In this document: positions 1 through 64,000 of the stretch, one piece after another
Position numbering within the stretch: the first letter of the stretch is position 1
Layout of the letters: the number at the start of each line of letters is the position of its first letter
NCBI RefSeq assembly: GCF_011806455.1
Contig: NZ_JAATOT010000001.1
Span: forward strand, 186,001 to 250,000
From: Celeribacter sp. HF31
Lineage (GTDB): Bacteria; Pseudomonadota; Alphaproteobacteria; Rhodobacterales; Rhodobacteraceae
Reading direction: 5' to 3'
Length of the DNA stretch: 64,000 nucleotides
Translations under genes and position numbers: made by a program
Notes under the pieces: generated by a model
What the model saw: the letters and a program-made list of their open reading frames with translations, nothing else
What the model was told of the DNA's origin: nothing
Databases searched by the model: none

Positions 1-1
1 C

Positions 2-568
2 ATCATGGTCAGCTTTACGTTCTTCGGCGCGGGTTTTGGCGATCTGACGCTGGCTTCGAACCAGATCCTGATGCAATTCATCGAGATCACCGCCTATGCG
101 CTCGACGGTTTTGCCTTTGCCGCCGAGGCCATCGTCGGCAATGCTCTGGGCGCACGCTCGCGCATGGCGCTGCGCCGAGGCGCGGTTTTGGCGTCCTTTT
201 GGGGGCTGATCGTATCCGCTTTGCTGGCGTTGGGATTTGCCGTCTTCGGGGGCGCGATCATCGACGTGATGACCACCGCACCGGATGTGCGTCTTGAAGC
301 GCGGACCTATCTGCCGTGGATGGTGGCGGGACCTTTGTTGGGGCTTGCGGCCTGGATGCTCGACGGGATTTTCATCGGCGCCACGCGGACACGCGACATG
401 CGCAACATGATGGTGCTGTCGCTTTTGGTCTATCTTGTCGCCGTCGCGGTGCTGATCCCGCTTTGGGGCAACCATGGGCTTTGGGCGGCGCTGATGATCA
501 GCTACATCGCCCGTGGCGCGACGCTATTTGCGAAATATCCGGGGCTGGAGCGGAGTGCTGAGGCCTGA
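2..568 (+). CDS. MATE-family efflux transporter, C-terminal part (5' end outside window)
   Basis: The frame is open from the left edge, so the first methionine seen (base 5) is probably internal. The roughly 188 visible residues are strongly hydrophobic, with several membrane helices. They carry the DinF/MATE-like stretches EITAYALDGFAFAAEAIVGN and GNHGLWAALMISYIARG. Family members are inner-membrane antiporters that exchange drugs or other cations for H+ or Na+; the substrate here is unknown. A full MATE protein is about 450 residues, so roughly the last 40 percent is present. It converges on pyrD with only 33 bases between them and no clear terminator. The family call is firm, the substrate is not. 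Confidence 0.85.
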   Translation: MMVSFTFFGAGFGDLTLASNQILMQFIEITAYALDGFAFAAEAIVGNALGARSRMALRRGAVLASFWGLIVSALLALGFAVFGGAIIDVMTTAPDVRLEARTYLPWMVAGPLLGLAAWMLDGIFIGATRTRDMRNMMVLSLLVYLVAVAVLIPLWGNHGLWAALMISYIARGATLFAKYPGLERSAEA

Positions 569-601
569 TTTGAGTATTTTGACAGCAAAGGAAACGGCGG
601 C

Positions 602-1675
602 TTACAGCCAGTCGCCGCGCCCAGTCCCGACCGCTTCTGAGACGTGATCGAAGCCGTCTTTGGCGAGCAGGTCGTCCAAGCCGCGCGCGATGCGGGGGGC
701 GAGCGAGAGGCCTTGGTAGACCATCGCGGAATAGAGTTGGACCAAAGAGGCGCCCGCGCGGATTTTCGCATAGGCATCGAGCGCCGAAGAAATGCCGCCA
801 ACGCCAATGAGCGGCACGTCGTCGCCCAATTCGCGCGAGAGCGTTGCGAGCACGCGCGTGGACTTTTCGAACAATGGACGCCCGGAGAGCCCGCCAGCCT
901 CGCCTTTATGTGCAGATTTCAAACCTTCGCGCGACAGTGTGGTGTTGGTGGCGATGACGCCATCGATGCCGGATTTGCGGGCCACTTCGGCGATTTCCTG
1001 AAGCTCTGTGAGCGAAAGGTCGGGGGCGATTTTCAACAGAACCGGCACGGCGCGTTTCAGGCCTTTGCGGGCGTCGAGCACGCCTGCCAAGAGCGCTTCG
1101 AGCGCCTCGGCGCCTTGCAGGTCGCGCAGTTTTTCTGTGTTGGGGCTCGACACATTGACCGTCGCGAAGTCGATAAAGTTGCCGCAATGCGCCAGAACTT
1201 TCGCGAAATCCGCCGCGCGATCTTCGCTATCCTTGTTGGCACCGAGGTTGAGGCCGATGGGAATCTCCATGCCTTGAGAGGCATGACGGCTGCGGGCGAG
1301 GCGGTTGGCGATCTCTTCCATGCCATCGTTGTTGAAGCCGAAACGATTGATCACCGCGTGATCTTCGGTCAGGCGAAACAGGCGCGGCTTTGGGTTGCCG
1401 GGCTGCGGACGCGGTGTGGCGGCGCCCAATTCGATAAAGCCAAAGCCCGCGCGCGACAGCTGCGGGATGGCTTCGGCGTTTTTGTCGAAGCCTGCGGCGA
1501 GGCCAACGGGGTTGGGCATTTCGATCCCGGCGAAGGTGGTCTTGAGCCGGGGCGAGGTGACCGGGCCGGGCAGGGGCGCGAGCCCCGCACGCAGCGCGGA
1601 GAGCGACAGTTTATGAGACTTTTCCGGGTCGAAGCTGCGCAGGACCATCATGCCGAATTGTTCGAAAATAGACAT
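602..1675 (-). CDS. pyrD: Dihydroorotate dehydrogenase (quinone), class 2
   Basis: This 357-residue protein is full length for class-2 PyrD, which oxidises dihydroorotate to orotate in pyrimidine synthesis and passes electrons through FMN to membrane quinone. The N-terminal membrane-association helix begins [10 protein letters not shown]. The FMN-binding AAGFDKNA lies near residues 60-67, and the class-2 catalytic-serine motif NVSSPNT is at about 174-180. The ATG at 1675 has AGGAG just upstream. It lies 17 bases downstream of the DUF952 gene on the same strand, so the two are probably cotranscribed. Confidence 0.97.
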
Positions 1676-1692
1676 TTGCGGCTCCTAGGGGC

Positions 1693-2028
1693 TCAGGACA
1701 GATCGGGGAAGATATGGCCCTCTGGGCCAAGCGGCAGGGGTTTGACCCAGAGGATGTCCTCCATGGTCAGCGCCCGGTAGAGGTGCGGGAAAAGTGCCCC
1801 GCCACGCGAAGGTTCCCATTTGAGATGGGGCGCGAGCGCATCGCTCTCAAGCGCGAGAAGGTGCAGGTTCTCTTCACCGGCGAACCATTTCGCGGCGGTC
1901 TCGGCGAGTTGGTCTTTGGTGGAGAAATGGACATAGCCGTCGGCGAGATCCACGGGGGCGCCGAGGGTCTCGCCAGCGGTTTGCATGGCCGCCCATTCGG
2001 GGGCACGGAAGATTTTGTAAATCAGCAT
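1693..2028 (-). CDS. DUF952 family protein
   Basis: This 111-residue protein starts MLIYKIFRAPEW and contains GYVHFSTKDQLAETAAKWF followed by a C-terminal FPHLYRAL segment, the typical layout of DUF952. The frame stays open further upstream, but only the ATG at 2028 gives a protein of the family's usual length. The function of DUF952 is not established; some members are loosely annotated as glutathione-S-transferase-like. It immediately precedes pyrD. The family assignment is from recalled motif shape, not a search. Confidence 0.85.
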   Translation of the reverse strand: MLIYKIFRAPEWAAMQTAGETLGAPVDLADGYVHFSTKDQLAETAAKWFAGEENLHLLALESDALAPHLKWEPSRGGALFPHLYRALTMEDILWVKPLPLGPEGHIFPDLS

Positions 2029-2099
2029 AGCTTCCAGATGCCAGCGCGGCGCGGCGCGGTCAATGCCGCTTTCACGCAGAGGCGAAAATGCCGCGCGGC

Positions 2100-2288
2100 T
2101 CAGAGCCAGCGGTGGCAGTGTTTGTGGATCGCCGGAATGATGAAAAAGACCATGGAACCGACGATCATCGGCACCATGACGAGGTTGCGTTCCCAGATCT
2201 GCCACTCGGCGGTGAAGGGAGCGAGGGCGTAGATCAGCGCGGTCACCAAAGGGTAAACGCCCAGAAAGACAAAGACGCTGAAGCGCAA
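2100..2288 (-). CDS. Small two-helix membrane protein, possibly 5'-truncated
   Basis: This encodes about 62 residues from a TTG at 2288, with two hydrophobic helices around the motif FLGVYPLVTALIY and a second one, VMVPMIVGSMVFFIIPAIH. The pattern resembles the C-terminal membrane tail of some antibiotic-biosynthesis-monooxygenase (ABM)-like proteins, usually preceded by a soluble domain. Here the frame is closed by a stop at 2331-2333, and no ATG or normal ribosome site is visible. The protein is therefore either unusually short or the surviving 3' end of a longer gene. It abuts the headless TetR fragment on the other strand. Function is unknown. Confidence 0.45.
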   Translation of the reverse strand: MRFSVFVFLGVYPLVTALIYALAPFTAEWQIWERNLVMVPMIVGSMVFFIIPAIHKHCHRWL

Positions 2289-2298
2289 GCGGCTGGGT

Positions 2299-2715
2299 TT
2301 GCGGGAAGGCGTTCTGGGCGGGGTGGCGGTTTATGAGCGCGCCAAGGGCATGCATCTCCATGAGGACAAAGGCACATTGATCGCGTCGATCGCCGCATTT
2401 TTCCGTTTCGTGTTTGCCCATTGGCAGACCCCGAAAGGCCAGACCTTCGCGCTGATCATTGCAGAGGCGCAGGGGAACGCCGATGTCGCCGAGGCGCTGG
2501 AGCACTATCGCCTTGAGCGGCTGGAGGCGTTGAGCGCCGTGGTCGACATCGCGATCGCGCGCGGCGAGGTGAAACCCGGTGTGACGGCAGAGGCCCTGGC
2601 CGAGACGATCATGGCGACGGCCTGGATGCGGCTTTTGACCGGACGGCTCGAGACAGATCCGGAACGATTGGCGCATGAGGTGCTGGGGGGCTTGCTGAAA
2701 GACGGGGCTTCGTAA
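2299..2715 (+). pseudogene. TetR-family regulator fragment lacking its DNA-binding domain
   Basis: From a TTG at 2299 the frame encodes 138 residues that look like the ligand-binding C-terminal half of a TetR regulator: RFVFAHWQTPKGQTFALIIA, then LERLEALSAVVDIAIARGEV, then AETIMATAWMRLLTG. The roughly 50-residue N-terminal helix-turn-helix is absent, and nothing like it appears upstream in any frame. The frame runs into the 5' end of the divergent membrane protein at 2100-2288. I read it as a decayed regulator left by a deletion. Some residual expression as a DNA-binding-deficient protein cannot be excluded. Confidence 0.6.
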
Positions 2716-2728
2716 AAGGATGATCTGC

Positions 2729-2757
2729 CTGTCATTGCGGCGTTACACCCCTGTTAC
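2729..2757 (+). promoter_or_regulatory. PHO-box-like array (PhoB site) upstream of 5'-nucleotidase
   Basis: Three heptamers recur at an exact 11-base period: CTGTCAT (2729-2735), GCGTTAC (2740-2746) and CTGTTAC (2751-2757), separated by TGCG and ACCC. The first is the consensus PhoB half-site, and the 11-base spacing is that of known PHO boxes. It lies about 95 bases before the ATG at 2851. No good -10 hexamer is obvious downstream. Confidence 0.6.
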
Positions 2758-2850
2758 GTTGCGAATGTAGCCAAATTCCGGATCAGGGCTTTGACTCTTT
2801 GATAAACTTTGGTCAGGCTCAAGGTCATCTAGTTTAACAGGGGGCAAGAT

Positions 2851-4413
2851 ATGCTCAAAAAAGTTCTCACCACCACCGCTGTCACGGCTCTGATGGCTGG
2901 CGCGGCGCATGCCGAATACACCTTGCATGTTATTCATATCAATGACTTGCACAGCCGCCTCGAGCCGATCACCAAATATGACAACACCTGCTCGGCCGAG
3001 GACAATGACGCCGGTGAGTGCTTTGGCGGTGTGGCCCGTGTGGCGACGATGATCAACCAGCTGCGCAGCGAGCTTGACGGTGAAAACGTCATCGTGCTGG
3101 ACGCGGGCGATCAGTATCAGGGCTCTTTGATGTACACGACCTACAAGGGCGATGCAGAGATCGAGTTCATGAACAAGATCGGCTTTGACGCCATGGCCGT
3201 GGGCAACCATGAGTTCGATGACGGCGACGAAGGTCTTTTGAAGCTGCTGGACGGTGCTGAGTTCCCCGTCGTCTCCGGCAACATCGACGTGTCGCAATCG
3301 AACATCCTCGCGGGCAAGTTGAACGATCACCTTGTGCTCGAAGTCGGCGGCGAGAAAATCGGCATCGTCTCCGCGCTCGCGGTCGATACGCCGGAAACCT
3401 CAAGCCCCTCCGATGCGGTGATCTTCTCCGACGAGATCGAGAACCTGCAACATGATGTCGACACGCTGACCGACGAAGGCGTGACCAAGATCATCGCCCT
3501 CAACCATGTCGGCGCGAAGAAAGACCTCGCAATTGCGGAAGGCGTCTCCGGCCTCGATGCCGTCGTGGGCGGTCACTCCCACACGCTTTTCTCCAACACC
3601 GAGGAGGCGCCCTACACCTACCCGACCATGGTCGGTGACGTGCCGGTGGTGCAGGCCTACGCCTATTCGAAATATGTCGGCCACCTCGTGCTGACCTTCG
3701 ACGATGAGGGCAATGTGACCGCCGCGACCGGCGACACGATCCTTTTGGATGCCTCCGTGGCCGAAGACGAAGAAATCAAGGCCCGCGTGGCCGAGCTGGC
3801 CGGTCCGATCGAGGAGCTGAAAGCCAAGGTTGTGGCCGAGGCTGCTGCCGACATCGACGGTTCTCGTGAGACCTGTCGGTCTGTCGAATGCCCGATGGGC
3901 ACCCTCGTGGCCGACGCCATGCTGGACCGCGTGAAGGATCAGGGCATTGAGATCGCCATTCAAAACGGCGGTGGCGTGCGCGCCTCCATTCCCGCCGGTC
4001 AGGTGACCATGGGCGATGTGCTGACCGTGCTGCCGTTCCAGAACACGCTGTCGACCTTCCATGTCTCCGGCGCGACCATGGTCGAAGCGCTTGAGAACGG
4101 TGTGTCCCAGATGGCCGATGGCGCGGGGCGTTTCCCGCAGGTGGCCGGCATGTCTTTCACCGTCGACCCGGCGGCTGAAGAGGGCGCGCGCATCTCTGAC
4201 GTGATGGTTGGCGGTGCGCCGATCGAGATGGACAAGATGTATGGCGTCGTGTCGAACAACTACGTCCGCAATGGCGGGGACGGCTACAAAATGTTCCTGA
4301 GCGCCGAGAATGCCTATGATTTCGGTCCCGACCTCGCCGATGTTCTGGCCGAATATATGATCGAAAACGCGCCGTACGAGCCCTACACGGATGGCCGCAT
4401 CACTGTGAAGTAA
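2851..4413 (+). CDS. Secreted 5'-nucleotidase / UshA-like metallophosphoesterase
   Basis: This 520-residue protein has a Sec signal peptide (about residues 1-21, ending AGAAHA). The calcineurin-like metallophosphatase domain shows HINDLHSRLEP (29-39), DAGDQYQGS (84-92), GNHEFD (118-123) and GGHSHT (241-246), which supply the two-metal site. The C-terminal 5'-nucleotidase domain shows NGGGVRASIPAGQVTMGDV and NYVRNGGDGY. It should release phosphate and nucleosides from periplasmic nucleotides. The PHO-box-like array upstream fits phosphate-starvation control, and a terminator follows at 4465. Length is normal for the family. Substrate preference (5'-nucleotides versus UDP-sugars or 2',3'-cyclic nucleotides) cannot be read from sequence. 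Confidence 0.93.
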   Translation: MLKKVLTTTAVTALMAGAAHAEYTLHVIHINDLHSRLEPITKYDNTCSAEDNDAGECFGGVARVATMINQLRSELDGENVIVLDAGDQYQGSLMYTTYKGDAEIEFMNKIGFDAMAVGNHEFDDGDEGLLKLLDGAEFPVVSGNIDVSQSNILAGKLNDHLVLEVGGEKIGIVSALAVDTPETSSPSDAVIFSDEIENLQHDVDTLTDEGVTKIIALNHVGAKKDLAIAEGVSGLDAVVGGHSHTLFSNTEEAPYTYPTMVGDVPVVQAYAYSKYVGHLVLTFDDEGNVTAATGDTILLDASVAEDEEIKARVAELAGPIEELKAKVVAEAAADIDGSRETCRSVECPMGTLVADAMLDRVKDQGIEIAIQNGGGVRASIPAGQVTMGDVLTVLPFQNTLSTFHVSGATMVEALENGVSQMADGAGRFPQVAGMSFTVDPAAEEGARISDVMVGGAPIEMDKMYGVVSNNYVRNGGDGYKMFLSAENAYDFGPDLADVLAEYMIENAPYEPYTDGRITVK

Positions 4414-4464
4414 ATCGCGGAACCGCGATGGGTAAGTAAGCGGTTCGATCTGGACAAATTGAGA

Positions 4465-4493
4465 AGCCCTCGCGATCATGCGGGGGCTTTTCT
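4465..4493 (+). terminator. Rho-independent terminator after the 5'-nucleotidase
   Basis: Arms AGCCCTCGC (4465-4473) and GCGGGGGCT (4480-4488) pair over nine bases with one G-T, around the loop GATCAT, followed by TTTCT. Confidence 0.8.
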
Positions 4494-4508
4494 ATGGGAG
4501 GTGTGTTC

Positions 4509-4970
4509 ATGCACGGGCGTTGCACATGTGGTGAGGTGGAGTTCGAGGTCACGGCTTCGCCGATGATCGTGCATTGCTGTCATTGCACCTGGTGCCAGCG
4601 AGAAACCGGATCGGCCTTTGCGCTCAATGCCTATGTTGAGACCTCTGAGATCAAAGTGACAAAAGGCGCGCCGGACATGGTCATGACGCCCTCGAATTCG
4701 GGCCATGGCCAGAGCATCGCGCGCTGTCCGGCCTGCAAGGTGGCGCTTTGGTCGCATTACGCGGGCTCGGGCGAGGCCCTTGCCTTTGTGCGTTGCGGCA
4801 CGCTTGAGGAACGCGCCGAGATCGTGCCGGATGTGCATATCTTCACCTCCACCAAACTGCCCTGGGTCGTTTTGCCCCCCGGCGCGCAGGTGTTCGAAGG
4901 GTTTTACAAGCCGAAAGAGGTCTGGTCCGAGGACAGTCTCGCGCGCTTCAAAGCGGCGAAGGGAGCGTAG
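4509..4970 (+). CDS. GFA family (glutathione-dependent formaldehyde-activating enzyme-like) protein
   Basis: This 153-residue protein starts at the ATG at 4509, seven bases after GGGAGG. An in-frame ATG at 4494 overlaps that ribosome site and is less likely. The zinc-binding cysteines of the GFA fold are visible: CTCGEVEF near the start, CCHCTWCQRETGSAF, and ARCPACKVALW. The family includes Gfa, proposed to form S-hydroxymethylglutathione from formaldehyde, but most members are uncharacterised. It is directly followed by the DUF1992 gene (stop and start adjacent). The family call is firm, the activity is not. Confidence 0.88.
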   Translation: MHGRCTCGEVEFEVTASPMIVHCCHCTWCQRETGSAFALNAYVETSEIKVTKGAPDMVMTPSNSGHGQSIARCPACKVALWSHYAGSGEALAFVRCGTLEERAEIVPDVHIFTSTKLPWVVLPPGAQVFEGFYKPKEVWSEDSLARFKAAKGA

Positions 4971-5276
4971 ATGGATCATCCGCTTCTCGATCTGATCAAC
5001 CAGAAAATTGCCGAGGCCGAGCGCGACGGCGCTTTCGACAACTTGCCGGGGGCGGGCAAGCCTTTGCCGGAGGAGGACGACCCGGAGAACGCGTTGCTCA
5101 ATCGGGTGATCAAGGAAAACGGCGGTGTACCGGAATTTGTGACTCTGTCGCGAGAGCTTGAGAAGCTGCGTGAAGAGCTGCGCGAGACTGGCGACCGGAC
5201 ACGGCGCACCGAGATCATGAAAGAGATGTCGATGATGGACGCCAAAATTGATCTCGCGCGCAAGGCGCATCGGTGA
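4971..5276 (+). CDS. DUF1992 / DnaJ-homologue subfamily C28-type conserved protein
   Basis: This 101-residue protein begins right after the GFA stop. The family signature FDNLPGAGKPLP is at about residues 24-35, followed by NALLNRVIKENGGVPEF and a charged coiled-coil-like tail (ELEKLREELRETGDRTRR). The C-terminal segment belongs to the domain found in human DNAJC28, but no J domain is present. Function is unknown; translational coupling to the GFA gene is likely. Confidence 0.88.
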   Translation: MDHPLLDLINQKIAEAERDGAFDNLPGAGKPLPEEDDPENALLNRVIKENGGVPEFVTLSRELEKLREELRETGDRTRRTEIMKEMSMMDAKIDLARKAHR

Positions 5277-5360
5277 CGGGGAACTCAGTGCCTGACACGC
5301 TCTGAAACCAGCACGGCTGTTTCTGTCTCGTACCTTTTTTAGCCCACATTTTTTACCCAA

Positions 5361-5389
5361 CATTAAGGTTAATCTGATTAACCTTAATG
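5361..5389. promoter_or_regulatory. Perfect 29-bp palindrome, unknown operator or structural element
   Basis: CATTAAGGTTAATC (5361-5374) is followed by one T and then its exact reverse complement GATTAACCTTAATG (5376-5389). It sits alone in the 263-base gap between the DUF1992 gene and the SRAP gene, about 150 bases before the latter. It is AT-rich and has no T-run, so it does not look like a terminator. The half-sites TTAAGGTTAA and TTAACCTTAA suggest a homodimeric regulator. No regulator gene adjoins it. Confidence 0.55.
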
Positions 5390-5539
5390 CTCGATGAAAA
5401 TGTGCGAGAGGAAAGGTGGTCTGTGGCTTGAGTATGCAGGCTTGGCCTCTCAAATTCCCGGCTGACGGAGGGTGAAATATTTGCCCCCGCGCGCACGATC
5501 CGCTCTGGCCCCCGCCAACTGAGCCGATAAAATGCACCT

Positions 5540-6205
5540 ATGTGCGGACGTTTTGCCCTGACCTTGCCCAGTGACGCCATGGCGCAGCTTTTCGAAGCGG
5601 CGCCCGCGAATGATCTGCCGCCGATCCCGAATTACAACATCTGCCCGACCACACAGATCCACGTCATCTATCGCGAGACAGATCAGCGCCGCCTCGTGCC
5701 GATGCGCTGGGGATTCATTCCGCGCTGGTATAAAGCGCCTTCCGACGGGCCGCTTCTGATCAACGCGCGCGCAGAAACCCTCGCCGAGAAACCTGCCTTC
5801 CGCGAGGCCTGCCGCACGCGGCGGTGTCTCATTCCGGCGGATGGATTTTATGAATGGTTCCGGCCCGAAGGTGGCGAGAAGCTACCGTGGTACATCCGGC
5901 CTGCGGGTGAGGGCCCCATGGTCTTTGCGGGCATCTGGCAGGACTGGGAGCAGGACGGCGAGCGTCTGACATCCTGCGCGATGGTGACGACCCAGGCCAC
6001 GGGTCGCATGGCCGAAATTCATCACCGCATCCCGGTCATTTTGCAACCCCGGGACTGGGGCAAATGGCTGGGCGAAGAGGGCCATGGCGCGGCGCGTTTG
6101 ATGCAGCCCGCGGCAGATGACACACTGACATTTCACCGCGTCGATAAGGCCGTGAATTCCAACCGGGCCACGGGTCCAGAGCTGATCGAGGAGATCGACG
6201 CATGA
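5540..6205 (+). CDS. yedK: SOS response-associated peptidase (SRAP/YedK, HMCES family)
   Basis: This 221-residue protein begins MCGRFALT. Cys2 is the conserved residue that, after methionine removal, forms a thiazolidine cross-link with abasic sites in single-stranded DNA. Other family features are NYNICPT, MRWGFIPRWY, INARAET and CLIPADGFYEW, and the HRIPVIL histidine. The family protects or repairs abasic sites at replication forks. A GATAAAAT stretch ends only about seven bases before the ATG, so a very short or absent leader is possible. It overlaps the thioesterase gene by four bases (ATGA). No alphaproteobacterial LexA box (GTTC-N7-GTTC) was seen upstream. Confidence 0.95.
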   Translation: MCGRFALTLPSDAMAQLFEAAPANDLPPIPNYNICPTTQIHVIYRETDQRRLVPMRWGFIPRWYKAPSDGPLLINARAETLAEKPAFREACRTRRCLIPADGFYEWFRPEGGEKLPWYIRPAGEGPMVFAGIWQDWEQDGERLTSCAMVTTQATGRMAEIHHRIPVILQPRDWGKWLGEEGHGAARLMQPAADDTLTFHRVDKAVNSNRATGPELIEEIDA

Positions 6206-6609
6206 AGACAACTTTGCTCGAAGGGCCGTCGGCGGCACTGGCGCATCTGGGTGTTGAAATGACCGGATGGGACAGGGATGTCGCGCGGTTTGAGATGACG
6301 GTGGCGCCACATCACCTGAACCGCTCGGGCATTCCCCATGGCGGGATTTATGCGCTGATGCTGGACACGGCGATGGGCTATTCCGGTGCGTATACCGGCG
6401 AGGCAGAGGACCGGCGCATGACGTTGACGCTGTCGATGACGGTCAACTACCTGTCGCGCCCGAAAGGCACGCGGCTGATCGCGGAAGGGCGGCGCAGGGG
6501 CGGCGGGGCCAAGACGTTTTTTACCGAAGGTACGCTTGTCGATGAGACCGGCGAGCTGATCGCCACGGCACAGGGGACATTTCGCGTGCGCTCTGGCGTG
6601 GGCGTGTAG
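6202..6609 (+). CDS. PaaI-family hotdog thioesterase
   Basis: This 135-residue single hotdog domain is translationally coupled to yedK by an ATGA overlap. The conserved helix motif HGGIYALMLDTAMGYSGA carries the aspartate used by PaaI-like acyl-CoA thioesterases, and the core strand TLSMTVNYLSRP follows. The substrate is unknown; PaaI enzymes typically hydrolyse aryl- or acyl-CoA esters. Aromatic acyl-CoA pathways lie in the same window but several kilobases away, so a link is only speculation. Confidence 0.88.
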   Translation: MKTTLLEGPSAALAHLGVEMTGWDRDVARFEMTVAPHHLNRSGIPHGGIYALMLDTAMGYSGAYTGEAEDRRMTLTLSMTVNYLSRPKGTRLIAEGRRRGGGAKTFFTEGTLVDETGELIATAQGTFRVRSGVGV

Positions 6610-6614
6610 ACTAC

Positions 6615-6630
6615 ATTCACAATATTGAAT
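6615..6630 (+). promoter_or_regulatory. ATTC-N8-GAAT site resembling the SqrR operator
   Basis: ATTC (6615-6618), eight bases (ACAATATT), then GAAT (6627-6630), located about 60 bases before the DUF2892 gene. As I recall, the sulfide/persulfide-responsive ArsR-type repressor SqrR of Rhodobacter capsulatus recognises ATTC-N8-GAAT. DUF2892 domains are often found with rhodanese and other sulfur genes. Confidence 0.5.
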
Positions 6631-6690
6631 TTGTTTTCAGAGCCTGCTACGTCTGTTGCAAATCTGACATCCATTCACGGAGAATCCCTC

Positions 6691-6897
6691 ATGTCCATCG
6701 ACCGCGCTATGTTCCGCTTTGCCGGCATCATGGTTCTGGTCAGCGTCGCGCTGACCCAATTCGTCCACCCCGGCTTTGTCTGGCTGACCGTGTTCATCGG
6801 CGCCAACCTTTTGCAATCCTCCTTCACCGGCTGGTGCCCGGCGGCGAAGGTCTTTGCCAAACTCGGCATCCCGGCGGGCTGCGCCTTTGAGAAGTGA
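6691..6897 (+). CDS. DUF2892 (YgaP-like transmembrane) domain protein
   Basis: This 68-residue protein starts MSIDRAMFRFAGIMVLVSVAL at the ATG at 6691, with a GGAGAA ribosome site. Two short membrane helices flank an amphipathic break. The end GWCPAAKVFAKLGIPAGCAFE has the conserved two-cysteine pattern of DUF2892 proteins, the domain fused to rhodanese in E. coli YgaP. It probably takes part in thiol or persulfide handling at the membrane. It is a one-gene unit with its own candidate operator upstream and terminator downstream. Confidence 0.88.
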   Translation: MSIDRAMFRFAGIMVLVSVALTQFVHPGFVWLTVFIGANLLQSSFTGWCPAAKVFAKLGIPAGCAFEK

Positions 6898-6920
6898 TCT
6901 CAGGGGATAAGACGTTCAAG

Positions 6921-6949
6921 CGGGGTCCTTCGGGGCCCCGTTTTTTTTT
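6921..6949 (+). terminator. Strong rho-independent terminator with UUCG loop
   Basis: CGGGGTCC, loop TTCG, then GGGCCCCG form an eight-pair stem (6921-6940, one G-T), followed by nine Ts. It ends the DUF2892 transcript. Confidence 0.92.
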
Positions 6950-7033
6950 GAGTATTTGTGCCAAAGAGAAAACAAAGCTTCCGTGATCCTGAGGCTGAAA
7001 CTCGATATGGCTGATATTGATATGGGGGGAGTT

Positions 7034-7107
7034 TGGAGCGGGCGGCGGGAATCGAACCCGCGTCATTAGCTTGGAAGGCTAAGGTCTTACCACTACACAA
7101 CGCCCGC
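7034..7107 (-). tRNA. tRNA-Gly (anticodon TCC)
   Basis: The minus strand folds as a tRNA. The acceptor arm is GCGGGCG paired with CGCCCGC, the discriminator base is T and CCA is encoded. The anticodon stem TTAGC/GCTAA encloses the loop CTTCCAA, giving anticodon TCC for glycine codons GGA and GGG. The T-arm loop GGTTCGATTCC is standard. Confidence 0.96.
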
Positions 7108-7216
7108 CGCGTAGAGCCCTGTGTTTAGGCCATGGATTTTGGAGCGTCAAGTGGTCAAGGTGGTGTCAAACGCCTGCGCCGGGCATGCGCGCATGATCAC
7201 GATTTTGGCGCGGGGC

Positions 7217-7230
7217 TTGACTTCGGTCAA
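7217..7230 (+). promoter_or_regulatory. FnrL/FNR box upstream of the cytochrome c peroxidase
   Basis: TTGAC-TTCG-GTCAA is a perfect dyad matching the Rhodobacterales FnrL consensus TTGAT-N4-ATCAA with the common C/G variant. It lies about 80 bases before the chosen start of the peroxidase. A GGTAAAG stretch some 25 bases downstream could serve as the -10. Confidence 0.75.
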
Positions 7231-7309
7231 ATTCCCGATTGAAAAGCTCGGGTAAAGCTGTCCCGACGGACCTCGCTTTGGAAACCCGCCCATGCTCCAC
7301 GGTAAACCC

Positions 7310-8437
7310 ATGATGAAAACACTTGCTCTCCCGCTTCTTTGCACCCTGCTGGCCGCTCCGGCGATGGCCGAAGACCTTGCCACGCTCGAAGGTCTGGGGG
7401 AGGCGCTGTTTTTCGACGAAAACCTGTCACAGAACCGCACGCAATCCTGCTCGACCTGTCACAATCCTGACTACGGCTTTGCCGACCCGCGCGGCATGGC
7501 TTCGCCGGGCGACGATGGCGTTTCCATAGGGGACCGCAATGCGCCGACTGCGAGCTACGCGCATTTCGCGCCGATGTTCGAAAAGCTAGATGAGGGTGTC
7601 TATCGCGGGGGGCAGTTTCACGACGGGCGCGCCGCGACGCTGGCCGATCAGGCGGGCGGGCCGCCGTTGAACCCGATCGAGATGGGCATGCCGAATGCCG
7701 CTTCCGTGGTGGCGCGGCTCGAGGAAAACCCGGCCTATGTCGTGGCCTTCAAAGACCTGTTCGGAGACGAGATTTTTGCCGACCAAGACGAGGCCTATGC
7801 GGCGATGACCAAGGCGATTGCCGCCTTTGAAGGCACCGATCTGTTCTCGCCCTTTGACAGCAAATACGACCGTTACCTGCGCGGTGAGGCGGAGTTGACG
7901 CGGGAGGAAATGCTGGGCGAGACGCTGTTCTTTTCGCAGCAATTCACCAATTGCAACCTCTGCCACGAGCTCAAGCCGCGTGCAGGGATGGAGGGCGAAA
8001 CCTTCACCAACTATGAATATCACAACATCGGCGTGCCGGAGAATGGCGCGCTGCGTGATATGAACGGCGTCGGGCGCGGGCATCCCGATCTGGGGCTGGC
8101 GCAGAATGCGATGGTCGAGAGCACGGCGGGTTTGGAAGGCAAGATCAAGGTGCCGACCCTGCGCAACGTCGCCGTCACCGGGCCCTATATGCACAACGGC
8201 GTGTTTCAGGACCTGCGCACGGTCGTGCTGTTTTACAACACCTACAACACGAAATCCGACGCGCGGATGATCAACCCGGAGACCGGCGAACGCTTTGGTG
8301 CGCCGGAGGTGGCGGAGAACCTCTCGATGGAAGAGCTGACCACGGGACCGGCGCTTGAGGATCGCGAGATTGACGCGCTGGTGGCCTTTATGAAGACCCT
8401 GACGGATGCGCGTTACGAGCACTTGCTTGAGAACTGA
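7310..8437 (+). CDS. Di-haem cytochrome c peroxidase / MauG-like protein
   Basis: This 375-residue protein is exported by a Sec signal ending APAMA (about residue 20). I chose the ATG at 7310 because it begins a normal signal peptide; an in-frame ATG at 7292 adds six residues. There are two haem c motifs, CSTCH (47-51) and CNLCH (215-219), typical of the CcpA/MauG fold, plus VPTLRNVAVTGPYMHNGVF. Members reduce hydrogen peroxide to water with electrons from periplasmic cytochromes; a few oxidise protein substrates instead. The FnrL box upstream fits microaerobic or anaerobic induction. A truncated cytochrome c lies convergent just downstream. Confidence 0.9.
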   Translation: MMKTLALPLLCTLLAAPAMAEDLATLEGLGEALFFDENLSQNRTQSCSTCHNPDYGFADPRGMASPGDDGVSIGDRNAPTASYAHFAPMFEKLDEGVYRGGQFHDGRAATLADQAGGPPLNPIEMGMPNAASVVARLEENPAYVVAFKDLFGDEIFADQDEAYAAMTKAIAAFEGTDLFSPFDSKYDRYLRGEAELTREEMLGETLFFSQQFTNCNLCHELKPRAGMEGETFTNYEYHNIGVPENGALRDMNGVGRGHPDLGLAQNAMVESTAGLEGKIKVPTLRNVAVTGPYMHNGVFQDLRTVVLFYNTYNTKSDARMINPETGERFGAPEVAENLSMEELTTGPALEDREIDALVAFMKTLTDARYEHLLEN

Positions 8438-8470
8438 ACCTGCCGGGTGCGTCCCGGGCAGGCTCCCGTT

Positions 8471-8731
8471 TCAATGGATGCCGTTTGCGCGTTGCACTTC
8501 GCGGACATAGGCGATGATCGCCTTGATGTCGCCCTGCGTCAGCCCCTCCTGCGGAGGCATGTCGTCAAAACGCCAGTGGTGTGACTGAACCCCACGCTGG
8601 GCGGCCATGACAAAGGCCATGTCGCCATGGTGCGAAGGTTCGTAGTTCACATGGACGAGCGGCGGCCCGGATCCCTCTACGCCCGCGGCATTTGCGCCGT
8701 GACAGGCCGCGCAGGTGCTGTCAAAGGCCAG
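8471..8731 (-). pseudogene. Class I cytochrome c, 5'-truncated
   Basis: The frame encodes a haem motif CAACHG, then GPPLVHVNYEPSHHGDMAF, QRGVQSHHWRFDDMPPQEG and a C-terminal IIAYVREVQRANGIH. These are the features of a small periplasmic monohaem cytochrome found in rhizobia and actinobacteria. The signal peptide and start codon are missing: reading upstream the frame is open to a stop at 8804-8806 but contains no ATG, GTG or TTG. The segment upstream overlaps the 3' end of the next gene in another frame. Without export it could not acquire haem c, so I call it a remnant. Confidence 0.7.
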
Positions 8732-8754
8732 TGTTGACCGAGGTGCGGGGAGAC

Positions 8755-9306
8755 TTAGCGCAGGTTTTGCGGCAGATCGGCCAGACGCGCGCCATTGCCG
8801 AGATCAAGCGCGCCTTGCCAGATGCCTTTTGCCCGCATCAAGGGAAGGGCGCGGGGTGTGGTTTGCGTGCCGTCGGCCAATGTGAGCGCCGCATCCCATT
8901 GATCCTCTGAGAGGTCGCGCCAGCAGACGTTGAGATGCACTTCGGAATGCTGAAACAGGTGCCGAAGCGCGCGGGCCGGAAGGGTGGCGGCAAGATCGAG
9001 CGAGGGCAGTTCCTCGGGCAATTCCAAGACCTCACCCTTGTTCAAGGCCTCCAGAGCCAGCGCCTGATAGCGGGCCTCGTAGCTGACGCGGACGATCACA
9101 TGCGCGCGGCTCAGGCCGGAAATTGCGGAGGGGCCATAGAGATCCTCATCCGACAGTTCCATGAGTTTGCGGGCGAAATAGGCGGTGCCGCGCCGGGCGA
9201 GCAACAAATCCTCGGCTGGCGCGTTGGGGGCGTCGAACCGCGCCCCCTTGCCCAGGCGGGCTTTCAGCGCTTCGCGGGCGGCGATGTCTGTCTCGGTGAG
9301 AGACAT
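8755..9306 (-). CDS. Maleylpyruvate isomerase N-terminal (DinB-like) domain protein
   Basis: This 183-residue protein starts at the ATG at 9306, one base after the gentisate dioxygenase stop, with GAGGGG upstream. Residues 51-75 (LSDEDLYGPSAISGLSRAHVIV) match the helix pattern of the mycothiol-dependent maleylpyruvate isomerase N-terminal domain. H69 and the HSEVH run at 120-124 are candidate metal ligands. Its place in the gentisate operon fits isomerisation of maleylpyruvate to fumarylpyruvate. However, proteobacteria make glutathione rather than mycothiol, and a GST-type isomerase is also present at 10441. Its true thiol cofactor, or an auxiliary role, is open. Confidence 0.75.
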   Translation of the reverse strand: MSLTETDIAAREALKARLGKGARFDAPNAPAEDLLLARRGTAYFARKLMELSDEDLYGPSAISGLSRAHVIVRVSYEARYQALALEALNKGEVLELPEELPSLDLAATLPARALRHLFQHSEVHLNVCWRDLSEDQWDAALTLADGTQTTPRALPLMRAKGIWQGALDLGNGARLADLPQNLR

Positions 9307-9307
9307 G

Positions 9308-10411
9308 TTATTGCCCCTCGACCATCTGACGCATGAAGCCGAGGCGTTCCATGATCGGCGCATCCGAAAAACGGAACAGATCGAATTGCGTCTCGGCCTG
9401 CAAGGACCACGGCACCCAGGAGGGCACGACGAACATATCGCCTTTTTCCAGTTTATGCTCGACCCCGTTCAGCACGACGGCGCCCTTGCCCTCAAACACT
9501 TGGAACACGGTGGAGCCGACCTCATTGCGCGTGGCCGTCTGCGTGCCCGCCCGCAACCGGTGGAACTCGCAGCGGATCGTCGGCATCACGTCGCCGCCAG
9601 TGGTTGGGTTGACGTAGCGGATCGCGGCATGGCCCTGCTCGACGGTGGCGGGTTGGCCCTCGTCTTCGAGCAGGAGCTGTTCGGTCAGGGCGCGGTCGGT
9701 GAACTCCCAACGATAGGCGCCGATGGGCGATGACACGGTGTTTTGCAGCTGCGACAGAGGCCGCAGACCCGGATGGCACCAGAGCCGTTCGCCACGCGAA
9801 TAATCCGGCGTCGCATTGTCGGTCACCCGGTCGGAACCAAACTCGAAAAAGCCCACATCCATCTGTTGGCTGAACGGAATGTCGAGCCCGTCGATCCAGG
9901 CCATTGGCTCGTTGGCGATGTTGTGGTGGCCGTGGAAATTCCAGCCCGGCGTCAGCAAAAGATCGCCGCGCGACATGCGCACGGGATCGCCGTTGACCAC
10001 GGTCCAGACACCTTCGCCCTCGACCACAAACCGAAACGCGTTTTGCGAGTGGCGGTGCTCCGGCGCGTTCTCGCCCGGGCAGAGATACTGGATCGCGGCC
10101 CAGAGCGTGGGCGTCACATAGGCATTGCCGCCGAGACCGGGGTTCGCAAGGCCAATCGCACGACGCTCGCCGCCCCGCCCCACCGGCACCAGCTCGCCGG
10201 ATTTCTCCGCCAGCGGCAAAAGATCGGCCCACCGCCAAACATGCGGCACGGCCTTGGACTTGGGCACCATCGGCATCAGGTCGCCCAACTGGGTCCAGAG
10301 CGGCAAAAGGTTGTTCTCTTCGAAGCCTTTATAGAGTTCACGCAGCTCCGGCGTGTCCTCCGGCTGCATGCCGTGCTCGATGGTGTCGTGGCTGCGATCT
10401 TCGGTCAGCAT
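9308..10411 (-). CDS. Gentisate 1,2-dioxygenase
   Basis: This 367-residue bicupin is the normal length for gentisate dioxygenases. It opens gentisate to maleylpyruvate with O2 at a non-haem Fe(II). The first cupin shows PEHRHSQNAFRFVVEGEG, with the iron-binding histidines at about residues 117-119, followed by RGDLLLTPGWNFHGHHN. A second, degenerate cupin shows VFEGKGAVVLNGVEHKLEKGD. It sits in an operon with the hydroxylase, hydrolase and isomerase of the gentisate route. The only close alternative is 1-hydroxy-2-naphthoate or salicylate dioxygenase of the same fold, which the context argues against. Confidence 0.93.
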   Translation of the reverse strand: MLTEDRSHDTIEHGMQPEDTPELRELYKGFEENNLLPLWTQLGDLMPMVPKSKAVPHVWRWADLLPLAEKSGELVPVGRGGERRAIGLANPGLGGNAYVTPTLWAAIQYLCPGENAPEHRHSQNAFRFVVEGEGVWTVVNGDPVRMSRGDLLLTPGWNFHGHHNIANEPMAWIDGLDIPFSQQMDVGFFEFGSDRVTDNATPDYSRGERLWCHPGLRPLSQLQNTVSSPIGAYRWEFTDRALTEQLLLEDEGQPATVEQGHAAIRYVNPTTGGDVMPTIRCEFHRLRAGTQTATRNEVGSTVFQVFEGKGAVVLNGVEHKLEKGDMFVVPSWVPWSLQAETQFDLFRFSDAPIMERLGFMRQMVEGQ

Positions 10412-10440
10412 GGTGAAATTCCTCCGGTATAGGGGCCGCC

Positions 10441-11088
10441 TCAGGCGGCGTCGGGTTGGTTGGGCGGCGCGGCTTTGGTGAAGGCAGGCAACTTGTCGAG
10501 TGCCGCATAGATGCGCGAAATCACCGGCCAGTTTTCAAGCGGCACGCCAAAGCGTTTGTTGTTCCAGACCTGCGCATAGAGGCAGCAATCGGCCATGGTC
10601 GGCGTGTCCCCGTGGCAATAGAGGCCGGTCTGCGGTGAAGCGGACAGCTCGGCTTCCAGCGCGTCGAATGTGAGCGTGACCCAATGGGTGAACCACTCTT
10701 TCTGGGCCTCCTCATCGGCGCCAAACTGATCACGAATACGGAACAAAACGCGCAGGTTGTTGAGCGGATGAATCTCGCAGGCGATCATGTAGGACAGCGC
10801 ACGCACACGGGCGCGGCCCTCGGCATCTGCGGGCAAAAGCGCAGGCTCCGGATGCGTTTCCTCCAGCCATTCCATGATGGCGAGAGATTGCGTCAGATAA
10901 CTGCCGTCCTCGCGCTCAAGGGTGGGGACCAGACCCTGCGGGTTCTTCGCCAGATACTCGGGCGTCCGCGTCTCCCCGGTGCGGAGCACATAGGGAATGT
11001 AGTCGTAGTCCAAGCCCTTGAGGTTCAACGCGGCACGGAGCCGCGTTGATGTTGAGGATCGGAAGAAGTTGTGCAACTTCAGGGGCAT
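10441..11088 (-). CDS. Glutathione-dependent maleylpyruvate (maleylacetoacetate) isomerase, zeta-class GST
   Basis: This 215-residue protein has an N-terminal thioredoxin-like GST domain starting LHNFFRSSTSTRLRAALNLKG. The SSTSTR run is the zeta-class serine motif that binds and activates glutathione. The NPQGLVPTLE and LTQSLAIMEWLEE motifs complete the glutathione site. NagL of Ralstonia and MaiA belong to this family. In this operon the substrate is most likely maleylpyruvate made by the adjacent dioxygenase. It lies four bases from the fumarylpyruvate hydrolase stop, so coupling is likely. Confidence 0.9.
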   Translation of the reverse strand: MPLKLHNFFRSSTSTRLRAALNLKGLDYDYIPYVLRTGETRTPEYLAKNPQGLVPTLEREDGSYLTQSLAIMEWLEETHPEPALLPADAEGRARVRALSYMIACEIHPLNNLRVLFRIRDQFGADEEAQKEWFTHWVTLTFDALEAELSASPQTGLYCHGDTPTMADCCLYAQVWNNKRFGVPLENWPVISRIYAALDKLPAFTKAAPPNQPDAA

Positions 11089-11091
11089 GTC

Positions 11092-11790
11092 TTAGGCCTC
11101 ACGCGGTCCGATAGGGGTCTCGATGGAGCCAAGCCCCTCGATGGACACCACACAGACATCACCCGGCACCATGGCGCCGACGCCTGCAGGCGTGCCGGTC
11201 ATGATCAGGTCACCCGGCTCAAGCGCGATGGAATGAGACAGGATGGAGATGATTTCCGGTACGGACCAGATCAACTCGTTCAGGTCTGCGTCCTGTTTCA
11301 CCTCGCCATTCACCGTGAGCTTGATCGAGCCCTTGTCCGGGTGGCCGACTTTTTCCACCGGGAAGACCGGACCGATGACGGCGGAGCGGTCAAACGCCTT
11401 GCCCCAATCCCACGGACGGCCCTGTTCGCGGGCCGCAAGTTGCAGGTCGCGGCGCGTCAGGTCGTTGCCGACGGCATAGCCCCAGACGTGCGAGAGGCTG
11501 TCCTCTTCCGCGATGTTCTTGCCGGCTTTGCCGATCACCGCCACGAGTTCCGCCTCGTAGTGGAAGTTCTCGGTCTCCGGCGGGTAGGCGACGGTCTCGC
11601 CGCTGTCCACCACGGCATCGGCCGGTTTGGTGAAGAAAAAGGGCGGATCGCGATCCGGGTCCTTGCCCATCTCACGGGCGTGGGCGGCGTAGTTGCGACC
11701 GACGCAGAAGATGCGGCGGACCGGCAGACGATCGTCGGAGCCATCGACGGCCACGGTGGCCGGCTCAGCGGGGGGGAAGACATAAGCCAT
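11092..11790 (-). CDS. Fumarylpyruvate hydrolase (FAH family)
   Basis: This 232-residue FAH-fold protein carries FCVGRNYAAHAREMG, then FFFTKPADAVV, FHYEAELVAVIGKAG and GDLIMTGTPAGVGAM. The acidic residues in these motifs bind the catalytic divalent metal. In the gentisate pathway the reaction splits fumarylpyruvate into fumarate and pyruvate. Related enzymes cleave acylpyruvates, so the specific call rests on the neighbouring dioxygenase and isomerase genes. Confidence 0.9.
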   Translation of the reverse strand: MAYVFPPAEPATVAVDGSDDRLPVRRIFCVGRNYAAHAREMGKDPDRDPPFFFTKPADAVVDSGETVAYPPETENFHYEAELVAVIGKAGKNIAEEDSLSHVWGYAVGNDLTRRDLQLAAREQGRPWDWGKAFDRSAVIGPVFPVEKVGHPDKGSIKLTVNGEVKQDADLNELIWSVPEIISILSHSIALEPGDLIMTGTPAGVGAMVPGDVCVVSIEGLGSIETPIGPREA

Positions 11791-11821
11791 AGGGTTTGTC
11801 CTTTTTGCGTTTCTTTGGGAG

Positions 11822-13042
11822 TTATTCAGCGGCGGTTTTCAACGCGGCGTTCACAGTCGTGTCGTCGAGGCCGGTGGAGCCATAGAGCCAGGAGAGCTGG
11901 TCGTACCATTCATCCTGCGACATGCCCGACATGACGTGGTTGCGCACGGCGGCTTTGGCGTCGTCCGGGTGGTAGATGTATTCGCCGATGAGACGCGAAT
12001 TCATCTGAACGCGGGCGGTGCGGACCTTGCGCATCTCCTGATAAATCTGGAGCGCGCGTTCGACGTTCTCGCCGTAATGCTCGATGCAATGGGACATGGC
12101 GACGGCGTCTTCCATGGCCATACAGGCGCCTTGGGCGAAATACTGAAGCATCGGGTGCGCGGCATCGCCCAGCAAAGCCACACGGTCCTCGACCCAATTC
12201 GAGATCGGATCGCGGTCGCAGAGCACCCAGAGTTTCCAATCAGAGCCATGTTCGATGACCTGACGGGCCTTCGGGTGGATGTGCTCGAACCCTGCGGCGA
12301 CCTCTTCTTTCGACACGGGACGGCCTGCGATGGCCTCTTGGACGTCGCGGTGATAGGTCACGACGAGGTTGAAGACCTTCCAGCCTTTGAGCGGGTAATG
12401 CACGATGTGACATTTCGGACCGGCCCAAAGCGTAGCGGCGTTCCAGCGCAGGTCTTCGGGCATCTGTTCGGTCGGAATGACGGAACGATAGGTGGTGTGT
12501 CCGGAAATCCGCGGCTCGCCGTCGCCGATCATTTGGTTGCGGATCGGGGAGCGCAGACCCTCTGCCCCAATCAGGAAAGAGCCTTTGATCGGATCACGGT
12601 CTTTTACCTTGAGGGTGACGGAGGTGCCGTCTTGCTCGTAGCCTTCGACCACATGTGAGGTGCGGATGTCCACCAGCGGGCTGTCTTCGCAATACTTCAG
12701 GAGCACGCCATGCAGGTCGGCGCGGTGCACAACGGCGTAGGGGTTTTTGAAGCGCTCGCGGAACGGTTCGTCCAGGGGAATAGAGGTGATGTCCTCTGCG
12801 GTTTGCGCATCCATCAGGCGCAGCTTGTCGATATAGACCGCCTTCTCGCGCGCTTCGTCGCCAACGCCCAGATAGTCGAAGCAATGGAAGGCGTTCGGAC
12901 CGATCTGGATGCCGGCGCCGATCTCGCCCAAGGCGGGCGCCTGTTCGACCACGATGGAACGGTGGCCTTTGCGGGCCAGACCACAGGCGGCAGCAAGGCC
13001 GCCGATGCCGCCACCGGCAATGATAATGGGAAGATCGGACAT
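11822..13042 (-). CDS. 3-Hydroxybenzoate 6-hydroxylase (FAD monooxygenase)
   Basis: This 406-residue class A flavoprotein monooxygenase has the N-terminal dinucleotide fold IIIAGGGIGGLAAACGLARKG, the GIQIGPNAFHCFDYLGV stretch shared with 3-hydroxybenzoate and salicylate hydroxylases, and the FAD motif VALLGDAAHPMLQYFAQGA. Clustering with gentisate dioxygenase points to NADH-dependent para-hydroxylation of 3-hydroxybenzoate to gentisate rather than salicylate 1-hydroxylation, which would give catechol. It is the first catabolic enzyme after the TRAP genes in the same operon direction. Confidence 0.87.
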   Translation of the reverse strand: MSDLPIIIAGGGIGGLAAACGLARKGHRSIVVEQAPALGEIGAGIQIGPNAFHCFDYLGVGDEAREKAVYIDKLRLMDAQTAEDITSIPLDEPFRERFKNPYAVVHRADLHGVLLKYCEDSPLVDIRTSHVVEGYEQDGTSVTLKVKDRDPIKGSFLIGAEGLRSPIRNQMIGDGEPRISGHTTYRSVIPTEQMPEDLRWNAATLWAGPKCHIVHYPLKGWKVFNLVVTYHRDVQEAIAGRPVSKEEVAAGFEHIHPKARQVIEHGSDWKLWVLCDRDPISNWVEDRVALLGDAAHPMLQYFAQGACMAMEDAVAMSHCIEHYGENVERALQIYQEMRKVRTARVQMNSRLIGEYIYHPDDAKAAVRNHVMSGMSQDEWYDQLSWLYGSTGLDDTTVNAALKTAAE

Positions 13043-13059
13043 GGTAGTGTCTCCTTATG

Positions 13060-14451
13060 TCAGCCGCCGATGAGGCGCGGAATGGTGAGGGTGAGGGCCG
13101 GGATCATCAGGATGAGGCCCACACGGATGACCTCTGAGCCGAGGAAGGGCATGACACCGCGGAAGACGGTGGACATGGGCGTGTCCTTGGCGAGCGAGGA
13201 GATGATGAAGACGTTGAGGCCGACAGGGGGCGTGATCAGCCCGAGCTCGACCACAATGAGCGCGAGGATGCCGAACCAGATTTTGAGGCTTTCGGTGTCC
13301 ATGCCGTAGGCGGCCGTGTCAGCGGTGACATATTCTCCGCCGTTGAGCGCAATGAGCGTCGGCCAGAAGAAGGGCACCACGACGAGGATCATCGCGAGGC
13401 TTTCCATGAAACAGCCCAGGACGACAAAGGCGATGAGCATGATCACGAGGATCAGCATCGGGTCCATGCCGGAATTCGCCGCCCATTCGGAGAGCGCCTG
13501 CGGCAGGCCGGAGCGGGTGAAGAAGCCCTTGAGCACCTCGGCGCCAAAGAGGATCAGGTAGATCATGCCCGACGTGATCGCGGTGGCTTGCAACGCGCGG
13601 CGCAGGCCTTTGAGGTTCAGCCCTTCGCCGGTCAGAGCGCGCAGCGCAAAGCCATAGGCACCGATCAGGAAGACGCCGATAGAGGCGGCGGGCGTGGGCG
13701 TGAAGAGGCCGAACCCCAGACCCAGAATGATCGCGCCAAAGATGAGGATCACCGGGAACAGGCGTTTGAGCGCCAGGTTGCGTTCCGCGCGCGGCATCGG
13801 GCGCGGTTCGGGCGCCAGAGACGGGTCCACACGCACCAGAATGGCGATCACGCCGATAAAGGACAGCACGGCCAGAAGGCCCGGGATCACGGCGGCCTGG
13901 AACATCTTGAGGATCGACCCTTCGACGATGATCGCATAGATCACCAGTGCCACCGACGGCGGGATCAGAATGCCGAGCGTGCCGCCTGCGGCCAACGCGC
14001 CTGCGGAGAGACGGTCTTTGTAGCCCAGCTCTTTGAGCTCCGGCAGAGCCACTTTGCCCATGGTCGCGGCGGTCGCCAGCGAAGACCCGCAAACCGCGCC
14101 AAAGCCGCCGCATGCCGCGATCGCCGCCATGGCCACGCCGCCTCTGAGACGCGACAGCAGGGCTTCGAGACCTTTGAACAGGTCCGAGGACAGCCGCGCC
14201 TCGGCGGCGATGTAGCCCATCAGCACGAACAGAGGCACGACAGAGAGATCGTAGCTCGCGACATTCTCCCAGAGGAGCGATTTGAACTGACGGATATAGG
14301 GCACGAAACGCACATAGGGCAGCGCCAGCGAGAGCGCATAGGTGCCGCCGATGCCGACGAGGATCATCGCGATGCCGACCGGCATGCGCAGGATCAGAAG
14401 GACAAAGAGAACGACGAGGCCAAGAACCCCGATGGTGATGGGATCAAGCAT
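13060..14451 (-). CDS. TRAP transporter large permease (DctM/SiaM type)
   Basis: This 463-residue, highly hydrophobic protein has the DctM features FVLMGYIAAEA, GSSLATAATMGKVALPE and GGTLGILIPPSVALVIYA. It forms the main Na+-coupled channel of a tripartite ATP-independent periplasmic transporter. Its start overlaps the end of the small permease by eight bases. Position between the binding protein and the gentisate enzymes suggests import of 3-hydroxybenzoate, gentisate or a related aromatic acid. Confidence 0.93.
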   Translation of the reverse strand: MLDPITIGVLGLVVLFVLLILRMPVGIAMILVGIGGTYALSLALPYVRFVPYIRQFKSLLWENVASYDLSVVPLFVLMGYIAAEARLSSDLFKGLEALLSRLRGGVAMAAIAACGGFGAVCGSSLATAATMGKVALPELKELGYKDRLSAGALAAGGTLGILIPPSVALVIYAIIVEGSILKMFQAAVIPGLLAVLSFIGVIAILVRVDPSLAPEPRPMPRAERNLALKRLFPVILIFGAIILGLGFGLFTPTPAASIGVFLIGAYGFALRALTGEGLNLKGLRRALQATAITSGMIYLILFGAEVLKGFFTRSGLPQALSEWAANSGMDPMLILVIMLIAFVVLGCFMESLAMILVVVPFFWPTLIALNGGEYVTADTAAYGMDTESLKIWFGILALIVVELGLITPPVGLNVFIISSLAKDTPMSTVFRGVMPFLGSEVIRVGLILMIPALTLTIPRLIGG

Positions 14452-14941
14452 AGCGCGCGTCTCCGAAAATCTGGCTCACGGAGACCACGGCCCAGAGGAC
14501 CATGGAGGCGATGCCGGGAATGTAGAAGGGCCAGATCGGCCAGCCGAGCACACCGGCTTCGGCGGCGTCAGAGCGGGATTCGAGCATCCCAAAGACCATC
14601 CAATAGGCCAGAAACAGCGCCACTGCGGCCGTCAAAGTGAGCCACATGTGGTCCAAAACGCGTTTCACCGGCATCGGCGCATTGGCGACGAAAAGATCGA
14701 CGGCGACATGGCCGCGCGAGGCCTGCGTGTAGGGGAAAAACATCAATGCCGCGCCGGAAATGGCGAGCTGGACGAAATCTTCGTAGCCCGGAAGGCCGGA
14801 GACGTCCTGGCCAAACAGGCCCATGAACCGATCAAGAATAAAGGCGCCAGTGTTGGTGGTGGTGACCATCACGATGACAAAGAGGATCGCGCCTCCAAGC
14901 ATAGCGAATATGTCTGCCAGACGCGTCACATGAGCGTGCAT
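14444..14941 (-). CDS. TRAP transporter small permease (DctQ type)
   Basis: This 165-residue protein has four predicted membrane helices and the DctQ pattern FPYTQASRGHVAVDLFV between helices two and three. It pairs with the overlapping large permease and with the binding protein encoded 84 bases upstream. No function separate from that complex is expected. Confidence 0.9.
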   Translation of the reverse strand: MHAHVTRLADIFAMLGGAILFVIVMVTTTNTGAFILDRFMGLFGQDVSGLPGYEDFVQLAISGAALMFFPYTQASRGHVAVDLFVANAPMPVKRVLDHMWLTLTAAVALFLAYWMVFGMLESRSDAAEAGVLGWPIWPFYIPGIASMVLWAVVSVSQIFGDARYA

Positions 14942-15025
14942 AGCATGCCTCCCGGTTGGGTGCGTTTCGTTTTGGATGAGCGGCGGGGTCGGCCCGCCAC
15001 TCTGGTTTTCGGGTATTCGAAGAGA

Positions 15026-16075
15026 TTATTCGCCGTGTGCGGCCGCGACAGCCGCGCGGGCCTGCTCCACAAGCGCGGCACCGTCGATGCCTTTTTCAGA
15101 GACTTCATCGACCCAGCGGGCCACGACCTCTTCGCTCACCGCGTTGAATTTCGCGGCTTCTTCGTCAGAGAACACATGGCGGGTGATGCCCGCGCCATCG
15201 AGCGCACCGATGCCGGCCTCTTCAAAGCCTTCCCACATCGCGCCGATCTCGGCTGCGACGTTTTCGCGGGAGTTGGCGTCGATCACGGCCTTCAGATCGT
15301 CGGGCAGGTCCTCGTAGACGTCCTTGTTCATCGCCACCATGAAAACGGCGGTGCCGAAACGGTCGCCATCCGGCAGCTCGGCGGTGTATTTGTCGAGTTC
15401 CTGCAATTTCAGCGCCGGGACGATCTCATAGGTGGTCATCGCGCCGTCGATCACGCCTTTCGCCATGGCCTCGGGCACGGCAGGCACGGGAAGGCTTACG
15501 GGCTCCGCGCCCATGCCTTCGATCAGCCAGGCCCCGGTGCGCGACGGCGTGCGCAGTTTCATGCCTGCGACGTCCTCAAATGTGGTGACTTCCTTGTTGC
15601 CAGAATGGATCAGGTTGCCGTCATTGGCGTGCAGGAACAGGATGTGAATGTCCTCGAAATCCTCGGCCAACATGTCCATCGAGGCGTTCAGCGCGATGGT
15701 CGTGTCGGTGGCAGAGCCTTTGTGCACGGTGGGCAGTTCGAACACTTCGGTGCGCGGGAACACGCCCGGCGTGTAGCCCAAAAGCGTCCAGACGATGTCC
15801 GCCGTGCCGTCGCGCACCTGGTTATAGAGCTCGCCCGGTTTGCCGCCCATCGACATGGCGGGGTAGATCTGAACCTCGATGCGTCCGTCGCTGTCGTCCA
15901 TGACCTTCTGCGCCCAGGGCTCCAACATCACCTTATGGGCGTTGGCCACCGGCGGCAGGAAGTGGTGCATGATCAGGGTGACGTCCTGCGCGAAGGCGGA
16001 TGTGGCGGTCGCGATGCTGGCGGCGGCAATGGTGCCGAGCAGCTTGGCGCGGGTGAATTTCGCCCGTATGGACAT
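15026..16075 (-). CDS. TRAP transporter substrate-binding protein (DctP type)
   Basis: This 349-residue protein starts at the ATG at 16075, after GGAGGAG; the longer frame upstream lacks a signal. The Sec signal is TIAAASIATATSAFA. The DctP fold follows, with the conserved LRTPSRTGAWLIEGMGAEPV carrying the arginine that salt-bridges a carboxylate ligand, and AKGVIDGAMTTYEIVP. The ligand is probably an aromatic carboxylate given the operon. It is the first gene of the minus-strand operon, divergent from the MarR gene. Confidence 0.92.
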   Translation of the reverse strand: MSIRAKFTRAKLLGTIAAASIATATSAFAQDVTLIMHHFLPPVANAHKVMLEPWAQKVMDDSDGRIEVQIYPAMSMGGKPGELYNQVRDGTADIVWTLLGYTPGVFPRTEVFELPTVHKGSATDTTIALNASMDMLAEDFEDIHILFLHANDGNLIHSGNKEVTTFEDVAGMKLRTPSRTGAWLIEGMGAEPVSLPVPAVPEAMAKGVIDGAMTTYEIVPALKLQELDKYTAELPDGDRFGTAVFMVAMNKDVYEDLPDDLKAVIDANSRENVAAEIGAMWEGFEEAGIGALDGAGITRHVFSDEEAAKFNAVSEEVVARWVDEVSEKGIDGAALVEQARAAVAAAHGE

Positions 16076-16135
16076 GTGAGCTCCTCCGAATTTTATCGCA
16101 ATTTTCTGGCGCACTCCCGTTGCGCCCTGAATAGT

Positions 16136-16180
16136 TGGTATACTTACCATTGATCTGAGTCAATTCCGTAAGCATACTTA
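16136..16180. promoter_or_regulatory. Pair of related dyads, candidate MarR operators
   Basis: TGGTA-TACT-TACCA (16136-16149) and TAAG-CATA-CTTA (16169-16180) both contain ATACTTA. Their centres are 32 bases apart, about three helical turns. They lie between the divergent dctP operon and the MarR gene, a typical position for autoregulated MarR sites. Confidence 0.5.
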
Positions 16181-16251
16181 TTATTGACCTGCCTCACCCG
16201 ATTGAGGCATGGAGGCCGGCAATATGTCGCAGGACGCGAAAGGGAACATCC

Positions 16252-16722
16252 ATGGCTCTTGAGATTCACAACATGGCCGGACATCTGATTCGCAGATTGA
16301 ATCAGATTTCGATGTCCGTGTTTCAGGAGCGGATGAAGGCCCAGGGGCAGACCATGACCTCGGTGCAATTCGCGGCGATGAATGCGGTGCACGCCAATCC
16401 GGGTATCGATCAGGCGCGGCTGGCGGGGATCATCGCTTATGATCGCGCGACGATTGGCGGTGTCATCGACCGGCTGGAGAGCAAGGGGCTGATGGTGCGT
16501 AAGGTCTGTGAGCATGACCGACGCGCGCGTTTGGTGCATCTGACGCCCGATGGCGAGGCGCTGTTGGATGCGCTGATCCCCGTGGTGCGCGGGTTTCAGG
16601 ACGATATCCTCTCTGGGCTGTCGGACGAGGAGCGGGGCGAATTCCTGCGCCTCGCGGCCAAGGCGGCGGATGGTGGCAACCACCTCAGCCGTGCGCCCCT
16701 GATTCTCGGCAAAAAGCCCTGA
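16252..16722 (+). CDS. MarR-family regulator, likely of the gentisate/TRAP operon
   Basis: This 156-residue protein has a winged-helix domain: TSVQFAAMNAVHANPGIDQARLAG, then DRATIGGVIDRLESKGLM and the wing EHDRRARLVHLTPDG. A GGGAAC ribosome site precedes the ATG. Divergent orientation relative to the TRAP/gentisate operon suggests it represses that operon and itself until an aromatic ligand binds. The effector is not readable from sequence. Confidence 0.88.
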   Translation: MALEIHNMAGHLIRRLNQISMSVFQERMKAQGQTMTSVQFAAMNAVHANPGIDQARLAGIIAYDRATIGGVIDRLESKGLMVRKVCEHDRRARLVHLTPDGEALLDALIPVVRGFQDDILSGLSDEERGEFLRLAAKAADGGNHLSRAPLILGKKP

Positions 16723-16870
16723 CACCAGCTTACTGAGCGTGCTGCGCTGCAATGCGCGCGTGGCGGGGAGATCTGTCCCGAACGCGTCGCTTTGCTGCGC
16801 GCAAACCAAGATTTCCTGCATATCAGCCTGTGAGTGCAAGCATGCTGCATGTGCGAGATAGGTCTGCGAT

Positions 16871-16897
16871 TTAATTGTTCATTGACATAACAATTAA
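16871..16897. promoter_or_regulatory. Operator dyad enclosing a -35 element, upstream of the phenylpropanoid operon
   Basis: TTAATTGTT (16871-16879) and AACAATTAA (16889-16897) are exact inverted repeats separated by CATTGACAT. The TTGACA hexamer (16882-16887) lies in that spacer and matches the -35 consensus. CATGGT at 16905-16910 is a weak -10 at 17-base spacing. Protein bound to both arms would cover the -35, as expected for a MarR repressor. Confidence 0.65.
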
Positions 16898-16933
16898 TCC
16901 TCTGCATGGTTTTCTCAAACGGGAGGAGACATC

Positions 16934-17698
16934 ATGGAGATCAAAGGGCATGTCGCCGTTGTGACGGGTGCTGCCAGCGGGCTGGGCTTTGCCACGGCAA
17001 AACGCCTCGCCGAGGCGGGCGCCACAGTGGCCATTCTCGATCTGTCGGGGGAGGCGGCAGCCAAGGCAGCCGCTGAGATCGGCGGCACAGGCTATGCGGT
17101 GGATGTCAGCGATCCGGCGGCGGTCGAGGCGGCATTTGCGCAGATCCAAGGTGATCTGGGCACGCCCCGTATCGTGGTCTCCTGCGCGGGCATCGGCACG
17201 GCGGGGCGCATCCTGCCGCGGGACGGATCGCTCACCATCGACACCTTCGCCAAGGCGCTGAACGTCAACCTTCTGGGCACTTATGCCGTGATGAACATCG
17301 CGGCGCGCGCCATGGCCGCTGCCGATCCCATCGACGCGGACGGGGCACGCGGCGTGATCATCAACACCTCCTCGGTGGCGTTTGAGGACGGCCAAATCGG
17401 GCAAGCGGCCTATTCCGCCTCGAAAGGCGGCGTGGCCTCGATGACGCTCCCGGCCGCACGCGAACTTGCCCGCTTTGGCATCCGAGTCATGGCCATCGCG
17501 CCGGGGCTTTTCGAGACCGCGATGAGCGCAGGCCTGCCGGATGATATTCGCGCCGACATTCTCAAAAACGTGCCGTACCCGTCCCGCATGGGCGACCCGG
17601 ACGAATATGCCCGCCTCGCGCAGGCCATCGTTGAAAACCCGATGCTGAACGGGACGGTTATTCGCCTCGACGCCGCAGCCCGCATGCCGATCAAATAA
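16934..17698 (+). CDS. SDR-family 3-hydroxyacyl-CoA dehydrogenase
   Basis: This 254-residue short-chain dehydrogenase has the NAD-binding TGAASGLG motif near residues 12-19 and an aspartate after the second strand (AILDLSG) that favours NAD+. The catalytic set is NTSSVAF with YSASK. It resembles type-2 3-hydroxyacyl-CoA dehydrogenases. In this operon it is predicted to oxidise 3-hydroxy-3-arylpropanoyl-CoA to the 3-keto thioester, as proposed for PhdD and CouN. It is the first gene after the operator at 16871. Confidence 0.87.
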   Translation: MEIKGHVAVVTGAASGLGFATAKRLAEAGATVAILDLSGEAAAKAAAEIGGTGYAVDVSDPAAVEAAFAQIQGDLGTPRIVVSCAGIGTAGRILPRDGSLTIDTFAKALNVNLLGTYAVMNIAARAMAAADPIDADGARGVIINTSSVAFEDGQIGQAAYSASKGGVASMTLPAARELARFGIRVMAIAPGLFETAMSAGLPDDIRADILKNVPYPSRMGDPDEYARLAQAIVENPMLNGTVIRLDAAARMPIK

Positions 17699-17710
17699 GA
17701 AGAAAAGCCA

Positions 17711-18478
17711 ATGACCAGCGAAATCTTGAAAATCGACATCGAGGGGCCGATCGCCACTCTGACCATGAACCGCCCCGGCAAGCGCAACGCCATGTGCGAT
17801 GAGCTTTTGGACGCCATCGACGCGTTCTTTTCCGCGCCGCCCGAAGGTGTGCGAGTTGTCATCATGACGGGCACCGAGGGGCATTATTGCTCCGGCCTCG
17901 ATCTCTCCGAACATGTCGCCCGCAATGCCGAGGGCACCATGCGTCACTCGCGCAATTGGCATGGTGTCATGGATAAAATCCAGTTCGGCGGCCTTCCGGT
18001 GATCTCCGCCATGTATGGCGCTGTCATCGGCGGAGGGCTTGAAATGGCCACCGCCACCCATGTGCGAATCTCGGAACCGTCGACGATTTTCCAGCTGCCC
18101 GAAGGCATGCGCGGCATCTTTGTCGGCGGCGGGGCCACCGTGCGTGTGGGGCGCATTCTGGGCGCGGATCGCATGTGCGAAATGATGCTCACGGGGCGCA
18201 AATACAATTCGGATGAAGGTCTGGCGCTTGGTCTCACCCATTATGCCGTGGGCGAGGGCGAAGCGCTGGCGCTGGCGCAGAAACTCGCGGCCAAGATCGC
18301 CAAGAACGCCACGCTGTCGAACTACATGATGATCCAGGCGATCAGCCGGATCGAGGATATGTCGAAAGCCGACGGATTGTTCATGGAAAGCATGTGCGCC
18401 GCCGTCTCGCAGACCAGTGAAGATGCCGAGGAGGGTCTCAAGGCCTTCTTGGAAAAGCGCGTGCCTGTCTTCCGTTAA
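17711..18478 (+). CDS. Enoyl-CoA hydratase/crotonase, likely hydroxycinnamoyl-CoA hydratase
   Basis: This 255-residue crotonase has the oxyanion-hole segments HYCSGLDLSEH and GAVIGGGLEMATATHVRIS. In standard hydratases two glutamates sit after GA.GGG and in the next helix; here the PEGMRGIFVGGGATVRV segment supplies a candidate acid. It is shorter than classical feruloyl-CoA hydratase/lyases (about 275-290 residues). The neighbouring dehydrogenase implies that it hydrates without cleaving. Function as lyase or hydratase is inferred from context. Confidence 0.83.
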   Translation: MTSEILKIDIEGPIATLTMNRPGKRNAMCDELLDAIDAFFSAPPEGVRVVIMTGTEGHYCSGLDLSEHVARNAEGTMRHSRNWHGVMDKIQFGGLPVISAMYGAVIGGGLEMATATHVRISEPSTIFQLPEGMRGIFVGGGATVRVGRILGADRMCEMMLTGRKYNSDEGLALGLTHYAVGEGEALALAQKLAAKIAKNATLSNYMMIQAISRIEDMSKADGLFMESMCAAVSQTSEDAEEGLKAFLEKRVPVFR

Positions 18479-18588
18479 CGGGCTCTCGCAATGCGTATTG
18501 AGGCGGGCTGCAGAGGAGGCGGCCCGCATCCAATCACAACATAGCCCGCGACAAACCGGGCATCCGTCATGATTTGGGAGGATTACAC

Positions 18589-19629
18589 ATGACAACTATG
18601 ACACGCCGTATGGCCATGGCCACGATGGGCGCCGCCCTTGCGACCCCCGCATTTCTCAAAAAAGCCCACGCCGCCGAAGTGACGCTGCGCGTCGCGCATT
18701 TTCTGCCGGGTGTGGCGCCGATGCAGACCCGGTTCTTCGATGTCTGGGCCAAGGAAATCTCTGACGCCTCCGATGGCGCCATCGAGATGCAGATGTTCCC
18801 CTCGATGCAGCTGGGCGGCAAACCGCCCCAGCTCGCCGATCAGGCGCGCCAAGGCATTGCCGACATCTCATGGACCCTGCCGGTCTACACGCCGGACCGT
18901 TTCCCGGTGGCCGAAACCATGGCGCTGCCCTTCATGGTGACCAATGCCGAAAAGACCTCTGTCGCGATGCATACGCTGATGGAGGAATTCGGCCAGAAGG
19001 AATATCGCGGGCTGAAACCCTTGGCCTTCCACACCCATGATGGCGGCAAGTTCCACACCCGGGGTCAGAAAATCTCGACCGCCGAGGACATCAAAGGCCT
19101 CAAACTGCGCGCGCCGAACCAAGCGACCGGCAAGATGTTGGAGATCATGGGTGCCGAGACTGTGTTCTTCCCGGTGACCGAGATGGTCGTGGGGCTTTCG
19201 AATGGCGTGATCGACGGCTGTTGCCTGCCCTATGAGGTGGTGCCGGCCTTCAAGCTTCAGGAGCTGACCTCTGTGACCAACGAACCCGAAGCGGGCGCGC
19301 GGGGTCTCTATTGCAACACCTTCGCGCTGGTGATGAACGAGCGCAAATACGAGGGTCTCTCTGACGATCTGCGCAAGGTGATCGACGATCATTCCGGCGC
19401 CGATCTGTCCCGTCGCCTCGGCGCGCAATTCGATGAGTTCGAGGCCTTCGGGCGTGGCGTCGTCGAAAAGCAGGGCAATGAGATCCACACCATTCCGGCG
19501 GCGGAAATCGCCAAATGGCGCGAGATGGCGACGCCTGTCTATGACGAATGGATCGGCAAGTTGAACGATGCGGGTCTCGACGGCGCGGCCATCGTGGCGC
19601 GTGCCAACGATCTTTTGGACGCCGGGTGA
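18589..19629 (+). CDS. TRAP transporter substrate-binding protein (DctP type), Tat-like signal
   Basis: This 346-residue protein starts at the ATG at 18589, seven bases after GGGAGG. Its leader MTTMTRRMAMATMG has a twin arginine and ends in AHAAE, so Tat export is possible. The DctP core shows LKLRAPNQATGKMLEIMGAE and LSNGVIDGCCLPYEVVP. It is distinct in sequence from the binding protein at 15026. Location inside the phenylpropanoid operon suggests capture of hydroxycinnamates, as shown for TarP and CouP-type proteins. Confidence 0.9.
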   Translation: MTTMTRRMAMATMGAALATPAFLKKAHAAEVTLRVAHFLPGVAPMQTRFFDVWAKEISDASDGAIEMQMFPSMQLGGKPPQLADQARQGIADISWTLPVYTPDRFPVAETMALPFMVTNAEKTSVAMHTLMEEFGQKEYRGLKPLAFHTHDGGKFHTRGQKISTAEDIKGLKLRAPNQATGKMLEIMGAETVFFPVTEMVVGLSNGVIDGCCLPYEVVPAFKLQELTSVTNEPEAGARGLYCNTFALVMNERKYEGLSDDLRKVIDDHSGADLSRRLGAQFDEFEAFGRGVVEKQGNEIHTIPAAEIAKWREMATPVYDEWIGKLNDAGLDGAAIVARANDLLDAG

Positions 19630-19635
19630 GTCCTC

Positions 19636-20190
19636 ATGGCCGAGCGGCTTAACACAGACACTGGGCAGGGAGACACTGGGCAGGGGGATCACACCCCCCT
19701 GTTCCGCGCGCTCCGGGCGATTTGCCTTGGCTCTGCGGGGCTTGGCGGCGCGGTGATTTTCGCGGCCTCTCTGGCCGTCACCCTGTCGGTGGTGATGCGC
19801 AACCTTGGTTTGGGCGGCATTCGCGGGGATTTCGAACTGGTGGAGCTGGCCTGCGCGGCCTGTGCCTCGCTCTTCTTGCCTCTGTGCCAATTCAACAAAG
19901 GGCACGTCATGGTCGATCTCTTCACGCTTTGGCTGAAACCCGTCACCCAGCGCCGCTTTGACGGCGTCTGGACAATGATTTTCGCCGTCTGTTGGGCGTT
20001 TCTGACCTGGCGGCTCGCAGTGGGACTTTTGGAAATGCATGACTATGGCGACCGCACCATGTTGCTGCGCGCGCCCGTGTGGTGGGTCTATTTGCCCGCG
20101 CTTTTGGGCACCGGGCTTTCAGCCATCGTGGCCTTTTTGCAGGGCCTGCCGATGATCAGCCCCGCCTTTCGCGGTCTGGAGGTGCGCTGA
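19636..20190 (+). CDS. TRAP transporter small permease (DctQ type)
   Basis: This 184-residue protein has an N-terminal hydrophilic extension of about 30 residues and then four membrane helices. The DctQ motif FLPLCQFNKGHVMVDLFTLW lies between the second and third. The TGA overlaps the ATG of the large permease by one base, so translation is coupled. It belongs to the same complex as the proteins at 18589 and 20190. Confidence 0.9.
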   Translation: MAERLNTDTGQGDTGQGDHTPLFRALRAICLGSAGLGGAVIFAASLAVTLSVVMRNLGLGGIRGDFELVELACAACASLFLPLCQFNKGHVMVDLFTLWLKPVTQRRFDGVWTMIFAVCWAFLTWRLAVGLLEMHDYGDRTMLLRAPVWWVYLPALLGTGLSAIVAFLQGLPMISPAFRGLEVR

Positions 20191-21512
20191 TGGAACCGAT
20201 GACGATTGCTATTCTGATGGTCGTGGGGCTTTTGATCCTGATCTTTGCCCGGATGCCGATTGCTTTGGGCATGGGTCTGGTCGGCGCCGTGGGCTATGTG
20301 ACGCTCGCCTCGCCCTATGCGCTCATGGCCTATTTCAACACGGCCTGGGTCGATAAATTCATGTCCTATGAGCTGGCCATCGTGCCTTTGTTCATCCTCA
20401 TGGGACATCTCGCGACGCGCTCCGGCATCTCTGCCGCGATCTTTGCCGCGTCCAATGCCTGGATCGGCCACCTGCGCGGCGGTCTGGCGATGGCCTCTGT
20501 CGCGGGCTGTGCGATGTTCGGGTCCATTTCCGGCTCGTCTCTGGCGACCGCCTCGACCATGGCCCGCGTGGCCCTGCCGGAGATGCGTAAACATGGCTAT
20601 TCCGGCGCGTTGGCTTCCGGCTCTTTGGCTGCGGGCGGCACATTGGGCATTCTCATTCCGCCCTCCGTGGTGCTCATCATCTACGCGCTTTTGACCGAGC
20701 AGAACATCGTCAAGCTGTTCCTGGCGGCCACCATTCCCGGCATTCTGGCTGTGATCGGCTTCTGTATCGCCATCGCGATCTATGTCCGGCTCTACCCCTC
20801 AGAAGGCCCGACCCATCAACCCGCCAGCTTCGCGCAGCGTCTGAAAGCCTTGAAAGACATCTGGCATGTGGTCGTGATCTTCGTCATCGTGCTGGGCGGC
20901 ATCTATGGCGGGTTCTTCACGCCCGCGGAAGGCGCCTCCGTCGGGGTGATCCTGATGCTGGTCGCGGGGCTTTTGACCCGTGGTCTCGACGGGCGGGCCA
21001 TCCTTGATTGCCTGATCGACACGGCGGGTTCGACCGCGATGATTTTCGCCATCGTCTTTGGTGCCGACATTTTCAACGTCGCGCTGGCGCTGTCGCGCAT
21101 GCCCTCCGAAGTGGCCGATTACTTCTCTGCCGCCAACGTCGCGCCGATGGTGGTGCTTATGGGGATCATTGTTTTCTACCTCGTCATGGGCTGCCTCATG
21201 GACAGTCTCTCGATGATCTTGCTCACCGTGCCGGTGTTCTTCCCCACGATCATGGCGCTGGATTTCGGTCTCATGCCGGAACAGCAAGCCATGTGGTTCG
21301 GCATCATCTCTTTGGTGGTGGTCGAAATGGGGCTGATCACGCCGCCTGTGGGGATGAACCTCTTTGTCATCTCCTCGATGGCGAAGGACATCCCGACCAG
21401 CCAGATTTTCCGCGGCACAACGCCTTTCATCATCGCGGAATTCTTCCGCATCGCCATTCTGGTCAGCTTCCCGGTGCTGAGCTATTGGCTGGTGGATTTG
21501 GTGGCCAACTGA
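20190..21512 (+). CDS. TRAP transporter large permease (DctM type)
   Basis: This 440-residue protein starts MEPMTIAILMVVGLL at the ATG overlapping the DctQ stop; the longer upstream frame is not part of it. DctM landmarks are VPLFILMGHLATRSG, GSISGSSLATASTMARVALPE and GGTLGILIPPSVVLIIYA. It completes the second TRAP system of the window, adjacent to the CoA ligase genes. Confidence 0.93.
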   Translation: MEPMTIAILMVVGLLILIFARMPIALGMGLVGAVGYVTLASPYALMAYFNTAWVDKFMSYELAIVPLFILMGHLATRSGISAAIFAASNAWIGHLRGGLAMASVAGCAMFGSISGSSLATASTMARVALPEMRKHGYSGALASGSLAAGGTLGILIPPSVVLIIYALLTEQNIVKLFLAATIPGILAVIGFCIAIAIYVRLYPSEGPTHQPASFAQRLKALKDIWHVVVIFVIVLGGIYGGFFTPAEGASVGVILMLVAGLLTRGLDGRAILDCLIDTAGSTAMIFAIVFGADIFNVALALSRMPSEVADYFSAANVAPMVVLMGIIVFYLVMGCLMDSLSMILLTVPVFFPTIMALDFGLMPEQQAMWFGIISLVVVEMGLITPPVGMNLFVISSMAKDIPTSQIFRGTTPFIIAEFFRIAILVSFPVLSYWLVDLVAN

Positions 21513-21522
21513 GGAAGAGACG

Positions 21523-21972
21523 ATGAGCAAGTGCGACAAAGATACCGAAATCACGGACCAGAACCTGCGCCAATTCGTGGGCTACACCATGAAGCGTGCC
21601 TTTCTCATGGTGCGCGAGGATCTGGCGCGGGTGCTGGAGCCTCTGGGGCTTCGGATGACGTCTTTTTCCGCCCTCGCGATCATCAAGGAAAACCCCGACA
21701 TCTCCCAGAGCCGCCTCGCCGTGGCGCTGCATATCGAGCGCTCCGGTGTGGTGGTTTTGGTGGATGAGTTGGAAAGCGCCGACCTGATCGAACGCGGACG
21801 CGTCGAAGGCGACCGGCGGCAATATGCCCTGCGCACCACCGCGCTGGGCGACAAGAAATGGCGCGAAGCAGAGCGGGCAGTCGCGGCCCATGAGGAGGCT
21901 CTGTTTGCTGCGCTGAGCACAGAAGAACGCACCACGCTTCGGACCCTTTTGGGCCGGGTCGGGAGGAAATAG
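21523..21972 (+). CDS. MarR-family regulator (PhdR/CouR/FerR-like by context)
   Basis: This 149-residue winged-helix protein shows MTSFSALAIIKENPDISQSRLA, then IERSGVVVLVDELESADLIERG and the wing EGDRRQYALRTT. MarR repressors of phenylpropanoid pathways (PhdR, CouR, FerC/FerR) respond to hydroxycinnamoyl-CoA thioesters made by the adjacent ligase. Encoded inside the operon, it is the best candidate to bind the dyad at 16871. Ligand and target remain inferred. Confidence 0.87.
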   Translation: MSKCDKDTEITDQNLRQFVGYTMKRAFLMVREDLARVLEPLGLRMTSFSALAIIKENPDISQSRLAVALHIERSGVVVLVDELESADLIERGRVEGDRRQYALRTTALGDKKWREAERAVAAHEEALFAALSTEERTTLRTLLGRVGRK

Positions 21973-22001
21973 CCGCATCCGATCGGCTAAGGGAGGAACG
22001 C

Positions 22002-23819
22002 ATGAAAGATCAAACGACGGGGCTGACGCTTGCACCGCATTCGGTGCGCATGGACCGCAAGAGCACGGAAGAGATTATCCTGACTTCGGCCCTGCCGCTC
22101 GATCCGGTGGTCGAGCACACCGGGGTCTGGTTGGAAAAATGGGCCCTTGAGCGTCCGGATACGACCTATCTCGCCGAACGCTCCGGTGCGGGCTGGCGCG
22201 AGTTGGGCTATGCGGAGGTTTTGGAGCGCGTCAAAGCCATCGCGGCCTCTCTGGCTGCGCGCGGCCTCAACGAGTCGACGCCGATCCTGATCATGTCCGG
22301 CAACTCCGTCGATCACGCTTTGCTGTCGTTTGGCGCGCAATGGGCGGGGGTGCCCACTGTGCCCTTGGCCGAACAATATTCCCTCATCGAAGAGGCCCAT
22401 TTCCGCCTGCAATATGCGATAGGCAAGACGAAACCGAAAATGGCCTTCGTCGATGACGCCGCGCGCTATGCCAAGGCTCTGAGCCTGTCGGATTTCGAGG
22501 GGATCGAAATCGTGGCCTCACTGCCCGCGGGCGCGCCACGCCCCGTCACGCCTTTCGCTGAGCTCCTGAAAGGCGACGCGGGCGTCGACCTTGCATCCGT
22601 TCATGCGGGGGTCGGGCCGGACACGCTGGCGAAAATCCTGTTCACCTCTGGCTCCAGTTCCGACCCAAAGGGCGTGATGACCACACAGCGCATGATGTGC
22701 GCCAACCAAAGCCAGATGTCGTCGGTGCTGCCCTTCATGAAAGAGCGCCCGCAGCGCATCGTCGATTGGCTGCCGTGGAACCACGTTTTTGGCGGCTCGC
22801 ACAACGTCAACATGATGCTGATGCACGGCGGTTCTTTCTACATTGATAATGGCAAGCCGACGAAGGCCCTATTTCAGCACACGATTGAGAACGTGATCGA
22901 AAAGGCCGGCACCGCCGCCTTCAACGTGCCTGTCGGTTTTTCGATGCTGGTGCATGAGATGGAGCACAATCAGGCCCTCAAAGAAGCCTATTTCAAAGAC
23001 CTCGACATGCTGTTCTATGCGGGCGCGTCCCTGCCGCAGGACATCTGGACCCGGCTCGAAGAGATGGCGATGGAAGTGCGCGGGCGTCTGCCCCTGATGA
23101 TCTCAAGCTGGGGCCTCACCGAGACTGCGCCGGCCAACGTCATGGTGCACGAACATATCGGCCGCTCAGGTGTCATCGGCGTGCCTCTGCCGGGAACTGA
23201 GATCAAGCTTTTGCCCGATGACGACATGCGCTGTGAAATCCGCGTCAAAGGCCCGAATGTCATGCCTGGCTACCTGCATGACCCGGAGAAAACGGCGGAG
23301 GCCTTTGACGAAGGCGGCTTTTTCATCACCGGCGATGCGGTGAAGTTTCTCGACAAGGACGATCCGAACCGGGGCCTTGTCTTTGATGGTCGCGTCTCTG
23401 AGGATTTCAAACTGCTGACCGGCACCTGGGTCCAGGCGGGCAAACTGCGTCTTGATGCGCTGGAGGCTCTGCGCGGGCTGGTGCTCGATGTGGTGATCTG
23501 CGGTCACGACCGGGGCGAGATCGGCCTCTTCGTCTTCCCGCGCCCGGATCACGTGCATGACGACAACACCTCCGAGGGCGCGGTGATCGACGATCATCTT
23601 CAGGCCGAAATCCACCATGTCTTGCGTAAAATGGCCCGCGCCGCCTCTGGCTCCGCCAAACGCATCGCCCGCGCCATCATCCTGGCCGAACCGCCTTCTC
23701 TCAAAGATGGCGAGGTCACCGACAAAGGGTCTTTGAACACCCGCAAAATCATCACCCGCCGCGCCGATCTTCTGGAGCGTCTCTACGACAACGAAGATCC
23801 GGCCCTGATCCGAGTGTAA
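22002..23819 (+). CDS. Feruloyl-CoA-synthetase-like aryl-CoA ligase
   Basis: This 605-residue ANL-superfamily adenylate-forming ligase carries the phosphate loop LFTSGSSSDPKGV (near residue 216), WNHVFGGSHN, SSWGLTETAP and the hinge DGRVSEDFKLLTGTWV. The whole matches the feruloyl-CoA synthetase subgroup. It should activate ferulate, p-coumarate or related hydroxycinnamates with ATP and CoA. The lysine in KGSLNTRKI near the end is the probable adenylation residue. A GGGAGG ribosome site precedes the ATG. Confidence 0.9.
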   Translation: MKDQTTGLTLAPHSVRMDRKSTEEIILTSALPLDPVVEHTGVWLEKWALERPDTTYLAERSGAGWRELGYAEVLERVKAIAASLAARGLNESTPILIMSGNSVDHALLSFGAQWAGVPTVPLAEQYSLIEEAHFRLQYAIGKTKPKMAFVDDAARYAKALSLSDFEGIEIVASLPAGAPRPVTPFAELLKGDAGVDLASVHAGVGPDTLAKILFTSGSSSDPKGVMTTQRMMCANQSQMSSVLPFMKERPQRIVDWLPWNHVFGGSHNVNMMLMHGGSFYIDNGKPTKALFQHTIENVIEKAGTAAFNVPVGFSMLVHEMEHNQALKEAYFKDLDMLFYAGASLPQDIWTRLEEMAMEVRGRLPLMISSWGLTETAPANVMVHEHIGRSGVIGVPLPGTEIKLLPDDDMRCEIRVKGPNVMPGYLHDPEKTAEAFDEGGFFITGDAVKFLDKDDPNRGLVFDGRVSEDFKLLTGTWVQAGKLRLDALEALRGLVLDVVICGHDRGEIGLFVFPRPDHVHDDNTSEGAVIDDHLQAEIHHVLRKMARAASGSAKRIARAIILAEPPSLKDGEVTDKGSLNTRKIITRRADLLERLYDNEDPALIRV

Positions 23820-23829
23820 GGAATTGAAT

Positions 23830-24705
23830 ATGGTAGATTTTTCTAACGTCCGCGCGATTGATTTTCACACCCATGCCGAGGAGGCCTGTGGCTGTCATCA
23901 CGATGACGGCTATGACGATTTGCAATCCGCGATGGCGAAATATTTCAACGCGCCGTGGTCCCATCCGCCCACGATTGACCAAACCGCCGCGCATTACCGC
24001 GAGAAAAACATCGCTGCGGTGATTTTCCCGGTCGATGCCGAGCGTGAGACGGGCTATCGCCGCTACGACAATTACGAGGTCGCTGACGCCGCCGCAAAGC
24101 ACTCCGACATCCTCATCCCCTTCGCCTCCATCGATCCGGCGAAAGGCAAATTGGGTGCCCGTGAGGCGCGCGATCTGGTGGAAAATCACGGCATTCAGGG
24201 CTTTAAATTCCACCCGACGATGCAGGGGTTTTACCCCAACGACCGCAACGCCTATGTGCTCTATGAGGCCATCGCCGAGGCCGGCAAGCCAGCGCTGTTT
24301 CACACCGGCCAGACCGGGGTCGGGTCGGGGATGAAGGGCGGCAATGGCATGCGTCTCAAGTACTCGAACCCGATGTATATGGACGATCTGGCGGTGGATT
24401 TTCCCGACATGCCGATCATCCTCGCGCACCCGTCGTTTCCGTGGCAGGAAGAGGCTTTGTCGGTCGCGACCCACAAGCCCAATGTCTACATCGACCTCTC
24501 CGGCTGGTCGCCGAAATACTTCCCGCCGATCCTGGTGCGTTACGCGAATACTTTGTTGAAAAACAAGATGTTGTTCGGCTCCGACTGGCCGATGATCGCG
24601 CCTGAAAAGTGGCTCGACGCCTTTGACAAAGCGGAGTTCCGCGACGAGGTGCGGCCTTTGATTTTGAAGGAGAACGCGATGCGGCTTCTGGGGGTGACCG
24701 AATGA
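23830..24705 (+). CDS. Amidohydrolase-2 family protein, putative 3-oxo-3-arylpropanoyl-CoA hydrolase
   Basis: This 291-residue TIM-barrel protein starts at the ATG at 23830 after AAGGA. The metal-site motif IDFHTHAEEACGCHHDD is near the start. HPTMQGFYPNDR, LAHPSFPWQEEAL and FGSDWPMI follow; the last aspartate is typical of the amidohydrolase-2 family. In phd/cou clusters a gene of this family accompanies the ligase, hydratase and dehydrogenase and is proposed to cleave the beta-keto thioester hydrolytically, replacing thiolase. No thiolase gene lies in this operon. Decarboxylase or lactonase activity is an alternative. Confidence 0.75.
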   Translation: MVDFSNVRAIDFHTHAEEACGCHHDDGYDDLQSAMAKYFNAPWSHPPTIDQTAAHYREKNIAAVIFPVDAERETGYRRYDNYEVADAAAKHSDILIPFASIDPAKGKLGAREARDLVENHGIQGFKFHPTMQGFYPNDRNAYVLYEAIAEAGKPALFHTGQTGVGSGMKGGNGMRLKYSNPMYMDDLAVDFPDMPIILAHPSFPWQEEALSVATHKPNVYIDLSGWSPKYFPPILVRYANTLLKNKMLFGSDWPMIAPEKWLDAFDKAEFRDEVRPLILKENAMRLLGVTE

Positions 24706-24904
24706 CGCCGGGTGGTGGGAGCGTGCGGTTGGCTGCCCGTGGGATGGCGAACACCCTTGACGTCGGGGCGCTTTATCTTGGCCAAATCCGAGCGACGTTC
24801 ATGCGCAGGTCAACATCAACAAAATCGCCAGCCCGCCCGAACGGGCAGGCGATCGCGCGGCGGCCTGCGGCCTTTGTTCCGCGCGTGAAGACAGGAGATC
24901 GGAC

Positions 24905-26455
24905 ATGACGCCGTTCAAAGCGCCGCTCGATGACATTCTCTTTTGCCTGCGCAACGTGGCCGGAGCGGAGCGTTTGCCTGAGTGGGACGAGGAGCTTGCC
25001 GAGGGCATCCTTGGCCATTTCGCCGCCTTCGCCGAGGGCGTCATCGCGCCTTTGGACGAGCCGGGCGACGCGCAGGGCTGCACACTTTCCGACGGCCGTG
25101 TCACCATGCCTGACGGTTTTAAAGAGGCCTACACTCAGCTCGCTGAGGGGGGGTGGCAAGGCCTCACCGCGCCCGAGGATTTCGGTGGTATGGGCCAGAA
25201 CGCGCTTTTGGCGGCGGGCGTCTCAGAAATTTTCTCCGGCGCCAACCACGCGATGCAGATGGTCTGCAACCTCGTGCCGGGCGCCATCTCGACGCTGATG
25301 AAATTCGGCTCTGACGCGCAAAAACAGTATTGGATTCCGCGTCTTGCGGCGGGCGAGACGCTCTCCACAATGTGCCTGACCGAACCGGGCGCGGGCTCCG
25401 ATCTCTCTCGTATCCGCACCAAGGCCACGCCTTCGGGGGGCAGCTGGCGGATCGAGGGAGAGAAAATTTTCATCTCTGGCGGCGATCAGGATATGTCCGA
25501 AGACGTGCTGCACCTCGTGCTTGCCCGCACTGGCGGCGACGGGGTCAAAGGCCTGTCTTTGTTCCTTTGTCCCTCTGAGGTTCATGGCGCGCGGAACGCG
25601 GTGACGGTGACACGGATTGAGGAAAAGCTGGGCCTCCATGCCTCGCCGACCTGTCAGCTGGCTTTCGATGGCGCGGAGGCCGAGTTGATCGGCGAAGAGG
25701 GCGCGGGGCTGATGGCGATGTTCACCATGATGAACCACGCCCGCCTCGATGTGTCCCTGCAAGGCGTGGCTCATGCGTCGCGCGCGCATCACATCGCGGT
25801 GGACTATGCCGCCGAGCGCAAACAGGGACGTAATGCGGACGGCTCCGAAGCCGTGCTCGCCGATCACCCGGATGTGCAGCGTATGCTGGACGCGCAAAAA
25901 GCCCTCGCACTCGGCGCCCGTGCGATGACCTATCTCACCATGGCCGAACTGACCCTCGGTCAGAATCGGGCTTTGGTGGATTTTCTCACACCGATCTGCA
26001 AGGTGTTCTGTACAGAAGCGGGGATACGTGCCGCCGATCTCGGCATTCAGGTGCTTGGCGGCTACGGCTATCTGACCGAGTACCGCGTGTCTCAGACCTG
26101 GCGGGATGCGCGGATCACTTCGATCTACGAGGGGGCAAATGGCATCCATGCGGTGGCGCTTGCGACCCGTGGTCTGCGGGCGCCGGAGGGACCGGACGCC
26201 TTTGCGCAACTGATCGAAGAACTGGCGTATGGCGATGCCGACTGCCTCACGCTTTTGTCCGATTGGCAAGGCGCGCGCGCAGGTATGGCGGCACAGGCGG
26301 TCGAGAAAGCCCATGATTTCATGGCGTTGACCGGCGAACTTCTGTTCCGTGCTGTTTGGTGCAAACTCGCCGCGACGGGCGATGCGGAAATGGTTCGTCT
26401 GGCAAAACGCGTGGCGCGCCGTCCTCTGCCGGTGCGGTTGCCGCTCAGCGCTTAA
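24905..26455 (+). CDS. Acyl-CoA dehydrogenase, likely aryl-propanoyl-CoA dehydrogenase
   Basis: This 516-residue protein shows the FAD/substrate motifs TMCLTEPGAGSDLSRIRTKA and IFISGGDQDMSED, GIQVLGGYGYLTEYRV, and the catalytic glutamate in RITSIYEGANGIHA. It resembles the long PhdB/AcdA-type dehydrogenases. It probably desaturates phenylpropanoyl-CoA to cinnamoyl-CoA, widening the pathway to dihydro acids. It follows a 199-base gap after the amidohydrolase and overlaps the convergent AraC gene by four bases. Confidence 0.87.
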   Translation: MTPFKAPLDDILFCLRNVAGAERLPEWDEELAEGILGHFAAFAEGVIAPLDEPGDAQGCTLSDGRVTMPDGFKEAYTQLAEGGWQGLTAPEDFGGMGQNALLAAGVSEIFSGANHAMQMVCNLVPGAISTLMKFGSDAQKQYWIPRLAAGETLSTMCLTEPGAGSDLSRIRTKATPSGGSWRIEGEKIFISGGDQDMSEDVLHLVLARTGGDGVKGLSLFLCPSEVHGARNAVTVTRIEEKLGLHASPTCQLAFDGAEAELIGEEGAGLMAMFTMMNHARLDVSLQGVAHASRAHHIAVDYAAERKQGRNADGSEAVLADHPDVQRMLDAQKALALGARAMTYLTMAELTLGQNRALVDFLTPICKVFCTEAGIRAADLGIQVLGGYGYLTEYRVSQTWRDARITSIYEGANGIHAVALATRGLRAPEGPDAFAQLIEELAYGDADCLTLLSDWQGARAGMAAQAVEKAHDFMALTGELLFRAVWCKLAATGDAEMVRLAKRVARRPLPVRLPLSA

Positions 26456-27306
26456 AGATCTCCCGCGACCCGGGCGCGATAGGCCGTGGGGGTCTCCCCC
26501 ATGCGCGCCCGGAAGCGGCGGGAGAAATACGGCGGGTCCGTGTAACCCAGCCGATAGCCCACCTCCGCCACCGGCAGCCGCGTAAAGGCGAGGTGGCGAC
26601 AGGCCTCTGTCATCACCGCGGTTTCGAGATATTCGGTCAGTGTCACCCCGCTGTCGCGCCGCACGATCCGGTTTAAATGACCGGCGGTCATATGCAGCGC
26701 GCGGGCATAATCCGCAGCACTCCAGCCGTCCGTCATGTGATCGGCGATCAAGGCGTCCAATTGTTGCATCTGCCGCGTCTGATCTTGCTCCGGCGTGTCG
26801 GTCTGGACGCTCTCTTCTGCCAATGTTGTCAAAAGCGCATGGGATAGGGCGACAAGCTTTTGTGCGCGAAATATACCAGATTTGTCATGGAAGCGCGCAA
26901 TCTGAGACAAGAGCCCGCTGGCCGTTTCGGAGAGGGGCGCGTGATGCGTGCCGCTGAGCCATGCCGTCAGAGGTTGAGATTGCGGGCCGAGACGCTGCAC
27001 CACGGGAGAGGGGAGCGACAGCACAAACCCTTCGGTGCCCTTGTCAAAGGTAAAGCCATGCACGATTTTCGGCGGAACATAAAGAAATTCGCCATTTTTT
27101 AGAGTGGTTTCCTCCCCGTCCAGCGTGACCTGCGCAAAGCCTGTTTCAATGTGAAACACCTGCGCCATCTGATGATGTCGATGCGGAGAGATTTTCCAAC
27201 CGTGCAGCTGCGCCCGATCAAAAATGCGCTCGCAATGGATCACGTCCGGGAAGGCGCTTGTTTCGCCAAAGAGGTTGAAGGCGGGGATCTGGCTGGTCTC
27301 ACTCAT
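26452..27306 (-). CDS. AraC-family regulator, probable pobA activator (PobR-like)
   Basis: This 284-residue protein starts MSETSQIPAFNLFG at the ATG at 27306; an upstream in-frame start is less likely. The N-terminal cupin sensor shows PHRHHQMAQVFHIETGFA, and the C-terminal double helix-turn-helix ends with GYTDPPYFSRRFRARMGETP. It is divergent from pobA over an 88-base gap, the classic arrangement for the 4-hydroxybenzoate-responsive activator PobR. No clear operator was found in the gap. Confidence 0.85.
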   Translation of the reverse strand: MSETSQIPAFNLFGETSAFPDVIHCERIFDRAQLHGWKISPHRHHQMAQVFHIETGFAQVTLDGEETTLKNGEFLYVPPKIVHGFTFDKGTEGFVLSLPSPVVQRLGPQSQPLTAWLSGTHHAPLSETASGLLSQIARFHDKSGIFRAQKLVALSHALLTTLAEESVQTDTPEQDQTRQMQQLDALIADHMTDGWSAADYARALHMTAGHLNRIVRRDSGVTLTEYLETAVMTEACRHLAFTRLPVAEVGYRLGYTDPPYFSRRFRARMGETPTAYRARVAGDL

Positions 27307-27394
27307 GCCGGAAAAGTACCATTTATTGCCGGGCGGGTCCATTCCGATGTCGCGCCGTGCGTTTTAAAGTCTTCTCAAATTGGAGGAGACGCAT

Positions 27395-28573
27395 ATGACC
27401 ACTTTGACCACCCAGGTCGCCATCATCGGCGGCGGCCCATCCGGCCTGCTTTTGTCGCAGCTTTTGAACAAAGCGGGGATCGAGACCGTCATTCTCGAAC
27501 GATCCACCCGAGATCACGTTTTGGCCCGTATCCGGGCAGGCATCCTTGAGTGGGGCACTGTCGAATTGCTCCGCGAGGCGGGTGTCGGCGCGCGAATGGA
27601 GGCTGAGGGTATCCCGCATGACGGCTGTTACCTGACCGACGAGGAGTTGATGGTGCACATCGACTTCAAAGATCTGACCGGCAAGCAGGTCATGGTTTAC
27701 GGCCAGACGGAGGTGACAACGGATTTGTACAATGCGCAGGACGCCATGGGCACGACCGTGCTGCATGAGGTGTCCGACGTGGAAATTCACGATCTCGATC
27801 AGGCGAAATCCTATGTCGAGTTCACCCATGAGGGCACGCGCAAGCGGCTTGAGTGCCTTTATGTGGCGGGCTGCGATGGCTTCCACGGCGTGTCGCGCAA
27901 AACCATTCCCGAAGAGAAGCGTCGGGAGTTCGAACGCGTCTATCCCTTTGGCTGGCTTGGGATTCTGTCGGAAACCCCGCCGGTGCATGACGAGTTGATC
28001 TATTCGAATTCCCGCCACGGCTTCGCGCTTGCCTCGATGCGCAACGAAAACCTCGTGCGCTATTATGTGCAGGTGCCGCTCACGGATAAGGTCGAGGATT
28101 GGTCGGATCAACGCTTTTGGGATGAGTTCTCGCGGCGTATTCCGTCGGAGGCCGCGCGCCGTCTCGTCACCGGGCCGTCGATTGAAAAAAGTATCGCGCC
28201 GCTGCGCAGTTTCGTGTCCGAGCCGCTGCGTTGGGGCAATCTGTTTTTGGTGGGTGACAGCGCCCATATCGTGCCGCCGACGGGGGCGAAGGGGCTGAAC
28301 CTTGCCGCCTCAGACGTGTACTATCTCTACACGGCGCTGATCGACGCGGTGACGGGGGACAGCAAGACCGGCGTGGACGAATATTCCGCCCGCGCGCTGG
28401 AGCGGATTTGGAAAGCGATGCGGTTCAGCTGGCAGATGACCACCATGCTGCACCGGTTCGAGGACGAGGACGCTTTTGCAGAGCAGATGCGCAAGGCGAC
28501 GCTGACCCATCTGGCGACGTCCGAGACCGCGCGGCGTGATCTGGCAGAGAATTACATCGGTCTGCCGTTCTAA
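27395..28573 (+). CDS. pobA: 4-Hydroxybenzoate 3-monooxygenase
   Basis: This 392-residue class A flavoprotein is the usual PobA length. It shows the N-terminal AIIGGGPSGLLLSQLLNKAG, then LARIRAGILEWGTVELLREAG with residues near the flavin, and the FAD motif LFLVGDSAHIVPPTGAKGLN. It converts 4-hydroxybenzoate to protocatechuate with NADPH and O2, feeding the pca genes next to it. GGAGGAG lies before the ATG at 27395. Confidence 0.96.
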   Translation: MTTLTTQVAIIGGGPSGLLLSQLLNKAGIETVILERSTRDHVLARIRAGILEWGTVELLREAGVGARMEAEGIPHDGCYLTDEELMVHIDFKDLTGKQVMVYGQTEVTTDLYNAQDAMGTTVLHEVSDVEIHDLDQAKSYVEFTHEGTRKRLECLYVAGCDGFHGVSRKTIPEEKRREFERVYPFGWLGILSETPPVHDELIYSNSRHGFALASMRNENLVRYYVQVPLTDKVEDWSDQRFWDEFSRRIPSEAARRLVTGPSIEKSIAPLRSFVSEPLRWGNLFLVGDSAHIVPPTGAKGLNLAASDVYYLYTALIDAVTGDSKTGVDEYSARALERIWKAMRFSWQMTTMLHRFEDEDAFAEQMRKATLTHLATSETARRDLAENYIGLPF

Positions 28574-28591
28574 GATAAACGGCCCGGCGGG

Positions 28592-29647
28592 TTACGCCGG
28601 GTCGCCCAATCTTTGAATGTTTTGAACAAGTTGAATGGCCATGGAGAGCGAGCGCCCCGTGGCCATCAGCATCTGCGGCAGCACCATCCACTCAAGGCTC
28701 CAAGCCGTGCCGGAGCGTTCCTGTTCATGCACGACCGCATGGTGCATGGCGCTGACTTGCGTGGCGTTATAGCGCGCCAGAGTGACCAAAAGCTCGGCTG
28801 CGACCGGATTTTGTTTGTGCGGCATGGCGGAGGAGCCCCCCGCGCCGGAAATCGAAACGCATTCAATGCCTTGCTGCGCCATAAGCGCAATATCCTGGCC
28901 GATTTTCCCCAAAGATCCGGTCACAAGCGAGAGAAACGAAGCATAGCCCGCGATCCCGTGCCGCATGGTCTGCCAGCTCTTGTCCGTGGGCGCGAGACCC
29001 AAGGTTTTCGCCACCTCAGAGACGACAAAATCACCCTTGTCGGCAAGCGCTTTGCGATCCCCGGAGGCACCGCCAACTTGTACTTTTTCAACATCGGCGC
29101 GTTTTTGATCCAGTGTCTTGAGATGATCCGAAATCGGCAGACGCCAGGCCAGAACACGGTCGCGCACGGTGATCTCGGTCGCCGCCTGCATCCGGGTGCG
29201 GCCCATCAGTGGGGCGTCGCCAAAGCGGTCGTCAAGCGCCTTGAGATGGGTTTCCAGCTCCATCAATCGCCCGGCGATCAGGAAAGACGCTTCGCGCAAT
29301 GCGAGCACCAGCGCCGTGTCCACCACATCCTGAGAGGTGGCGCCTTTATGCACGGCTTCCGCCGGTGCGAGGGCTTTCAACTGTGTCACCAGACGCGGAA
29401 TTGGCACGCCGTCTTGCGCCATGCCTGCGGCAATATCGGCCAGATCAATCTCAGCCGTCTCAATCGCAACCGCCGCCTCTTCGGCCTGTGTCGCCTCGAA
29501 CAACCCGGCCTTGCCACAGGCTCGCGACCACGCCGCCTCAAACGCCAACATATGCGCCATCTGGCGCTCGGGCGCGAGGACCGCGGCCATCTCAGGGTCG
29601 CCAAACAGACCGGACAGCCAGGGGTGATCGAAGACGCTCAGGCTCAT
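28592..29647 (-). CDS. pcaB: 3-Carboxy-cis,cis-muconate cycloisomerase
   Basis: This 351-residue fumarase/aspartase-superfamily protein has the signature GGSSAMPHKQNPV with the catalytic serine loop and GATSQDVVDTALVLAL. It converts 3-carboxymuconate to 4-carboxymuconolactone. It is the last gene of the pcaDCHGB operon, convergent with pobA, and is somewhat shorter than the roughly 450-residue PcaB of Pseudomonas, as is common in alphaproteobacteria. A short hairpin separates it from pcaG. Confidence 0.94.
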   Translation of the reverse strand: MSLSVFDHPWLSGLFGDPEMAAVLAPERQMAHMLAFEAAWSRACGKAGLFEATQAEEAAVAIETAEIDLADIAAGMAQDGVPIPRLVTQLKALAPAEAVHKGATSQDVVDTALVLALREASFLIAGRLMELETHLKALDDRFGDAPLMGRTRMQAATEITVRDRVLAWRLPISDHLKTLDQKRADVEKVQVGGASGDRKALADKGDFVVSEVAKTLGLAPTDKSWQTMRHGIAGYASFLSLVTGSLGKIGQDIALMAQQGIECVSISGAGGSSAMPHKQNPVAAELLVTLARYNATQVSAMHHAVVHEQERSGTAWSLEWMVLPQMLMATGRSLSMAIQLVQNIQRLGDPA

Positions 29648-29669
29648 TTTTCTTCCTTTGTCAGACCAA

Positions 29670-29694
29670 GAGGGGCGACCGAAGCCGCCCCCTC
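29670..29694 (-). other. Intercistronic hairpin between pcaG and pcaB
   Basis: GAGGGGCG (29670-29677) pairs with the CGCCCC-CTC segment ending at 29694 around an eight-base loop, with one bulged C. No long T-run follows on the minus strand, so it may adjust pcaB expression or mRNA stability rather than stop transcription fully. Confidence 0.4.
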
Positions 29695-29713
29695 CATACC
29701 GTCAGGTTTTCGC

Positions 29714-30319
29714 TCAGATGTCGAGGAACACGGTTTCGCGGTCGCCCTGAAGGCGGATGTCAAAGCGGTATTTGCCCTCTCCGGTCTTCTTCGCGATCAG
29801 TGTATTAACGCGCGGACGCTGTTCGATCCGGTTCAACAGCGGATCGTTTGCGTTGTCCTCATCCTCGAAATAAATCCGGGTGTTCAGCCCGATGTTGATG
29901 CCACGCGCAACCACCCAAAGCGAGATATGCGGCGCGCTCATCACGCCACCACGGCCTTTGTAGGAACCGGGTTTCACGGTGCGCAGCGTGAACTCACCGC
30001 TCACCGCATCGGCGGCAAAGCGGCAATGGCCGGTAAAGGCCGGGTCCGCGCCCTCTTCGCCCGGGAAAACGCCCGCCGCGTCACATTGCCAGCTCTCGAT
30101 CAACGCATCGCGCAGCGCCCAGCCGGTGCCGTCAAAGACGGAGCCAACGATCTCGATGATCTCGCCCTTGGCTTTGCTCTCATCTGTGAAAGGCGTGGTG
30201 CCGATCTCTTCGTCGTAATAGCCGCCGTTGCCCGCATAGGTCGGCATCAATCCGATGTGGACGTAGGGGCCCGCCGTCTGGGACGCGGTCTCAATCAGGG
30301 TGTCGAGTTTCTGGACCAT
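29714..30319 (-). CDS. pcaG: Protocatechuate 3,4-dioxygenase alpha subunit
   Basis: This 201-residue intradiol dioxygenase alpha subunit shows TASQTAGPYVHIGLMP and the strand APHISLWVVARGINIGLNTR. The alpha chain lacks the full iron ligand set, which pcaH supplies. It forms the heterodimeric core that opens protocatechuate to 3-carboxymuconate. The gene starts two bases after the pcaH stop. Confidence 0.95.
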   Translation of the reverse strand: MVQKLDTLIETASQTAGPYVHIGLMPTYAGNGGYYDEEIGTTPFTDESKAKGEIIEIVGSVFDGTGWALRDALIESWQCDAAGVFPGEEGADPAFTGHCRFAADAVSGEFTLRTVKPGSYKGRGGVMSAPHISLWVVARGINIGLNTRIYFEDEDNANDPLLNRIEQRPRVNTLIAKKTGEGKYRFDIRLQGDRETVFLDI

Positions 30320-30321
30320 GA

Positions 30322-31062
30322 TTACATGCCCTCCATCTTGTTTTCGAACATGGTCTGGCGGCGGCCGCGCAGCACGATGTCGAATTTATAGGCGAGGAAA
30401 TCGAGCGGACGCGATTTCGAGAAATCGAGTGGCGCGACGAGGCGGTCGAGCGAGCTGCGATCTTTGATCGTCGCGGCAATCGGGCAGTGATTGATGAGCG
30501 GATCGCCTTCGAAATACATCTGCGTGATCAACCGCTGGCCAAAGCTGTGGCCATAGACCGAGATGTGGATGTGCATCGGACGCCAGTCGTTCGCGCGGTT
30601 CGGCCAGGGGTAGGCACCGGGGCGCACGGTCAGGAACTCATAGTACCCGTTTTCATCGGTGATGGTCCGGCCACAACCGCCGAAATTCGGGTCGAGCGGC
30701 GCGAAATAGGTGTCTTTCTTGTGACGATAGCGACCACCGGCGTTGGCCTGCCAAATCTCCACCAGAGTGTGCGGCACGGGACGGTTGTTCTCGTCCAAGA
30801 CCCGACCATGCATCAGAATGCGTTCGCCCACGGCAGGGGCCGCGCCCTTGGTCCAGTTCAGGATCAGGTTGTTGTCCAAAGCGCCGAGCTTGCCGTGGCC
30901 AAAGGTCGGCCCGGTCTCTTCCGAGGGAGAGCTTTCCATCGACAAAAGCGGCAGGTTCGGGGAACGCGACACGGATGTCTTGTAATTCGGGTCATAGGGC
31001 TCCGGGTGAATCGCGCGGTTGCGCGGGATCAGCGGGCCCTGATCTTTGATCAGGCTGGTCAT
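30322..31062 (-). CDS. pcaH: Protocatechuate 3,4-dioxygenase beta subunit
   Basis: This 246-residue beta subunit carries the Fe(III) site: tyrosines in GRYRHKKDTY and GYYEFLTVRPGAYPW and the histidines of RPMHIHISVYGHSF. The LVEIWQANAGGRY motif is diagnostic of intradiol dioxygenases. Its start overlaps the pcaC stop by four bases, so the operon is tightly packed. Confidence 0.96.
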   Translation of the reverse strand: MTSLIKDQGPLIPRNRAIHPEPYDPNYKTSVSRSPNLPLLSMESSPSEETGPTFGHGKLGALDNNLILNWTKGAAPAVGERILMHGRVLDENNRPVPHTLVEIWQANAGGRYRHKKDTYFAPLDPNFGGCGRTITDENGYYEFLTVRPGAYPWPNRANDWRPMHIHISVYGHSFGQRLITQMYFEGDPLINHCPIAATIKDRSSLDRLVAPLDFSKSRPLDFLAYKFDIVLRGRRQTMFENKMEGM

Positions 31063-31454
31063 TGGGTCTCCTCCATGTCCGCATAGGTCTGTTTGGCAAG
31101 CTTGAGCGCGTGGTTCGCCTTCGGCACACCGGCATAAATTGCGACGTGTTGCAGCGCCTCCGCCACGTCGTCTTTCGTCGCACCCGTGCGCGCGGTGGCA
31201 CGGATATGCATTGGAATTTCCTCGAAATTTCCGGTCGCCGCCAAAAGCGCGATGGTCAGCATAGACCGCTCACGGCGCGAGATTTTGTCCGAGGACCACA
31301 CGGTCCCCCAGGCACCCTCGGTGATGAGGGTTTGGAACGGCAGGTCGAACTCGGTCTTCGCGGCCTCGGCGCGGTCAACATGGGCATCGCCCAGAACCTC
31401 GCGCCGCGTTTTCATCCCTTGATCGAATTTCTCGCTTACGTTTTTCTCGGTCAT
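31059..31454 (-). CDS. pcaC: 4-Carboxymuconolactone decarboxylase
   Basis: This 131-residue protein belongs to the CMD/AhpD-like fold. DLPFQTLITEGAWGTVW is the PcaC signature and MHIRATARTGATKDDVAEAL the helix with the catalytic histidine region. It decarboxylates 4-carboxymuconolactone to the 3-oxoadipate enol-lactone. It overlaps pcaD and pcaH by four bases at each end. Confidence 0.95.
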   Translation of the reverse strand: MTEKNVSEKFDQGMKTRREVLGDAHVDRAEAAKTEFDLPFQTLITEGAWGTVWSSDKISRRERSMLTIALLAATGNFEEIPMHIRATARTGATKDDVAEALQHVAIYAGVPKANHALKLAKQTYADMEETQ

Positions 31455-32233
31455 TTCGCGATCCTTTCCACGAATTTCGTCAATGCCTCGGCAAAGGCCT
31501 CCGGGGCCTCAATGGCGGGCAGGTGCCCGGTGGTGTCGAACATCACCAGATCGGCGCGGGGCAGGGCGCGGGCCAGCGCTTCGACCACCTCGGGCGGGGT
31601 CGCCAGATCGTGTTTGCCACCAAACACCAGCGCGGGCTGGGTGATCTCGCCCAAACGGTCCGTGATGTCGGTCCCGGCAATCGCGGCGCAGGTGGCGATG
31701 TAGCCGTCCTGATCGGTGCGCGCCAAAAGTGTCCGCCACAAAGGCGCGTTCGGATGGGCAAGCATTGTGGGACCGAACCAGCGCGGCAGGATGCCCTCGG
31801 CCATCGCCGCCATGCCGTTTTCACGAATGGCCTCAATGCGGGTGCGCCAGCCCTCTGCGGCGCCCAGCGTCGACGCGGTGTTCGACAGGACCAGCCCGGT
31901 GACCCGCTCCGGCGCCATGAGCGCCACATGTTGTGCGATCAGCCCGCCGATGGAGCAGCCGACCAGAATGGCCGTCGCAAGCCCCGCGTCATCCATCGCG
32001 GCGATCACGTCCTCGGCCAGATCCGGGATGCCGTAGCCCTCAGGCGCGGTCTCTGACAGGCCATGCCCGCGCTTGTCCATGCGCAGCGTGGCCCAGTCTT
32101 GCGGCAGCTGCGCGCAAACCGCGTCCCACATCCGCAAATCGGTGCCGAGTGAATTGATAAAGACCAAGGCAGGCCCGGTTCCGCCCTTGTGGCGGACATG
32201 CATGGTGCCCCAGTCGCGTGTGAGTGCGTGCAT
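31451..32233 (-). CDS. pcaD: 3-Oxoadipate enol-lactonase
   Basis: This 260-residue alpha/beta hydrolase has the nucleophile elbow VGCSIGGLIAQHVAL. PALVFGGKHDLATPP carries the acid residue and TTGHLPAIEAPEAF the catalytic histidine. It hydrolyses the enol-lactone to 3-oxoadipate. It is the first gene of the pcaDCHGB operon, divergent from pcaQ. Confidence 0.94.
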   Translation of the reverse strand: MHALTRDWGTMHVRHKGGTGPALVFINSLGTDLRMWDAVCAQLPQDWATLRMDKRGHGLSETAPEGYGIPDLAEDVIAAMDDAGLATAILVGCSIGGLIAQHVALMAPERVTGLVLSNTASTLGAAEGWRTRIEAIRENGMAAMAEGILPRWFGPTMLAHPNAPLWRTLLARTDQDGYIATCAAIAGTDITDRLGEITQPALVFGGKHDLATPPEVVEALARALPRADLVMFDTTGHLPAIEAPEAFAEALTKFVERIAK

Positions 32234-32292
32234 TCTTCTCTTCCCTTTTCGTCAGATTGCCATAAGTGTTTCGCTGTGAAAAATACAATATG

Positions 32293-32309
32293 ATGCAAAA
32301 AGCATAACC
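32293..32309. promoter_or_regulatory. Candidate PcaQ (LysR) site between pcaD and pcaQ
   Basis: ATGC (32293-32296), five As, then GCAT (32302-32305) form a dyad, and ATAACC (32304-32309) matches one arm of the rhizobial PcaQ motif ATAACC-N4-GGTTAA as I recall it. The second arm is not conserved. It lies just before the pcaQ start and about 60 bases before pcaD, a normal LysR position. Confidence 0.4.
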
Positions 32310-32311
32310 AA

Positions 32312-33229
32312 ATGAACATACCTAACGGCATGAAACTGCGCCATCTCGAAGCGTTTCTGGCGGTGGCGGAAGCGGGCACGATCTCGGCTGCGGCGCGGGC
32401 GCGGAATGTGTCGCAACCGGCGCTGTCGAAAACCATTGGCGAGTTGGAGACGCAGTTGGGCACGGAGCTCTTCACCCGCACCGGGCGGCAGGCGGTTTTG
32501 ACCCCTGCGGGCGAGGCCTTTCGCCGTCATGCGCTGTCGTCTTTGCAAAGTCTTGAGGCCGGGGTGCGGGCGCTGACGGGCGGCGGGCGGATGGATGTGG
32601 TCAAGGTGGGCGTCTTGCCGACGGTGGCGAGCGGATTGTTTCCCGCCGTGGCGCTGGAATTCTCGGAATTGCGCCCCGACGCGCGCATCGCCGTCATCAC
32701 CGGGCCGAACCGCTATCTCATTGATCGCATGCGTTCCGGCGGCTTGGATTTGGTGGTCGGGCGCATGGCGCCCGCGCGCGAGATGACGGGGCTGTCGTTC
32801 GAATATCTCTACGACGAAACCGTGCTCTTGGTCGGGCGCAAGGATCATCCGGGGCTAGGCCTCTCCCCCGTTGAGGCGCTTCGGCGTTACCCGGTGATCC
32901 TGCCCAATCCCGGTTCGATCATTCGCCAGCAGGTGATGCAATATCTCATTGCGGCGGGGCTGGAGGAGCGTGTGGATGTGCGCTTTGAAACCGTGGCGCG
33001 GCCTGTGGGCTTGCCACTCGTGGAACGCTCCGACATGCTCTGGTTTATCTCGCGCGGCGTGGTCGAGCGCGAGTTGTCCGAGGGGCGTCTTGCGACGCTC
33101 GATCTCGGCGTGGATTATATGACGGGGGCAGTGGGCTTGACGCGGAAATTCGATTTCACGCGGGATAGTCCGGCGGATTTTCTGGCCAGCCTGTTGCATC
33201 GGCGGGCGAAGGATTTCTCCGCCCGCTGA
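32312..33229 (+). CDS. pcaQ: LysR-family regulator of the pca operon
   Basis: This 305-residue LysR protein has the N-terminal helix-turn-helix LRHLEAFLAVAEAGTISAAA with RNVSQPALSKTIGELE. Divergent position beside pcaDCHGB matches PcaQ, which activates that operon in rhizobia and roseobacters, probably with 4-carboxymuconolactone or 3-carboxymuconate as inducer. An alternative ATG at 32330 would shorten it by six residues; neither start has a strong ribosome site. Confidence 0.9.
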   Translation: MNIPNGMKLRHLEAFLAVAEAGTISAAARARNVSQPALSKTIGELETQLGTELFTRTGRQAVLTPAGEAFRRHALSSLQSLEAGVRALTGGGRMDVVKVGVLPTVASGLFPAVALEFSELRPDARIAVITGPNRYLIDRMRSGGLDLVVGRMAPAREMTGLSFEYLYDETVLLVGRKDHPGLGLSPVEALRRYPVILPNPGSIIRQQVMQYLIAAGLEERVDVRFETVARPVGLPLVERSDMLWFISRGVVERELSEGRLATLDLGVDYMTGAVGLTRKFDFTRDSPADFLASLLHRRAKDFSAR

Positions 33230-33234
33230 AAGCG

Positions 33235-34437
<1,203 letters not shown>

Positions 34438-34446
34438 AGGTCCTCC

Positions 34447-35139
34447 TTACAAATCTTGCGGGACAATCAGATCAAGCACGTCGCCCTCGGTGTGAAGCGT
34501 CGCGCCGGTGACGGCTTGCAGCGCCTCCATCGAAAGGCCGGGCAGTTTTTCGCGCAGGATGAACTTGCCGCCTTCGATGTCGATCACCGCCAGAGAGGTG
34601 TAGACACGGGTCACACAGCCCACACCGGTGAGCGGGAAGGTGCACGTCTCGACCAACTTCGGGCCGCCATCTTTGGTGACGTGATCGGTGACCACGGCCA
34701 CACGTTTCGCGCCATGGACAAGATCCATCGCGCCGCCCACGGCTGGAACACCTTTGGAACCGACGCGCCAATTGGCGAGATCGCCGTTTTGCGCGACCTG
34801 ATAGGCGCCCAGCACAGCGAGGTCCAAGTGCCCCCCACGAACCATGGAGAAACTGTCGGCATGGTGGAAAAACGACGCGCCGGGATTGAGCGTGATCGCT
34901 GTTTTACCGGCGTTGATCAGGTCCCAGTCTTCTTCGCCGTCTTTCGGCGCTTTGCCAAAGCCCAACACGCCGTTTTCGGTGTGATAGGTGACATCGCGGC
35001 CTTCGGGCTGGAACTTGGCGATCATCTCGGGAAAGCCGATGCCGAGGTTCACATAGGAGCCGTCCTCAATGTCTTGCGCGGCGCGCCAGGCGATTTGGGC
35101 GTTGGAGAGCTTGTCTGCCATAATGTTGAAATCGGACAT
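34447..35139 (-). CDS. pcaJ: 3-Oxoadipate CoA-transferase subunit B
   Basis: This 230-residue beta subunit starts at the ATG at 35139, which overlaps the pcaI stop. The catalytic glutamate lies in TYHTENGVLGFG, and GGHLDLAVLGAYQV is typical. With PcaI it moves CoA from succinyl-CoA to 3-oxoadipate. It is close to acetoacetyl-CoA transferases (ScoB/AtoA), from which context separates it. Confidence 0.93.
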   Translation of the reverse strand: MSDFNIMADKLSNAQIAWRAAQDIEDGSYVNLGIGFPEMIAKFQPEGRDVTYHTENGVLGFGKAPKDGEEDWDLINAGKTAITLNPGASFFHHADSFSMVRGGHLDLAVLGAYQVAQNGDLANWRVGSKGVPAVGGAMDLVHGAKRVAVVTDHVTKDGGPKLVETCTFPLTGVGCVTRVYTSLAVIDIEGGKFILREKLPGLSMEALQAVTGATLHTEGDVLDLIVPQDL

Positions 35140-35858
35140 CAATAGACCACTCCTGTGCGCACCAGCACTTCTTCTTGTTGAGGTTGTGCAACTTCTACGA
35201 TGGCGTCCACGAAAATGCCGGGGGTGATCACCTGTTGCGGATCAATCGACCCCGGCTCACCCAACTCAGAGACCTGCGCGATGGTTTTGGCGGCGGCCAT
35301 TGCCATCAGCGGGTTAAAGTTGCGGCCTGCCATGCGGTAGGTCATGTTGCCGACCGTGTCGCCCATCTGACCCTTGATCAGCGCGAAATCGGCCTTCAGC
35401 CAGCGCTCGCGGACATACATTTTGCCGTCGAACTCTTCGGTGGGCTTGCCTTCGGCCAGTTCCGTGCCGAAAGAGGTCGGCGTGTAAAACGCCGGGATGC
35501 CCGCACCAGTGGCGCGGATGCGTTCGGCCAATGTGCCCTGCGGCACCAGTTCAAGCTCGATCTCGCCCGCGAGGAATTTCTCGTTGAACGCCTCGGCGTT
35601 GGACGAGCGCGGGAAAGAACAGATCATTTTCTTGACCATGCCTGCCTTGATCATCGCGGCGATGCCGATGTAGCCGTTGCCCGCGTTGTTGTTGATCACG
35701 GTGATGTTTTTCGGGCTGCCGGTGGCGCGGAAGCGGTCGATCAGCGCGTGAATGAGCTCGATCGGCGCGCCGGAGCCGCCGAAACCGCCGATCATCACCT
35801 GTGCGCCATCGGGGATATCCGCGACCGCCTCGGCCACGGTAGAGATGGTTTTATCCAT
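35139..35858 (-). CDS. pcaI: 3-Oxoadipate CoA-transferase subunit A
   Basis: This 239-residue alpha subunit starts MDKTISTVAEAVADIPDGAQ at the ATG at 35858, preceded by GGAGG. The glycine-rich CoA-binding segment MIGGFGGSGAPIELI and VINNNAGNGYIGIAAMI are as in the family. It is the first gene of pcaIJF, divergent from the IclR regulator. Confidence 0.94.
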   Translation of the reverse strand: MDKTISTVAEAVADIPDGAQVMIGGFGGSGAPIELIHALIDRFRATGSPKNITVINNNAGNGYIGIAAMIKAGMVKKMICSFPRSSNAEAFNEKFLAGEIELELVPQGTLAERIRATGAGIPAFYTPTSFGTELAEGKPTEEFDGKMYVRERWLKADFALIKGQMGDTVGNMTYRMAGRNFNPLMAMAAAKTIAQVSELGEPGSIDPQQVITPGIFVDAIVEVAQPQQEEVLVRTGVVY

Positions 35859-35933
35859 GAGAACCTCCAGATTATGACGTCGATCTACGCCCGTGCCGCT
35901 GCGGAGACGAGTCATTTTGTGCGCATCTTGACA

Positions 35934-35975
35934 TTTGTTCGGATCATGCGAAAAGTCGTTCGCATGGTGAACAAA
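35934..35975. promoter_or_regulatory. Long inverted repeat, probable IclR/PcaR operator between pcaI and pcaR
   Basis: TTTGTTC-GGAT-CATGCGAA (35934-35952) and TTCGCATG-GT-GAACAAA (35959-35975) are inverted copies that share TTTGTTC and CATGCGAA, with spacers of four and two bases. A TTGACA hexamer (35928-35933) abuts the left arm. The right arm spans the chosen start codon of the regulator (35964), so bound protein would probably block its own expression as well as affect pcaIJF. Confidence 0.65.
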
Positions 35976-36734
35976 ACGACGAACAAATCCTCCGATACCA
36001 TCTCATCTTTGGCAAAAGGCCTGCGGGTTCTCGAATGTTTCGGGGCCGAGGCGCCGAAGCTGTCGATCACCGATGTGTCCAAACTGACCGGGCTTGACCG
36101 GGCCACCTCGCGGCGCTGTCTTTTGACGCTGCACGCCGAAGGTTACGCGGATTACGACGGCAAGTTTTTCACGCTCACGCCGCGCACCTTGCGGTTGGGG
36201 ATGGGGGCGATCTCGTCCCTGCCTCTGCCGCAGATCGTGCAGCCCTGGCTCGATCAACTGACCGAACAGATCGGCCAGAGTTGTTCCGTGTCGATCCTTG
36301 ACGGTACAGAAATCGTCTATCTCGCCCGCGCGGCGCAGAAGCGGGTGATGTCCATCGGGTTGATGCCCGGCTCGCGTTTGCCGGCGCATTGCACCTCGAT
36401 GGGGCGCATCCTGTTGGGGGCTTTGCCTGCCACCGAAGCCCGCGCGATTGTCGAGGCCTCCGACCTGTCGCCCCGCACGAAGTTTAGCGTCACCGACCCG
36501 GAGGAGGTCATGAAACGCATCGAAGAGGCGCATGCCCAGGGCTATGCGATCAACGATCAGGAGGTGGAGATTGGGCTGCGCTCCATCGCCGTGCCACTGG
36601 TGGACGGGCAGGGGCGGATCGTCGCCGCGCTCAACACCGGCATGGCCGCGACGCAGGACAAGGCGCATGCTTTGGTGCCGACCTACCTGCCGCGGCTTTT
36701 GAAAGTGCAATCGGGATTGCGCCGGGTCCTTTAA
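35964..36734 (+). CDS. pcaR: IclR-family regulator of pcaIJF
   Basis: This 256-residue protein has the N-terminal winged helix SLAKGLRVLECFGAEAPKLS with GLDRATSRRCLLTLHAEGY, and the C-terminal effector domain with LPAHCTSMGRILLGALP and VEIGLRSIAVPL. It is the PcaR/PcaU/PobR subgroup that senses 3-oxoadipate or protocatechuate. It is divergent from pcaIJF. An ATG at 35946 would add six residues; both starts lie within or beside the palindrome and lack a clear ribosome site. Confidence 0.9.
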   Translation: MVNKTTNKSSDTISSLAKGLRVLECFGAEAPKLSITDVSKLTGLDRATSRRCLLTLHAEGYADYDGKFFTLTPRTLRLGMGAISSLPLPQIVQPWLDQLTEQIGQSCSVSILDGTEIVYLARAAQKRVMSIGLMPGSRLPAHCTSMGRILLGALPATEARAIVEASDLSPRTKFSVTDPEEVMKRIEEAHAQGYAINDQEVEIGLRSIAVPLVDGQGRIVAALNTGMAATQDKAHALVPTYLPRLLKVQSGLRRVL

Positions 36735-36742
36735 GCGGGTTT

Positions 36743-37336
36743 TTAGTCCAGAGACCGCGCGGTGATCGCCTCCGCGACCTCATCGGCGGTCTTGAGTGTG
36801 CGCACGACCAAAGGCACCACCAGCGCCAACATGTTGCGCTCAAGTCCGCGCGCGCGTTGTGCCTCGCGCACCTCATCGAATTGCGTGCGGATCAGTGGAA
36901 TGAACCGCCAGACCAGAGACATGGCGAGCGCGATCTTGTCCTTTGGCACCCACGCGGGGGCGCGGGACAAGAGCGCGATGATGCCCTCGGTGAATTCGCT
37001 GGCGCGCGTCGTGTAGGTCACCAAAGCGGCGGCCATCAAAAGCGCCATGAGCCGAAGCGTGACATAACCCGCCATCGCGAGACCCGCGAGCCAGAGCTGG
37101 GCGGCGAAGATGATCGCGAGGACAAAGAGGGCGGGGCGAATGGCGGTGAAGGCGTCGCGGAGGGTGAGACCGGCTGCCCCATAGCCAAGCGCGACCAGCA
37201 CGAGCCCGACGGTCAGCACGACCGGATGCGTGACGACAAAAAGCGCTGTGCAGTAGAGAAACAGCAGCGCCAGTTTCCACGCCGGACGCGCGCGGTGCAA
37301 CGCGCTGTCGCCGGGGATGTAGAGGTCCGTCAGCAT
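36743..37336 (-). CDS. bioN: ECF transporter T component for biotin
   Basis: This 197-residue membrane protein has the EcfT features SALHRARPAWKLALLF near the start and the coupling-helix motifs MSLVWRFIPLIRTQFDEVREAQRARGLE near the end, where alanine-arginine segments contact the ATPase. It overlaps bioM by seven bases. With BioM and BioY it forms an energy-coupling-factor biotin importer. Confidence 0.93.
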   Translation of the reverse strand: MLTDLYIPGDSALHRARPAWKLALLFLYCTALFVVTHPVVLTVGLVLVALGYGAAGLTLRDAFTAIRPALFVLAIIFAAQLWLAGLAMAGYVTLRLMALLMAAALVTYTTRASEFTEGIIALLSRAPAWVPKDKIALAMSLVWRFIPLIRTQFDEVREAQRARGLERNMLALVVPLVVRTLKTADEVAEAITARSLD

Positions 37337-38007
37337 CCGCCCAGGTCTTCGCAGAGTTTCCGGTAGGCGGGGATGACCTCTTCGGGAGTGCCGTCAGCGT
37401 AGATGCCGCCCTCTGCGATATGCAGCACGCGGTCGAACCCCGCGAGCAGATCGAGGTCATGCGAGACCACGACGGCGGGCTGGGGCAGGGTGGCGAGCAC
37501 GCGCATGAATTGCATCTTGTTGCGCAGGTCCAAAAGCGTGGTCGGTTCGTCGAAGACGATCATTTCGGGCTCGGTCACCAGCACGCCCGCGAGCGCGACC
37601 ATCTGTTTCTCGCCGCCGGAAAGCTGATGTGTCAGACGGCCTTTGAGATGGGTGAGCGACAGGTCGCTGAGCACACGCTCGATACGCGCGGTGACCTCGG
37701 CTTTCGGCAATTTTCGGGATTTGAGGCCAAAGGCCAGATCTTCTTCGACCAGCGGATAAACGATCTGATTGTCGGGGTTCTGGAACATAAAGCCGACATG
37801 ACGGCGCAGGTCGTCTTCGGTGTCCCCAAATTGCACTGTGCCGAAAGAAGGTTTCTCCAACCCGTTGAAAAGCCGGAGAAATGTACTTTTCCCGGAGCCA
37901 TTGTTGCCGATCACGCCAATGCGGCTCTCGGTCAGCTCCAAAGTGATCTCCGACAGGATTTCGCGTGTGCCTTTGGTCACGGAGACCCTGTCGAAGCGCA
38001 TGGACAT
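37330..38007 (-). CDS. bioM: ECF transporter ATPase for biotin
   Basis: This 225-residue ABC ATPase has Walker A GNNGSGKST, Q-loop FMFQNPDNQIVYP, signature QLSGGEKQMVALAG, Walker B MIVFDEPTTLLD and switch histidine VVSHDLDLL. The Q-loop QNPDNQ is typical of EcfA proteins. Its start overlaps the bioY stop (ATGA). Confidence 0.94.
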   Translation of the reverse strand: MSMRFDRVSVTKGTREILSEITLELTESRIGVIGNNGSGKSTFLRLFNGLEKPSFGTVQFGDTEDDLRRHVGFMFQNPDNQIVYPLVEEDLAFGLKSRKLPKAEVTARIERVLSDLSLTHLKGRLTHQLSGGEKQMVALAGVLVTEPEMIVFDEPTTLLDLRNKMQFMRVLATLPQPAVVVSHDLDLLAGFDRVLHIAEGGIYADGTPEEVIPAYRKLCEDLGGC

Positions 38008-38555
38008 CAGGCGGCTTGTCCGATGATCGGGTAGGATTTCTTGACCGTGACCATGACGGCGGCGGCGACCAGGGCCTTGACGATGTCACCGGGGATGAAG
38101 GTCACGGAGCCTATGAAGGCCTTGGAAATCGGCACGCCCGCCATGAGGCTGATGCCCGGAATGCCGATGGCGTAAAGGACGCCGATGCCGCCGACCACAC
38201 AGATTAGCGTGGCGGAGACGAAAGACAGCCCGTCCCAGTATTTTTCGGTCAACCAGCCGATCACGAAAGCGGCGACGAGCCAGCCCAAAAGGAAGCCTGC
38301 GGTCGGGCCGAAGAACACCGAAAGTCCGCCGCGCCCGCCGGACAAAAGCGGCAGGCCGATGGCGACGAGCACCAACAGCAAAAGGATCGCCAGACCGCCA
38401 CGTTTCGCGCCGAGGATGCCGCCTGCGAGCATGACACCCAAAGACTGCGCGGTGATCGGCACCGGCAGAATCGGCAGGGCAATCGGCGGGAAAACGGCCA
38501 TTACGGCGGTCAGGGCCGCAAACAAGGCAATCAGAGTGATGTCGCGCGTGGTCAT
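38007..38555 (-). CDS. bioY: Biotin-specific ECF S component
   Basis: This 182-residue membrane protein starts MTTRDITLIALFAALTAVMA at the ATG at 38555, after GGAGGAG. BioY hallmarks are PVPITAQSLGVMLAGGILGA and GPTAGFLLGWLVAA, including the residues that line the biotin pocket. It is first in bioY-bioM-bioN. No BioR box (TTATMKATAA) was seen in the 221 bases upstream. Confidence 0.94.
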   Translation of the reverse strand: MTTRDITLIALFAALTAVMAVFPPIALPILPVPITAQSLGVMLAGGILGAKRGGLAILLLLVLVAIGLPLLSGGRGGLSVFFGPTAGFLLGWLVAAFVIGWLTEKYWDGLSFVSATLICVVGGIGVLYAIGIPGISLMAGVPISKAFIGSVTFIPGDIVKALVAAAVMVTVKKSYPIIGQAA

Positions 38556-38776
38556 GGGGTCTCCTCCACAGAGTGCCGGTTGGATCGGCGTCATAGCTTT
38601 GGCGCAGAGTGATAAGCGTCCGCTTCCCCTTTGGTAAACCCCCTTTTTCGACAGGAGTCAGTTTGCTTTGCAAAATTGCGGAAAAACTCTGCAAATTACG
38701 CATTCTACGTGCTCTGCTGCAAAGTTATTCAGGAATTTTCCCATATTTTCAGACCTTTCGGTCAGGTTTTTACCCG

Positions 38777-40063
38777 TCAATGCGACGAATGTCGATCCAT
38801 GCTCCGATCCAAGCCGCGCGCGGAGAGAAAGCTCAGCCCCGCCATTATGCCAGCAGTTGCGAGGCAAAGCCAAAGTCCGCCGAGCTGATAGGAGAGGCCG
38901 GACAAAAGCGTGCCCAAAAGCCGCCCCGCCGCGTTGGCCATATAGTAGAAGCCCACATCCATCGTCACACGGTCCTCGCCGGAGAAGGCGAGGATGAGGT
39001 AGGAATGCACCGAGGAATTCACAGCAAAGACAAAGCCGAAGAGCAAGAGCCCCGCGACCAAGGAGATCGTCAGCCAAAGTGTCGGCGCACCAGCGATCAA
39101 GGCGAGCGCGGCGAGGACAAAGGGGATGGGCGTCAGAAGCCCGACCCATTTGACGGCCATCCGCGCACCGGCCGCGTCGTCTCCTGCGGCGCCTTTGAGA
39201 AAGCTTGGCGCGATGCCTTGGACAAAGCCATAGCCGATAATCCAGAGCGCCATGAAGGCGCCGACGATGAAAAACGCCTGCCGCGCGCCTTCGGGCGTGC
39301 CGTCGGAGAAGATCGCTTTGAAATAGATCGGGATGCCGACCACGAACCAGACATCGCGCGCGCCAAAGAGGAACATGCGCGCGAGGGACAATTGGTTGAT
39401 GCGGCGATCCTTCGACCAGATCGCCGAGATTTTGGTGCCCTTTTTGCCGGTCGGAAGGCCCTTGGGCATGAAGATCGCCACCGCCACGAGGATCACGGCA
39501 AGGACCAAAGCCATGCCCCAGACCGCCGCCTTGAAACCTGCGAGCGCCAGGAGTGCGGCGCCTAAGAAAAAGCCAAATCCTTTGACCGCGTTCTTCGATC
39601 CCGTGAGCACGGCAACCCATTTGAAGAGGCTGCCGTCGCCTTTCGGGGCGAGGATCTTGACTGCCGATTTCGACGACATTTTTGCGAGGTCTTTGGCGAC
39701 GCCCGAGGCGCCTTGCACTGCCATGACGTAGATCACCGAGGCCGAGACCGACCAAGCGGGATCAAGCCCGGCCAAGGCGGCGAGGGCGCCGATCTGGATG
39801 ACAAGTCCCGCGTAAAGTGTTGAGGTCAAACCGAAACGTGCCGCCAACCAACCTGCAGAGAGGTTGGTGACGATGCCCGCAATTTCGTAGAACAGGAACA
39901 GATACGCCAGTTGGATCGGCGAAAACCCCAGCCCGTTGAAATGCAACAGAACGAGCATTCTGAGCGCGCCATCCGAAAGCATGAAAGCCCAATAGGCCGC
40001 CGTGACGGCCATATAGGCGCGCATTGGATTTGAACGTGGGTTTTCCGCCGCTTCGGTCGTCAT
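38777..40063 (-). CDS. arsJ: Organoarsenical efflux MFS transporter
   Basis: This 428-residue, 11-12-helix MFS protein starts [19 protein letters not shown] at the ATG overlapping the GAPDH stop. Segments MLSDGALRMLVLLHFNGLGF and KWVAVLTGSKNAVKGFGFF match the ArsJ family. ArsJ exports 1-arseno-3-phosphoglycerate formed from arsenate by the GAPDH encoded beside it, giving arsenate resistance. The pairing with GAPDH and an ArsR-ArsC fusion supports the name. Confidence 0.9.
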   Translation of the reverse strand: MTTEAAENPRSNPMRAYMAVTAAYWAFMLSDGALRMLVLLHFNGLGFSPIQLAYLFLFYEIAGIVTNLSAGWLAARFGLTSTLYAGLVIQIGALAALAGLDPAWSVSASVIYVMAVQGASGVAKDLAKMSSKSAVKILAPKGDGSLFKWVAVLTGSKNAVKGFGFFLGAALLALAGFKAAVWGMALVLAVILVAVAIFMPKGLPTGKKGTKISAIWSKDRRINQLSLARMFLFGARDVWFVVGIPIYFKAIFSDGTPEGARQAFFIVGAFMALWIIGYGFVQGIAPSFLKGAAGDDAAGARMAVKWVGLLTPIPFVLAALALIAGAPTLWLTISLVAGLLLFGFVFAVNSSVHSYLILAFSGEDRVTMDVGFYYMANAAGRLLGTLLSGLSYQLGGLWLCLATAGIMAGLSFLSARGLDRSMDRHSSH

Positions 40064-41085
40064 CACATGGCACTCGCAACCATGCGGGCAATGTCCGCAA
40101 GACGGCAGGAATAGCCCCATTCATTGTCGTACCAGGCGTAAATTTTCACCTGTGTCCCGTTGATCACCATGGTCGATTGCGCGTCCACGATGGAGCTGCG
40201 CGGGTCGTTGACGTAATCCGTGGACACCAAAGGCCGCGTTTCATAGCCAAGAATGCCTTTGAGCGCGCCTTCGGAGGCCGTTTTGAACAGCGCGTTGACC
40301 TCTTCGGCGGTCGTTTCGCGTTCGACTTCGAATACACAATCGGTGATCGAGGCATTGAGCAACGGCACCCGCACCGCATGGCCATTGAGGCGACCTTTCA
40401 GCTCCGGGTAGATCAGCGTGATCGCGGTCGCCGAGCCGGTCGTGGTCGGGATCAGGTTCATCGAAGCGGCCCGCGCGCGGCGCATGTCCTTGGCGGGGCG
40501 GTCGACGATGGTCTGCGTGTTGGTCACGTCATGGATCGTCGTGATCGAGCCGTGTTTGATGCCAAGGTTTTCGTGGATCACCTTGACCACCGGCGCGAGG
40601 CAATTGGTGGTGCAAGACGCTGCCGTGACCAGATCATGCGCCGCTGGATCGTAGAGATCATGGTTGACCCCGTAGACGAGATTGAGCGCGCCGCCATCTT
40701 TCACCGGCGCCGAGACGACCACCTTCTTGACGCCCGCCTCGTAATAGGGCGCGATGCGCTCGGCGGTCTTGAAATACCCTGTGCAGTCCATCACCAGATC
40801 GACGCCCAATTCCCGCAAAGGCAGGTTTTCGATCCGCGCCTCCCGCGTCAGCATCATATGCGTGCCGTTCACCGTCAGACTGTCGGCGTCATATGAAATC
40901 TCCGCATCCCAGCGCCCATGCACGGAGTCGAATTCCAACAACAGCGCATGCTGCTCCGGGTCACCCATCAGATCGTTGATCAACACGATGTTTTCGCCCA
41001 GCCCACGGTCGAACAGATCCCGAAGCGCGAGTTTCCCGATGCGGCCCAGGCCGTTCAGGGCAATTTTAGGGGCAATGTTAGCCAT
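40063..41085 (-). CDS. Arsenic-operon glyceraldehyde-3-phosphate dehydrogenase
   Basis: This 340-residue type I GAPDH has the NAD fold [18 protein letters not shown], the catalytic cysteine in [12 protein letters not shown] and the C-terminal [16 protein letters not shown]. In ArsJ operons this enzyme accepts arsenate in place of phosphate, producing the unstable 1-arseno-3-phosphoglycerate that ArsJ expels. It is translationally coupled to arsJ. A role as the cell's main glycolytic GAPDH is less likely given the context. Confidence 0.9.
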
Positions 41086-41096
41086 GAGATAAATCC

Positions 41097-41912
41097 TTAG
41101 ATGTCAGAGAGATCGTCGATCTGCTTTTGCAGAGACAGGCGGTCGAGTTTTTCGAGGGGCAGCGCGGTGAAGACCTCAATCCGGCGGCGCAGCGCGTCAT
41201 AGGTCTGCGCAAACGCCAATGCGCGTTCGGCCTCCGATCCGGTGGCTTTCACTGGGTCCGGCAGCCCCCAATGCGCGCTCAAAGGCTGACCGATCCACGG
41301 CGCGCAGTCTTCGCTCGCGGCCAGATCGCAGACGGTGAAGGTGAAATCGAAAGCGGGTGCGCCTTCGCCCTGAAATTCGGTCACATCTTTTGGGTGCAAC
41401 CCGGCGGTGAGATGCCCGTGACGCTCCAACAGCGCTCGGGTCTGCGGGTTGATCTCAGCACTGGGCCGGGTGCCCGCGGAAAAGGCCTCGAACCGACCGG
41501 CGCCAAGTTCATTCAACAGGGCCTCGGCCATGATCGAGCGCGCGGAATTGCCGGAACAGAGAAACAGCACGCGGTAGGGCCGCGTCTCGCGCTCCGGCAG
41601 GGCGCTCAAACACATCTCGGGCCGTCCGCGACAACAATCGTTGACCAGATAGCTGACCAGCCCGTCGCACTGCGCCATGTCCACGCCATAAAACAGCGAC
41701 CGTCCCTCGCGCGTGGCGGTGATCAACCCGGTTTGCAACAGATCGGAGAGATAGCCCGACAGAGTGTTGGGTTTCATCTCGAGCGCTTCGGCGATTTCCG
41801 TCGGACGCACGGGGCGCGGGGCGAAGCGCATCAACAGCCGAAACACCGAAAGGCGTCCGGGGTGGCCGAGGGCGGCGAAGGCTTGGGGCGCTGTGCTGGT
41901 GTCATAGGACAT
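41097..41912 (-). CDS. ArsR-ArsC fusion: arsenic-responsive regulator plus arsenate reductase
   Basis: This 271-residue protein starts [20 protein letters not shown] at the ATG at 41912. Residues 1 to about 105 form an ArsR winged helix ([20 protein letters not shown], then [13 protein letters not shown]). From about 113 comes a low-molecular-weight phosphatase-type Ars[20 protein letters not shown] with the P-loop cysteine, and a downstream [13 protein letters not shown]. The CCRGRPEMC run in the linker may bind arsenite. It heads the operon with GAPDH and arsJ. Confidence 0.92.
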
Positions 41913-41927
41913 GGGGGACTCGCTTAT

Positions 41928-41955
41928 ATTTCTATAATTCGTGAATAATAGAAAT
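41928..41955. promoter_or_regulatory. Palindromic operator upstream of the ars operon
   Basis: ATTTCTATAATTC (41928-41940), GT, then GAATAATAGAAAT (41943-41955) form a 28-base palindrome with one mismatched pair. It ends 16 bases before the ArsR-ArsC start codon, as expected for ArsR self-control. It is far AT-richer than its surroundings. Confidence 0.7.
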
Positions 41956-42147
41956 AAATGATTCTGCCAAACCGAAATCTGTGAGATATGCGTGAAACTT
42001 TCATGACAGGACCCGCGACCCCGTTTTGACGTAAGGACAAGGTGAGACACCCCGCCGCAGAAAGGTCGCTCATGGACGGCATACGATTGCATCCCTTGTC
42101 GCAACGTGCCAGCAAAGAGCAGATCTGTAAAAACAGGACACAGACTG

Positions 42148-42172
42148 TAAAGCACAGCCTATAAAGCACAGC
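42148..42172 (+). repeat. Two-copy 14-base direct repeat before cydD
   Basis: TAAAGCACAGC occurs at 42148-42158 and again at 42162-42172, at a 14-base period, 15 bases before the cydD ATG. A related TGTAAAAACAG lies slightly upstream. The role is unknown; it could be a regulator site or leader element. Confidence 0.5.
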
Positions 42173-42186
42173 GGGATCACACGCGC

Positions 42187-43878
42187 ATGACACGACCAAA
42201 GAAACGCCGCCCGGTCGCGCCGGAGCGGCAGAGGCTCAAGGCGCTCTTGGCCGGGGAAAGCCGCGCGATCAAACTGGCGTCTTACATGACCGCTTTCTCG
42301 GCGCTCTTATGGTTGCCGCAGGCGGCTTTCGTGGCGGGCGTGTTTGCGCGTCTTCTGACGGGCGAGGGTGGTGTCACGGTTCTGACGGGCGTGATCGCCT
42401 TTCTGGGCTTTGCCGTGCTGCGTTTGCTGCTCAATTACCTCGCCGAAGGCCTGCTGTTTCGCGCAGGCCAAAACATCGTCACCCGGACACGGCAGGAGAT
42501 TTTGGCGCGCGAAGCGAACAGTCTCGGCACCTCGCCGCTGGGTGGCCCCGGTGCGCTGGCGGCCTTGGCGGGCGAAAAACTCGACGCGGTGTTGCCCTAT
42601 ATCACGCGCTACGCCCCCGCCCAGACCCGCGTGATGACGGTGCCTTTTGCGATCCTCGCGATCGCCTTTTGGCAAAGCTGGGCCGTCGGGCTGGTCTTTG
42701 TGATTGCCGGGCCTCTGATCCCTGTGTTCATGGCGCTGGTCGGGTATGCTGCCAAGGAGGCCTCCGAGCGCCAGATGCAGGAAATTGGCTCTCTTGGCGA
42801 TCTCCTGGTCGACCGGTTGGCCGCGCTCTCTGACATCCGTCTCCTGGGTGCCGCCCCGCGACTGATCGAGCGCTTTGAACAGGCTGCGGATGACCTGCGC
42901 GACCGCACCATGGCGGTGCTGCGCATCGCGTTCCTGTCCTCGACCGTGCTCGAATTGTTCGCCGCCTTGGGCGTCGCGATGGTCGCCGTCTGGGTCGGCT
43001 TTTCGCTCTTGGGTGAGCTGAGCTGGGGCGCTTATGGCGGCGGTATCACGCCTTGGGGTGGGATTTTCCTTTTGCTCTTGGCGCCCGATTATTTCCAGCC
43101 GCTGCGCGATCTCTCTGCGGCCTGGCATGACAAAGCCGCGGCGCTGGCTGTCGCGGGCGAATTGGACGCGTGGCAGGCCCATGAGGCCGAGACGCTCATG
43201 GGCACCGGCGACAAGGTTTCGCCTCTTGCGGGTCCCGCCCATATCCGCACCTCTGATCTCTCCGTGACTCGCGGCAGTCGCATGATTGCCTACCCCGATG
43301 CCGAAATCCCCCCCGGCGCGCGGGTGGCCCTTTCCGGTCCATCAGGCGCAGGCAAAACCACGCTTTTGCGGTTGTTGGCAGGGTTGGAACGTCCGAGCCG
43401 CGGCACGGTCGAGGTTGCGGAACAGGAGCTTTCCGACGACACCGCCGACGCTTGGCGCGCGCGCCTTGGCTGGATGCCGCAGGCGCCGATGTTCCTCGGC
43501 CGCTCGCTGCGCCACAACATCGCTTTCGGGGCGCCTTTGAACGCCGAATTGATCTCCGATGCGGCCCTGAAGCAGGTGCTCGCAGCGCTGCCCAAGGGCG
43601 AACTGACCATTCTGGGCGAGACCGGAGGGGGGCTGTCGGGCGGCGAAGCGCGGCGCGTGATGCTGGCCCGTGCTTTGGCCGCACGCCCCGACGTGGTGTT
43701 GGCGGATGAACCCACCGCGGACCTCGATCATGAGACCGCCGACCGGGTGACCGAGGCGCTTTTGGCGCTGGCGGATCGCGGCGCGACCCTGATCGTTGCC
43801 ACTCATGACACGCGACTCATCGCCAAGATGGATCAGGTGATCGAGATTGCGCCAGAAGGGGAGCGTGCCCATGGCTAA
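42187..43878 (+). CDS. cydD: Heterodimeric ABC exporter CydDC, CydD subunit
   Basis: This 563-residue protein has an N-terminal six-helix exporter domain and an ATPase domain with Walker A GPSGAGKTT, signature GGGLSGGEARRVMLARAL and Walker B VVLADEPTADLD. CydDC exports cysteine and glutathione, or moves haem or reductant, and is needed to assemble cytochrome bd. It overlaps cydC by eight bases. The region upstream is shared with the divergent ars operon; no FnrL box was found there. Confidence 0.93.
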   Translation: MTRPKKRRPVAPERQRLKALLAGESRAIKLASYMTAFSALLWLPQAAFVAGVFARLLTGEGGVTVLTGVIAFLGFAVLRLLLNYLAEGLLFRAGQNIVTRTRQEILAREANSLGTSPLGGPGALAALAGEKLDAVLPYITRYAPAQTRVMTVPFAILAIAFWQSWAVGLVFVIAGPLIPVFMALVGYAAKEASERQMQEIGSLGDLLVDRLAALSDIRLLGAAPRLIERFEQAADDLRDRTMAVLRIAFLSSTVLELFAALGVAMVAVWVGFSLLGELSWGAYGGGITPWGGIFLLLLAPDYFQPLRDLSAAWHDKAAALAVAGELDAWQAHEAETLMGTGDKVSPLAGPAHIRTSDLSVTRGSRMIAYPDAEIPPGARVALSGPSGAGKTTLLRLLAGLERPSRGTVEVAEQELSDDTADAWRARLGWMPQAPMFLGRSLRHNIAFGAPLNAELISDAALKQVLAALPKGELTILGETGGGLSGGEARRVMLARALAARPDVVLADEPTADLDHETADRVTEALLALADRGATLIVATHDTRLIAKMDQVIEIAPEGERAHG

Positions 43879-45496
43879 GCTCTGGCATATTTTCCGCCTC
43901 ATGATGCGCGGCGAGCGCACATCTTTGCTGCGCGGGCTGGCGCTGTCCGCGCTGGTCCTGATCATGGGCGCCTCGCTTCTGGGCCTTTCGGGCTGGTTCA
44001 TCGTCGCGGCCTCTGCCGCCGGTCTGATCGGGACTGGTGCCGTCTTCGACGTGTTCCGTCCCTCCGCCATGGTACGCTTTCTGGCGATCACCCGCACCGC
44101 GACCCGCTACGGCGAGCGTGTGCTCACCCATGATGCGACGCTTCGGGCGCTGGCCAAACTCCGCGTCACGCTTTTGGCGGCGCTATCGACCCGCTCGCAT
44201 GATCGTTTGATCCGGCTCCGAGGCGCGCAAGCACTCAACCGGATCGTGGCCGATGTCGATGCGCTGGACGGTGTGCCCTTGCGACTGTTCCTGCCGCTGA
44301 TCGCCGGCGGCGCGACACAACTCTTGGCCTTGGCGGTGCTGTCCTGGCTGGTCGATTGGCGTGTGGCCGTGGCGATTTTCGGCATTTTCACCCTCGGCGG
44401 TCTGGGCGTCGTGCTTTGGGGCGTGCGCAGGGCGCGGGTGCCCTCACGTCGCGCGGAAAGTGCCGCGCAGGCCTTTCGGGCGCGCTTTATTGATCTGGTC
44501 ACAACCCGCGAAGACCTCGCCCTCTACGGGCAACTGCCGGATCAGGTTACGGACTGTCGCGATGCCGAGACGCGGCGTCAAACGGCGGCCACCACGACCG
44601 ATCTGCGCGAGCGTCAGGCAGGCGCCGCACTCATGGTCGTCTCCGCTCTGGCGGCGGCGGCGGCGCTTTGGATTGGCGGCACGCTGGCAGCGTCTGGCGA
44701 GATCACGCCGGCGCGCGCGGCCATCGGGTTTTTCACGGCGCTGGCGCTGATGGAGACCGTGGCGCCGTTGCGGCGCGCGGTGGCGGAGATGGGGCGGATG
44801 GTCGGGGCTGCGCGGCGTGTGACGGCACAGACCGAGATGTCGGATTGGCCCGACGCTTTGCCTTGGCCAGAGGGGGCACAGAGTCTTTCATTCTCTTCCG
44901 TAACCTTCGCGCGCGGCACGGCACGGCCGGTGTTGTCCGATTTCAACCTTACGGTTACGCCCGGCGAATGGGTCGCGCTCAAAGGCCCGTCGGGCGTGGG
45001 CAAAAGCACGGTTCTGTTGCTGGCCGCAGGCGCTTTGCGCCCCTTGAGCGGTAAAGTCTCCCTAAACGATCAATCCGTTACGGAATTTTTACCCGGTGCG
45101 ACCACCTTGGTCGGGCAACGGGCGGCGCTGATTCAGGGCACGATCGCGGAGAACCTGCGTCTGGCGGCACCGGAGGCGACGGATGAGGCGCTTTGGTCTG
45201 CGCTTGCGGCGACGGCTCTGGATGAGGTCGTCGTGTCCAAGGGCGGCTTGGACGCGCGTTTGGGGCCACGCGGTGCGGGGCTTTCGGGCGGCGAGACGCG
45301 GCGACTGGTTTTGGCGCGGGCGATTTTGCGGCAGCCTACCGTGTTGCTGTTGGACGAGCCGACCGAGGGGCTCGACACGGCGACCTCGGACCGGGTGCTG
45401 GCGGGGATTCGTGCGGCCTTGCCTGAGGCGGCGGTATTGATCGCGGCACATCGGGCGGAAGAGCAGGGGGCGGCGGACCGGATTCTGTCGCTCTGA
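43871..45496 (+). CDS. cydC: Heterodimeric ABC exporter CydDC, CydC subunit
   Basis: This 541-residue protein starts MAKLWHIFRLMMRGERTSLL at the ATG at 43871. The membrane domain includes DVFRPSAMVRFLAITRTATRY. The ATPase has Walker A GPSGVGKST, signature GAGLSGGETRRLVLARA and Walker B VLLLDEPTEGLD. The partner is CydD. It precedes cydAB by 224 bases, a gap with its own FnrL-controlled promoter. Confidence 0.93.
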   Translation: MAKLWHIFRLMMRGERTSLLRGLALSALVLIMGASLLGLSGWFIVAASAAGLIGTGAVFDVFRPSAMVRFLAITRTATRYGERVLTHDATLRALAKLRVTLLAALSTRSHDRLIRLRGAQALNRIVADVDALDGVPLRLFLPLIAGGATQLLALAVLSWLVDWRVAVAIFGIFTLGGLGVVLWGVRRARVPSRRAESAAQAFRARFIDLVTTREDLALYGQLPDQVTDCRDAETRRQTAATTTDLRERQAGAALMVVSALAAAAALWIGGTLAASGEITPARAAIGFFTALALMETVAPLRRAVAEMGRMVGAARRVTAQTEMSDWPDALPWPEGAQSLSFSSVTFARGTARPVLSDFNLTVTPGEWVALKGPSGVGKSTVLLLAAGALRPLSGKVSLNDQSVTEFLPGATTLVGQRAALIQGTIAENLRLAAPEATDEALWSALAATALDEVVVSKGGLDARLGPRGAGLSGGETRRLVLARAILRQPTVLLLDEPTEGLDTATSDRVLAGIRAALPEAAVLIAAHRAEEQGAADRILSL

Positions 45497-45618
45497 GACG
45501 AGAGACGGGACAGAAAGGGTCAGCGCTCACGCGCAATTGAACGGAAAACACCCCGAACGACGGGGGGCGCGCCGCCATGTCGCGGTCACAATAAGATATA
45601 TCTGGAATATTGCATTTA

Positions 45619-45632
45619 TTGACATGGGTCAA
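45619..45632 (+). promoter_or_regulatory. FnrL/FNR box upstream of cydA
   Basis: TTGAC-ATGG-GTCAA is a perfect dyad matching the FnrL consensus. A CTTTAAG stretch at 45652-45658 lies at the right distance for a -10 with the box centred near -40, as in class II FNR activation. It sits inside the cydDC-cydABX gene string and should give cydABX an oxygen-controlled promoter. Confidence 0.78.
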
Positions 45633-45720
45633 AGTACCCAAACCTGTGGCGCTTTAAGTCGAAGCCACAAACATGCATCTGCGAGACATCTTTTTTCTCG
45701 CGCAAAAGGAGCAAGGGAAC

Positions 45721-47334
45721 ATGGAGTTCGGACTAGTTGAGCTGTCGCGCCTGCAATTCGCGATGACAGCCATGTACCACTTTCTCTTCGTGCCGCTCAC
45801 GCTTGGTCTGTCGATCATCGTGGCGATCATGGAGACGGTCTACGTCATGACCGGTCGCCCGATTTGGCGACAAATGACGAAATTCTGGGCCACGCTGTTC
45901 GGGATCAACTTTGTGCTGGGCGTTGCGACGGGCATCACGATGGAGTTCCAGTTCGGCATGAACTGGTCCTACTACAGCCACTACGTCGGCGATATTTTCG
46001 GCGCACCGCTGGCCATCGAGGGGCTCATGGCCTTCTTCATGGAAGCGACCTTTGTGGGTCTCATGTTCTTTGGCTGGGACAAGATGTCGAAAGTGGCGCA
46101 TATGATCGTCACATGGCTTGTGGCCATCGGCTCGAACTTTTCCGCGCTCTGGATTCTCATTGCAAACGGCTGGATGCAGAACCCGGTGGGGGCCGAGTTC
46201 AACCCGGACACCATGCGGATGGAGATGACCAACTTCTTCGAAGTGGTGTTTAACGAAGTGGCTCAGGCCAAATTCGTGCACACTGTGTCTGCGGGTTACG
46301 TGACCGCCTCGGTCTTCGTGCTGGGTGTCTCTGCCTGGTACTTGCTCAAAGGGCGCCACACCGAGCTGGCCCGTCGCTCCATCGCGATTGCCGCCGCCTT
46401 TGGTCTGGCGTCGGCTTTCTCTGTTGTCATTCTGGGCGACGAGTCGGGCTACAACGCCACGCACACTCAGAAGATGAAACTCGCAGCCATCGAAGGCATG
46501 TGGGAAACGCAGGAAGCGCCGGCCTCTTTCACGCTGGTCGGCATCCCGGATCGCGAAGCGCGTGAGACGCATTACGCCATCCATATTCCTTACGCGATGG
46601 GTCTGATCGGCACGCGCTCTCTGACGGAGGAAATTCCCGGCGTGGATCAACTTGTGGCGGAAGCCAATGAGAAAATCCGCTCCGGCATCATTGCATACGA
46701 TGCGCTGATGACGATCCGCGAAGAACGCGATGCAACGCCTGTCGAAGTGCGTGCCACCTTTGAAGAGCATTCTGCTGACCTTGGCTTTGCCATGCTGTTG
46801 AAGCGCTATGTCGAAGATCCGCGTCAAGCGACCGATGAACAGATCGCCATGGCCGCCGATGACACCGTTCCGGGCGTCGGGCCGCTGTTCTGGGCCTTCC
46901 GTCTGATGGTGGGGCTGGGCTTTAGCTTCATCGCGGTGATGATTTACTTCTTCTACCGCACCTCCTTCAAAGGCATGCAATACCCGCGCTGGGCCTTGCG
47001 GGCGGCTGTGATCATCATCCCGACGCCGTGGATTGCCGCGGAGCTGGGCTGGTTCGTCGCCGAATTCGGGCGTCAACCCTGGACCGTGGACGGTGTTCTG
47101 CCGACGGCTCTGTCGGCCTCGCATCTGTCGATCACCGATCTGCTGATCACGCTTGCTGGCTTTGTGATCTTCTACTCGGTGCTCTTCATCATCGAGATGG
47201 GGCTGATGATCAAATACATCAAAAAAGGTCCCTACATGGATGTCGATGAAACAGATCAGTGGATGGAACGCCATGCGCACCGTCTGAGCACCCATGACAG
47301 CAAAGGGCCCTTTGCGGCCGAACCTGCGGAGTAA
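45721..47334 (+). CDS. cydA: Cytochrome bd ubiquinol oxidase subunit I
   Basis: This 537-residue protein starts MEFGLVELSRLQFAMTAMYH at the ATG at 45721 after AAGGAG. Histidine 19 region, GINFVLGVATGITMEFQFGMNW and GWFVAEFGRQPWTVDGVLPT are CydA landmarks for haems b558, b595 and d. A long Q-loop (from about TQKMKLAAIEGMW to VDQLVAEANEK) places it in the L subfamily like E. coli CydA. It reduces O2 at low oxygen and resists sulfide and NO. Confidence 0.96.
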   Translation: MEFGLVELSRLQFAMTAMYHFLFVPLTLGLSIIVAIMETVYVMTGRPIWRQMTKFWATLFGINFVLGVATGITMEFQFGMNWSYYSHYVGDIFGAPLAIEGLMAFFMEATFVGLMFFGWDKMSKVAHMIVTWLVAIGSNFSALWILIANGWMQNPVGAEFNPDTMRMEMTNFFEVVFNEVAQAKFVHTVSAGYVTASVFVLGVSAWYLLKGRHTELARRSIAIAAAFGLASAFSVVILGDESGYNATHTQKMKLAAIEGMWETQEAPASFTLVGIPDREARETHYAIHIPYAMGLIGTRSLTEEIPGVDQLVAEANEKIRSGIIAYDALMTIREERDATPVEVRATFEEHSADLGFAMLLKRYVEDPRQATDEQIAMAADDTVPGVGPLFWAFRLMVGLGFSFIAVMIYFFYRTSFKGMQYPRWALRAAVIIIPTPWIAAELGWFVAEFGRQPWTVDGVLPTALSASHLSITDLLITLAGFVIFYSVLFIIEMGLMIKYIKKGPYMDVDETDQWMERHAHRLSTHDSKGPFAAEPAE

Positions 47335-47339
47335 CTGAC

Positions 47340-48503
47340 ATGATCTTGCATGAATTTATGAGCTTCGAAGTCCTCCGCGTGATCTGGTGGTTGCTTCTGG
47401 GCGTCCTTCTGATCGGGTTTGCGCTGACGGACGGGTTCGATATGGGCGTGGGCGCGCTTCTGCCGTTCGTTGGCAAATCCGACAAAGAACGCCGCATCGT
47501 GATCAACACCATCGGCCCGGTTTGGGAAGGCAACCAGGTGTGGTTCATCCTGGGTGGGGGTGCGATTTTCGCCGCCTGGCCGATCCTCTACGCCGTGTCC
47601 TTTTCGGGGTTCTATCTGGCGATGTTCCTCGTGCTGGCGGCGCTGATCCTGCGTCCGGTGGGCTTCAAATACCGCTCCAAACGCGAAAGCGCGCGGTGGC
47701 GGAACAACTGGGACTGGGCGCTCTTCGTGGGCGGTGCGGTTCCGGCGCTGATCTTCGGCGTGGCCGTGGGCAACGTGTTGCAAGGCGTGCCCTTCCACAT
47801 CACGCCCGACCTTTTGATGCCGCGCTATGATGGCAATGCGATCATGAAGCTTCTGGGTCTGTTGAACCCCTATGCGCTTTTGGCCGGTGTCGTGTCGCTC
47901 TCCATGCTCTTGATGCATGGTGCGGCCTGGCTCGGGCTCAAAACCGAAGGCGTGGTACAGCAGCGCGCTCGGAGCATCGGCAACGTCGCGGGCATCGTCG
48001 CGGCTGTCACCTATGCGCTTGCCGGTCTCTGGCTGGCCTTCGGCATCGACGGCTTCCAGATTGTCGGCGAGGTGGTCAAAGACGGCCCGTCCAACCCGCT
48101 TCTGTCCGAGGTGACCCGTGGTGGCTCCTGGATGCAGGCCTATTCCGACCGTCCGTGGATCGTGATCGCGCCGGTGATGGCCTTTGTCGGCATCGCCATG
48201 GCTGTGATGGGGCTGCGCAAAGGCAAAGAGGTCTCGACGCTTTTGTGGTCGAAACTGGGCATCACCGGGATCATCTCTTCGGTCGGCCTGACGATGTTCC
48301 CCTTCATCTTGCCGTCCACCGTCGATCCCAACAGCTCGCTCACCGTCTGGGACAGCTCAAGCTCGCACCTGACGCTCTTTGTGATGCTGATCTGTGCGAT
48401 CATCTTCATGCCGATCATCCTCGCCTACACCTCCTGGGTCTACAAAGTGCTCTGGGGCAAGGTCACCGAGGATGAACTCGACAGCAACGCTCAAAGCTAC
48501 TGA
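47340..48503 (+). CDS. cydB: Cytochrome bd ubiquinol oxidase subunit II
   Basis: This 387-residue membrane protein has the diagnostic LIGFALTDGFDMGVGALLPF near residue 30 and GPVWEGNQVWFILGGGAIFA. It stabilises the haem core of CydA and holds quinone-side structure. The start follows the cydA stop by five bases. Eight to nine helices are visible. Confidence 0.96.
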   Translation: MILHEFMSFEVLRVIWWLLLGVLLIGFALTDGFDMGVGALLPFVGKSDKERRIVINTIGPVWEGNQVWFILGGGAIFAAWPILYAVSFSGFYLAMFLVLAALILRPVGFKYRSKRESARWRNNWDWALFVGGAVPALIFGVAVGNVLQGVPFHITPDLLMPRYDGNAIMKLLGLLNPYALLAGVVSLSMLLMHGAAWLGLKTEGVVQQRARSIGNVAGIVAAVTYALAGLWLAFGIDGFQIVGEVVKDGPSNPLLSEVTRGGSWMQAYSDRPWIVIAPVMAFVGIAMAVMGLRKGKEVSTLLWSKLGITGIISSVGLTMFPFILPSTVDPNSSLTVWDSSSSHLTLFVMLICAIIFMPIILAYTSWVYKVLWGKVTEDELDSNAQSY

Positions 48504-48516
48504 GAAAGGACCAACC

Positions 48517-48639
48517 ATGTGGTATTTTGCCTGGATTCTTGGCCTTCCGCTCGCTGCTCTCTTCGCGGTCTTGAACGCGATGTGGCTTGAAATGCGCGAA
48601 GATTCGCGTCTGGCCGATGAGCAGGACGACAAGTCCTGA
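48517..48639 (+). CDS. cydX: Cytochrome bd small subunit CydX (YbgT family)
   Basis: This 40-residue single-helix protein begins MWYFAWILGLPLAALFAVL, the CydX signature, and ends in a charged tail. AGAAAGGA precedes the ATG. In E. coli CydX is needed for stable, active cytochrome bd. It lies 13 bases after cydB. Confidence 0.93.
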   Translation: MWYFAWILGLPLAALFAVLNAMWLEMREDSRLADEQDDKS

Positions 48640-48661
48640 GACACCGCCTGACCAAAACGTT

Positions 48662-48794
48662 GACAAGGTCATTCGACCTGACCTTGTCATAAACGCTTTC
48701 GTCCCTTCAGGTGGCCTGCTCCGGGGGTGTCGTTCCACCGCCCCCGGAGCGCCTTAAACCAAACTGCTCCGCCCGCCATCGTGGGCGGAATTTT
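48662..48794 (+). terminator. Three consecutive hairpins after cydX
   Basis: The first stem is GACAAGGTCA/TGACCTTGTC (48662-48688), ten perfect pairs but no T-run. The second is GCTCCGGGGG/CCCCCGGAGC (48718-48750), ten perfect pairs with a 13-base loop. The third, CCGCCCGC/GTGGGCGG (48769-48788), has a four-base loop and is followed by AATTTT. Together they probably end or attenuate the cyd transcript before the sulfide oxidoreductase gene. Confidence 0.6.
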
Positions 48795-48808
48795 CCGCAC
48801 CAAAAATA

Positions 48809-48822
48809 TGCATACATATGCA
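48809..48822. promoter_or_regulatory. AT-rich dyad upstream of the sulfide:quinone oxidoreductase
   Basis: TGCATA-CA-TATGCA is a perfect dyad inside a stretch where ATATGCAT occurs twice and AAATATG follows, about 40 bases before the start at 48859. It could be an operator for an ArsR-type sulfur regulator, but it does not match ATTC-N8-GAAT. Confidence 0.4.
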
Positions 48823-48858
48823 TGCAAATATGTGACGTACACAGAGATGGAGAGAGAC

Positions 48859-50175
48859 ATGAACTCACCGAATTCCCCAAAGATCGGGCGCCGGGGTTTC
48901 CTCGGACTGGCCGCAGGGGCCACGGCGCTGGCCGCCAGCTCCGGCGAGGTCCGCGCCGCTAGCGTTCCGACCAACGCCAGGATCGTCATCATCGGCGCGG
49001 GCGCCGGTGGCACCGCCCTGGCCAACCGCCTCGTAGACCGCCTTGAGGGCGCCCAGATCACGCTGATCGACCCGCGTAAGCAACACCTCTATCAACCCGG
49101 CCTGACACTTGTCGCCGCCGGTCTCAAGCCCGCAGATTACGTGGTCTCCGAGACCACCGACTGGCTGCCCAAAGGTGTGAGCCTCATCGCCGAAAAAGCC
49201 GCCGCCATAGACCCCGTCGCGAAAACCGTTTCGACCGAGGGCGGTCAGACGCTCTCTTACGATTTCCTCGTCGTGGCCCCCGGCCTGATCCTCGATCACG
49301 ATGCCATCGAAGGGTTCTCCCTCGATATGGTCGGCGAAAACGGCATCGGCGCGCTTTACGCCGGGCCGCAATATGCCGCCGCCACCTGGAAAGCCGCCTC
49401 GAAATTCATCGAAGAGGGCGGTCACGGCATCTTCACCCGTCCGGGCACCGAGATGAAATGCGCCGGTGCGCCTTTGAAACACACCTTCCTGATCGACGAC
49501 CGTCTGCGTCGCGCGGGCAATCGGGGCAAAGCCGAGATCACCTACGGCGCCCATGACGGTGCGCTTTTCGGGGTGCCGATTGTCTCTGAGAAAGTCCGCA
49601 TGCTGTTTTTGGACCGCGACATCGCGCCGGTTTACCAGCACACGGTGAAATCCATTGATGCGGGCGCGAAACGTGTGACCTTCAACACCGCCGAGGGGAC
49701 CGAAGAGATGGACTACGATTACATCCACCTCATTCCGCCGCAACGCGCGCCTGAGGTGATCCGCCAGTCCGGCCTGTCCTGGGCCGACAAATGGACGGAT
49801 CAGGGCTGGGTCGAATGCGATATGGCGACGCTTCAACACCTGCGCTACCCGGAGATCTGGGCGCTGGGCGATGTCGCCGGTGTGCCAAAGGGAAAAACCG
49901 CAGCCTCCGTCAAATGGCAGGTGCCGGTGGTCGAAGACCAGATCGTCTCCGCCATCGCAGGCACTGAACCGACAGAGACCTATGGCGGCTACACCTCATG
50001 CCCGATGATCACCAGGATCGGCCGCGCGATGCTGGTGGAGTTCGACTACAACAACAATCTTCTGCCGTCCTTTGAGGGTATCATCCCGCCGCTCGAGGAG
50101 CTGTGGATTTCCTGGCTGATGAAAGAGGTGGCGCTGAAAGCCACCTACAACGCCATGCTGCGTGGCAAGGCCTAA
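48859..50175 (+). CDS. sqr: Sulfide:quinone oxidoreductase (SQOR-like) with Tat signal
   Basis: This 438-residue flavoprotein starts at the ATG at 48859 after GGAGAG. The leader carries GRRGFLGLAAGATALAASS, a twin-arginine signal. The FAD fold is IVIIGAGAGGTALANRL. Two redox-cysteine motifs, EMKCAGAPLKH and GGYTSCPMITRIGR, match the cysteine pair of SQOR/type II sulfide:quinone reductases. The C-terminal LEELWISWLMKEVALKATY is a membrane anchor. It should oxidise sulfide and pass electrons to quinone, plausibly to the bd oxidase encoded just upstream. A flavocytochrome c-type subunit is a weaker alternative. Confidence 0.85.
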   Translation: MNSPNSPKIGRRGFLGLAAGATALAASSGEVRAASVPTNARIVIIGAGAGGTALANRLVDRLEGAQITLIDPRKQHLYQPGLTLVAAGLKPADYVVSETTDWLPKGVSLIAEKAAAIDPVAKTVSTEGGQTLSYDFLVVAPGLILDHDAIEGFSLDMVGENGIGALYAGPQYAAATWKAASKFIEEGGHGIFTRPGTEMKCAGAPLKHTFLIDDRLRRAGNRGKAEITYGAHDGALFGVPIVSEKVRMLFLDRDIAPVYQHTVKSIDAGAKRVTFNTAEGTEEMDYDYIHLIPPQRAPEVIRQSGLSWADKWTDQGWVECDMATLQHLRYPEIWALGDVAGVPKGKTAASVKWQVPVVEDQIVSAIAGTEPTETYGGYTSCPMITRIGRAMLVEFDYNNNLLPSFEGIIPPLEELWISWLMKEVALKATYNAMLRGKA

Positions 50176-50187
50176 GGGAGAGCGACT

Positions 50188-50550
50188 ATGAAAGATCTGA
50201 CGTTTCAAACCCTCATCGCCGTTTTCGAAGAAATCTTCGGGCGGGGGCTGTTCTGGACCATGGTGGCCGCTGCTGTCGTGGTGACGCTGGGCTATCTTTA
50301 CGTGCTGGTCCGCGACCGTGCGGTGAGCTGGCGCAAATTCCTTTGGGCGCAGTTGTCCATGCCGGTGGGTGCCGTTTTGGCAGTCTGGTTCGTCATGGCG
50401 ATGACCCATTCGGCGCCGTCTGACATCGGCGGTGCGGTGGACCTCATCGTCTTCCTCGGTGTGGCCGTCATGGGGGCGATCGGCATGGCGATCCTCGTCT
50501 ACACGCTCGAGTCCCTCATCAAACCGCCGAAAGCCAAACCCGAATCCTGA
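50188..50550 (+). CDS. Small membrane protein (DUF5368-like) coupled to sqr
   Basis: This 120-residue protein has three hydrophobic helices: LFWTMVAAAVVVTLGYLYVL, then an LSMPVGAVLAVWFVMAM segment and a VDLIVFLGVAVMGAIGMA segment. It starts 12 bases after sqr with GGGAGAG upstream and is closed by a terminator. The family name is recalled, not searched. It may anchor or assist the oxidoreductase, but no function is established. Confidence 0.65.
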   Translation: MKDLTFQTLIAVFEEIFGRGLFWTMVAAAVVVTLGYLYVLVRDRAVSWRKFLWAQLSMPVGAVLAVWFVMAMTHSAPSDIGGAVDLIVFLGVAVMGAIGMAILVYTLESLIKPPKAKPES

Positions 50551-50583
50551 GGCCGTTTCGTTCCGAACGCGCCAAAGGGTGGG

Positions 50584-50617
50584 CGCCCCCGGTGTGCGGA
50601 CCGGGGGCGTCTCTTTG
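50584..50617 (+). terminator. Rho-independent terminator after the sqr operon
   Basis: CGCCCCCGGT (50584-50593) and ACCGGGGGCG (50600-50609) form ten perfect pairs around GTGCGG, followed by TCTCTTTG. Confidence 0.78.
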
Positions 50618-50720
50618 TATCAGGCATGCCGCAATCCCGTGCAGCCCTTGGCGTTTTGCTTTACATCAAGAGGCGGCTCCGGTAATCGCGGGGACGAAAA
50701 ATAAAGGGTACGACCGGCTT

Positions 50721-51473
50721 ATGTGCGACACGTCCATCATCATTCCCTGCCGCAATGAGGCGGAAAACATCGGCGCTTTGCTCGACGAGATCACCGAAGC
50801 CTGTGCCAATATCGGCCCCTTCGAAATCATCGTGATCGACGACGCCTCCGATGACGGCATGGCCGATATTCTGGCTCAGAGAATGGGTGTGATGCCGCAT
50901 CTGCGGGTGATCCGCCATGACCGCTCCGGCGGCCAATCCGCAGGCGTCCACTCCGGCGTGCGCGCGGCGCGGGGCACGGTCTGTTGTACGCTGGATGGCG
51001 ATGGCCAGAACCCGGGCACCGAAGTGCCCAATATGATCGCGCCGTTCAGCGGCCCGAATGCCGCCAACATCGGCCTCGTCGCGGGGCAACGCGTCGGGCG
51101 TCAGGACACGTTTTCGAAACGCTACGCCTCGAAATTCGCCAATGCTCTGCGCGCGAAAATCCTCAAAGACGGCACGCGTGACACAGGCTGTGGGCTCAAG
51201 GCCTTTCGCCGCGACGATTTTCTGAACCTGCCCTATTTCGATCACATGCACCGCTACCTTCCGGCGCTTTTTGCCCGCGATGGCTGGGAGATCGCCCACG
51301 TCGATGTCTCTCACCGCGCGCGGGGCGGCGGTCGGTCGCATTACTCGAACCTGCAACGCGGGCTGGTGGGTGTGGTCGATCTGATCGGGGTGGCCTGGCT
51401 TTTGAAACGCCGCAAGAAATCACGCCCCACCGAAGTCACGTCGCCCGCCAAATCCCCCCGCACGGAGGGCTAA
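50721..51473 (+). CDS. Family 2 glycosyltransferase, polyprenyl-phosphate sugar synthase type
   Basis: This 250-residue GT-A protein starts MCDTSIIIPCRNEAENIGAL at the ATG at 50721. The nucleotide-sugar aspartates are in IDDASDDGMADI and CTLDGDGQNPG, and a later RYLPALFARDGW resembles dolichol-phosphate mannose synthases. No membrane helices are evident. It likely loads a sugar onto undecaprenyl phosphate for the membrane enzymes encoded directly after it. Confidence 0.87.
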   Translation: MCDTSIIIPCRNEAENIGALLDEITEACANIGPFEIIVIDDASDDGMADILAQRMGVMPHLRVIRHDRSGGQSAGVHSGVRAARGTVCCTLDGDGQNPGTEVPNMIAPFSGPNAANIGLVAGQRVGRQDTFSKRYASKFANALRAKILKDGTRDTGCGLKAFRRDDFLNLPYFDHMHRYLPALFARDGWEIAHVDVSHRARGGGRSHYSNLQRGLVGVVDLIGVAWLLKRRKKSRPTEVTSPAKSPRTEG

Positions 51474-51476
51474 CCG

Positions 51477-51794
51477 ATGCAATGGCTGATGACGATCCTG
51501 CATGTCGACACGGTGGCGGAACTGTGGTGGGTGCTCTTTGGCCTCTCCGCGCAGCTCATGTTCACCGCGCGGTTTCTGTTGCAATGGATCGCCTCTGAGC
51601 GTGCCAAAAATTCGGTGATGCCGGTGGCGTTCTGGTATTTCTCGCTCGCGGGCGGGGTGATGCTTTTGATCTACGCGCTCTACCGCAAGGACCCGGTTTT
51701 CGTTTTGGGCCAAGCCCTTGGCGTCGTGATCTACGTCCGTAATCTCTGGCTGATCTATGCAAATCGCCGCGCCGACAATGCCCTCTCGGACTGA
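51477..51794 (+). CDS. LAB_N (lipid-A-disaccharide synthase N-terminal) domain membrane protein
   Basis: This 105-residue protein shows the LAB_N pattern ELWWVLFGLSAQLMFTARFLL, QWIASERAKNSVMPVAFWYF and VLGQALGVVIYVRNLWLIY, giving three or four short helices. LAB_N proteins stand alone in many bacteria and resemble small sugar-lipid flippases of the ArnE type. It starts three bases after the GT2 stop and overlaps the ArnT-like gene, so the three form one unit. Confidence 0.85.
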   Translation: MQWLMTILHVDTVAELWWVLFGLSAQLMFTARFLLQWIASERAKNSVMPVAFWYFSLAGGVMLLIYALYRKDPVFVLGQALGVVIYVRNLWLIYANRRADNALSD

Positions 51795-53208
51795 GCCGCA
51801 AAGCTGGCGCCCTCTGGCGCTGATTTTCATTGCCGTGGCCGTCGCGCTGCGGCTTGTGGCCTTGGCGTTTGATCGCACCGATCTCTTCGTCGATGAGGTG
51901 CAATATTGGTTCTGGGGGCAGAACCTCGATTTCGGCTATTATTCCAAACCGCCTTTGATCGGCTGGCTGATCCGTCTCGTCACCGATCTGGCCGGCTCGG
52001 ATGCGGCCTTTTGGGTGCGGATGCCGGGCGCGGTGCTGCACGGGATCACCGCCTATCTTCTCGGCGCTTTGGCTGCACGGCTGTTCGGGCGTGAGGCCGC
52101 GCTTTGGACCGTGGCGCTGTACCTGAGCCTGCCCTTCGTGGCCTTGGGCTCCGTCATGATTTCAACCGACACGGTGATGGCGCCGTTTTATGCCGCGGCT
52201 CTTTTGTTCTTTTTCCGCACCATCGAGACCCGCCACCTGCGCGATGCGCTGGCCGTCGGTGTTTTTGCAGGCCTCGCCTTCATGGCGAAATACGCCGCGA
52301 TCTATTTCCTCATCGGCTCCGCGCTTGTGATGCTCACCCAGCCGGGCCTGCGACCGGGCTGGCGCAATCTCGCGGTGATGATCGGGGGCTTTGTCGTCAC
52401 CATCCTGCCGAATGTGCTGTGGAACCTGTCGCATGATCTGACCACCGTGTCGCATACGATGGACAACGCGGGCTGGGTCCGCACCGGTGCCGCCTTTGAT
52501 GTCGGCTCGATGGCGGAGTTCTTTTTCAGTCAGTTCGGCGTTTTCGGGCCCGTGACCATGGGCGCGCTGATCGTCGCATATTTGCGGCCGAAGCGCGGCA
52601 TCCACACCGCCCTCGTGTTGTTTTCCATCCCGGCGCTTCTGACCGTCACCGTGCAGGCGCTTTTGGAAAAAGCCTATGCCAATTGGGCCATTGCGACCTA
52701 TTTTTCCGGGCTGATCCTCGCCGTCATGGTCTTGCCGCGACTTGGTCGCTGGATCGCATTGGGCGTCAATCTGGTGCTCTCTGCCCTCCTGCCGATCCTG
52801 ATCGTCCTTGCGCCCTGGCCGCAAACCGGGGCAGGAGCGCCTCTGCTCGAACGCTATCTCGGACGTCATGCCCTCTCAGAGAGCATCCTGAGTCTGGCGG
52901 AACAAGAGGATCTGCCTGTCGTCAGTGGCAATCGCGATATTCTGGCCGATCTTTTCTACGTCGGGCGCGACAGCGATGTGGCGCTCTATGCGTTGCCGGA
53001 AGTCGGTCGGCTCTCAAGCTACTATGCCCAGACGGTCGCCTTGCCCGCGACGGTCTCTGGCGATGTCCTGATCCTTTGGTCCGGAATGCCGCCATGCGAG
53101 GCCGAAGAGCTCAATGGTCTGGTGCTAGAGGGGCTTTATGCGGGCGCCGATCTCTCCGCCTGGCGGGTGCCTGCCGCCTGTCTGCTGGCGTTAGGGGCGG
53201 GCGAATAA
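51778..53208 (+). CDS. ArnT-like membrane glycosyltransferase (GT39/GT83 family)
   Basis: This 476-residue multispanning protein carries the catalytic-loop acid in LFVDEVQYWFWGQNLDFGYY, followed by SKPPLIGWLIRLVTDLAG, as in the PMT/ArnT superfamily. It uses a lipid-linked sugar to glycosylate lipid A, glycans or proteins on the periplasmic side. I prefer the ATG at 51778 because it overlaps the previous gene less; an ATG at 51757 adds seven residues. Acceptor and sugar are unknown. Confidence 0.85.
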   Translation: MPSRTEPQSWRPLALIFIAVAVALRLVALAFDRTDLFVDEVQYWFWGQNLDFGYYSKPPLIGWLIRLVTDLAGSDAAFWVRMPGAVLHGITAYLLGALAARLFGREAALWTVALYLSLPFVALGSVMISTDTVMAPFYAAALLFFFRTIETRHLRDALAVGVFAGLAFMAKYAAIYFLIGSALVMLTQPGLRPGWRNLAVMIGGFVVTILPNVLWNLSHDLTTVSHTMDNAGWVRTGAAFDVGSMAEFFFSQFGVFGPVTMGALIVAYLRPKRGIHTALVLFSIPALLTVTVQALLEKAYANWAIATYFSGLILAVMVLPRLGRWIALGVNLVLSALLPILIVLAPWPQTGAGAPLLERYLGRHALSESILSLAEQEDLPVVSGNRDILADLFYVGRDSDVALYALPEVGRLSSYYAQTVALPATVSGDVLILWSGMPPCEAEELNGLVLEGLYAGADLSAWRVPAACLLALGAGE

Positions 53209-53210
53209 AA

Positions 53211-53236
53211 GAGCCGCTCAGACGGCTGAGCGGCTC
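53211..53236 (-). terminator. Terminator of the sugar transferase gene (minus strand)
   Basis: GAGCCGCTCA and TGAGCGGCTC form ten perfect pairs around GACGGC. On the minus strand the stem is followed by TTTTATT. It sits between two converging genes and may act on both strands. Confidence 0.78.
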
Positions 53237-53269
53237 AAAAGACTTTCCGTCATCTGGCTCTCATTTGGC

Positions 53270-53959
53270 TCAGTGCCCGGTGGTTTTGAACACCACTGTC
53301 ACCGTGCGCAGGATCAGACTTATATCGGTCATGAAGCTCTGTTTACGGTGGTAGAGATTGTCGAATTTTACGCGGGCCACGAAACTCGTCTCACCACGCC
53401 CCGAAACCTGCCACATGCCGGTGATGCCAGGGCGCATTTCGAAATAGGCGCGTCCCTTGGCCTTTTCATAGAGCATCTGCTGGCTCGGCATGAAGGGGCG
53501 CGGGCCGACAAAGCTCATGTCGCCTTTCAGCACATTGAGCACCTGCGGCAGTTCGTCGAGCGAGGTTTTGCGGATGAACCGCCCGATCTTGGTGATCCGG
53601 GGGTCATGGCGTAGCTTCTGATAGGTGCTCCATTCCTTCGCGATCTCCGGGTTCTCTTTGCACAGCTGAACCAGAAGTTGGTCTGCATTCACTCGCATGG
53701 AGCGCAGCTTGTAGAACTGGAACATCCTGCCGTCACGTCCGATCCGCCTCTGGGCGTAAAAGGCCGGCCCGCCATCCATCTTCACCAGCACGGCCAGGAT
53801 CAGGATCACTGGGATGACGACAGGCGAGACGAGGAGAAAGAACAGGACGTCGAACAGACGCTTGCCGAAAGCCTCGTAAAAGGAAAAGTGGAAGCGGGGC
53901 AAATCCACCGCATGAGCAGACGTAGTGAAAGTTCTCTCGGATTTCGATGGGTATACCAT
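53270..53959 (-). CDS. ExoY-like undecaprenyl-phosphate sugar transferase
   Basis: This 229-residue protein starts at the ATG at 53959 after GGAGG. One membrane helix (FDVLFFLLVSPVVIPVILIL) precedes the cytoplasmic bacterial sugar-transferase domain, with FYKLRSMRVNAD, KTSLDELPQVLNVLKGDMSF and GPRPFM, then RPGITGMWQVSGRGE. It transfers the first sugar phosphate onto undecaprenyl phosphate to start an exopolysaccharide. No other polysaccharide-assembly gene lies on its operon side within the window. Confidence 0.92.
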   Translation of the reverse strand: MVYPSKSERTFTTSAHAVDLPRFHFSFYEAFGKRLFDVLFFLLVSPVVIPVILILAVLVKMDGGPAFYAQRRIGRDGRMFQFYKLRSMRVNADQLLVQLCKENPEIAKEWSTYQKLRHDPRITKIGRFIRKTSLDELPQVLNVLKGDMSFVGPRPFMPSQQMLYEKAKGRAYFEMRPGITGMWQVSGRGETSFVARVKFDNLYHRKQSFMTDISLILRTVTVVFKTTGH

Positions 53960-54581
53960 AATTTCCTCCGAAACGCGTCTTTCGACATTTGTAGGCGAAT
54001 TAAATTTCCCATGCAACCCTAGGTTGATTTTGGAACTGATTCTGGGGGCGACGGGCCTTCAATGCTGCACTTGAATATTCCTACACCATATGGGCGATGT
54101 TTCCTACCGTCTGGCAAGGCGATTTTAGGGGTGTTTTGTTAACTTCGATATTTTTTTGATCTATATCAAAGGAGAATTGGCATAAAACACACGCGAAAAG
54201 AAATTTGAAAAGTCAAAACATGGTTAACGCAAGCAGGGCCAGTCGCGATTTTTTTACGCGAGTGACGCCACGGAAATTTTGATTCGGTCGCTGCGTCGCA
54301 GCGCCCGCATGACGTGTATTGCGAGATCCGCGTGACTTTGCCTGTGCGACTTTGCCTGCGCGACTTTGCCTGAGTGACTTTGCCTGCGTGGCATTGAAAG
54401 ACGCCTGCGACGAGACTTGCGCAGACAAGGCCTGCGCCCGAAGGTATAAGTCCAGGAGGAGAGACGGGACTGAATGGGATGAAACGGCAATGACAGGACG
54501 CTTTCGCAGGCGGGCAGAAGGGGGCCGAAAAGAGTGTACGTCTTCCATTGGGCTGCGTTGCTCCCACGCGGAAGGTGAGCC
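53960..54581. other. Gene-free AT-rich region between the sugar transferase and modB
   Basis: About 620 bases without a credible gene. The left part is AT-rich and should hold the minus-strand promoter of the sugar transferase. TTCCTAC occurs twice (near 54079 and 54100), and CAACC-CTA-GGTTG forms a dyad at 54014-54026. The right part holds the 14-base tandem repeat. The modA gene expected before modB is absent. Open frames over the repeat have no protein-like composition. Confidence 0.7.
54334..54385 (+). repeat. 14-base tandem repeat, four copies
   Basis: GACTTTGCCT begins at 54334, 54348, 54362 and 54376, an exact 14-base period, with variable four-base joins (GTGC, GCGC, GAGT). A degenerate fifth copy (GGCATTGAAA) begins at 54390. 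It lies about 200 bases before modB. Confidence 0.85.
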
Positions 54582-55298
54582 GTGCTGAGTTTAGAGACCA
54601 CAGGATTGGGGCCAGAAGAATGGCAGGCCATCGCCCTCTCGCTCAAAGTCGCCTTTTGGGCGGCGCTCGCGAGCCTGCCGTTCGGCATTTTCATTGCCTA
54701 TGCGTTGGCACGCTGGGACTTCCCTGGGCGTCAACTGCTCAACGGTCTGGTGCATCTGCCTCTGGTCCTGCCGCCGGTCGTCACCGGCTATCTGCTGTTG
54801 ATGACCCTGGGCACCCGCGCGCCGCTCGGGGCGTTCCTGCAAAACTTCGGCATCGTCTTTTCCTTCCGCTGGACCGGCGCCGCGCTGGCCGCCGCGATCA
54901 TGGGGTTCCCGCTCATGGTGCGCGCCATCCGACTGTCGATCGAGGCGGTGGATGCCCGCCTTGAAGAGGCTGCCTCCACCTTGGGGGCCTCGCCCTTGCA
55001 TGTGTTTTTCCGAGTGACCCTGCCGTTGTCCTGGCCCGGCATCCTCGCCGGCGCGGTATTGGCCTTTGCCAAGGCCTTGGGCGAATTTGGGGCCACGATC
55101 ACCTTCGTCTCCAACATCCCGGGCCAGACCCGAACCTTGCCCTCCGCCATCTACGCCTTTCTCCAAGTGCCAGGCGGCGAAAGCGCGGCGTTGCGGCTGG
55201 TCCTGATCTCCATCGCTCTGGCCATGGGGGCGCTCATCCTGTCCGAGGTCTTGGCCCGCCGGGTGTCGAAACGCCTGTCCGGGGGAGGGCGCTCATGA
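54582..55298 (+). CDS. modB: Molybdate ABC transporter permease
   Basis: This 238-residue permease starts at a GTG with GGAAGG upstream. ModB landmarks are LPLVLPPVVTGYLLLMTLG and the coupling loop EEAASTLGASPLHVFFRVTL, then AFAKALGEFGATITFVSNIP. It forms the channel for molybdate (or tungstate) with ModC. No modA binding-protein gene is adjacent, which is unusual. It overlaps modC by four bases. Confidence 0.92.
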   Translation: MLSLETTGLGPEEWQAIALSLKVAFWAALASLPFGIFIAYALARWDFPGRQLLNGLVHLPLVLPPVVTGYLLLMTLGTRAPLGAFLQNFGIVFSFRWTGAALAAAIMGFPLMVRAIRLSIEAVDARLEEAASTLGASPLHVFFRVTLPLSWPGILAGAVLAFAKALGEFGATITFVSNIPGQTRTLPSAIYAFLQVPGGESAALRLVLISIALAMGALILSEVLARRVSKRLSGGGRS

Positions 55299-56374
55299 CC
55301 CTGCGTGTCGATCTCAAACACCGTTTCGCCGAGTTCTCACTCGATCTCGGTTTTGATGTGCCAGATGGCATCACCGTGTTGTTCGGTCGGTCGGGCTCCG
55401 GCAAGTCCACTGTGCTGCGCGCCATCGCGGGGATTTTCAAACCGGATCAGGCGCGCATCGTCCTGTCGGATCGGGTGCTCTGTGACAGTGAGGCCGGGCC
55501 CTGCCTGCCGCCGCAGAAACGTCGGATCGGCATGATTTTTCAGGACGCCCGGCTCTTTCCGCATCTCACCGTGGCGCAAAACCTTGATTTCGGGCGGCGG
55601 TTCTCCAAGCGCGACGTGCCAGCACATGCAGTCACGCAAATGGTCGACATGCTGGGTATTGGCGCGCTTCTGGACCGTCGCCCAGAGGGCCTGTCCGGCG
55701 GGGAACAGCAACGTGTCGCCATCGGGCGGGCGCTTTTGTCCGGGGCCGAAATGATCCTGGCCGACGAACCGCTGGCCGCGTTGGACGAGGCGCGCAAGGC
55801 GGAGATCCTGCCCTATTTCGAACGGTTGCGCGATGAGATCGCCATCCCCGTGCTCTACGTCAGCCACAGTCCCGCAGAGGTTGCCCGCCTCGCCACCACG
55901 GTGATCGCGCTCGAGGCCGGTCGTGTGATCGGGCAGGGCAGCGCCGAGGCTGTGCTGGGCGATCCTGCCGTTTTGCCGGTGGGCGCGGGCGGCGCAGGCG
56001 CACTGATCCGGGCCACGGTGCGGGCGCATCACGCGGATGGGTTGACCGAGCTTGACGCCGGGGGCGAGGCCCTGTTCCTGCCGCGTCTCATGGCCGATCC
56101 GGGCCATCCGGTTCGTTTGCGTATTGCGGCACATGAGGTGATCCTTTCTCCGGACCGCCCCGTCGGGCTTTCGGCACTCAACATCCTCAGCGGCACCATT
56201 GCCGAGGTTTCCGAAGCCCAAGGCTCCGCCGTCCTGGTGGCGCTTCAAACCGGGGCAGGGCGGGTTTTGGCGCGGGTCACGACACGCTCGGTCGCGGCCT
56301 TGGGGCTCTGCGAGGGCGCGCCTTGTCACGCGGTGATCAAAACCGCCTCGATCGCGCAGGATAACCTCGCCTGA
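55295..56374 (+). CDS. modC: Molybdate ABC transporter ATP-binding protein
   Basis: This 359-residue protein has Walker A GRSGSGKST, Q-loop MIFQDARLFPHLTV, signature GLSGGEQQRVAIGRALL and Walker B MILADEPLAALD. A C-terminal TOBE/mop-like oxyanion-binding domain begins near residue 290 (SALNILSGTIAEVSEAQGSA) and may give feedback by molybdate. The start overlaps the modB stop. Domain order and length are normal for ModC. Confidence 0.93.
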   Translation: MTLRVDLKHRFAEFSLDLGFDVPDGITVLFGRSGSGKSTVLRAIAGIFKPDQARIVLSDRVLCDSEAGPCLPPQKRRIGMIFQDARLFPHLTVAQNLDFGRRFSKRDVPAHAVTQMVDMLGIGALLDRRPEGLSGGEQQRVAIGRALLSGAEMILADEPLAALDEARKAEILPYFERLRDEIAIPVLYVSHSPAEVARLATTVIALEAGRVIGQGSAEAVLGDPAVLPVGAGGAGALIRATVRAHHADGLTELDAGGEALFLPRLMADPGHPVRLRIAAHEVILSPDRPVGLSALNILSGTIAEVSEAQGSAVLVALQTGAGRVLARVTTRSVAALGLCEGAPCHAVIKTASIAQDNLA

Positions 56375-56540
56375 AGGGCGTCCAAACGGCGGCCCTGATG
56401 GAAAGTCTCGGACTGTCGCGACAACAGGCGACATTTCCTACACATTCAAGACAGGGTAGACTTGCGTATAGTCTGAAATTTGATACACATGCAAAAAGTT
56501 GAATGTTAGGCTGCCGCCTGACGCCAGAACAGAGGTCAAA

Positions 56541-57527
56541 ATGCGCCGCACCCTTTTGCTCACGATGATGCTTCTGCCCGGGTCGATCCTGGTCGGACAT
56601 CCCGCCCTCTCCGAAACCCTTGCGCTCACGCCGCAGCCGATCACCGAATGGAAACCGGTCTACGCCGAGGTCGAGCCCCGCGATCAGGTGCCCGCGCGCG
56701 CGCGCATCGGCGGCACGATCACCACGCTTGATGTGACCGAGGGCGATCTGGTCGAGGCGGGTCAACGCGTGGCGCTGATCGAAGACACCAAACTTTTGTT
56801 CCAGATCGAAGGCATCGATGCCCAGCTCGACGCCTATAACTCCCAGCTTGTGAAAGCGCAGGACGATCTGACCCGGGGCGAGTCGCTGTCGGAACGCGGC
56901 GTGATTTCGACCTCGAGCCTGCAGGCGCTTCAGACCAATGTGACCGTGCTCGAAGGCCAGATCACCTCGTTGCAGTCCGAACGCCAAGTGGTGTCGCGCC
57001 AGATCGAAGAGGGCGAAGTGCTCGCCCCTGAGGCCGGTGTCGTGCTCGATGTGCCGGTGTCGAAAGGCGCGGTGATCATGGGCGGCGAACAGGTGGCCCT
57101 GATTGGCTCGGGCGGCACATTCCTGCGCCTCGGTGTCTCCGAGCGCTATGCGGATCGTTTGACCGAAGGCGATACCATTCAAATTCTGGGCGCGGACGAG
57201 ACCCAGACCGGCACGCTCGCGAAAATCTATCCGCTCATTCAGGGCGGCCGCGTCGAGGCCGATGTCGAGGTCGAGGATCTGGACGCCCGTTTCGTTGGGC
57301 GCCGTGTGCAGGTTCAACTCCCCGTCGGAAGCCATGACGCACTCCTTGTGCCGCAAACCGTGCTGACCCAATCCGGCGGCCTTGATTTCGTGTCGGTCGA
57401 AGCGGACGGACAGTCCAGCGAGCGCGTCGTCGTGCCGGGCAATGAGGTGATGCTGGACGGAGTCACCTATGTCGAAATTCTGAGCGGCCTGTCCGCCGGC
57501 GATGTGGTGGTGATCGACCATGAGTAA
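56541..57527 (+). CDS. RND efflux periplasmic adaptor (membrane fusion protein)
   Basis: This 328-residue protein starts MRRTLLLTMMLLPGSILVG at the ATG at 56541 after AGAGG, with a Sec signal ending near HPALSE. The lipoyl half ARIGGTITTLDVTEGDLVEAGQ is followed by a coiled-coil hairpin (about residues 95-150) and then GEVLAPEAGVVLDVPVSKGA, the HlyD-family arrangement. It links the RND pump to an outer-membrane channel. It overlaps the pump gene by eight bases; no outer-membrane factor gene is nearby. Confidence 0.9.
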   Translation: MRRTLLLTMMLLPGSILVGHPALSETLALTPQPITEWKPVYAEVEPRDQVPARARIGGTITTLDVTEGDLVEAGQRVALIEDTKLLFQIEGIDAQLDAYNSQLVKAQDDLTRGESLSERGVISTSSLQALQTNVTVLEGQITSLQSERQVVSRQIEEGEVLAPEAGVVLDVPVSKGAVIMGGEQVALIGSGGTFLRLGVSERYADRLTEGDTIQILGADETQTGTLAKIYPLIQGGRVEADVEVEDLDARFVGRRVQVQLPVGSHDALLVPQTVLTQSGGLDFVSVEADGQSSERVVVPGNEVMLDGVTYVEILSGLSAGDVVVIDHE

Positions 57528-60500
57528 TCCACACGGACCGACGGGCGCGCTCGGCATTGCCGGCCACCTGACCCGCAGTTTCATTCTTTCTCCTCTGACA
57601 CCCCTTTTCCTTTTGGCCGCTTTGGCTGTGGGCATGATCGCACTGATCTCCCTACCGCGCGAAGAGGAACCGCAAATTTCCGTGCCTCTCGTGGACATCC
57701 ATGTCGAAACACCCGGGCTCAAAGCTCAGGACGGGCTCAAGCTTGTCACTGAACCGCTGGAGACCATCGTCAAGGGCATCGATCAGGTCGAACATGTCTA
57801 CTCCGACAGCCGAGATGATCACATCATGGTCACCGCGCGGTTTGACGTCGGCGTGCCCTCCGAGACCGCCATCGTGCGGGTGCGGGACAAGATCATGGCC
57901 AATCTCGACCGCCTTCCGGTCGGGATCAATGAACCTCTCGTGGTGGGCCGCGGCATCAACGATGTCGCCATCGTCGCGCTGACCTTCAGCCCGTCTGAGG
58001 ACAATGCGGCGATGAATGCCGCCGATCTGACCCGGGTCGTCAAAGAGGTCGAGGTCCAGCTCGCGCGGATCGAAAATGTCGGTCTGACCTATGTGATCGG
58101 CGCCACCGAAGAGGCCCTGCGCGTCGCACCGGACCCGGAAAAACTGGCGCTTTACGGCGTGACCCTGCAACAGCTCTCGAACAAGGTCGCGGGGGCCAAT
58201 TCCGCAAGCCCCGCCGGGCTTTTGCGCGATGGCGGCGAACAGGTCGGGCTGATCGTCGGCAAGACGCTGACGACGCCCGAAGAGATCGGCAACCTCGAAC
58301 TCACGGCCCGCGATGGGCGCACCGTCTATGTGCGGGACGTCGCAGATGTCGCCTTTGTCTCCGATCTCGATGAGCACTATGTCGCGACGCTGACACGCGC
58401 CGGGGCGCAGGGCGAAGAGGCCGGTGACGAGGCCGGTGAAGAGGGCCATGTCGAAATGGATATGGCCGCCCCGATCATTCGCCGCCCGGCGGTGACCTTG
58501 GCGATTGCCAAACGCGCGGGCGCCAATGCCGTGGTCGTGGCCGATGAAATCCTGCATCGCGTCGAGACCATGAAGGGCGAGATCATCCCCAATAGCATCG
58601 ACGTCGAAGTGACCCGTGACTATGGCGAAACCGCCAATGAAAAGGCCAACGAACTTCTGTTCCACCTGGCCCTTGCGACGCTTTCCATCGTCGGTCTCGT
58701 GCTGATCGCCATCGGCTGGCGGGAGGCCATCGTGGTCGCCATCGTGATCCCGGTGACCATCCTTCTGACGCTCTTTGCCTCCTATATCATGGGCTACACG
58801 CTCAACCGGGTGTCGCTCTTTGCGTTGATTTTCTCCATCGGGATTCTCGTCGATGACGCCATTGTTGTGATCGAAAACATCGCGCGGCACTGGGGGCTTA
58901 AACGTCCGGGTCAAAACCGATTTGGTGCAGCCATTGCCGCCGTGGCCGAGGTCGGCAACCCGACAATCGTCGCCACGCTCACCGTGGTGGTCGCACTTTT
59001 GCCGATGCTGTTCGTCTCTGGCATGATGGGTCCCTATATGTCGCCGATCCCGGCCAATGCCTCGGCCGCGATGATCTTTTCCTTTTTCGTGGCTGTGATG
59101 ATCACGCCCTGGCTGATGATGAAAATCGCGGGCCGCGCCGAGTTACATCACGATGGCGATCATGGCGAAGGTGAGATTCCGGGCGGTAAATTGGGCAAGC
59201 TTTACACCCGGATTGCCCGTCCGATCCTGCACACCAAGGGGCATGCTTGGATTTTCCTGATCGTGGTGATCGTGCTGTCTTTCGGCTCTCTGGGGGCGCT
59301 TTACACCAAACATGTGACCGTCAAACTTTTGCCCTTCGACAATAAATCCGAGCTGTCGGTGATGATCGACTTGCCGGAAGGCTCCTCCGTCGAGGCTACC
59401 GATGCCATTGCGCAGGAGGCTGCAAGGCTGGCCATGACCTTGCCGGAGGTGATGTCGGCCCAGACCCATGCGGGCACGGCGGGCGCCTTTAACTTTAACG
59501 GTCTGGTGCGGCATTACTATCTGCGTGAAAACCCGGAAATGGGCGAAGTGCAGTTGAAACTTTTGCCGAAAGGGGATCGCGACCGGACCTCGCATGATAT
59601 CGCGCTGGAACTGCGCGAGATGTTGCTCGACGGCATATCTGTGCCGCCCGGCACGGCCATGAAAGTGGTTGAGCCGCCGCCGGGACCGCCGGTGATCTCG
59701 ACGCTTTTGGCGGAAATTTACGGGCCCGATGGCGCAACCCGTCGCGCCGTGGCGGGCAAGGTCCGCGAAGCCTTTGAGAGCGTGGATTTCATCGTCGACA
59801 CCGATGACAATTATGGCGTTCAGGCGCGTCGCATTCGGGCGGAGATGAAACCGTCGGACCTGAATTTCTACCAGGTGGCCGAAGCTGATGCCGCACAAAC
59901 CTTGCAGCTTCTGAACAGCTACACCACGGTTGGCTATTCGCACCGTGGCGAGGGGCGGCGTCCGATCCCGATCGTCATCGGGCGGGACAAATCCGACCGT
60001 GTCCTGGATGCGACAGCGCTCTCGACGCCGGTCCCAGCCAATGCCTTGCCCGGTGGGCGCGGCGTGGTTGAGCTTGGCGATGTGGTCGAGATCACTGAAG
60101 AGGACACCTCATTCCCGATCTTCCGTCACAATGGCTATGACGCCGTGATGGTGCAGGCGGAACTTGCGGGTGCCTATGAAGCGCCGCTCTACGGCATGCT
60201 TGCCGTCGCCGAAAAACTCGACGAGATGGACTGGCCCGAGGGGATGAAGCCGGAGATTTCGATGCACGGTCAGCCGACCGATACGTCGAAACCGGTGTTG
60301 CTTTGGGATGGGGAATGGGAGGTGACCTGGGTTACGTTCCGCGACATGGGGGCCGCTTTCGGTGTGGCACTTCTGGGCATCTACATTCTTGTCGTGGCAC
60401 AGTTTGGCTCGTTCCGTTTGCCGCTGGTGATCCTGACACCTGTGCCTTTGACCTTCCTCGGCATCATGATCGGCCACTGGCTGTTCAACGCGCCGTTTTC

Positions 60501-60807
60501 TGCGCCCTCGATGATTGGTTTCATCGCTTTGGCGGGGATCATCGTACGGAACTCGATCCTTTTGGTCGATTTTATTCGCAACGCAGATGATGACGGCAAG
60601 GTGACAACAGAGATCCTTCTGGAAGCTGGCGCCACCCGGTTCAAACCGATCCTGCTCACCGCTGTCGCGGCGATGATCGGGGCGGCGGTGATTCTGGCGG
60701 ACCCGATCTTCCAAGGTCTGGCCCTGTCGCTGTTCTTCGGGCTGTTGTCTTCGACCGCTCTGACAGTTCTGGTGATCCCGGCGATCTATCGCATCTTCAA
60801 GATGTGA
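57520..60807 (+). CDS. RND-family efflux pump permease (AcrB/HAE-like)
   Basis: This 1095-residue pump has the expected two halves of six helices. Landmarks are ALAVGMIALISLPREEEPQI near the start, FSIGILVDDAIVVIENIARH with the proton-relay aspartates, and GIIVRNSILLVDFIRNADDD near the end. The VDDAIV pattern fits hydrophobe/amphiphile pumps rather than the metal-type CusA relay. Two acidic/histidine-rich insertions are odd: GEEAGDEAGEEGHVEMDM (near residue 300) and HHDGDHGEGE (near residue 544). No regulator gene adjoins. Substrate is unknown. Confidence 0.92.
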   Translation: MSNPHGPTGALGIAGHLTRSFILSPLTPLFLLAALAVGMIALISLPREEEPQISVPLVDIHVETPGLKAQDGLKLVTEPLETIVKGIDQVEHVYSDSRDDHIMVTARFDVGVPSETAIVRVRDKIMANLDRLPVGINEPLVVGRGINDVAIVALTFSPSEDNAAMNAADLTRVVKEVEVQLARIENVGLTYVIGATEEALRVAPDPEKLALYGVTLQQLSNKVAGANSASPAGLLRDGGEQVGLIVGKTLTTPEEIGNLELTARDGRTVYVRDVADVAFVSDLDEHYVATLTRAGAQGEEAGDEAGEEGHVEMDMAAPIIRRPAVTLAIAKRAGANAVVVADEILHRVETMKGEIIPNSIDVEVTRDYGETANEKANELLFHLALATLSIVGLVLIAIGWREAIVVAIVIPVTILLTLFASYIMGYTLNRVSLFALIFSIGILVDDAIVVIENIARHWGLKRPGQNRFGAAIAAVAEVGNPTIVATLTVVVALLPMLFVSGMMGPYMSPIPANASAAMIFSFFVAVMITPWLMMKIAGRAELHHDGDHGEGEIPGGKLGKLYTRIARPILHTKGHAWIFLIVVIVLSFGSLGALYTKHVTVKLLPFDNKSELSVMIDLPEGSSVEATDAIAQEAARLAMTLPEVMSAQTHAGTAGAFNFNGLVRHYYLRENPEMGEVQLKLLPKGDRDRTSHDIALELREMLLDGISVPPGTAMKVVEPPPGPPVISTLLAEIYGPDGATRRAVAGKVREAFESVDFIVDTDDNYGVQARRIRAEMKPSDLNFYQVAEADAAQTLQLLNSYTTVGYSHRGEGRRPIPIVIGRDKSDRVLDATALSTPVPANALPGGRGVVELGDVVEITEEDTSFPIFRHNGYDAVMVQAELAGAYEAPLYGMLAVAEKLDEMDWPEGMKPEISMHGQPTDTSKPVLLWDGEWEVTWVTFRDMGAAFGVALLGIYILVVAQFGSFRLPLVILTPVPLTFLGIMIGHWLFNAPFSAPSMIGFIALAGIIVRNSILLVDFIRNADDDGKVTTEILLEAGATRFKPILLTAVAAMIGAAVILADPIFQGLALSLFFGLLSSTALTVLVIPAIYRIFKM

Positions 60808-60829
60808 TCTGGCCTGCAAAACTTAAGGT

Positions 60830-60861
60830 AAAGGGGAGCGTTTTGCGCTCCCCTTTTTGTA
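60830..60861 (+). terminator. Rho-independent terminator after the RND pump
   Basis: AAAGGGGAGCG (60830-60840), loop TTTTG, then CGCTCCCCTTT (60846-60856) form eleven perfect pairs followed by TT. It lies just before the converging chemotaxis gene. Confidence 0.85.
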
Positions 60862-60876
60862 TGTCTTGCTGAGATG

Positions 60877-62952
60877 TTACGCCGATCTCGCGAAAGGAAC
60901 CGCGCCGCCCTGCGGTGCGCTGGCCGCTGTCGACACAGAGAAGAACGACAGGTCGCGTTCCATCGTATCGATGTTGTTGCGCAGGCTCATCGTCGCCGCA
61001 TTGGTTTCTTCGGACATCGCCGCGTTTTGCTGGGTGGTTTGATCCAGCTGATTGATGGCTGAGCTCAATTCCCCGAGACCAGTGGCTTGTTCCGTGGTCG
61101 ATGTGGCGACATGCTCGATGCCGGCATGGATTTTTTCGGCCACTTCGCGGATGCGGGACAGCGCCAGACCGGCTTCGCGCACCAGTTCCACACCTCCGGA
61201 AACCTGTTGGTTCGAGGTCGAAATCAGGGTGGCGATTTCGCGGGCCGCTTCCGAGGAGCGCTGCGCCAGCGCACGCACTTCGGAGGCGACAACGGCAAAC
61301 CCGCGACCGGCTTCGCCCGCGCGTGCGGCCTCGACGCCCGCATTCAAGGCCAAAAGGTTGGTCTGGAAAGCGATGTCATCGATGACGGAGGTGATCGACG
61401 CCACTTGTTTGGACGAGTTCTCGATCTCGTCCATCGCTGAAATCGCACGATCAACGACTTCTTCGGCTTGGACAGTGTGGTTTCTGGCCTCTCCCGAACG
61501 CGATTGAACTGTGTTGGCCGTCTCGGCGACGCCCTTCACGGAGGCGACGAGTTCGTCCAGTGCGGCGGCGCTTTCTTCCAGTGTCGCGGCCTGATGTTCG
61601 GTGCGGCGGGCCAGATCATCTGTGGCCTGACCGATGGATTCGGATTCGGATTTGAGGATTTGTGCGCCATCGGTGATGCCGCCGACGATCTCTTGCAGTT
61701 GCGAGGCGGTTTGGTTGAAATTCTGACGCAGGCTATCGAATTCGCCCAGGTTCGTGTCGAGATGCACGGAGAGATCGCCTTTGGCCAGACGATCCAGCCC
61801 CTCCATCAACGTGTCGACGGTGACGCGGTAAACCGTTGTGTCGACGGCGAATTTGACGATTTTGGTCACCTGACCGGCAGCGTCGCGGATCGGATTGTAG
61901 CTGGCGCGTATGGAAATGCGCTTACCACCTTTGCCGATGCGCTCGTACTCATCGCTGAGCGCTTTGCCGGAGCGCAGGTCTGCCCAGAACTCCGTGTAGC
62001 TTTGGCTTTGAACGATTTTCGGATCGACGAACATGCTGTGGTGCTTGCCGACGATTTCCTCCACCGTATAGCCAAGGGCATCGCAGAAATTCTGATTGGC
62101 GCGCAGGATCGTGCCATCCGGTTTGAATTCGATGACCGCCTGAACCTTTTGAATGGCCTCGATCTGGCCGCAGGCGTCGGCCTCCATGTTCTTCGCCTTG
62201 GTGATGTCGAAGGCGTATTTGACCACTTTGAAGGGCCGACCCTCAGGATCGATCAGGGTTTCATAGGTGGCTTCGAGCCAAATCAGGTCCCCATTCTTCG
62301 CGCGACGTTTGACCTGACCCTTCTCGGACGATCCTTTGCCCAAGCGGTCCCAGAGGTCGCGATACGCCTGCGAGTCCGCTTCGCCATCGGGCATGAAGAT
62401 ACGGTGATGGCTGCCCTTGATCTCATCGAGCGTATAGCCCGTCGTCTGGAGGAACAGATCGTTGGCATGCAGGATATTGCCCTTCAGATCGAATTCGATG
62501 AAGGCCATGGAGCGGCGGATGGCGTCCTCTTTCGAGCGGTTGTCGCGCCGCTTCAGATGCATCGTCGAAATTTCGCGCCCAATGATATAGATCGAGTCGA
62601 CTTTGCCATCCATGCCGCGATGCGCGCTATAGGTGGCGCTGAACCAGATCTCTTCGCCCGCCTTGTTCAGGCGGGGCACGATCACTTTTTGGGTTTCGCC
62701 GGCGCGGATACGGTCCCAGAGGGCTTTCGCCTCTTCCTTGTCCTTGGTGCGGACGAAGAAGGTGTAATTTTTGCCAATCGCCTCTTCACGGGTGAAACCG
62801 GTCGTTTCAAGAAAGATGTCATTCACATGGCGAATGACCCCATCCGGATCACAGGAGACGATGACATGCGTGTCGTCGAGGACATGTTCCAGAGCGGTGG
62901 TGGGAATGCTGTAAAGCTCCGCGCCGCGTTTCGCTTTCGACTTAAAGAACAT
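60877..62952 (-). CDS. Soluble methyl-accepting chemotaxis protein with three PAS domains
   Basis: This 691-residue protein has no membrane helix. Three PAS domains occupy about residues 15-130, 140-255 and 265-385, each with the [18 protein letters not shown]-type core ([32 protein letters not shown]). A HAMP-like linker follows ([18 protein letters not shown]), then an MCP signalling domain with the hairpin tip [22 protein letters not shown]. It probably senses redox, oxygen or a small ligand in the cytoplasm and controls CheA. No other chemotaxis genes are in the window. Confidence 0.92.
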
Positions 62953-63054
62953 CCGGCTGTGACCTCGTCTAATGAACCTGATTTGACCAGAAATGCTGGC
63001 GAATTGCGGATCATCTTACGGGGCGCCTATTACCGATTGGTTTAAGAGGTCTTC

Positions 63055-63086
63055 CAAAAAATAAGGGCGCCCGAAGACGCCCTTAT
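63055..63086 (-). terminator. Terminator of the isocitrate dehydrogenase gene (minus strand)
   Basis: ATAAGGGCG (63061-63069) and CGCCCTTAT (63078-63086) form nine perfect pairs. Reading the minus strand, the stem runs into TTTTTGG at 63060-63054. Confidence 0.85.
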
Positions 63087-63109
63087 GGTTTTGCTTTTAC
63101 AGTGTTTAT

Positions 63110-64000
63110 TTAGCCGATGATCGCATTGAGCGTGGCCGAGGGGCGCATGATCGAGGCCACTTTGGCCGGGTCGGCGTGGTAATAGCCGCCCATATCCGCC
63201 GGTTTACCTTCCGCCGCTTTCATCTCATCGAGGATCACCGATTCTTTGTCGGCCAGAGCCGCGGCGATCGGTGCGAAATGCGCTTTCAGCTCGGCATCGT
63301 CGTCTTGTGCCGCCAGAGCCTCGGCCCAGTAGCGGGCGAACCAGTAATGCGAGGAGCGGTTGTCGTTCTGGCCGACTTTGCGCTCCGGCGATTTGTTCTC
63401 CAAAAGCAGCTTCTGCGTCGCGACCTCGACGGCGGCGCCCAGCACGCCAGCTTTCGGCATGGATTTCGACGCGGCGAGGAAGTTGTAGCTTTCGCCAAGC
63501 GCACAGAACTCGCCGAGGCTGTCCCAACGCAGGTGGTTTTCTTCCTGAACCTGCTGGACGTGCTTCGGCGCGGAGCCACCGGCACCGGTCTCGAACAATC
63601 CGCCGCCCTGCATCAGTTTGACGATGGAGAGCATCTTGGCAGAGGTGCCAAGCTCGAGGATCGGGAACAGGTCGGTGAGGTAGTCACGCAGCACGTTGCC
63701 GGTGATGGTCACGACGTTCTTGCCCTTGCGCATCTCTTCCCAGGTAAAGCGGGTGGCTTCGCGCGGTGCCATGATCGGGATGTCCTTGCCAGCTTCCTTG
63801 AGGGCCGGTTCGACATATTTGATCAGCTCGGCGTCATGCGCGCGGTTTTTGTCGAGCCAGAACGCGCCGGTGCCTTCGACGTCGAAACGTTCGATGCCGG
63901 TCTTGATCCAGTCGAGGATCGGAGCTTTTTTCGCGGTGCAGGAGCGCCAGATGTCGCCCGCTTCGACCTCGTTCGACAAAAGCACTTCGCCGCTGTCCAG
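63110..64000 (-). CDS. icd: Monomeric NADP-dependent isocitrate dehydrogenase, C-terminal part (5' end outside window)
   Basis: About 297 residues are visible and the frame runs off the right edge. [55 protein letters not shown] and [19 protein letters not shown] are characteristic of the roughly 740-residue monomeric (IDH-II) type, unrelated in length to the dimeric E. coli enzyme. It decarboxylates isocitrate to 2-oxoglutarate with NADP+. The methionine-like codon at 63985 is internal. Confidence 0.96.

Follow-up and report, generated by a model that had tools for sequence, protein, structure and literature searches.

Beta-oxidative degradation of hydroxycinnamates has been described in the alphaproteobacterium Agrobacterium fabrum, which uses a beta-oxidative deacetylation and whose SpG8-1b region (Atu1415-1422) is reported to encode a feruloyl-CoA synthase, an enoyl-CoA hydratase, a phenylhydroxypropionyl-CoA dehydrogenase, an acid-yielding C-C cleaving enzyme (Atu1421, termed a beta-keto-thiolase), a vanillate demethylase and the MarR repressor HcaR (PMC7797058, PMC10458429). 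In the actinobacterium Rhodococcus jostii RHA1 the last step of the cou pathway is assigned to CouO, an amidohydrolase-superfamily enzyme yielding an aromatic acid, and the MarR repressor CouR is described with an inverted repeat over the -35 box (PMC4737184). Corynebacterium glutamicum NCgl0282 is listed in one table as a 4-hydroxyphenyl-beta-ketoacyl-CoA hydrolase (PMC7260847). HpeF of Rhodococcus rhodochrous GD02 is 95% identical to CouO and is assigned the same hydrolase step in a pathway whose last intermediate is the same aroylacetyl-CoA, the HpeE and HpeF reactions being described as proposed (PMC9618137). For uptake, Rhodopseudomonas palustris CouPSTU/TarPQM includes a TRAP protein that binds coumarate, ferulate, caffeate and cinnamate and is encoded together with coumarate genes (PMC3610893). 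How roseobacters degrade coumaric and ferulic acid is given as an open question in a 2025 paper on the clade (PMC12442348).

In the window, the whole 64,000-nucleotide stretch of Celeribacter sp. HF31 that was analysed, nine genes all on the + strand span positions 16934-26455, with open frames and retained catalytic residues, in the order SDR, crotonase, DctP, DctQ, DctM, MarR, ligase, amidohydrolase-2 (AH) and acyl-CoA dehydrogenase. The enzyme set, TRAP trio and MarR regulator that the sequence-only reading had placed on one strand were all recovered with family matches.

16872..16896, + strand: candidate operator, palindrome TAATTGTT-N9-AACAATTA, with a TTGACA -35-like box at 16882-16887 in its spacer
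16934..17698, + strand: SDR, predicted 3-hydroxy-3-arylpropanoyl-CoA dehydrogenase (adh_short, 6.5e-44)
17711..18478, + strand: crotonase, predicted aryl-enoyl-CoA hydratase with two catalytic Glu (PRK08150, 3e-100)
18589..19629, + strand: TRAP solute-binding protein, DctP (DctP, 1.4e-42)
19636..20190, + strand: TRAP small permease, DctQ (DctQ, 4.4e-18)
20190..21512, + strand: TRAP large permease, DctM (DctM, 2.9e-82)
21523..21972, + strand: MarR regulator, predicted CouR/HcaR-like repressor (family match)
22002..23819, + strand: feruloyl-CoA-synthetase-type ligase (PRK12582, 1.7e-195; AMP-binding)
23830..24705, + strand: AH, predicted 3-oxo-3-arylpropanoyl-CoA hydrolase of CouO/HpeF type (Amidohydro_2, 2.6e-51)
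24905..26455, + strand: acyl-CoA dehydrogenase, predicted entry for saturated 3-arylpropanoates (family match)

The SDR starts at 16934, position 16871 falling at the palindrome, and the start codons at 18589 (TRAP binding protein), 20190 (DctM) and 23830 (AH) are the likelier ones. SDR residues S147, Y160 and K164 were present in 56/56 aligned sequences and the catalytic Glu409 of the acyl-CoA dehydrogenase in 55/55. The gap between AH and the acyl-CoA dehydrogenase folded no better than shuffles (z 0.93).

What we observed is which genes are present, which catalytic residues they keep, how they are linked, how AH and thiolase replace each other, and a conserved palindrome; the reactions, substrates and regulator ligand that follow are inferred. 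It is highly probable that the nine genes form an inducible operon that imports (hydroxy)cinnamates, and probably 3-arylpropanoates too, and degrades their side chains without an aldehyde intermediate. The TRAP trio would import the substrate and the ligase would convert it to an aryl-enoyl-CoA or an arylpropanoyl-CoA, the latter being desaturated by the acyl-CoA dehydrogenase; the crotonase would hydrate the aryl-enoyl-CoA, the SDR would oxidise the 3-hydroxyl and AH would hydrolytically cleave the resulting 3-oxo-3-arylpropanoyl-CoA (retro-Claisen) to a free benzoate and acetyl-CoA. Ligase, two-Glu hydratase, SDR, MarR and a putative C-C cleaving enzyme, AH, are all present, and the A. fabrum region has counterparts by its published description. 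The six enzymes listed for A. fabrum include no TRAP set or acyl-CoA dehydrogenase, unlike the window, and its vanillate demethylase is a further difference (PMC7797058, PMC10458429). The RHA1 cou genes, likened here by their published description, share the amidohydrolase-superfamily last step and the MarR repressor with its inverted repeat, but belong to an actinobacterium (PMC4737184). The likeness to phd and cou clusters drawn earlier stood as far as the CouO amidohydrolase (PMC4737184) and the name of NCgl0282 (PMC7260847) are concerned. The acyl-CoA dehydrogenase was found at 50/79 AH loci (tblastn, order-wide locus table); it is optional and so no defining member of the set. The SDR was detected at just 48/79 AH loci at the identity threshold applied.

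Conservation of gene order, which had been proposed as a check, was borne out across the order. We found 91 AH copies in 390 order genomes (AH at E <= 1e-40, ligase at E <= 1e-100), with 79/91 lying <=8.5 kb from a relative of the window ligase, so that linkage and order are not due to chance, and the ligase was found in 87/89 AH-bearing genomes. The resulting 79-locus table consists of the window and 78 fetched loci and omits the 12 AH copies away from a ligase, nine of which were fetched and compared separately. Some AH copies (L067, L070, L074, L110) have no recognised partner. A gene counted as present when its tblastn match passed an identity threshold within a stretch of 12.4-18 kb, centred on AH or, for AH-less loci, roughly on the ligase, and the contig search for relatives used the best 80 of at least 588 relatives (among 592 stretches). 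In its own genome the ligase is a single match at E <= 1e-10; it scores 651 bits against PRK12582, which we take to be a feruloyl-CoA-synthase-like family, below that model's cut-off of 777, and its relatives carry the annotation feruloyl-CoA synthase.

AH itself, a single match in its own genome at E <= 1e-40, has the Amidohydro_2 fold and the metal-site residues expected of a CouO/HpeF-type hydrolase, with H15, H158, H200 and D252 in 104/104 rows and H13 in 99% of rows. It is encoded with a ligase, hydratase and dehydrogenase or stands last in hydroxyacetophenone (hpe-like) clusters, and among the matches listed, relatives of the window protein at 99% stand in Celeribacter clusters of hpe-like type. 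Those pathways differ from the window's in that the substrate enters as a hydroxyacetophenone, via phosphorylation and carboxylation (PMC9618137). Rhodococcus plasmid homologues share 57% and 54% identity with AH, and one public record names the protein 4-hydroxyphenyl-beta-ketoacyl-CoA hydrolase. AH is most likely CouO/HpeF-like, cleaving 3-oxo-3-arylpropanoyl-CoA to a free aromatic acid and acetyl-CoA, a predicted role that rests on its co-occurrence with the ligase, the endings of hpe clusters and its replacement by a thiolase.

This replacement was seen when ligase-plus-crotonase loci were divided by the presence of AH. A thiolase was found at 14/15 AH-less loci and, with two thiolase queries, at 1/78 AH-bearing loci (2/78 if a weak match of L192 to the PcaF query is included). 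Two of the queries came from AH-less loci, so detection there was favoured; two were added, one from an AH locus and the window PcaF. By genus, the deepest level of kinship correction, and over all ligase loci, a thiolase was present in 5/8 AH-less versus 1/43 AH-bearing cases, the AH-less side having one extra query. A strict rule pairing AH with free-acid ring genes and thiolase with box genes held only partly: BoxB/BoxC occur at 7/79 AH loci, six of the seven in one genus, and of the AH-less loci that carry box genes, six (L150, L166, L167, L171, L176, L177) yielded no thiolase, L150 having no thiolase-like frame on the operon strand between the ligase and the benzoate-CoA ligase. A quick AH tree (SH-aLRT only, with a long-branch warning) shows three label changes, possibly one gain and two losses, the hpe label being assigned from at least two hpe-type hits or, in L083, from BCCP only. 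We put forward tentatively, at a little short of an even chance, that the hydrolase of aroylacetyl-CoA is a movable terminal module: in Rhodobacterales it would be the prevailing end of hydroxycinnamate degradation, would have entered hydroxyacetophenone clusters repeatedly, and would give way to a beta-ketothiolase in other clusters, which often carry the CoA-dependent box ring pathway. On this view the last enzyme determines the form in which the ring is passed on, a free acid for the PobA or gentisate route or an aroyl-CoA for the box route, and a single Celeribacter operon may supply a para as well as a meta ring outlet.

Ligase, crotonase and MarR also form the core of the non-beta-oxidative route (PMC10458429), in which the crotonase would be a hydratase-lyase yielding an aromatic aldehyde. 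Here the crotonase retains E111 and E131 in 75/75 aligned sequences, a hydratase-lyase having Gly at the place of E111, and no member of the hydratase-lyase family NF006588 exceeds the cut-off in the window's own genome (best 165.9 bits versus 276, at another locus), on which grounds a hydratase-lyase identity was rejected for this crotonase and an aldehyde route is unlikely for this cluster. As had been claimed, the cluster holds no aldehyde dehydrogenase, the genome-level search covering the hydratase-lyase. Hydratase-lyases over the cut-off occur in 1/196 order genomes sampled and in one outside that sample (G273, L151). At L078, L096, L151 and L154 the neighbours of AH include a hydratase-lyase, an aldehyde dehydrogenase and a different ligase, and at the AH-plus-ligase loci L181 and L183 there is an aldehyde dehydrogenase with 63-67% likeness to the one in this group, so that AH also occurs at loci that are not aldehyde-free. 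With SDR and AH having no role in it, we regard the aldehyde route as very improbable in the window. That AH might be a decarboxylase, hydratase or lactonase of ring catabolism, with a thiolase elsewhere in the genome cutting the C-C bond, is suggested by its nearest solved folds, which include aromatic decarboxylases, ACMSD, LigJ and pyrone hydrolases, and by the thiolase PcaF encoded nearby; among the listed chains none was named as CouO family, the closest being the uncharacterised protein 3irs at 24% identity. We think this improbable, as AH follows the ligase in those 87/89 genomes, takes the thiolase's place at the locus and shares with hpe-like contexts only the aroylacetyl-CoA step. 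Least credible, with a very slight chance, is that the genes serve methylthiopropanoate (dmdBCD-like) or general acyl-CoA turnover: such a pathway could use the ligase, acyl-CoA dehydrogenase and crotonase, and the crotonase resembles 4izb/4izc, presumably DmdD of Ruegeria, but the ligase is nearest PRK12582 with relatives annotated as above, SDR and AH would be superfluous and aromatic ring genes repeatedly adjoin the operon. The crotonase glutamates, the missing hydratase-lyase, AH linkage and thiolase exchange lend support by inference to the CoA-dependent retro-Claisen route with TRAP uptake that had been proposed for Rhodobacterales.

The operon is flanked by a gentisate block on the left and pobA/pca genes on the right.

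9308..13042, - strand: gentisate block, with gentisate 1,2-dioxygenase-like (280 bits, below 442), maleylacetoacetate/maleylpyruvate isomerase-like (MaiA, above cut-off), fumarylacetoacetate hydrolase-like and 3-hydroxybenzoate 6-monooxygenase (PRK08163, 583 bits, cut-off 459) genes
13060..16150, - strand: second TRAP transporter (M, Q, P); P by family match, M at 258 bits to TIGR00786 (cut-off 268), Q by position with no family hit
16252..16722, + strand: second MarR gene (family match), adjoining this divergent gentisate-side TRAP set
26452..27342, - strand: AraC regulator, PobR-like by position, family hits all below cut-off
27380..28573, + strand: PobA, 4-hydroxybenzoate 3-monooxygenase (TIGR02360, 637 bits, cut-off 539)
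28592..35915, - strand: protocatechuate (beta-ketoadipate) genes pcaB, pcaG, pcaH, pcaC, pcaD, pcaF, pcaJ, pcaI; pcaG, H, C, D, I and J over cut-offs, pcaB over one model's cut-off and below another's
32312-33229, + strand: PcaQ-like gene, below its cut-off

PobA adjoins the operon, consistent with a 4-hydroxybenzoate outlet in which the product would pass to PobA and the pca genes; 3-hydroxybenzoate could be accepted by the gentisate block. p-Coumarate or ferulate appears the likeliest substrate, with m-coumarate possible. The main substrate of the same pathway could instead be meta-hydroxylated, such as m-coumarate or 3-(3-hydroxyphenyl)propanoate, or some other arylpropanoate, with the product 3-hydroxybenzoate being fed into the neighbouring gentisate block through its 3-hydroxybenzoate 6-monooxygenase. 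Genes of gentisate type occur close to AH in 21/79 order loci (13 by a stricter rule), roughly as often as pob/pca genes (16/79), and PRK08294-type monooxygenases (9/79) and the BoxB/BoxC loci above point the same way. The gentisate block is however oppositely oriented with its own TRAP set and MarR, and Celeribacter locus L040 has the operon and pob/pca genes with no gentisate-side TRAP genes seen in the stretch examined, leaving a mainly meta substrate a minority prospect, at about one chance in four.

For uptake, the three TRAP components are accompanied by a binding-protein arginine, Arg173, conserved in 31/31 aligned sequences (numbering from the fragment starting at 18592), as in TarPQM-type systems; from its motif we take it to be the carboxylate-binding residue, and the trio is a candidate importer of hydroxycinnamates. 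R. palustris uses a non-beta-oxidative route, unlike that proposed for the window cluster, and in the Roseobacter Sagittula stellata E-37 fcs genes and a TRAP transporter are reportedly needed for hydroxycinnamates (Frank et al. 2018). The palindrome stands ahead of the SDR and its core, AATTGTT-N9-AACAATT, is present in 10/10 aligned upstream regions (the window and nine loci), with diverging flanks and an outermost pair that differs in L036. It is the sole site in its genome allowing up to 1 mismatch, and a stricter pattern occurs at 14/256 loci, some being the same genome twice. An inverted repeat over the operon promoter is a feature of CouR/HcaR-type control, and the MarR protein, a candidate binder, probably represses from this single palindrome and is released by an aryl-enoyl-CoA.

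The contrast drawn earlier with a well-known proteobacterial route does not hold, as A. fabrum had already been published with beta-oxidative deacetylation (PMC7797058, PMC10458429), and with the Rhodococcus route and TRAP uptake in Rhodopseudomonas also published the novelty framing is not supported. In this marine bacterium, which would use it on plant cinnamic acids, the cluster looks like a widespread version, within one marine order (Rhodobacterales), of chemistry known from other bacteria; what is new is its prevalence in the order and the interchangeable final step. It offers a concrete, testable answer to the roseobacter coumaric and ferulic acid question, namely a CoA route that avoids an aldehyde and has a single ligase and a single hydrolase. 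The interchange of hydrolase and thiolase also makes it possible to test, in naturally occurring variants, how cleavage of the side chain is fitted to degradation of the ring, which would be useful for lignin valorisation.

All nine genes that the sequence-only reading had assembled into a phenylpropanoid beta-oxidation operon with its own TRAP importer are real, each being an open frame on a single strand (16934-26455). The operon is flanked on the left, on the opposite strand, by a second TRAP set and by a gentisate block whose 3-hydroxybenzoate 6-monooxygenase scores 583 bits against a curated cut-off of 459, and on the right by pobA (637 bits, cut-off 539) and a complete pca gene set. That reading had also called for a search for the same gene order in relatives, and in six Celeribacter loci (L033, L034, L035, L038, L039 and L041) the genes from the second TRAP set through to pca are arranged alike, the gentisate enzymes falling outside the stretches compared. 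Left of the gentisate block the window holds a gene for a MauG-like di-haem cytochrome (7292-8437) with a match to the MbnH family that is below cut-off.

The amidohydrolase-2 protein of the operon (AH; 23830-24705, + strand) is predicted to be a 3-oxo-3-arylpropanoyl-CoA hydrolase of the CouO/HpeF type. Four lines of evidence agree on this predicted role: linkage to the feruloyl-CoA-synthetase-type ligase (22002-23819, + strand), thiolase substitution, occurrence in clusters resembling the Rhodococcus hydroxyacetophenone (hpe) pathway and a public annotation. Among 390 Rhodobacterales genomes AH was present in 89 and the ligase in 110, with both in 87, and a ligase lay within 8.5 kb of 79 of the 91 AH copies. 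Where ligase and crotonase occur together a thiolase was found in 14 of 15 loci without AH compared with 1 of 78 with it (L205), or 2 of 78 if a weak PcaF-like match in L192 is included. Across all ligase loci, matches to any of four thiolase queries, two of them drawn from AH-less loci, were seen in 16/23 AH-less and 2/79 AH loci, and counting by genus gave 5/8 against 1/43.

In Celeribacter sp. PS-C1 (L032) an AH 99% identical to that of the window sits inside an hpe-like cluster, as does the second AH of genome G246 (L147), and both clusters encode a biotin carboxylase, a carboxyltransferase, a HAD phosphatase and an acetoacetate-CoA-ligase-like enzyme. These Celeribacter clusters, of the hydroxyacetophenone carboxylation type, further contain two SDR genes and a PRK02399/Tm-1-like gene, with AH last. 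Their AH copies are nearly identical to those of cinnamate operons in the same genus and are likely to stem from recent duplication. The set of biotin carboxylase, carboxyltransferase, phosphatase and ligase-like enzyme with AH was also found in Tabrizicola (L081), adjoining PobA, in Rhizobium leguminosarum (L129) and on a Pseudomonas putida plasmid (L132). The hpe pathway of Rhodococcus GD02 has the same gene set, and its HpeF is 95% identical to CouO (PMC9618137). Hydroxybenzoylacetyl-CoA is the intermediate common to the hpe and hydroxycinnamate routes. A quick tree of AH (104 proteins) needs four label changes to account for the five copies in an hpe context, at least three of the changes being forced by well-supported branches; the tree itself does not discriminate, and gains of the hpe context look likelier than losses because these copies are few and scattered.

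A public record for Rhizobium sp. Q54 names the same protein, by annotation only, as 4-hydroxyphenyl-beta-ketoacyl-CoA hydrolase, its neighbours being a dehydrogenase, feruloyl-CoA synthase, hydratase and MarR. On the Q54 plasmid (L128) the hydroxycinnamate cluster with TRAP genes directly adjoins a type I-C CRISPR-Cas locus. The haloarchaeon Haloferax carries, on a plasmid (L133), a distant relative of AH (40%) beside enoyl-CoA hydratase and paaABCDE genes. The predicted AH structure (mean pLDDT 84.3, low at 164-176) has the Amidohydro_2 fold; among the solved structures nearest to it are aromatic decarboxylases, ACMSD, LigJ and pyrone hydrolases, matches that inform on fold and not on function.

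The alternative is an aldehyde route, in which a hydratase-lyase yields vanillin or 4-hydroxybenzaldehyde. At the positions expected to be catalytic in each family, the crotonase Glu pair E111 and E131 is kept in 75/75 aligned cluster crotonases, SDR S147/Y160/K164 in 56/56, acyl-CoA dehydrogenase Glu409 in 55/55, TRAP-protein Arg173 in 31/31 and AH H15/H158/H200/D252 in 104/104, with H13 in 99%. The hydratase-lyase of the relative L135, which is over the family cut-off, has Gly in place of the first Glu (E111). Members over this cut-off occur in 1 of 196 Rhodobacterales genomes and none was found in the window's own genome. Because both crotonase Glu residues are kept and the hydratase-lyase family stays below cut-off in the own genome, an aldehyde route for the cluster is unlikely, in line with the aldehyde-free route proposed from the sequence alone. 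In four loci (L078, L096, L151 and L154) AH does adjoin a hydratase-lyase, an aldehyde dehydrogenase and another ligase, where the two routes are perhaps combined or used in turn, and an aldehyde dehydrogenase with 63-67% likeness to the one in such loci occurs in L181 and L183. Counting against the aldehyde-free hydrolase reading are these copies beside a hydratase-lyase, the aldehyde dehydrogenase of L181 and L183, several isolated AH copies without recognised partner genes, a thiolase-box association that is not strict and 31/79 AH loci in which no SDR was found at the threshold used.

Among the 79 AH loci pob/pca genes were found in 16, gentisate-type genes in 21 (13 under a stricter rule), a PRK08294-type monooxygenase in 9 and BoxB/BoxC of the CoA-dependent ring (box) pathway in 7, with at least one of these in 47; the ring pattern served therefore differs among relatives. 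In the own genome there is a gene for a VanA-type oxygenase, which would allow ferulate use, and no BoxB match, which argues against cinnamate via box. Tannase/feruloyl-esterase-type genes lie beside AH in L055, L057, L073, L075 and L112, and in just 1/79 Rhodobacterales AH loci (L234), neighbours that would be in keeping with ester-bound hydroxycinnamates. p-Coumarate (with ferulate) is the most likely predicted substrate and m-coumarate a possible one. The acyl-CoA dehydrogenase, present in 50/79 AH loci vs 5/23 AH-less loci, would most likely serve the entry of saturated side chains. Clusters of a single genus (L148, L159, L162, L163, L164, L168 and L174) run TRAP-SDR-crotonase-MarR-ligase-thiolase-benzoate-CoA-ligase-BoxC-BoxB and probably represent a cinnamate to benzoyl-CoA box route.

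Upstream of the operon a candidate operator was located:

16872-16896: palindrome TAATTGTT-N9-AACAATTA, enclosing TTGACA

Its core is kept in 10/10 aligned upstream regions whose surroundings diverge, and it is the sole site in the own genome at up to 1 mismatch. Up to 3 mismatches the window alone gives one match with 0.84 expected by chance, so the weight rests on the perfect match and on conservation. A stricter form occurs in 14/256 loci, some being one genome twice, with a Sinorhizobium and an Ensifer locus among them. The palindrome overlaps a -35-like box, and the CouR box of RHA1 likewise overlaps its -35 box (PMC4737184). Between AH and the acyl-CoA dehydrogenase lies a spacer of ~194 bp (24711-24904) with a 9-bp direct repeat, ATGACGCCG, on either side (24702-24913). 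The two genes overlap at stop/start, without insert, in 8/10 aligned loci; C. neptunius (L039) has a similar spacer, and the own genome holds a 75% copy and shorter pieces elsewhere. The spacer resembles a small dispersed element flanked by a target duplication.

The cluster is not a new kind of system, since beta-oxidative hydroxycinnamate degradation is on record for A. fabrum (PMC7797058, PMC10458429) and Rhodococcus (PMC4737184), and so is, for R. palustris, a coumarate-binding TRAP protein (PMC3610893). Among the papers listed by a literature search with thin coverage of subscription journals, none dealt with an AH-type hydrolase in Rhodobacterales. Sagittula stellata has reportedly been the subject of a roseobacter study of hydroxycinnamates. 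What is added here is prevalence, with AH in 89/390 genomes and the hydratase-lyase in 1/196, together with the interchange of hydrolase and thiolase, an AH common to hpe-like clusters and an operator candidate.
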